Shown piece by piece: positions 1 through 25,015 of a DNA stretch of 25,015 nucleotides. The notes beneath the pieces are model-generated. The model was not told the DNA's origin, ran no database searches, and worked only from the letters and a program-made list of their open reading frames with translations. Origin of the DNA: Saccoglossus kowalevskii (Eukaryota > Hemichordata > Enteropneusta > Harrimaniidae). The DNA is taken from positions 20,839 through 45,853 of the forward strand of contig NW_003120944.1 in the NCBI RefSeq assembly GCF_000003605.2. Direction: 5' to 3'. Within the stretch, counting starts at the first letter, position 1; each line of letters opens with the position of its first letter. The translations under genes were made by a program, and so were the position numbers.

Positions 1-1098
1 TTTGTAAAGAATCAGTTCTGGATCCGTATCCAAGATATGTCTGGATTGATCAAGTTCAAACTCACACACACATGGTACATCATGTCACAAATATATATGT
101 GCATTAAAATTTGTTTCATGATCTGCTTAACAATAGCGGAATGATGGCCATTTTAAGGCCGAAAATGCATCAAAATCACGTATTTTCACAATTCCAGAAC
201 CGGATCTCAGTCATGCATGGATGGATTTTGTTCAGATTTAGCACAATGTGTTGTACATATGCAGGTGCATTTCGGTCATGATCTGCTTTGAATGTACATG
301 TCACTCAAATATGAACGGAACGGGGACGTGTCATTGACAATGACTTGTTGATTTATTAATTTCTAAGTCACATTCCGATAAACGCAATCTGGCAGACTAT
401 ACAAATTTAACCAATAAATGTTTTTCCCCACGTCATATGAACTGACAGTGACATGGGCATTAAAACTGAATGTACTTGTTGTACACAAAATAATGATGAA
501 CCAGTTACCTCCATGGATAACAATATAATAATAACAATACATTTTTTGCTATTCTATTTCAAACTGTTGACTTGATGCACACTTAAAATACAATGAAGTG
601 ATATAAAAGTGATATAATAATGAGCTATAAAAAATATCTCTTCTTTATTGTACTTAATGTATCACAATGTTTGTTGGATAAACAAATTATTATGCAAATA
701 AATTATGCAAATTAGATGCATTGTTATGCAAATCACCTGCGACGCTTGGCATGGAGTCTGGGGAGAACACTGTTACTACTACATGGAACACGTGTTTTGA
801 TGTAAATAAACAATGTGTTGTATACGCCACTTGGAACTCAAGTTTCAAGGACACGCTCGCGACAACCCCTCCGCTTTAATATGAGAAGACTTTCATATGA
901 GAAGAGAACTTTCAAAAATTTAACGGGGACTGTGTCAATTTTAATGATTTGTTCACTTGGATTGTTGTTTTTTCTACTCATTCCCACAACTGTTTTAACA
1001 ACTCCTGATATTGATATAACTATATAAACAATGATTCTTCAAACTTGTACTTTGTTCAGTAATTTTTGTTTTCCATCAACCTGTATATTATATTGCAG
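1..1098. other. Intron or upstream sequence of ROCO gene, with a degenerate ~160-bp duplication
   Basis: No exon could be supported. TCATGATCTGCTT occurs at 116 and 276, and the text before each copy is loosely alike (a GGATC motif, GGATTGATC/GGATTTTG, GGTACATCATG/TGTACATATG), consistent with two decayed copies of a ~160-bp tandem unit. The interval 300-1098 is AT-rich. It includes three octamers at 692-733 and a short open frame at 815-1027 that has no sign of being an exon. Confidence 0.45.
692..733 (+). promoter_or_regulatory. Cluster of three ATGCAAAT octamers
   Basis: Perfect POU/octamer motifs lie at 692-699, 705-712 and 726-733, in one orientation, 13 and 21 bp apart. Octamers bind POU homeodomain factors. 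In AT-rich repeat sequence they may simply be part of a decayed repeat, since the same motif recurs at 7894-8433. Confidence 0.4.
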
Positions 1099-1233
1099 AA
1101 ACATAAGAACGCACTGTTTAAAATGATTGATGAGGCCAGCTGGTGTGTCAAGACATCACAAGATAAAGCCAATGCATTGAATATCATGAAGATTTTATTA
1201 GAGAAAAACATTGATATGATGTCACCAAATAAG
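1099..1233 (+). CDS. ROCO gene, first exon in window (N-terminal helical segment)
   Basis: 135 nt, phase 0 at both ends, after acceptor TATTGCAG and before donor GTTTGT. It encodes 45 residues beginning KHKNALFKMIDEASW and ending DMMSPNK. The stretch ALNIMKILLEKNID resembles a helical repeat such as a decayed ankyrin unit, but one copy is not enough to call it. It must be preceded by at least one upstream exon, because its first codon is not a start and follows a splice acceptor. Confidence 0.72.
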
Positions 1234-4200
1234 GTTTGTAATTTACATTTGGTGATATATATGATTGATTTATAAATAACATAAAATTGTTCTTAAATGG
1301 GTTAACACAGTAATTGTAACTTTACACAACTTGTTTCACATTTTCACATCAGACTTGTTACAGAAGCTTCATTGAAGAAATTGAAGTATTGGTATTCATA
1401 CTTTGCATGTGCAGGTGTCATGGCGGTCCCTCCCATGATGCACCTTGGTCGTTTGAGTTGTATCATGACATGGGCAATGTGGTACCTGAGTGTGAGTGGT
1501 CACTACGGCAACCCTGGTACTGTGGCAAGGACACTGTGGCACCCGAGCACGGTTGTGCATGCTGCAGTGACAGCCTCCTTGTGTTAGTCCCCGTCGGACC
1601 TAGTCCAAAACGAAGACTTATTTTGTTTTTTACGAGTATTCTGTTCATTTTACAGAGATGATTGTACAGATTTGGGTTAAATTTTGTACAAAGGCAAGAT
1701 ATAATGGGTTAAATATGTTTTCAGTTGTTTTTCATTTTCATCGAAATTTAGCCGAATGGTGGCCATTATCGTCAAAAACAAATAAAATGGTTGGTCATCA
1801 ACCATTTCTTAGACATGCCTTGACTGATTCTATTCAAACTTGGCATTGACATCAGTCATAGTGGGTTACTGATGCACGTCATTGTTTTTCCGTGATTCGA
1901 TTCAAAATGGCAGACTGGTGGCCATTTTGTTTTTTACGAGTGTTCTGCTCATTTTACAGAGATGATTGTACAGATTTGGGTTAATCTGGGTTAGTTTATA
2001 TAGTTACAATTTTGTTTTTAATTATCAGGATGAGACTGCAATCGAGTATGTGAGGTCTAAAATTGGTACAGGAAGTGATCTTCAGAACAAATTTTATGAA
2101 GAAGCTGAGATATTGTTGACAAAAGTGAAAAAGGTATTACTCTGGTTGCAGACAAAACATAGTATCGAACAATCACAATGTTATTCTGAAGTTAAATTTA
2201 AATAAAATATATTTTAGGAACGTGACTATAAAATACTACAGAAGGAGCAAGGAATCCCGATTGAAACAACAAAATTACTGTTTTGTGGAGATGGAGGTTC
2301 AGGGAAAACAACTCTGAAGAAGTCTTTACTCAAAGTGAGTATTGTTATAATAGTATATTTTGTTTTACAATGGTCATCTATCAGTAGTACTTGACATATA
2401 GTTCACCAATATTTCATCGAAATTGTAAAAATGTATGGTAGATATATTTCATGGATATTTATCATATATTTCAGACATCCAAATCTAAAGCTGGTCCTGC
2501 TCCAGGCAAAGATAATTATGTTCTGACCCCAGGCATAGACATATCTAAAGAAAAAGTGCCAGGTGTTGGTAAAATGGTTATGTTAGATATGGCAGGACAA
2601 GAGAGTTATTTTTCCAGTCACGCCATGTTTCTATATGCCGGTTTGGCTACTATAATTGTGATGTACCAGGTGTGTGACTTTATAAACGGGAAGATAATCA
2701 GACCGTTGGATATTATGGAGAGAGAAAAGACTCGGGTAAGAGATAATTTCAATATGTTATCAGCTGTGTCATCAAGTTCAAGTCTGCTTGGTAACGCTAA
2801 CAATAATGACAAGTATATGATGATTATCTGACTAGACTTGTTTATGGGAAATTTTGATCCGATTCTAGCAATATTGTATATAGCACTATACCTACAGGAA
2901 ACCAAAAATATACTGGTCACATCTTGATATGCAGTAATAACATTCTGTTTAGAATTTGTTCACTTTCTTGATAGATTTATTTACAAAATGATTTTGATCA
3001 GAATCTCTGGCATTACCAAATGTCTTATCTGACTCTTGCTCCATAAAAGTGCAAATTTAAAAACCAACAGTCTGAATTAAATACATAGCTGATAGAATAT
3101 CAGTTGAATTATCTTGAAAAAAGTGTCAAGGGTTGCTTATAATTTAACTGTCCATGACCATATATCAAATTAAATATCAAAATCAAGGTCTAGGTTTGGT
3201 TGAATATTTATAGCATCGAAATTCATACTGAATTCAATGACAACACGAGTAAAAATGAATAACCATATCTGAAAATAAAACGAAAATATTAATATGAATT
3301 TAAAAGATAATAAGTAAACAAAATACAATCTAGAATATTCAGTTTAGTATCTATTGCTGAACAGAATTAGAATATTAGTTTTGACAACATAGTTTGGAGA
3401 GTTATGGTGATTGAATTTTACTCTGTGTCTGCATTTGTGCTGTTACAAAAGTTTTCCATAGGACTCCTATGGGAAAAATGTCTATAGAATTCCTATAATA
3501 TTCATTCAAAAACATTTTCCTATTGGACTTCTGTTCGTATAGAATTTTGCGTTGAAATACTATAGGAATCTTTCAAGAATTTGTACTGTAGGAATCCTAT
3601 AGGATTTTGCATCAAAATATTACAGGAATCTTACAGGAATTTATTCTATAGGAATCCTATAGGATGTTGGGTCAAAATATTACCGGTTTATTTTTTCCTT
3701 TAGCCTTTTTGGGGGGAGAAGGAATCCATCAATCATTTAAATACCATTATAAACTAGTGATACAATACAAAAGTACTTTATTGCTCAAAAAATGTACCAG
3801 ACATAATTGAAATGAGAAAAATATAAAAAACAACTCATAACTATTACCATGAATATATGAGTATTGCACATTATTACTTGAAATACAATGAAAGAAGTTG
3901 ACAATTGGAAAAAATTAATCCCCTACTACCAAATTGCTTCTATAGTCTTCAAAATATATGATTTGTTTATAAAAATTATTCAGGTAATATTATAAACTCT
4001 ACCAGTAATAAAAAACTTTTCAGTCAATCAAAAAATGTACACTGAAATAAAACAAAAGTTTCCTGCCTTGGTATACATGTACAGCATCAACCAATTGAAT
4101 ATAAACTTTCTGAAGATTTGATACAGAATTAAGGAACACAAATTACGGTACCAGTCCAAAGGATAGAAAATCATGGTTCTAACAAAAAATGTATCATTTA

Positions 4201-7200
4201 ATTTTTAAAATACATTTTTGAAGTTTTAATAATTCACTTAAAACTATAGACTTTCTCATATAGGTAGGAGCACAATTTAATGTCATAGATTTATATAGAC
4301 TTTTAGAAAGTTGATTGAAAAGAAAGTTAACATTTTATTGTTTTCTGATATCTCAAAAATTCAAATTTAAATTAATAAATCTGATTAGAAACCACAGATG
4401 TGCAATCTATTTGTCTGAGTATTATAAATATTAATGCTGTCGATCACACTGTTTTTATGTTGAGCATGTCAAATAGCAGGCCATTATTAGTTGCTGAACA
4501 TCTTATTGCGCTAGTCTCAAATTTTGAATTATTTTAAATATGCCTCCAATAGCAGCACATAGGATTTTTTGCAAAATGCATGTCCACTAATGCATGCAAC
4601 GCCACGCCTAAATCGCATAAATTCCAATAATAAGTTCCAAATAATCATGATTTCCTATTTGTTTTGATACTCAGACTAGTTCACTTGAAAATATTAGCTT
4701 ATGATGTCACTCATATCAACCTGCTTTACAAAGAGTGATATCATGTAATAACCTCATCATTAAAAATGTGTATTTGGAACCATTAGCGGTTTAGATTGAC
4801 AACTTAGTTTATCATCAGTAATTGAATTGATATATGTGATACATTTTAGATTACTAAATGGTTTCAAATGTTAAAAGTCAGAAACCCTGGAGTTAAGCTG
4901 ACGGTAATCTTAGTAGGAAGCAGAGCTGATTGGGCTAAAAAATTTAATTATTATTCTGAAGGTAAGCTTACCATTATTTTGTTATAATATGAATATTATA
5001 ATAAATACTAATAATATTTATATTAATAGTCCCAGAAATTTAGTTCAGCATTCATCAAGTGTGTTTATGTATTCTAAACACGATTAACATACATTGTATC
5101 ACTTTTTGTTGGTGACACAGTTGAGGTATGTACATTGTATGTGTGTTGAAATGGGCATAGTGCGAGTAGTTAGTGCGAGTAGCACTGATCCGAAAATATA
5201 CTAGATCTAGGGGTAAAAGAGTGTACATAATTGAAAGCATACATCATTTTTTTGCAATTCACTTTGTTATTTGTTGTAATGGATTTTGGAAACATTAGGA
5301 AATCGCCATGTTTTCAAAAACGCGATCAACCAGGGAATTATATTTAGATTTATTGACAGTGAAATTGTAGATTGACCTTCGAAATTTTCACAAATTGTGA
5401 ACAGAGACAATTGTGGTTTCAATAATGGCGTATGTAAACTTGTATGTAAGCTGTGGATTTCAGTGTTGATTTTAAAAAAAATCGCTGGCATGCACCATAG
5501 ATCTTTGAAAATGAGATTATGCCATGTTACAATGCTGTAACTGACAAAAACCTTCAAACTAAATATAAAATGTGTATCATCTAAGTCCCGTGTCCCTGTA
5601 AACTTCGGTGGATTTTGTTTGTGCGGAGGCCTGTGTATGAGCATGTTGCTCAGTATAACCGCCATGAACTGGACACAGAAAATGAAATGATGTTTGGTTG
5701 TCACACATTGACCTTTTCGGGCACAAGTCAACCAATGGTAGATGTGGATTCATGCAACCCTACTGTTACATTGTAAAAACATGAGGGGGAGAGATTTGAC
5801 ATAGCATAATATAGTCAAACTTTCTCACAAGGACGTTTCACTTGGTGAATTATTTGAGGAAAAATGTTGTGACAAGATGTAATTCACAGCGTTCCGCAGA
5901 GCCATTGTATTCATAGTTCTAACACAGTCCCTCAATCCTGACAACCCAGAACGTGGCATGCAGTCTGCAGACAGCGGTACGTTTCACTGGCAAACTGTTT
6001 GTAGAACTACTAACAGAGCTAATACATAACCTGTTACGCATCATATATATTTGCCATCCTTGTATCATTGAACTAAAGTGCCACAGCGATGACCAGTAAT
6101 ATATGGCCTGTTCGATACGGTAAACAATAAGCAAACTTTTCATTCCCCAGTCACAACGAAATTGTAACATTACTGACTGGCGACATAAATGCTACTACAG
6201 ATGCGTAGCAATAGTAAAGATAATATATTTGTTTTGTGAAATTTTCCTTCCATAGTAAAACACCGTTAGAAAGCCACACAACAAAAGATCAAGTGGAGTT
6301 CATCGCCTGCTACGTGAATTCACTTTTCGATAAGATGAGATGATGATGTAACTAATTCAATACATGGTCAATTATTTATTTCAGCTTTCAAAATGGCTAA
6401 AACATTGAAAGAAGGATTGGAGAAGATATTTAGTCAATATATTCATATCTTAGATGAACTATTGATTCTCAATGTACACGATTATGCTAGTTCTGGTATG
6501 AAAACCTTGCGGCGAATTCTGAAAACACGAAGAGAATACGTGATTCAGGTAAATATGTATTTTTGCAAGTTTTTGCCGTGTGTATTTGTATATGTATGTA
6601 TGTGTGTGTGTGTGTGTGTGTGTGTTTTGATGACCGATCTACCAAGTCATGACCCACACTTTTTTATAATTTATATTAATAGTTAATTGAATTTAAGTCA
6701 AGTTGAGCTACTTTAGGGTTAGTAAAGCGGGAAAGCAAGGTACAATTTATATTAATATTAATCCTAGTAGCTTTGCAGTGTTATAAATTCCCACAAATAA
6801 GGTGGTAGACGCCAGGGCTACCAACTCTTAAAAGTTAGTGGCCCTGATGAAAAGTAGGTGGACCAACTTGCCAGTGCTGTTAAAATCAGCAAAAGCAGTG
6901 TGCAATTAATATATGCATTTAAATAAATGCAACACTGTGAATAATGATGTGTTTTTATGACACCAATACATGTGACAGAACACATATATAGTAATACCAT
7001 GGAACTACAAGGGTCGTGTGTAATTCACACTAATTAAAAATCTATGTTACCAGGTATGTTTATGGAAAGAAATACAAGTCACATATTTTGTTTTCATATT
7101 TTTTACTTTCAATTTTTTTTTTTTTTTTTACATCTAGAAAGTAAAATCTCTAGAATGTGTATTTGTATCGCTATGGCTTATGTTCAAATACATTACATAA

Positions 7201-10200
7201 AATCTCTGGAAAAAGTGAAAAAATCTGATGAGTGCCTGCTGAGTAATAAATTAAATTAAATCAATGTCAATTTTTCATGCTAGTTTTATATGGACCTTCA
7301 AATGTTTGACAGTCTGAAATAAAGATGATAATATGAACCCCACACCCTCCCTGTGGCTTTCGTTGCGTATGGAAGTTATTTTCACGAGTGATGTGGTGTA
7401 TCCTGCGTCCATACTTTCACGAGCGAGTGAAGCGGTACTCCACTGACGGGATGACTTTTGTCGACAGCGGTCGTCGCTGAGCTGAACGCTACAACTTTGT
7501 GCATGATGCTGCTTGCTGGTCGTGGATTGACTAAGTCTTGGTTACCGGTTAAAATGTTGCTCATTTGGCGTTGGTAATCTTTATTTGGAACTGAGTAACG
7601 CCGCAATGTCGCCTGCAGAAACCTCCTGGTATCTCGATGTTGATGATTGCGGCTCCATAGTAATCGCTGATTTTACGGCGGGTGGATCTTCTGAGAGCCC
7701 TTCAAGGTTTATAAAACTCAGTTTCTAGGTGGTCAACATACATTAAGGTTTCCCAATCATAGTATTCCATGAGATGTACACCTAACGTACATGCCAAAAA
7801 TGTTGCTGAACGATTTGAACCGGACACAAATAGCAGACGAAAATGTGTTCACAAAATAAAAATAATTCGGTAACCAATGGAAATACCATGTTCATTTGCA
7901 TATCGACCGTGAAAATACCGAAAACATTATTGCATGGATGATATGCAAATTAGTTGTTGTCGAAATAAGTGACTGCCAAAAAGTACCATTACTGTTGTTC
8001 AAATTTTATTTCACTCGGCAAGTATAATCATGTACCCCAAGAGAAAAATATCGTACTTCTTATATTGTTTATTTCTGCTATGTTTCGAAAAACGGTACTC
8101 CTGAAGGGACTACTTTGTTTGCTCTCAGGCTCATTTGCATATGAGGTGTGGAAATAACGATTTTGATTTCAGGGATGAATCAAAGTAAACTGCAGTACAT
8201 ATGTTATAATAATAATAACTACAATGAAACTTAGTACAATGCACAGACCTGATAAGTCTTGGGTTAATAACCATGAATATTTATTGCCTAATTTGCATAA
8301 TCAGTAAATATTTGGCCTTTTTTCTGATTTTTTTTGTGTACAAATCATTACATTTCAATGAAACTTGGTACATAGATACACTGACCTTTTAGTTCTACAT
8401 TAAGACTGTGCATAATAATTACCTGATTTGCATAACATATTTAGTGGGTTTTTCAGCTTTTCCATCAATATCTAAAATACTTAATATCTTATTTCAATGA
8501 ATCTTAGTACTCTAAGACATTTCAACGATCTAATGTAATCCAATGTTTCGGGTTTATATACATCGATAATAATTACCTAATTTGAATAATACTTAGCCAA
8601 ATTTATGCATTTTCATCATGTACTATGCAACAGATTTCAATGAAAATTGGTACATAGATGCCCTGGGATATTGCGTAGACCTGATTATTTTGGTTGAAAT
8701 CCTGTGCATATTAATGACCCAATCTGCATATCTCAACAGATTTTAATGAAACATGGTAGGTACATATATGCTCTGGGATAACGCACAAACGTCATTAGTT
8801 TTTGGTTGAGATCAATGTGATATGACTAATATTTCATGTCACTATATATGGTCATGTGACCTCAATAATATACATAATTGTAATATCTTGTGTACTGTTG
8901 CAGATAGGGAAATGCAGCTGGTGCTATAATTTTGTTTATGACAAGATATGACCAAAATATCAAGTCATCATATATAATTAAATATTATAATTGCTAAACC
9001 ATAGCTACTTCGAACCACCCTGATCATTGCTTGTAATAGGAGTAGGAGTTCTTTCTAAGCTTCTAAGCTTTTTTAATCTTAATATGAGCGCTATAATGCG
9101 AATATATTTTTAATGTAAAATATATGTGAATGTATTCCTCCCACTAATGAATGTATGCAGAACGATGTTGGTTCGTTCATTAAGTTATTTTGGTGGGGTT
9201 GTGTGTAGCAAGGAGCTCCATGTGTGTAGTTATCTGACTTGTCAGTGAATGACTTGTTTGTTCATGGTATTATAATGCTTGACATTGCAACTGAAATGGG
9301 CATAATCCTGTTGGGTTTATACTATATTTATGACATATCACAGGAATAACCTTGTATGTAGAGGGCAAACACGTGTGCAAGTATTGCTCAATGGCTACCG
9401 GTACGTCATATATGGTTTCCTAGTCTATTAGCCAAGTATCATTTAATGTTTTTGTAGATATCAGAGCCAATGCCAGCGATATGTGCAAAGATACTTCGTA
9501 GAAAGAAAAAATGGATTAAGAAACGTAAATTTTTTCCTGTTATGTATTGGAACGATTATGTGACCAATGTTAGACTAGACATCGATTCATCAGTTGAAGA
9601 AGTTTTCCTGAGTAAGGCATCTGAGTATCTTTATGACAACGGAGATGTAAGTGGACACTAATAAGTATAAAATGTTACTATGATGCATATTTTCAAAGTC
9701 TACAGTTTTACCTTCAATAATGTCATCATCAAATATTCAAAATTCATACAGTGCCTTGATTTGCCAATAGTTATATCTCATAACAGAAACACACATATAC
9801 CTGTGTGAATAATGCTATACTGTGGTAATTTCATTGGAAAAAAATTCTTTACATGTTCTGTAAATAATATATATATTGAAATAAACTGATGACATAAATA
9901 ATATGTATTGTACACATGTAAAAATTACTGATGCATTGAGGCAACATATTAATTATCCAATTTATTTTGACGTCATTGTGTTATTTTTGTATGTTTCAGA
10001 TTCTGTATATCAGAATGTCTGATATGGAAGCTGTGATAATACTTGTTCCTCAGTGGTTTTGTGATAGAATAATCGGACCACTTATGGCTACTGACCTGTT
10101 TGTCCAGTACGCGAAGATATTAAAGAAGCAGACGATATACACATTTGAAGACATCCAAGAAGTGCTTGTGAAGGAAGCAGATATGGGCTTGCTGATACCC

Positions 10201-11262
10201 CTGCTGACCCACTTTGATATAATTGTTCCATTGAGTGCAAATGATTATGGTGGTGGCCATCAAGGGAAGTATATTATTCCAAATTTACTTTCAACAGATA
10301 TGCCAAAAGATAAGTGGAAAGCAGAACCCCAAATGCGTCTTTATTTTGGTAAAGAATTCCTGTGCAAGGCAGAAGCTGATATGTTTTCTCCCAATTTCTT
10401 TCCTCGACTGCAAGCACGTCTTCACGATCTTTACACAAAATTGCAGCGGCCACCAAGTGGTATATGGAAAAACGGTATCAAGCTCTGTGAGGATGTTGAA
10501 GCCCTGGTCTTTCTTTCAGAAGACAAACGTGATGTTGGTGTCGCCGTTCGATGTGAAGGAAGAAACCAATTTGAAGAGTGTCATTCGTTAAAGCAAAAGG
10601 TAGCTGTTGTTATGCGTCAGGTGTTACATGAAACAAGCCCTGGTGCAGATGTGGAGTTTCATGTCACTAGCAGATTTTCCTTGCGAAACCACCATGACCT
10701 CAATGAAGTCAGATCATATCCGATAGAGCAAATACTTCAAGCAGAAAAAATGAAAGTCACAGTCTATGATGAAGTGATTGGAATAGCAGAGGAGGTTACA
10801 GATTTACTGGTTCCAGGATTTGACCTGACAGTTCTAAAAGAAAATGGTATCAAGTCTGATGTAAAGTGGATGGAGCACAAAACAAGACAAGAAGTGGCGA
10901 TTCTATTGGAAAAAGAAAGAGATGACACTAAAGACCACCGACTGCTGTCTCGGTATATGGGGATATCTCGTGCTGAACATGAAGCAATAGCTGCACGTGC
11001 TTCCAATGCAGGTCTTTATGTTACTGATTTACTCCTTGACAAGTGGTCTGAAAACTGGGTAACAACTGTTAGAAGAGATGGAGCATCCGCAAAGTCAACA
11101 GATGGGAAGGTGTATCATGAAAGCAGCATCGAAAATCTGTTGGAAATCAACAAGTTGTACCTAGAAAACTACTTTGTGACACGTGCGATTGAAGATATGC
11201 TTAAATACCCAGATGGAAAACCTCAACAAGCTAAAGTGGAAGACGAAGAAGAGGATGAATGA
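1099..11262 (+). CDS. Roc-COR (ROCO) GTPase with C-terminal death-like domain; 3' part, nine exons, 5' end outside window
   Basis: Seen: nine open blocks flanked by AG acceptors and GT donors join in frame to 794 codons ending at TGA 11260-11262. Residues 117-124 are the P-loop GDGGSGKT, 150-154 TPGID is a plausible switch I, 170-174 DMAGQ is the Roc switch II, and 242-247 GSRADW takes the G4 place. Residues 312 to about 600 fit a COR domain (a '...ILVPQWF' strand and the usual long helices). Residues about 680-775 look like a six-helix death fold, then an acidic tail. Known: Roc-COR proteins are dimeric GTP switches; DAPK1 and several invertebrate ROCO proteins place a death domain after COR. 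Inference: a cytosolic signalling GTPase that recruits death-domain partners. No kinase follows COR, unlike LRRK2. The N-terminal repeats (LRR, ankyrin or other) lie upstream and are not seen. The family is confident; the exact orthologue is not named. Confidence 0.9.
1353..1391 (+). CDS. ROCO gene, predicted 39-nt microexon
   Basis: Acceptor CACATCAG precedes the 13 codons TCYRSFIEEIEVL; the donor is TTG|GTATTC. This end was chosen because it alone among nearby GT sites keeps phase 0 into the exon at 2029: 1414 leaves phase 2 and 1491 (GTGAGT) leaves phase 1. The joined peptide reads FIEEIEVL-DETAIEYV, a smooth amphipathic helix. The donor is weak (GTATTC), although the exon ending at 2133 uses a similar GTATTA. 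The frame stays open to 1661, so intron retention would not stop translation at once. Confidence 0.55.
1585..1620. repeat. Nested palindrome at the edge of a duplicated block
   Basis: The stretch TAGTCCCCGTCGGACC with its continuation TAGTCCAAAACGAAGACT folds on itself: an outer AGTCCCCGT/ACGAAGACT arm pair with two mismatches, and an inner GGACCTAGTCC near-palindrome. It abuts the first copy of the 61-bp direct repeat and ends a GC-rich tract (1411-1580), so it may be the terminus of an inserted element. Confidence 0.4.
1620..1680 (+). repeat. 61-bp direct repeat, copy 1
   Basis: ATTTTGTTTTTTACGAGT begins a 61-bp block ending GATTTGGGTTAA. It recurs at 1924-1984 with two substitutions (A/G and T/C). 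The copies are 304 bp apart within one intron, and GGTGGCCATT follows copy 1 (at about 1759) and directly precedes copy 2. This looks like a recent unequal duplication of a longer unit. Confidence 0.85.
1924..1984 (+). repeat. 61-bp direct repeat, copy 2
   Basis: Second copy of the block at 1620-1680, with 59 of 61 bases identical. It ends about 45 bp before the splice acceptor at 2028, so the duplication lies close to a functional splice site without disturbing the exon. Confidence 0.85.
2029..2133 (+). CDS. ROCO gene exon before the Roc P-loop
   Basis: 105 nt, phase 0/0, acceptor ATTATCAG, donor AAG|GTATTA. It encodes 35 residues from DETAIEYVRSKIG to LLTKVKK, a charged helical linker leading into the GTPase domain. 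It has no catalytic motif; its support is the splice signals, the matching phases and a coding-like composition. Confidence 0.78.
2218..2334 (+). CDS. ROCO gene exon with Roc P-loop (Walker A)
   Basis: 117 nt, phase 0/0, acceptor TATTTTAG, strong donor AAA|GTGAGT. It encodes 39 residues with the beta strand TTKLLFCGDGGSGKTTLKKS. GxxxxGKT is the G1 loop that binds the nucleotide phosphates; Lys123 and Thr124 of the joined product are the expected phosphate and magnesium ligands. The G-D-G-x-S/A-GKT pattern is typical of Roc domains (LRRK, MFHAS1, DAPK1) rather than of classic Ras. Confidence 0.92.
2475..2735 (+). CDS. ROCO gene exon with Roc switch I and switch II (DMAGQ)
   Basis: 261 nt, phase 0/0, acceptor ATATTTCAG, donor CGG|GTAAGA. 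It encodes 87 residues: TPGIDI near switch I, strand KMVMLDMAGQESY with the DxxGQ switch II, and the following strand ATIIVMY. Roc domains normally have D-x-A-G-Q-E then an aromatic and a His; this exon has QESYFSSHAMF, a good match. An internal CAG|GTGTGT at about 2670 is a possible alternative donor, but it would drop the segment ending MEREKTR that leads into the next exon's ITKWFQMLK helix. Confidence 0.92.
2736..4849 (+). other. Intron (2.1 kb) of ROCO gene
   Basis: AT-rich sequence with no supported exon. It contains the AGGAATCCTATAG repeat block at 3450-3690, listed separately; the rest shows nothing I can name. Confidence 0.6.
3452..3690. repeat. Palindrome-rich tandem repeat, 60-bp period, AGGAATCCTATAGGA core
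   Basis: Units begin at 3539, 3599 and 3659, exactly 60 bp apart, each with ATAG(A/G)A(T)TTTTG, a variable AAATATTAC segment and a GGAATC-containing tail. The joins carry TATAGGAATCCTATAGGA, a near-palindrome. Upstream at 3452-3477, TTTTCCATAGGACTCCTATG plus GGAAAA forms a hairpin with one bulge. This resembles a foldback or MITE-like element or a short satellite seed within an intron. Confidence 0.65.
4850..4961 (+). CDS. ROCO gene exon with Roc G4-like motif
   Basis: 112 nt, phase 0 in and phase 1 out, acceptor CATTTTAG, donor G|GTAAGC. It encodes ITKWFQMLK then VKLTVILVGSRADWAKKF. The strand VILVG followed by xRxD is the G4 guanine-specificity position. Most Roc proteins have T-H-x-D or N-K-x-D here, so S-R-A-D is a variant. 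This exon is too short to stand out as an open frame and was found by splice phase and motif. Confidence 0.88.
4962..6384 (+). other. Intron (1.4 kb) of ROCO gene
   Basis: No exon was needed here: phase 1 at 4961 joins 6385 directly. A 14-bp-spaced repeat AGTGCGAGTAG occurs twice at 5159-5183. A plus-strand open stretch at about 5884-6028 (FRRAIVFIVLTQSLNPDNPE) and a 154-codon minus-strand frame (5267-5731) lack splice or family support. Confidence 0.5.
6385..6548 (+). CDS. ROCO gene exon, end of Roc domain
   Basis: 164 nt, entered in phase 1 and left in phase 0, acceptor TTATTTCAG, donor CAG|GTAAAT. Residues read AFKMAKTLKEGLEKIF, a strand ILDELLILNVHDYA, then the helix SGMKTLRRILKTRREYVI. 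This is the usual end of a Roc domain, where a strand with the family's 'sS/N' position is followed by 'gi..L...I' leading to COR. The phase-1 join with 4961 restores an Ala codon. A (TG)n tract lies about 50 bp into the next intron. Confidence 0.88.
6586..6627 (+). repeat. (TG)n microsatellite
   Basis: A TGTATGTATG start is followed by a run of TG dinucleotides in the intron just after the donor at 6548. It is probably length-polymorphic. Confidence 0.9.
7330..7700. other. GC/CpG-richer patch inside the intron, nature unknown
   Basis: This block (for example GTCGACAGCGGTCGTCGCTGA) stands out from the AT-rich intron. It has a 74-codon minus-strand frame at 7382-7606 with no recognisable domain. 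It may be a transposon remnant or an internal regulatory island; nothing decides between them. Confidence 0.35.
8200..8850 (+). repeat. Degenerate tandem repeat, ~135-143 bp period, five copies
   Basis: The marker TTTCAATGAAACTTGGTACA and variants recur with AATGAA at 8223, 8357, 8496, 8639 and 8745 (steps 134, 139, 143, 106). Each is followed by a 'cTGGGATA/acctgata' segment and then, in most copies, TAATTACCTAATTTGCATAA. The first copies carry a perfect octamer ATTTGCAT (8291, 8426). The copies are decayed, so the array is old. Confidence 0.75.
9458..9646 (+). CDS. ROCO gene exon, Roc-COR linker and start of COR
   Basis: 189 nt, phase 0/0, acceptor TTTTTGTAG, strong donor GAT|GTAAGT. It encodes 63 residues, ISEPMPAICAKILRRKKKWI and onward, with the basic run RRKKKWIKKRK, then a helix ending ASEYLYDNGD. 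In COR domains this helix is followed by 'G.i.yf....' and an 'IL-P-W' strand, which is what the next exon supplies (ILYIRMSD..VIILVPQWF). Confidence 0.87.
10000..11262 (+). CDS. ROCO gene terminal exon: COR domain, death-like domain, acidic tail, stop
   Basis: 1263 nt, the longest coding exon, acceptor ATGTTTCAG, ending in TGA. Its 420 residues start ILYIRMSDMEAVIILVPQWF, matching the conserved COR strand and tryptophan. The middle carries the COR C-terminal half (KWKAEPQMRLYFGKEFL, FSPNFFPRLQARLHDLY). The end has DHRLLSRYMGISRAEHEAI, LLLDKWSENW and SSIENLLEINKLYLENYFV. These follow the death-domain pattern of helix, 'lG.s..e...i', 'll..W' and 'si..Ll..l'. The last residues, VEDEEEDE, are acidic. 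There is no kinase. The open frame extends 11 codons upstream of the acceptor, but those codons are intron. Confidence 0.93.
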   Translation: MLYIRMSDMEAVIILVPQWFCDRIIGPLMATDLFVQYAKILKKQTIYTFEDIQEVLVKEADMGLLIPLLTHFDIIVPLSANDYGGGHQGKYIIPNLLSTDMPKDKWKAEPQMRLYFGKEFLCKAEADMFSPNFFPRLQARLHDLYTKLQRPPSGIWKNGIKLCEDVEALVFLSEDKRDVGVAVRCEGRNQFEECHSLKQKVAVVMRQVLHETSPGADVEFHVTSRFSLRNHHDLNEVRSYPIEQILQAEKMKVTVYDEVIGIAEEVTDLLVPGFDLTVLKENGIKSDVKWMEHKTRQEVAILLEKERDDTKDHRLLSRYMGISRAEHEAIAARASNAGLYVTDLLLDKWSENWVTTVRRDGASAKSTDGKVYHESSIENLLEINKLYLENYFVTRAIEDMLKYPDGKPQQAKVEDEEEDE

Positions 11263-12035
11263 GAATAACTACCTTGACAAAATTGTATTTTATTATCATT
11301 TGCATGGTCATGCAATGCACGATGACAGTACAATCAATGTTCATTTAACCTCTTGATATTTGAATTATTAACGCAAATTCACTGACAAAATTTTCATGAG
11401 ATATTAGTTTGATTGCAAAACTATTTTTGATGATGCCAGTCTATACGAGTGTTGGAGTTATGGTATTTCAGTAGCATAGCTCATGTCAACGTGTTATTCA
11501 AGGGTTTGACTAGAAAGCAAGGTGCACCATACTGTATACTCTGGATATGGATTTTACTGTGTACCAAATCTACATATCAATGACGTATAGGATTGTTTTA
11601 AATATGTTAGTTCTCTTTATTGCATTTTTGATTGATTTTAAATATTCTTGAGATACACTTTTCTGGTATCCACTATGATATAGTAACATTACTCATTTAT
11701 ATTCGTTTTTATAATTAGAATTATATTTTATAGTAAGGATTTACTTTCTGTCTGTAATTTTCAAACATTGTTTATCAAATGAATCATTCTCTGGGCGCTA
11801 ATTAATGAGTCTTATATCAAAGCATACCTTTTTACTTTTGTGTGACATTAGTTAAAATTAGCTGTACCTTAGTTGAAACATTTTGTTTTGAATTAATTTC
11901 TACTGTTTAAGTATATATAAATGTTATAATATGCAAGAATATCTATACTATGTTGATTACATAGTCTTACTGTTACACAGCATTGTTACTTTGATGAATT
12001 GAGAAAACAATAAATATCATTTAATATACATTACA
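11263..12035 (+). other. Probable 3' UTR of the ROCO gene
   Basis: After the TGA the sequence is AT-rich with no coding character. The first canonical AATAAA is at 12009-12014, giving a 3' UTR of about 750-770 nt. The true cleavage site cannot be seen; later AATAAA-like sites (about 12190 and 13090) could extend it. Confidence 0.5.
12009..12014 (+). terminator. Polyadenylation signal AATAAA
   Basis: This is the first AATAAA downstream of the ROCO stop codon on the plus strand, followed within 20-40 bp by A/T-rich sequence. It is the most likely poly(A) signal of that gene. Confidence 0.5.
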
Positions 12036-12111
12036 ATATTCACCAGCAATAGCAGCATACAATGTATTTAACATGAACATTCATTTATTGGTTTTCAATA
12101 ATGGAATTAAA

Positions 12112-12138
12112 TTCATATCTGTATGACATAGATATGAA
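12112..12138. repeat. Hairpin, 9-bp perfect arms
   Basis: TTCATATCT at 12112-12120 and AGATATGAA at 12130-12138 are exact reverse complements around a 9-nt loop. It lies about 100 bp after the likely poly(A) signal. No function is known. Confidence 0.5.
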
Positions 12139-12617
12139 CAACAGTTTCAATTCAACTTTGTAGTTTCAAATTTATCCGATGTTTATTAATAAATAAATCA
12201 GTAATTGAATTGAATGTAATTTAGTGTGTATGTTTTAGTGCATTGATATCCCCTATAGGCAAAATGTATTAAAAAAAACTGATTTATTGCAAAATTTCAA
12301 ATCGTGACTTTGTTATATATATTATTGAGTTAGTATTAGTTTGTGTTAACACTGCTTTATAGTGGAACAGTTTAACTTAAACTAACAATCTGAGACTTCC
12401 CCACAAATTTCTGCATATCGTTCAGTTAATTAAATAAAATGAACTGCAAAGGTGTGGTGACTAACATTTAAATTTACTTGTAGAAGCTGTGGGTACACAC
12501 AAAAGCGCTAACCATCACCAATGAGAAAGATAACATATATTTTCTTTTGTGAGGTTATATTGATATGGGAGCAGTCCGTTGTGGAGGGGATATTTGGAGA
12601 TTGTTAAAAAATGTGGG

Positions 12618-12653
12618 TTTGTAATTGAGAGAATGTGTTCCACCAATTACAAA
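12618..12653. repeat. Hairpin, 10-bp perfect arms
   Basis: TTTGTAATTG (12618-12627) pairs exactly with CAATTACAAA (12644-12653), leaving a 16-nt loop. It lies about 110 bp before a second, larger stem, in a stretch free of genes. Confidence 0.55.
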
Positions 12654-12763
12654 AATCTACGTTTCTGTGCCAAGCACAAGAAGTAGTCTGTGTTTTCCTA
12701 TTTACTATTCGATGGAACATATAGTCTGGTAGTTCAACTTCTCACCATTCATTCTCAAAGGTC

Positions 12764-12827
12764 GTTGTCGGTTAGAAGTGAGATTGTTTACTAAATCATG
12801 ATAAAAATTCTCACCTCTACCGACAAC
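12764..12827. repeat. Hairpin with ~19-20 bp arms
   Basis: GTTGTCGGTTAGAAGTGAGA (12764-12783) is nearly the reverse complement of TCTCACCTCTACCGACAAC (12809-12827), with one bulge and a mismatch and a 25-nt loop. It could be a MITE remnant or a small RNA hairpin. The arm length is below that of a typical animal miRNA precursor (about 22 paired plus a lower stem), so a miRNA is only a weak possibility. Confidence 0.55.
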
Positions 12828-13089
12828 AAAGAAATCACTGACTATGCAAAATACATTTTTAACTGCTTTAACCGCAGAGATATTACACTGAAAAAACCAC
12901 CAGCTGCCCCAAAATAATCACTCAATTTTACATTTCTTGTATTTTTTCTTTTACTTTTGTTCTATTTTACTTATTGATGTAATTTTCTAATTGTTTACTC
13001 TATTTTGTTACTTTTTTAGCTAGCTGTTGTTTATTGAAACAACATTCTTTATTGTATTATTTTCAAGATCCCAATAAGGATACGAAATC

Positions 13090-13110
13090 AATAAAGTTAT
13101 TACTTACTTA
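13090..13110 (+). other. AATAAA plus TTACTTACTTAC tail, retroelement-like 3' end
   Basis: AATAAAGTTATTACTTACTT occurs at 13090 onward. A polyadenylation signal directly followed by a short simple repeat is typical of the 3' ends of CR1/RTE-like LINEs and their SINE partners. No reverse transcriptase is present upstream, so at most this is a truncated copy. A late poly(A) site of a host gene is an alternative. Confidence 0.4.
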
Positions 13111-13590
13111 CTAATGTCAGATATAGGAATAAACTTGGGCAGAAATGGTTCTTCACTGTCGAGCCATGGCAGAAATGTTCCATGTTTCGTTGCGATTCGG
13201 CATGGAAATGTGCATATTTTGGCATGTTGTTTGCTCGCGACTTCTACATGTAACTGGAATACAAACATCCACAACACGCTGACCAGTCTGTTTACTTCTT
13301 TCTTGTTAAAAATATTCAATTTGCGGACAGTCTACTGTGTTATAAAATAATAAAATGACTTCCCACTGGCCATTATTATGTGAAAACAATTCCCCGAACA
13401 GCAATGTTCCTGTGCAACTATTTTGCCCACTATTGTGTACATCCCTGCCATTGCCTTATTTAAAAATAAACATCAACGTGTGATAATGACGTTATAACAC
13501 CTTTAAATCTGATAAGTGGAATTATAAGACGCTATAATGGGTAGTGCGTCATACTTAATTTCCTAAATAATCAGAAATGCCAAAGAAAAA
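13111..13590. other. Short stretch between retroelement-like tail and minisatellite
   Basis: Overlapping open frames exist on both strands (13114-13350 plus, 13104-13319 minus). Both are about 70 codons and neither resembles a known family. No other structure is seen. Confidence 0.3.
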
Positions 13591-13607
13591 TTATCTCCAC
13601 AGGGCAT

Positions 13608-16029
13608 TAACTCCAGTCAACTAAGCAGTTATTACACCCACACATTAACTCCACATAGAGTAGTAACTCCAGTCAACTAAGCAGCTATTACACACCCATT
13701 AACTCCACATAGAGTAGTAACTCCAGTCAACTAAGCAGCTATTACACACCCATTAACTCTACATAGAGTAGTAACTCCAGTCAACTAAGCAGCTATTACA
13801 CACACATTAACTCCACATAGAGTAGTAACTCCAGTCAACTAAGCAGCTATTACACACACATTAACTCCACATAGAGTAGTAACTCCAGTAGACTAAGCAC
13901 CTATTACACACACATTAACTCCACATAGAGTAGTAACTCCAGTCAACTAAGCAGCTATTACACACACATTAACTCCACATAGAGTAGTAACTCCAGTCAA
14001 CTAAGCAGCTATTACACACCCATTAACTCCACATAGAGTAGTAACTCCAGTCAACTAAGCAGCTATTACACACCATTAACTCTACATAGAGTAGTAACTC
14101 CAGTCAACTAAGCAGCTATTAAACACACATTATTCCTACACAGGACAGTAACTTCTGTAAACTAAGCAGCTATTACACACACATTAACTCCATACATGGC
14201 AGTAACCCCAGTCAGCTTAGCAGATATTACACACACATTAACCCCTCACAAGACAGTAACTCCTGTCAACTAAGCAGCTATTACACACACATTAACGCCA
14301 CACAGGGTAGTAACTCCAGTCAACTAAGCAGCTATTACACACACATTAACCCCGCACAGGACAGTAACTCCAGTCAACTAAGCAGCTATTACACACACAT
14401 TAATCCCACACAAGGCAGCAGCTCCACTGAACCTTGCAGTTATTACACACACATTAACTCCACACAGGGCAGTATCTCCAGTCAACTAAGCACCTATAAC
14501 TCACACACAGGATCGTAACTCCAGTCAACTAAGCAGCTATTACACACACAATAACTCCATACAGGGCAGTATCTCCAGTCAACTAAGCACCTATAATTCA
14601 CACATTAACCCCACACAGGGCAGTAACTCCAATCAACTAAGCACCTATTACTCACACATTAACCACACACAGGATAGTAACTCCAGTCAACTAAGCAGCT
14701 ATTACACACACATTAATCCCGCACAGGACAGTAACTCCAGTCAACTAAGCACCTATTACTCACACATTAACCACACACAGGATAGTAACTCCAGTTAACT
14801 AAGCAGCTAATACACACACAATAACTCCACACAGGGCAGTATCTCCAGTCAACTAAGCACCTATTACTCACACATTAACCCCACACAGGGCAGTAACTCC
14901 AATCAACTAAGCACCTATTACTCACACATTAACCACACACAGGATAGTAACTCCAGTTAACTAAGCAGCTAATACACAATAACTCCACACAGGGCAGTAT
15001 CTCCAGTCAACTAAGCACCTATAACTCACACATTAACCCCACACAGGACAGTATCTCCAGTCAACTAAGCACCTATTACTCACACATTAACCCCACACAG
15101 GGCAGTAACTCCAATCAACTAAGCACCTATTACTCACACATTAACCACACACAGGATAGTAACTCCAGTTAACTAAGCAGCTAATACACACACAATAACT
15201 CCACACCGGGCAGTATCTCCAGTCAACTAAGCACCTATAACTCACACATTAACCCCACACAGGACAGTATCTCCAGTCAACTAAGCACCTATAACTCACA
15301 CATTAACCCCACACAGGGCAGTATCTCCAGTCAACTAAGCACCTATTACTCACACATTAACCCCACACAGGGCAGTAACTCCAATCAACTAAGCACCTAT
15401 TACTCACACATTAACCACACACAGGATAGTAACTCCAGTTAACTAAGCAGCTAATACACACACAATAACTCCACACCGGGCAGTATCTCCAGTCAACTAA
15501 GCACCTATTACCCACACAGGGCAGTAACTCCATTCAACTAAGCAGCTATTACACACACATTAATTCCATACAGGGCAGCAACCCCAGTCAGCTTAGCAGC
15601 TATCACACACATTAACTCCACACATGACAATAATTCGAAGCAACTATGCAGCTATTGCACACACATTAACTCCATACATGGCAGTAATCCCAGGTAGCCT
15701 CGCAGCTATTACATACACATTAATCCTACACAGGGCAATAACTCTAGTAAACTGAGCAGCTATTACACACACGTTAACCCCGCACAAAATCAGCAGCTCC
15801 ACTGACTCTGGCAGTTATTACTCACACATTAACTTCACACAGGGCAGTAACTCCAGTCAACTAAGCGGTTATTACACATACATTACCTCTACACAGGACA
15901 GTAACTCCGATCAACTAAGCAGTTATTAAACATAACATTTACCCCACACAGGGCAGTAACTCCAGTCAGGCTGGCAGTTATTACACACACATTAATCCCA
16001 CACATTGCAGTAACCCAACTCAACTAAGC
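13608..16029 (+). repeat. 54-bp minisatellite/satellite array, ~45 copies
   Basis: Unit TAACTCCAGTCAACTAAGCA + GCTATTACACACACATTAAC + a TCCACATAGAGTAG or CCCACACAGGGCAG tail, 54 bp. The left block (13608 to about 14110) is nearly homogeneous with the CATAGAGTAG tail. The middle (about 14460-15510) alternates variant units, and the right flank (about 15530-16029) is the most diverged. The first unit is 56 bp and some are shortened. 54 is a multiple of three, but every strand and frame sampled meets stops (TAA in TTAACT, TAG in AGTAGT), so it does not look coding. Confidence 0.97.
14624..15430 (+). repeat. Higher-order repeat inside the 54-bp array
   Basis: The diagnostic unit TAACTCCAATCAACTAAGCA starts at 14624, 14894, 15106 and 15376, that is steps of 270, 212 and 270 bp (5, about 4 and 5 units). 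It is followed by a unit with TAACTCCAGTTAACTAAGCA and GCTAATACAC at 14894, 15106 and 15376, while the 14624 copy is followed by the ordinary AGTCAACT unit. Co-amplified multi-unit blocks show that unequal exchange has worked on groups of units. Confidence 0.8.
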
Positions 16030-16149
16030 GTGGAGTCAAATTCGCTAAAATGTGTAGCTATTTAAACATGTTTTACAGTACCATTTTAAACAAAAAATGA
16101 CAAGAATGTTTACTAAAATTAGAAAATTTAACTAAATGTGCAAACCATG

Positions 16150-18030
16150 TACAGAAAAAATAAAGCTGTATAGAAAGTTGTAGAAATTGGTTAGAAAGAG
16201 TGAAACTTGATTTGAATGTTAGTAAAGTTGTGCAGAATAAAGTAATCTTGTTTGGAAAGTAGTGTTAGTACTCTAGAAAGTGGTACATTTGGTTGGAAAG
16301 TTGTGAAAATGTGGTTTGAAACAAAAGTTGTATAGGAAATATAAGAAGTTGTCTTGAATGTAAAAAGGTTAGTTGGAAAGTAGTCAAAGTTGATTTGAAA
16401 GTCGTACAAATAGTAACAGTTGTCAGTTGGTAAGTAATACAAATTTTTAGAAAGTAAACAGACAATGTCTGAAAAGTAGTAAAAGTTTGTTGGAATATAG
16501 TAAAAGTTGTCAGGAATCTTTTTTAATTTATTGTTACCATCCCATACCGAAAGATCGGATTTACAGTTTCGAATACAGGTTTCGCCACTCCGAGAAGTTG
16601 CTGGGTACATGAAATTCACTCGGGTGACCCAGTTGCTGTATTGTTCTAACATGTGCAACGACTTAAACCATTTCAGGTGCAAGCGATATTGCAGGAGTAA
16701 CCATACCAAGAATAGTTTATGTTATACCTAATAAACCATATTTTCACATAGTTCATGTTGTTTCGATTTTTCTATGCATATATGCGCATTGAACTATATT
16801 GGTGCCATTAGTTCCTGTGTTACACACATTGTCAAACTGGTTAGAAATTTAATATTTCACCTGACCCTGTAACAGTAGTAAAGTTTGTCATGATAGTACG
16901 ATATTAAGTTAGTTTGATTAGTAGTCGGAAAAGTTGACTCAATATTAGTAAAATTAATATAAGATAAGTATATAGTTTGAAAATAGTAAATGTAATGTGG
17001 AAAGTAGTACAAATAGCTGGAACTTAATAAAAGTTGTTTAATATGCTATAAAAGTTGTCCTGCAAGAATATATAAAGTAGTGAATATTATGTTGAAATAA
17101 GTAAAAAATCCGGAATGAGGTAAATTGGTTAAAAGTAGTAAAAAAATGTCTTGAAAAACCTAATGATGGCTTCAAAAGTTGTATGGAGACTACAAGGTTT
17201 TTTTGGAAAGTAGTAAAGGTTATGTGGAAATTAGTAAAGTTTTTTTTCGAAAGAAAGATGGTTCAAAGTAGTTAGCTGTTTTCTATGAAGCTGCAAGATT
17301 GGCTGGAAAATGTTCGTGAAACTACCAAATCGTCTGCAAAGTAGTACATTTGGCTAAAAACCAAAAACGTTGTCTGGAAGGTAATGGCAGTTGGTTTGAA
17401 GTTGGTAAAAGTCTGTAGAAGAGTAATAAAAGCTGTCTGAAAGCAGAAAAGTTGTTTAAAACTAAATATTCTCTGGAAAATTCTTAACGTTGGCTGCAAA
17501 ATAATAAAATGTGGTTAGGAAGATTGTAAGATGGATATTGAGTAGAAAATGTGTTCAAAGCCTCCTAAACAGTTGATTGAAAAAGAGTGAAAAACGACTC
17601 GAAAGTAGTAAACTTGGTTAGAAAGTAGTGAAAGTTTGTAGGAAAACTATAAACGTTGTATGCAAAGTAGTCAAGTTGCAATTGACTGCTAAGTACTAAA
17701 AGTTCTCTGAAAGTTAGGGAAAATTGTATTGAAAGAGGTTAAAATCAGTACAATTTATGTGGACATCAATAGAATGCTGGAATGAAGCAAAAAATAGTAT
17801 GGAATAAAAGATGTCAGCAGTTAACCTTTTTAGAAATTAGTAAAGATTGTATGGACAGTAGTCAACCCCTTTTTTGGAAATTAGTAAAGAATTTTTGGGA
17901 AGTAGTTAACCTTTTTTTGGAAATTGGTAAAAACTGTATGAACAGTAGTAAACCTTTTTTGGAAATTAGTAAGAATGTTTGGTAATTAGTAAAGATTATT
18001 TAGAAAGTAGTAAAAGTTACTCGTGAAGTA
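16150..18030 (+). repeat. Degenerate purine-rich array, core GGAAAGTAGTAAAAGTTGT, ~27-30 bp spacing
   Basis: The words GAAAGTAGT, GTAAAAGTTGT and TTTGGAAAG recur every 25-30 bp from 16150 to about 16515 and from about 16860 to 18030, strongly diverged. At 17824-17990 a more recent sub-array with ~43-bp units (CTTTTTTGGAAATTAGTAAA...AGTAGTTAAC) is clear in three copies. A 172-codon minus-strand frame here reads as repeated FYYxPTN-like words and is a by-product of the repeat. Confidence 0.8.
16517..16855. other. Non-repeat insertion interrupting the purine-rich array
   Basis: From about 16517 to 16855 the GGAAAGTAGT words stop and a more GC-balanced sequence appears (for example CTCGGGTGACCCAGTTGCTG), after which the array resumes. 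This suggests a segment of about 340 bp inserted into the array. No terminal repeats or target-site duplication were clear by eye. Confidence 0.5.
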
Positions 18031-18591
18031 GTAAATGACAGCAGAAATGTGTGAAAGATTGTTTTAAAATAATATTTCATAAAAAATAAATAGTACTCGC
18101 TAGAATTTCTCAGTAATTCGGGACAACCCAATCTAATGTTTGTCGCAATAGTGAGTAACAGAACGTCTGCTGTAGCCTGTATGGAAATTCTAAAGACTGT
18201 TATTGACACAAACATGTGCAAATTTACGATAGAACATGAATTTTAGCCTGCAAGGGCAAGTGAAAAAAATTGACCAAAGTCGCTAACCACCCTTTCCTAG
18301 TATAGCCAAACTTTGATTGAGATAACTGTCTTCAAACCCACAAATGAAACCCACGCCACGAAAACCGATCTTATTTCTCGTACATTGTTACAGTAAATGT
18401 TTGTTAATTAATGTGTCCCGTGAGCGTGGCTGTCGGTCAATTTTAAAAGCCAGCTGTGATTAGCTGTGCGAGATTTGAACGGGATTTCTATTGACATTGT
18501 GTCAGATCTTTGTGGGCTTTCCAAAACTTTGAAAAAAATGTTCAGAGTAACACACCAGTACAATTCTACTGTATGTTATAAATATAGCACA

Positions 18592-18599
18592 TGACGTCA
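18592..18599. promoter_or_regulatory. CRE palindrome TGACGTCA
   Basis: Perfect 8-bp CREB/ATF site. Others lie at 9968 (intron), 18977, 22974 and 24117. Whether any is functional is not shown. Confidence 0.4.
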
Positions 18600-18976
18600 T
18601 TATAGATTATAAAACATTAATACATGCTGACAGTATGACACCTATTGATGAATGAAGGTCAAATTTATGAGTTTTTCACTGTTGGAAGAAGTCATGCAGA
18701 TGGTATATTACAGAAACGGAATCTAGCTCTAAATGTAGGTGATCCTACGAAGTAAACAACACACACAACAACAGATTCAATATAAACGCTCACATGTCCT
18801 GTACATAGAATTAATTTTTACATGTAATTTTGTTACTGTTTTTTGTTTTTTTGTCAGGCAGATTTTTCATATAGGAACTTCGTAAACCTACGAAACCCTC
18901 AGATTTAGTGGTCAAAGGTTCGGATTAACCCGCTTCAAATGCTGAAAAGTACACACACGGGGTCAGTTCGTGACTA

Positions 18977-18984
18977 TGACGTCA
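18977..18984. promoter_or_regulatory. CRE palindrome TGACGTCA
   Basis: Perfect CREB/ATF site, 385 bp from the one at 18592 and about 850 bp upstream of the TATA box at 19825. Confidence 0.4.
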
Positions 18985-19020
18985 TATCAGTAGTTTATAC
19001 GTGCTATATTTGATAAAACT

Positions 19021-19071
19021 AAAAATAATTTGATAATAAAAATAATTTGATAATAAAAATAATTTGATAAT
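19021..19071 (+). repeat. 17-bp tandem repeat, three perfect copies
   Basis: AAAAATAATTTGATAAT occurs three times head to tail with no mismatch, so it is a young expansion. Confidence 0.95.
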
Positions 19072-19824
19072 AGCATGAGTCAAGTTTAATTAAATTGGTT
19101 CATGTCTAATTCATCACAAAATATGAATGTGTATTGTTTATCTTTATGTATTCAAATTTGCATATTGACGAATGTTATGATTGTTATATTGGTAGAAAAT
19201 ATTTCATTTCTGTGCTTTTATTTTATTTATTTTCTTAAAGGTGCAAACTTCACTGATGTGTATCAGTAATATAAATAACCCTGATTGCAAGCAACATGGT
19301 AATTATGCATGAATATATATCTCTGTGTTTATACAATAATCTTGGTATTAAGCTGAAACACGTTTTTCAAAATAGACATGCTTAAAAATAAACAAATAAG
19401 CATTAAAAGTAGTTCCGGTGATATGCGCTGGGAGGTGGACTAACACGTTGTCGAGAATATCACATTTTGGGCATTAATACAAGTTGGAATATCTTACTAA
19501 TATTTGAATATTGCGTTCTTTGATTTACATTCACGCATCAAAACATTTTGTAATTAAATTTAATTATTAGTGTTTGAAAGAAAGACGTTTTAGTATCTTT
19601 GCGAATTGATAAGAGAGAAGTCAGTCAGACTTACGATTAGCAACATTGTTTATTTAGATCGGCGTCGACGACACCGTTAACGTCATATTTATTCTGTACT
19701 CTCCGAAATGTAGTTGTTTGATGAAACATGATAGAATGGTCACGTAAAACAAAGCATATGATCTATTTTATAATTGTTTCAATGTAAGGATACAATGTTA
19801 TATTAGGGTGTAAACCATCACCAA

Positions 19825-19830
19825 TATAAA
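19825..19830 (+). promoter_or_regulatory. Putative TATA box for the signal-peptide exon
   Basis: TATAAA lies 66 bp upstream of the ATG at 19891. A start site about 30 bp downstream (near 19855, in TTGGACTATATCAAC) would leave a 5' leader of about 35 nt. Spacing is canonical; no expression evidence exists. Confidence 0.45.
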
Positions 19831-19890
19831 GTCACGTACAGTTCGTTGGACTATATCAACGGGCGATGTACTCTTTCACTCGTTCATAAA

Positions 19891-19942
19891 ATGTCACAGG
19901 CAATATTCGGTTGTTTACTGGTGCTTTTATTTACCACTGGTG
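19891..19942 (+). CDS. Putative first exon encoding a signal peptide (partial gene)
   Basis: ATG at 19891 (AAAATGT context, A at -3) opens MSQAIFGCLLVLLFTTGG, a short polar start, a hydrophobic core and a small-residue end, as in a secretory signal peptide. The reading frame then meets a strong donor G|GTGAGT at 19942/19943, giving phase 1, the phase at which signal-peptide exons of extracellular animal proteins usually end. Unspliced, the frame closes with TAG at 20020. A TATA box sits 66 bp upstream. Later exons were not identified, so the product is an unknown secreted or membrane protein. Confidence 0.5.
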
Positions 19943-20022
19943 GTGAGTACATAACAAGTTGTATGTTCTCTCCCATCTTGATGTTCTATACTACATATTT
20001 AGTTGCATTTCTTGTTCGATAG

Positions 20023-21938
20023 CTGAGTAAGACCAGTTGAGACGGTTCGAGGTGGTCGGGAATTTTGTGTAATCGATTGCTATGTACAGTATGCGTGTAG
20101 CAAAAGATCTCACTAACGACTCTATATGATTAACCACATTTCTATGGATCATCGTATGTATTGTTAAATAGTAGTCCAACATTAAATATTACGTTTTTTT
20201 TTTAAGTTTTATAAACTACGTCATTTCTACATCACGTGGTAAATCGTTCACGTCTTGCCTCCCATGATGTCACCGTATAGCAAATGTCGGCCCGGTCTCA
20301 AAAGCGAGTTTCACATGCTTTGGCAATATATTCACAGATTTAATGCAATTTCAAAACCAATTGAAAAAAAAGGCCAGATAGTGTTACATGGTACAGCTGA
20401 TTGGGCGATAAATGTAATCGGGGTGTCGCATTTGAGGACTTTGCGCCGATTTATTCAATTTTGAAATAGTACCTCTACCACCGGTTATCTTCAATTTCGT
20501 GGTCAATCTCCCTACTATAATTTTTTCAGCAGTTATTTTACCTGAAAACATCCTACAACGGGTAAAACAACCAGAAATGCTTAATTTAATCCGACTACGT
20601 TGTGCAAGGTGACGTTACTGAAACGAAATTGTGAACTCTCGGCGCCGTGGCAACAAAGACATTACAAATAAATATTTATATTCTAACTGAAACGTGAGGT
20701 TCCCATTGGCAGATCTAGATTGAATAGTATTGGAACGTTTTTAAGGGACTCCGTTTGGCTGATTGTAATCAACTGCCATTGAAATTTGTAAATAAAGATG
20801 AAGGAAATGCTTTTGTTACGATGAGAGTACTTATTCAGCCACCTGTTGCTATGTACATATAGATGGGAAAGACTGATTTCACATTAATGGATTTCTGAAC
20901 ATCCCCGTTTGTCTTGTTTTCTAATAAATATTTTAAAACTATTTTGGGCTTGAACTGATTTGATTTTTCGCATCTGACAGCCATATACACAGAGCTTCTA
21001 GTCAATCTATAGAGTTAGCAATTTATTACATAAACTAATGCCTTGACAACTTTGAAAGAAATTAACTTCTCTGACGCAAATAAATGAAATTTTAATTTTT
21101 CGGTAAAATACTATATATATGTATTAAACAATTGAACCTAGTATTCATATTTAAAAAAAAACGCATCCACATCATGCAGCCCAGGGAACCCGATTTTTTT
21201 CAAACGTTATCCCGATCTCTAAACTACGAAAACTAGGAATCCTGAAAGGTTTGTCGTCTGTAAATATTGATACACGCAATTTCGTATCCTTGAGTGACAA
21301 GCCAATCTAGGGGATACTTTATTTGTGTCGTGTCTTGTCATCCTTCAATAACCCTTGATCATTGAGTGTCAATTATACGAACTATGACCAGTACTCCGTC
21401 TACTACATAGAAAGATGAGCGTGATAAGGCATATTTTCTGTCCTGGCTAGACAATTGCGTACTTGCCAGTTAGTGTTAAAGAATGTCGCTCTCCTTGAAA
21501 ACCGTTAATTAGGTCGAATTTTTATTTTGTAGGATTTCGCCGTGTAACCAGTTTTATTTATCAGATATTTTCATAAAGCAATAGAGATTTCTACAACATA
21601 ATTTCTACCAGTTTTTTGTCAAGTGATTTTAAATATGTTTTTTTTTTCGTCCATAAATGTATATTCAACACTTCCAAAGATACTGGACCAGAGAGATAAT
21701 TATTAAACATTTACGTGATCAAAATGTGTATATATAGTCCCCGGGATATAGTCATGCATCATTCTGTTATAGTTTCCTATGTGTCGGCAACTACCTGATT
21801 ATGCAGGCACGCGGGAATTGCCAATCCTGTTCGAAACTTTGTCGGAATTTCATCATTTTGTTGTTGACTGCACTTCAGCAGACCGGTTTGGTTTTACCAA
21901 GTAACCTCTGAATGCCTACAAAAAAAATGAAAAAAAGG
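20023..21938. other. Region without supported exons; probable intron or intergenic
   Basis: If the 19891 exon is real, this would be its intron. A 69-codon plus frame (20255-20464) has no recognised domain. One copy of a dispersed repeat is at 20705-20840. A TATATATAG box at about 21729 has no obvious gene after it. Confidence 0.35.
20705..20840 (+). repeat. Dispersed repeat copy A
   Basis: Shares, in order and orientation, AATAGTATTGGAACGTTTT, AACTGCCATT, TAAAGATGAAGGAAATGCTT (preceded by AAA), TTGTT and AGAGTAC with the block at 24080-24218, allowing indels. Probably two old copies of one non-autonomous element. Confidence 0.6.
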
Positions 21939-22085
21939 TTAATATTTGCAGCAATTATCACGCAGTTTCAATCTCTTGCCGCTACTGTGGCTCATCCTCG
22001 GGCGCCCGATCGCCTCCCTGTGTATAATAAAACAAGTACCGTTGAGGGCAGTACAACACACTAATATGAACACTCCACTCGCCAT
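21939..22085 (-). CDS. Candidate short secreted peptide precursor (hypothetical)
   Basis: From the internal Met (ATG at 22085) the frame encodes 48 residues. It begins MASGVFILVCCTALNG, a plausible signal peptide, continues with a basic segment, then SSGKR, and ends LKLRDNCCKY before TAA. Gly-Lys-Arg is the classic amidation and dibasic cleavage signal of neuropeptide precursors. An in-frame upstream Met exists at 22136. The sequence is more GC- and CpG-rich than its surroundings. Against it: it is short, unrecognised, and a TTATTATACACAG inside looks like a splice acceptor (exon start at about 22013), so it may be an exon of something else or chance. Confidence 0.25.
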   Translation of the reverse strand: MASGVFILVCCTALNGTCFIIHREAIGRPRMSHSSGKRLKLRDNCCKY

Positions 22086-22489
22086 TAATCTGATGTACCC
22101 ACGCATTTTTTTAAGCGACGCAGTACGGACAGTCAAAACTCATACATGTGATTTCCATTACAGGAGCGCATTGGATTGTTGGAAAATCAATGTTTATCAA
22201 CACAATGTCGTAAATGCGCAGCGTGATGGACGACCACCATCCTTTATGATGTTTGTACGGACTTCTTTAAAACAGGGCTATACATGTATTATAAAGAATC
22301 ACATTCAATATTTAGTATGCTGGTCAATATTTACTTGATATATTGTGATTTTACTACCAGAAAACTGTACTCTGTTAATATTGAGGATTTATTGAGGATT
22401 TAAGTCTACGTCATGTTGTCCAATTTACATTCACATTAATTATTGACCATTTGCACCCATGAAGATTTATAATCTGTTTTATCATATAC

Positions 22490-22576
22490 CTCGTATTTCC
22501 CAGCCTCGTAGCGCTATGGGAAGTCCTCCCACCAGGGCAATAATTTCCTGTATCACGTCTGGCCCAGTGCGCCCAG
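22490..22576 (-). CDS. Candidate minus-strand exon, GPDVIQEIIALVGGLPIALR
   Basis: Flanked on the minus strand by a possible acceptor (GAATTATGAAAG, poor pyrimidine tract) and a donor GAG|GTATAT, this 87-bp GC-rich block has two open frames. One reads GRTGPDVIQEIIALVGGLPI then ALRGWEIR, which has a protein-like hydrophobic pattern. It lies about 200 bp downstream of the MASLTV start on the same strand and may be its second exon. The family is unknown. Confidence 0.25.
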
Positions 22577-22611
22577 CTTTCATAATTCAAAACAAAATGC
22601 GTCATTCTAAA

Positions 22612-22791
22612 TTAAGTCATGTGTTTAAGGTCACGCCGTCGTAAAATTGTAATTACATTTATAAAACCATTTATGGACTGGATACGGTTTTTGTGGCCCG
22701 ATGTCGTGCGGCGGGGCGCCTGAGCGTGCGAAGGCGTATAAAGATGTCTCAGTTTGTACTTGTCGATCTGCGCAACAGTCAAAGACGCCAT
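22612..22791 (-). CDS. Candidate first exon on the minus strand, MASLTVAQIDKYK... (hypothetical)
   Basis: In a GC-rich island, the minus strand has AAAGGATGGCG at 22791, a good Kozak start that also matches a YY1-type start motif. It opens MASLTVAQIDKYKLRHLYTP and continues with a basic, Ser/Arg-rich segment. The frame remains open to 22612, but a real exon would probably stop earlier at a donor I cannot fix. An NRF1-like ACGCATGCGT lies about 30 bp upstream of the start. I do not recognise a family. The overlapping minus frame 22631-22861 is an alternative reading. Confidence 0.33.
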   Translation of the reverse strand: MASLTVAQIDKYKLRHLYTPSHAQAPRRTTSGHKNRIQSINGFINVITILRRRDLKHMT

Positions 22792-22815
22792 CCTTTTTTT
22801 CATATGAGACCCATA

Positions 22816-22832
22816 CCTCATACGCATGCGTG
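22816..22832. promoter_or_regulatory. NRF1-like motif in a CpG-rich patch
   Basis: CATACGCATGCGTGGCG contains the near-palindrome ACGCATGCGT, close to the NRF1 consensus. It sits directly upstream of the minus-strand MASLTV start among several CpGs, as in TATA-less housekeeping promoters. Confidence 0.4.
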
Positions 22833-22861
22833 GCGCGACGACCACTGCCCTTTAAATCCAA

Positions 22862-23580
22862 TATATTGTCGCACCATACTTGTTTTATTTATGTATTTAT
22901 TTATTCTATTAAACTATGACCACCCAATAAAAAGCCTGGTACTAAGACTTTACATAAGCGCCATAATGCTTAGTGACGTCACTTGTCAACTGTACTATTG
23001 AACCCACACCCACACTCACCAAACATTCAAATGGTGTTGCAAGCAATGTTATTAGCATTGTAAATATAGATCACAGTCCATAGAGGGACTGTGTATAGAT
23101 ATATGAATGTACTGAATGTGTCGCTTTGTATAGCGTTTGAAATCTGATCTTGTGTCCACATTTAACCTGTTATTGACGCAGTGATAGTAGTTTCAGACCG
23201 TTTTACATTACGAAATCCTCAGCAATACAAGGCATTAGTGAAGCGAAGAATATTTCATCAATAAAACTATTATAAAATAAATTCTTTGCTAAATTACTTT
23301 TATTTGTTATCTTTGAATGTCATTTGTTATCTCTTTTTTATTGGGTGAGAATACCGCCAAAATTATCTCGATCAGTTATTATTTCATTATTTCGTACTTA
23401 TGTGTTATGTCAATACTAATGTAATTACATTATTTTTATATTTTTATCACATTATTTTGCAATGATTTACTTATTTCAACATTATTAGATTATTGTGTCA
23501 TTATTTACATTGTTGGTCTTTATTTCAACATTATTATTACATTATTTCACTGTGAAAGGAACGTTGTGGCTTCGACGATG
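22862..23580. other. AT-rich stretch with ATTATTTCA-type simple sequence
   Basis: Between about 23380 and 23550, ACATTATT, ATTATTTCA and ATTATTTACA words recur irregularly. No gene was recognised. A TGACGTCA lies at 22974-22981. Confidence 0.4.
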
Positions 23581-23610
23581 GCCTACAGACGGCTAACTTT
23601 GTAACGTTCC
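23558..23610. repeat. Short inverted repeat GGAACGTT...AACGTTCC
   Basis: GGAACGTT near 23559 and AACGTTCC near 23603 are exact reverse complements about 36 bp apart, just upstream of the CCAAT cluster. They may be paired transcription-factor sites or a small foldback. Confidence 0.5.
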
Positions 23611-23685
23611 ATCTAGATCAGACGGCGCCCTCTCGTGCTACAATTAAGCGTATCAGTGAGACAACACAATGAATTGCATGTGTGA

Positions 23686-23773
23686 CCAATCACAGCACCG
23701 ACCAATCACAGCACCGACCAATCAAATCCGTGTCACATATAGCTTTAACAGTTTATTTTGTCACTTTATAAAA
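23686..23773 (+). promoter_or_regulatory. Putative promoter: three CCAAT boxes in 16-bp register plus TATA box
   Basis: CCAAT occurs at 23686, 23702 and 23718 inside a 16-bp repeat ACCAATCACAGCACCG, and TATAAAA follows at 23767-23773, 44 bp after the last CCAAT. Spaced CCAAT boxes upstream of a TATA box match NF-Y-driven promoters. The first ATG downstream (23818) opens only 16 codons, so the transcript's coding part, if any, would be spliced in from further downstream, or the transcript is non-coding. Confidence 0.45.
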
Positions 23774-24079
23774 ATCTTGATAAGCACGACAGTCTTAAGA
23801 TCACCCACAACAATAACATGAATGACAATGAAAAATTATACAATTTTCTCGCCAAAATTAAAGATTAATAATCAATGTTAATTATCTGATAATTCATTGA
23901 ATTCAAATGATTGACGATAAAAAAAATGTAATTATATAATTCGAAATCTTACTCAACGGCGAAATTGGAAATCTTACTAAACTTAGTAGTTAACGGTTAC
24001 CAAGCAGAGTGAATGAAAATTATATAGTCTTAATATATATTTATATAAAGTCCACAATTCAAACTGACATAAGATGTTT

Positions 24080-24218
24080 CTATTGGGCGATGGAATAATA
24101 TTGGAACATTTTCAGATGACGTCATTGCGCACTGTGTCCGTTGATTGTCCGATTAGGCTGAACTGCCAATTTATAAATATTTATAAAGATAAAGGAATAG
24201 CTTTGTTGTGCCTAGAGT
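24080..24218 (+). repeat. Dispersed repeat copy B
   Basis: Counterpart of 20705-20840: AATAATATTGGAACATTTT, AACTGCCAAT, AAAGATAAAGGAATAGCTTT, GTT and AGAGTAT in the same order. It carries an additional ~15-20 bp including TGACGTCA (24117-24124), absent from copy A. The 76-codon frame 24074-24304 overlies this repeat and is probably not a gene. Confidence 0.6.
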
Positions 24219-24304
24219 ATACAACGGAAGGAACAATATCAAGGCAGGGCTGCAACATGGAAAATTCAAGAACTTTGCGAGACGATATCGCACACGTGAT
24301 CTGA

Positions 24305-25015
24305 GACTGACCCAACCGTGACAATTTTATAATTTTTTCTTAAGGTAGAAAGCCTACCCATAAATAAAAATACCTAGAATTTATTCATTTTCCAATAAAT
24401 TGTAATTCCGGGCAAAATAAGAATACTTAGTTAGTTGGGGTCACCAGCTTATTTTTTGAGAAAATGGTGGTTGTATTTTAAGTGGATATTGGTCATTTTG
24501 TCAGTATTATAGCGCTTTTAGCATAGGTTCATACGACACAAATATTATGCCATATCTCAGACTGGTGACATAGGTTGAAAAAATTATATATTGTGGATAA
24601 TGTGGTACTTTATGTTCACCTCAATAATTTCAAAAAAGTGCCCAAAAATGCAATTTTTCCTTAATATTATGGGATAGTTCTAAAAATAGAATCTTGGTCC
24701 GAAAAGAAATTACCAATTTCGCGTCAACGCATGAGATTCTACGAACTCGCTCTTCGAAGAATTATCTTAAAAACCATAAAATTGACACAACTGTGCCAAT
24801 AGCCTAACGGGATTCCGCGATAAATAATGATCCATATTCAAGCATCGTACATGGTGTCCCCGGACAGTGTCCTGACTGGTCACGTTAGTCAGTCATGTGA
24901 GGTAACATTGGTCGAGGTAACATTTTGTTATCTGAATTCGATATTTTATATACTTCCTTTACAATGAGAAAAGCAATGACGGATCTGCATGTTAGTAAAG
25001 GAAGTAAGCTTTAAA
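24305..25015. other. End of window, no gene seen
   Basis: AT-rich sequence with only minor structure: GGTAG/CTACC arms near 24344-24358 and a repeated GAGGTAACATT at about 24899 and 24915. No reading frame or family was recognised. Confidence 0.4.

Follow-up and report, generated by a model that had tools for sequence, protein, structure and literature searches.

The gene at positions 1099-11262 of the window (by which we mean the whole stretch of 25,015 nucleotides of Saccoglossus kowalevskii DNA that was analysed) probably encodes an ankyrin-Roc-COR-death-domain protein, in which the ankyrin repeats would serve for binding, the Roc domain as a GTP switch and the death domain as the output. 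Its readable back part consists of eight exons on the plus strand, which give 781 residues and a TGA end when joined at their splice sites without any frame break; thus the product joins in frame as described in the first-pass annotation, but it is shorter than the 794 residues counted there. All acceptors are AG and all donors are GT, except for the last exon, which ends in the TGA stop. The exon at 4850-4961, which carries the G4 motif, was picked out by inspection of the printed reading frames, and it contributes a single base that matches the 2-base start of the exon at 6385. The features of the gene are as follows.

1099..1233, plus strand: exon, ankyrin-type repeat piece (KHKNALF...SPNK); AG/GT, phase 0; homologous exon in L013, L014, L015 and C1341
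2029..2133, plus strand: exon, last ankyrin-like repeat or cap (DETAIEYVRSKIGTGSD...); AG/GT, phase 0
2218..2334, plus strand: exon, start of Roc with G1/P-loop GDGGSGKT at 2287-2310; splice join and Pfam
2475..2735, plus strand: exon, middle of Roc with G3 DMAGQ at 2586-2600; splice join and Pfam, donor position as in C1341
4850..4961, plus strand: exon, Roc with G4 SRAD at 4919-4930; matching phases, homologues in relatives
6385..6548, plus strand: exon, end of Roc and Roc-COR link; splice join, comparison with relatives
9458..9646, plus strand: exon, part of COR-A; splice join, homologous stretch in L012-L016
10000..11262, plus strand: last exon with the end of COR-A, COR-B, death domain, acidic tail and TGA; splice join, Pfam, relatives, structural search
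10852..11205, plus strand: death domain, predicted fold of six helices (model residues 37-154); predicted model, structural search
11209..11259, plus strand: C-terminal tail with acidic end; alignment with five relatives

Since the exon at 1099-1233 opens at an acceptor in phase 0, further coding sequence is expected upstream, where all 20,838 bases of the contig are N; at the other side, the contig ends with the window. A segment of 179 bases at 773-951 matches contig C1341 on its opposite strand with 88% identity, about 22 kb upstream of the related gene there, and is probably a dispersed repeat. A long tandem array (13598-16029), with a 54-bp unit that can also be read as 108 or 162 bp and with a strong GC skew, lies roughly 2.3 kb past the end of the gene. 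In addition, a short open stretch at 19891-19942, MSQAIFGCLLVLLFTTGG, runs into a GT donor and looks like the first, signal-peptide-coding exon of a further gene. A Pfam scan of both strands of 16001-25015 yielded a single sub-threshold row and no other match at E 0.01, and neither a tRNA nor an Rfam family at gathering score was found in the window.

The Roc domain, proposed earlier from GDGGSGKT and DMAGQ, is borne out by the Pfam profile (32.3 bits for the joined protein against a cut-off of 27) together with the G motifs, as G1 (GDGGSGKT), G3 (DMAGQ) and G4 (SRAD) are all present in the translation. The COR domain follows Roc immediately, and its earlier identification agrees with both the profile and the fold: COR-B of the joined protein barely passes Pfam (27.3 against 27), while 10000-10743 alone stays below the cut-offs for COR-B (25.4) and COR-A (19.4 against 35.3). 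The nearest relative of the Roc domain in the PDB by sequence is LRRK2, and COR-B is nearest by fold to LRRK2 and bacterial Roco in a structural search with a 420-residue model.

The predicted model supports the view that the protein ends in a death fold of the death-fold superfamily. One of the five models was confident, it is six-helical and death-like, and a longer construct gave the same helices. In the structural search with Foldseek, death-fold entries occupy the top 25 of 31 rows with a big gap to the remainder, at weak E-values, and the best of them cover all six helices. Pfam Death (PF00531) has no match above its curated cut-off in the window protein, and one of six family members matches at E = 0.1; the domain is therefore assigned by fold only, outside the PF00531 family. 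A profile search of the domain against PDB sequences gave chance-level rows only, and there is no death domain among the matches listed for the 420-residue model. Thus the death-fold C terminus proposed at first stands as a predicted helical fold but not as a Pfam Death hit. Likewise, the acidic tail is present in the window protein but missing from the five aligned relatives. In all five of them the frame stops no more than about 20 residues after the last helix, which gives no sign of a coding exon beyond 11262.

Relatives were sought across the genome, which has 572 Mb in 4,830 contigs. Besides the window's own contig, six contigs match the last exon (C939, C4729, C3278, C955, C2266 and C4306) and a search with exon 4 adds C1341 and C1308, giving at least eight relatives and, with the window gene, at least nine loci; eight is a lower bound because only the best candidates were scored. 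Among the six relatives showing the last exon, it is fully open in C4729 and C3278. In the other four (C939, C955, C2266 and C4306; L012, L015, L016 and L017) it is frame-broken, through either pseudogenes or assembly errors. The exon order of the window gene recurs in C4729, C955 and C3278. The closest relative is C1341: across 241 codons of exons 1-5 it is 74% identical, with dS 0.45, dN 0.14 and dN/dS 0.31 (without a significance test); against the other relatives dN/dS is saturated or nearly so. The borders of exon 1, of exon 2 (start) and of exon 4 are common to the window gene and C1341, of which the C-terminal side is N. A genome search with the COR-B family listed a single place, C4132:129506. 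As the gene of the window was not among its results, this search is unusable for counting Roco genes.

Most of what can be said of the N terminus comes from these relatives. Exons 1 and 2 of the window gene, joined, have no Pfam hit, and their counterparts have sub-threshold Ank matches in all three relatives tested (best E 0.056, 0.0036 and 0.00067); the counterpart of exon 1099-1233 in C2266 was recognised through its likeness to C3278. Six of the eight relatives, namely those with readable upstream sequence, have ankyrin exons ahead of Roc and in its orientation; of the other two, C939 begins within Roc at the end of its contig and C4306 is largely N upstream. In C3278, C2266, C4729 and C955 they were found by Pfam and by a profile of the C3278 exons. 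With the latter profile C1341 has one ankyrin exon (1.8e-6) and C1308 reaches 0.065, whereas a broader profile gives six in C1341 and two clear ones in C1308. One of the six and one of the two went into building this profile and match it by construction, and those outside it have E-values from 0.0068 to 3.7e-8 (five of C1341) and of 0.00015 (the second of C1308). The different N terminus described earlier is thus kept in part: the readable N-terminal part looks ankyrin-like, in two exons without a Pfam hit, but DAPK1 also has ankyrin repeats, so that the real difference would be the loss of the kinase. No kinase was found by Pfam in L018 and the readable L019 (C3278), L021 (C2266), L020 and 3001-10000 of L015 (C955) and L013 (C4729). 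Across 2,560 open pieces from the nine loci, a search with a generic kinase consensus gave no match below E = 2.1, a result that is suggestive only since the search had no positive control. Judged from the sequences of the relatives, this suggests that the family lost the kinase, and the window gene itself may likewise be without it.

The death domain marks the DAPK1 group, which has an N-terminal kinase, according to two reviews (PMC6337361, PMC6320773). The gene could be the ordinary DAPK1 of this animal, with a CaM kinase in the unreadable upstream and the ankyrin, Roc, COR and death-domain parts after it. DAPK1 has just this order in the consulted part of PMC6320773, and the 20.8 kb of N upstream leave room for a kinase. 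Nevertheless, a lone DAPK1 orthologue becomes less likely when the genome has eight related loci, neither Pfam (in the scanned upstream frames of C3278, C2266, C955 and C4729) nor the uncontrolled consensus search in nine loci gives a kinase, and the nearest Roc in the PDB is that of LRRK2, with the reservation that the PDB file may hold no DAPK1 Roc-COR. On balance, we consider an ordinary DAPK1 unlikely.

Two other readings would leave the domain plan or the gene itself in doubt. The C-terminal helices might be a family-specific extension of COR, that is a helical bundle without death-domain function, as the lack of a Pfam Death match, the weak Foldseek E-values and the single confident model of five would allow; the 25 leading death folds with the large gap after them, the coverage of six helices by the best ones and the same helices in the longer construct make this quite improbable. 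Still less probable is a degraded or mis-joined copy, either a pseudogene or parts of two genes. The four relatives frame-broken in the last exon and the introns of up to 2.9 kb in the window speak for it, and against it stand eight open exons with consistent phases, an exon order repeated in C4729, C955 and C3278, and the dN/dS of 0.31 against C1341 for exons 1-5.

For the favoured ankyrin-Roc-COR-death-domain protein, a mechanism can be sketched. The ankyrin repeats would bind a ligand or partner, the Roc G domain would bind GTP and, via COR, govern dimerisation or opening of the chain, and the C-terminal death domain, once freed, might seed a complex with death-domain proteins like MyD88, IRAK or FADD. 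We infer in this way nucleotide binding and hydrolysis, dimerisation, the choice of partner and the location in the cell, and also the adaptor role in immunity or cell death.

In L018 of C3278, positions 3582-8718 hold 23.8 tandem copies of a 216-bp unit, each made up of a 33-residue ankyrin exon and an intron of 117 bp, and all 23 exons examined are open. The most variable codons are 1, 3, 11, 12, 31 and 33, and variation clusters at codons presumed to form the binding face. Codons 33, 1, 3, 11 and 12 correspond to the positions diversified in designed ankyrin proteins. This set of five was chosen after the variability table was known. Its mean pairwise difference of 0.398 compares with 0.074 in the remaining codons other than 31, 0.37 in codon 31 and 0.110 in the introns. 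The value of 0.398 was reached by none of 100,000 random intron-triplet sets and by one of 100,000 random exon-codon sets, statistics which overstate certainty because copies within one array are not independent. Over all codons pN is 0.141 and pS 0.095, a difference without bootstrap significance, as 16% of the replicates fall at or below zero.

Among known proteins, DAPK1 (a group 3 Roco protein) runs, like the proposed product here, from ankyrin repeats through Roc-COR to a C-terminal death domain (PMC6320773, PMC6337361); in contrast to DAPK1, no N-terminal CaM kinase was found in the scanned relatives, and the genes here form a multi-locus family, the 5' part of the window gene being unread. 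A search for ankyrin-ROC-COR or ROC-COR-death wording in the literature, with most subscription journals outside its scope, matched two DAPK1 papers. LRRK2 and bacterial Roco provide the closest solved Roc by sequence and the closest COR-B by fold, but a kinase follows COR in LRRK2 where the window protein has the death domain, and there are no leucine-rich repeats in the scanned frames of the relatives. Roco proteins of Trichoplax, in the excerpted source, are likewise animal Roc-COR proteins bearing CARD or death domains. Two other invertebrate cases, discussed as immune, combine Roc-COR with death(-like) or TIR signalling domains: the MyD88-like and TIR proteins of Aplysia (PMC9334734) and sea-anemone NG3, with a central Roc/COR and kinase, death and TIR domains (PMC5094078); in contrast to both, the window protein is without a TIR domain and has ankyrin-like repeats instead. 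In a comparative study (PMC8195603), bacterial AP-GTPases that bear COR, with many effector domains at their C termini, stand beside DAP kinase. The C3278 array resembles the brown-algal LRR-ROCO genes, which have one repeat per exon and tandem shuffling ahead of ROC-COR (PMC11378527, available sections); there, however, the repeats are leucine-rich and not ankyrin, and the LRR-ROC-COR plan described in those sections is without a death domain.

The domain plan is mostly as first read, and the C3278 array is a lead worth pursuing. We tentatively raise the possibility that the family is this animal's kinase-less and GTP-gated analogue of NOD-like receptors, with a variable ankyrin array (one exon per repeat, tandem-expandable, its binding face selected for change), a Roc-COR switch and a MyD88-like death output. 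Should the kinase really be absent, the family would show how Roc-COR and a death domain act when no kinase is attached, and to that question DAPK1 and LRRK2 give no clean answer. And if the C3278 array is expressed and selected for change, it would be an animal repeat-exon recognition system with death-domain output, comparable to the brown-algal ROCO genes.
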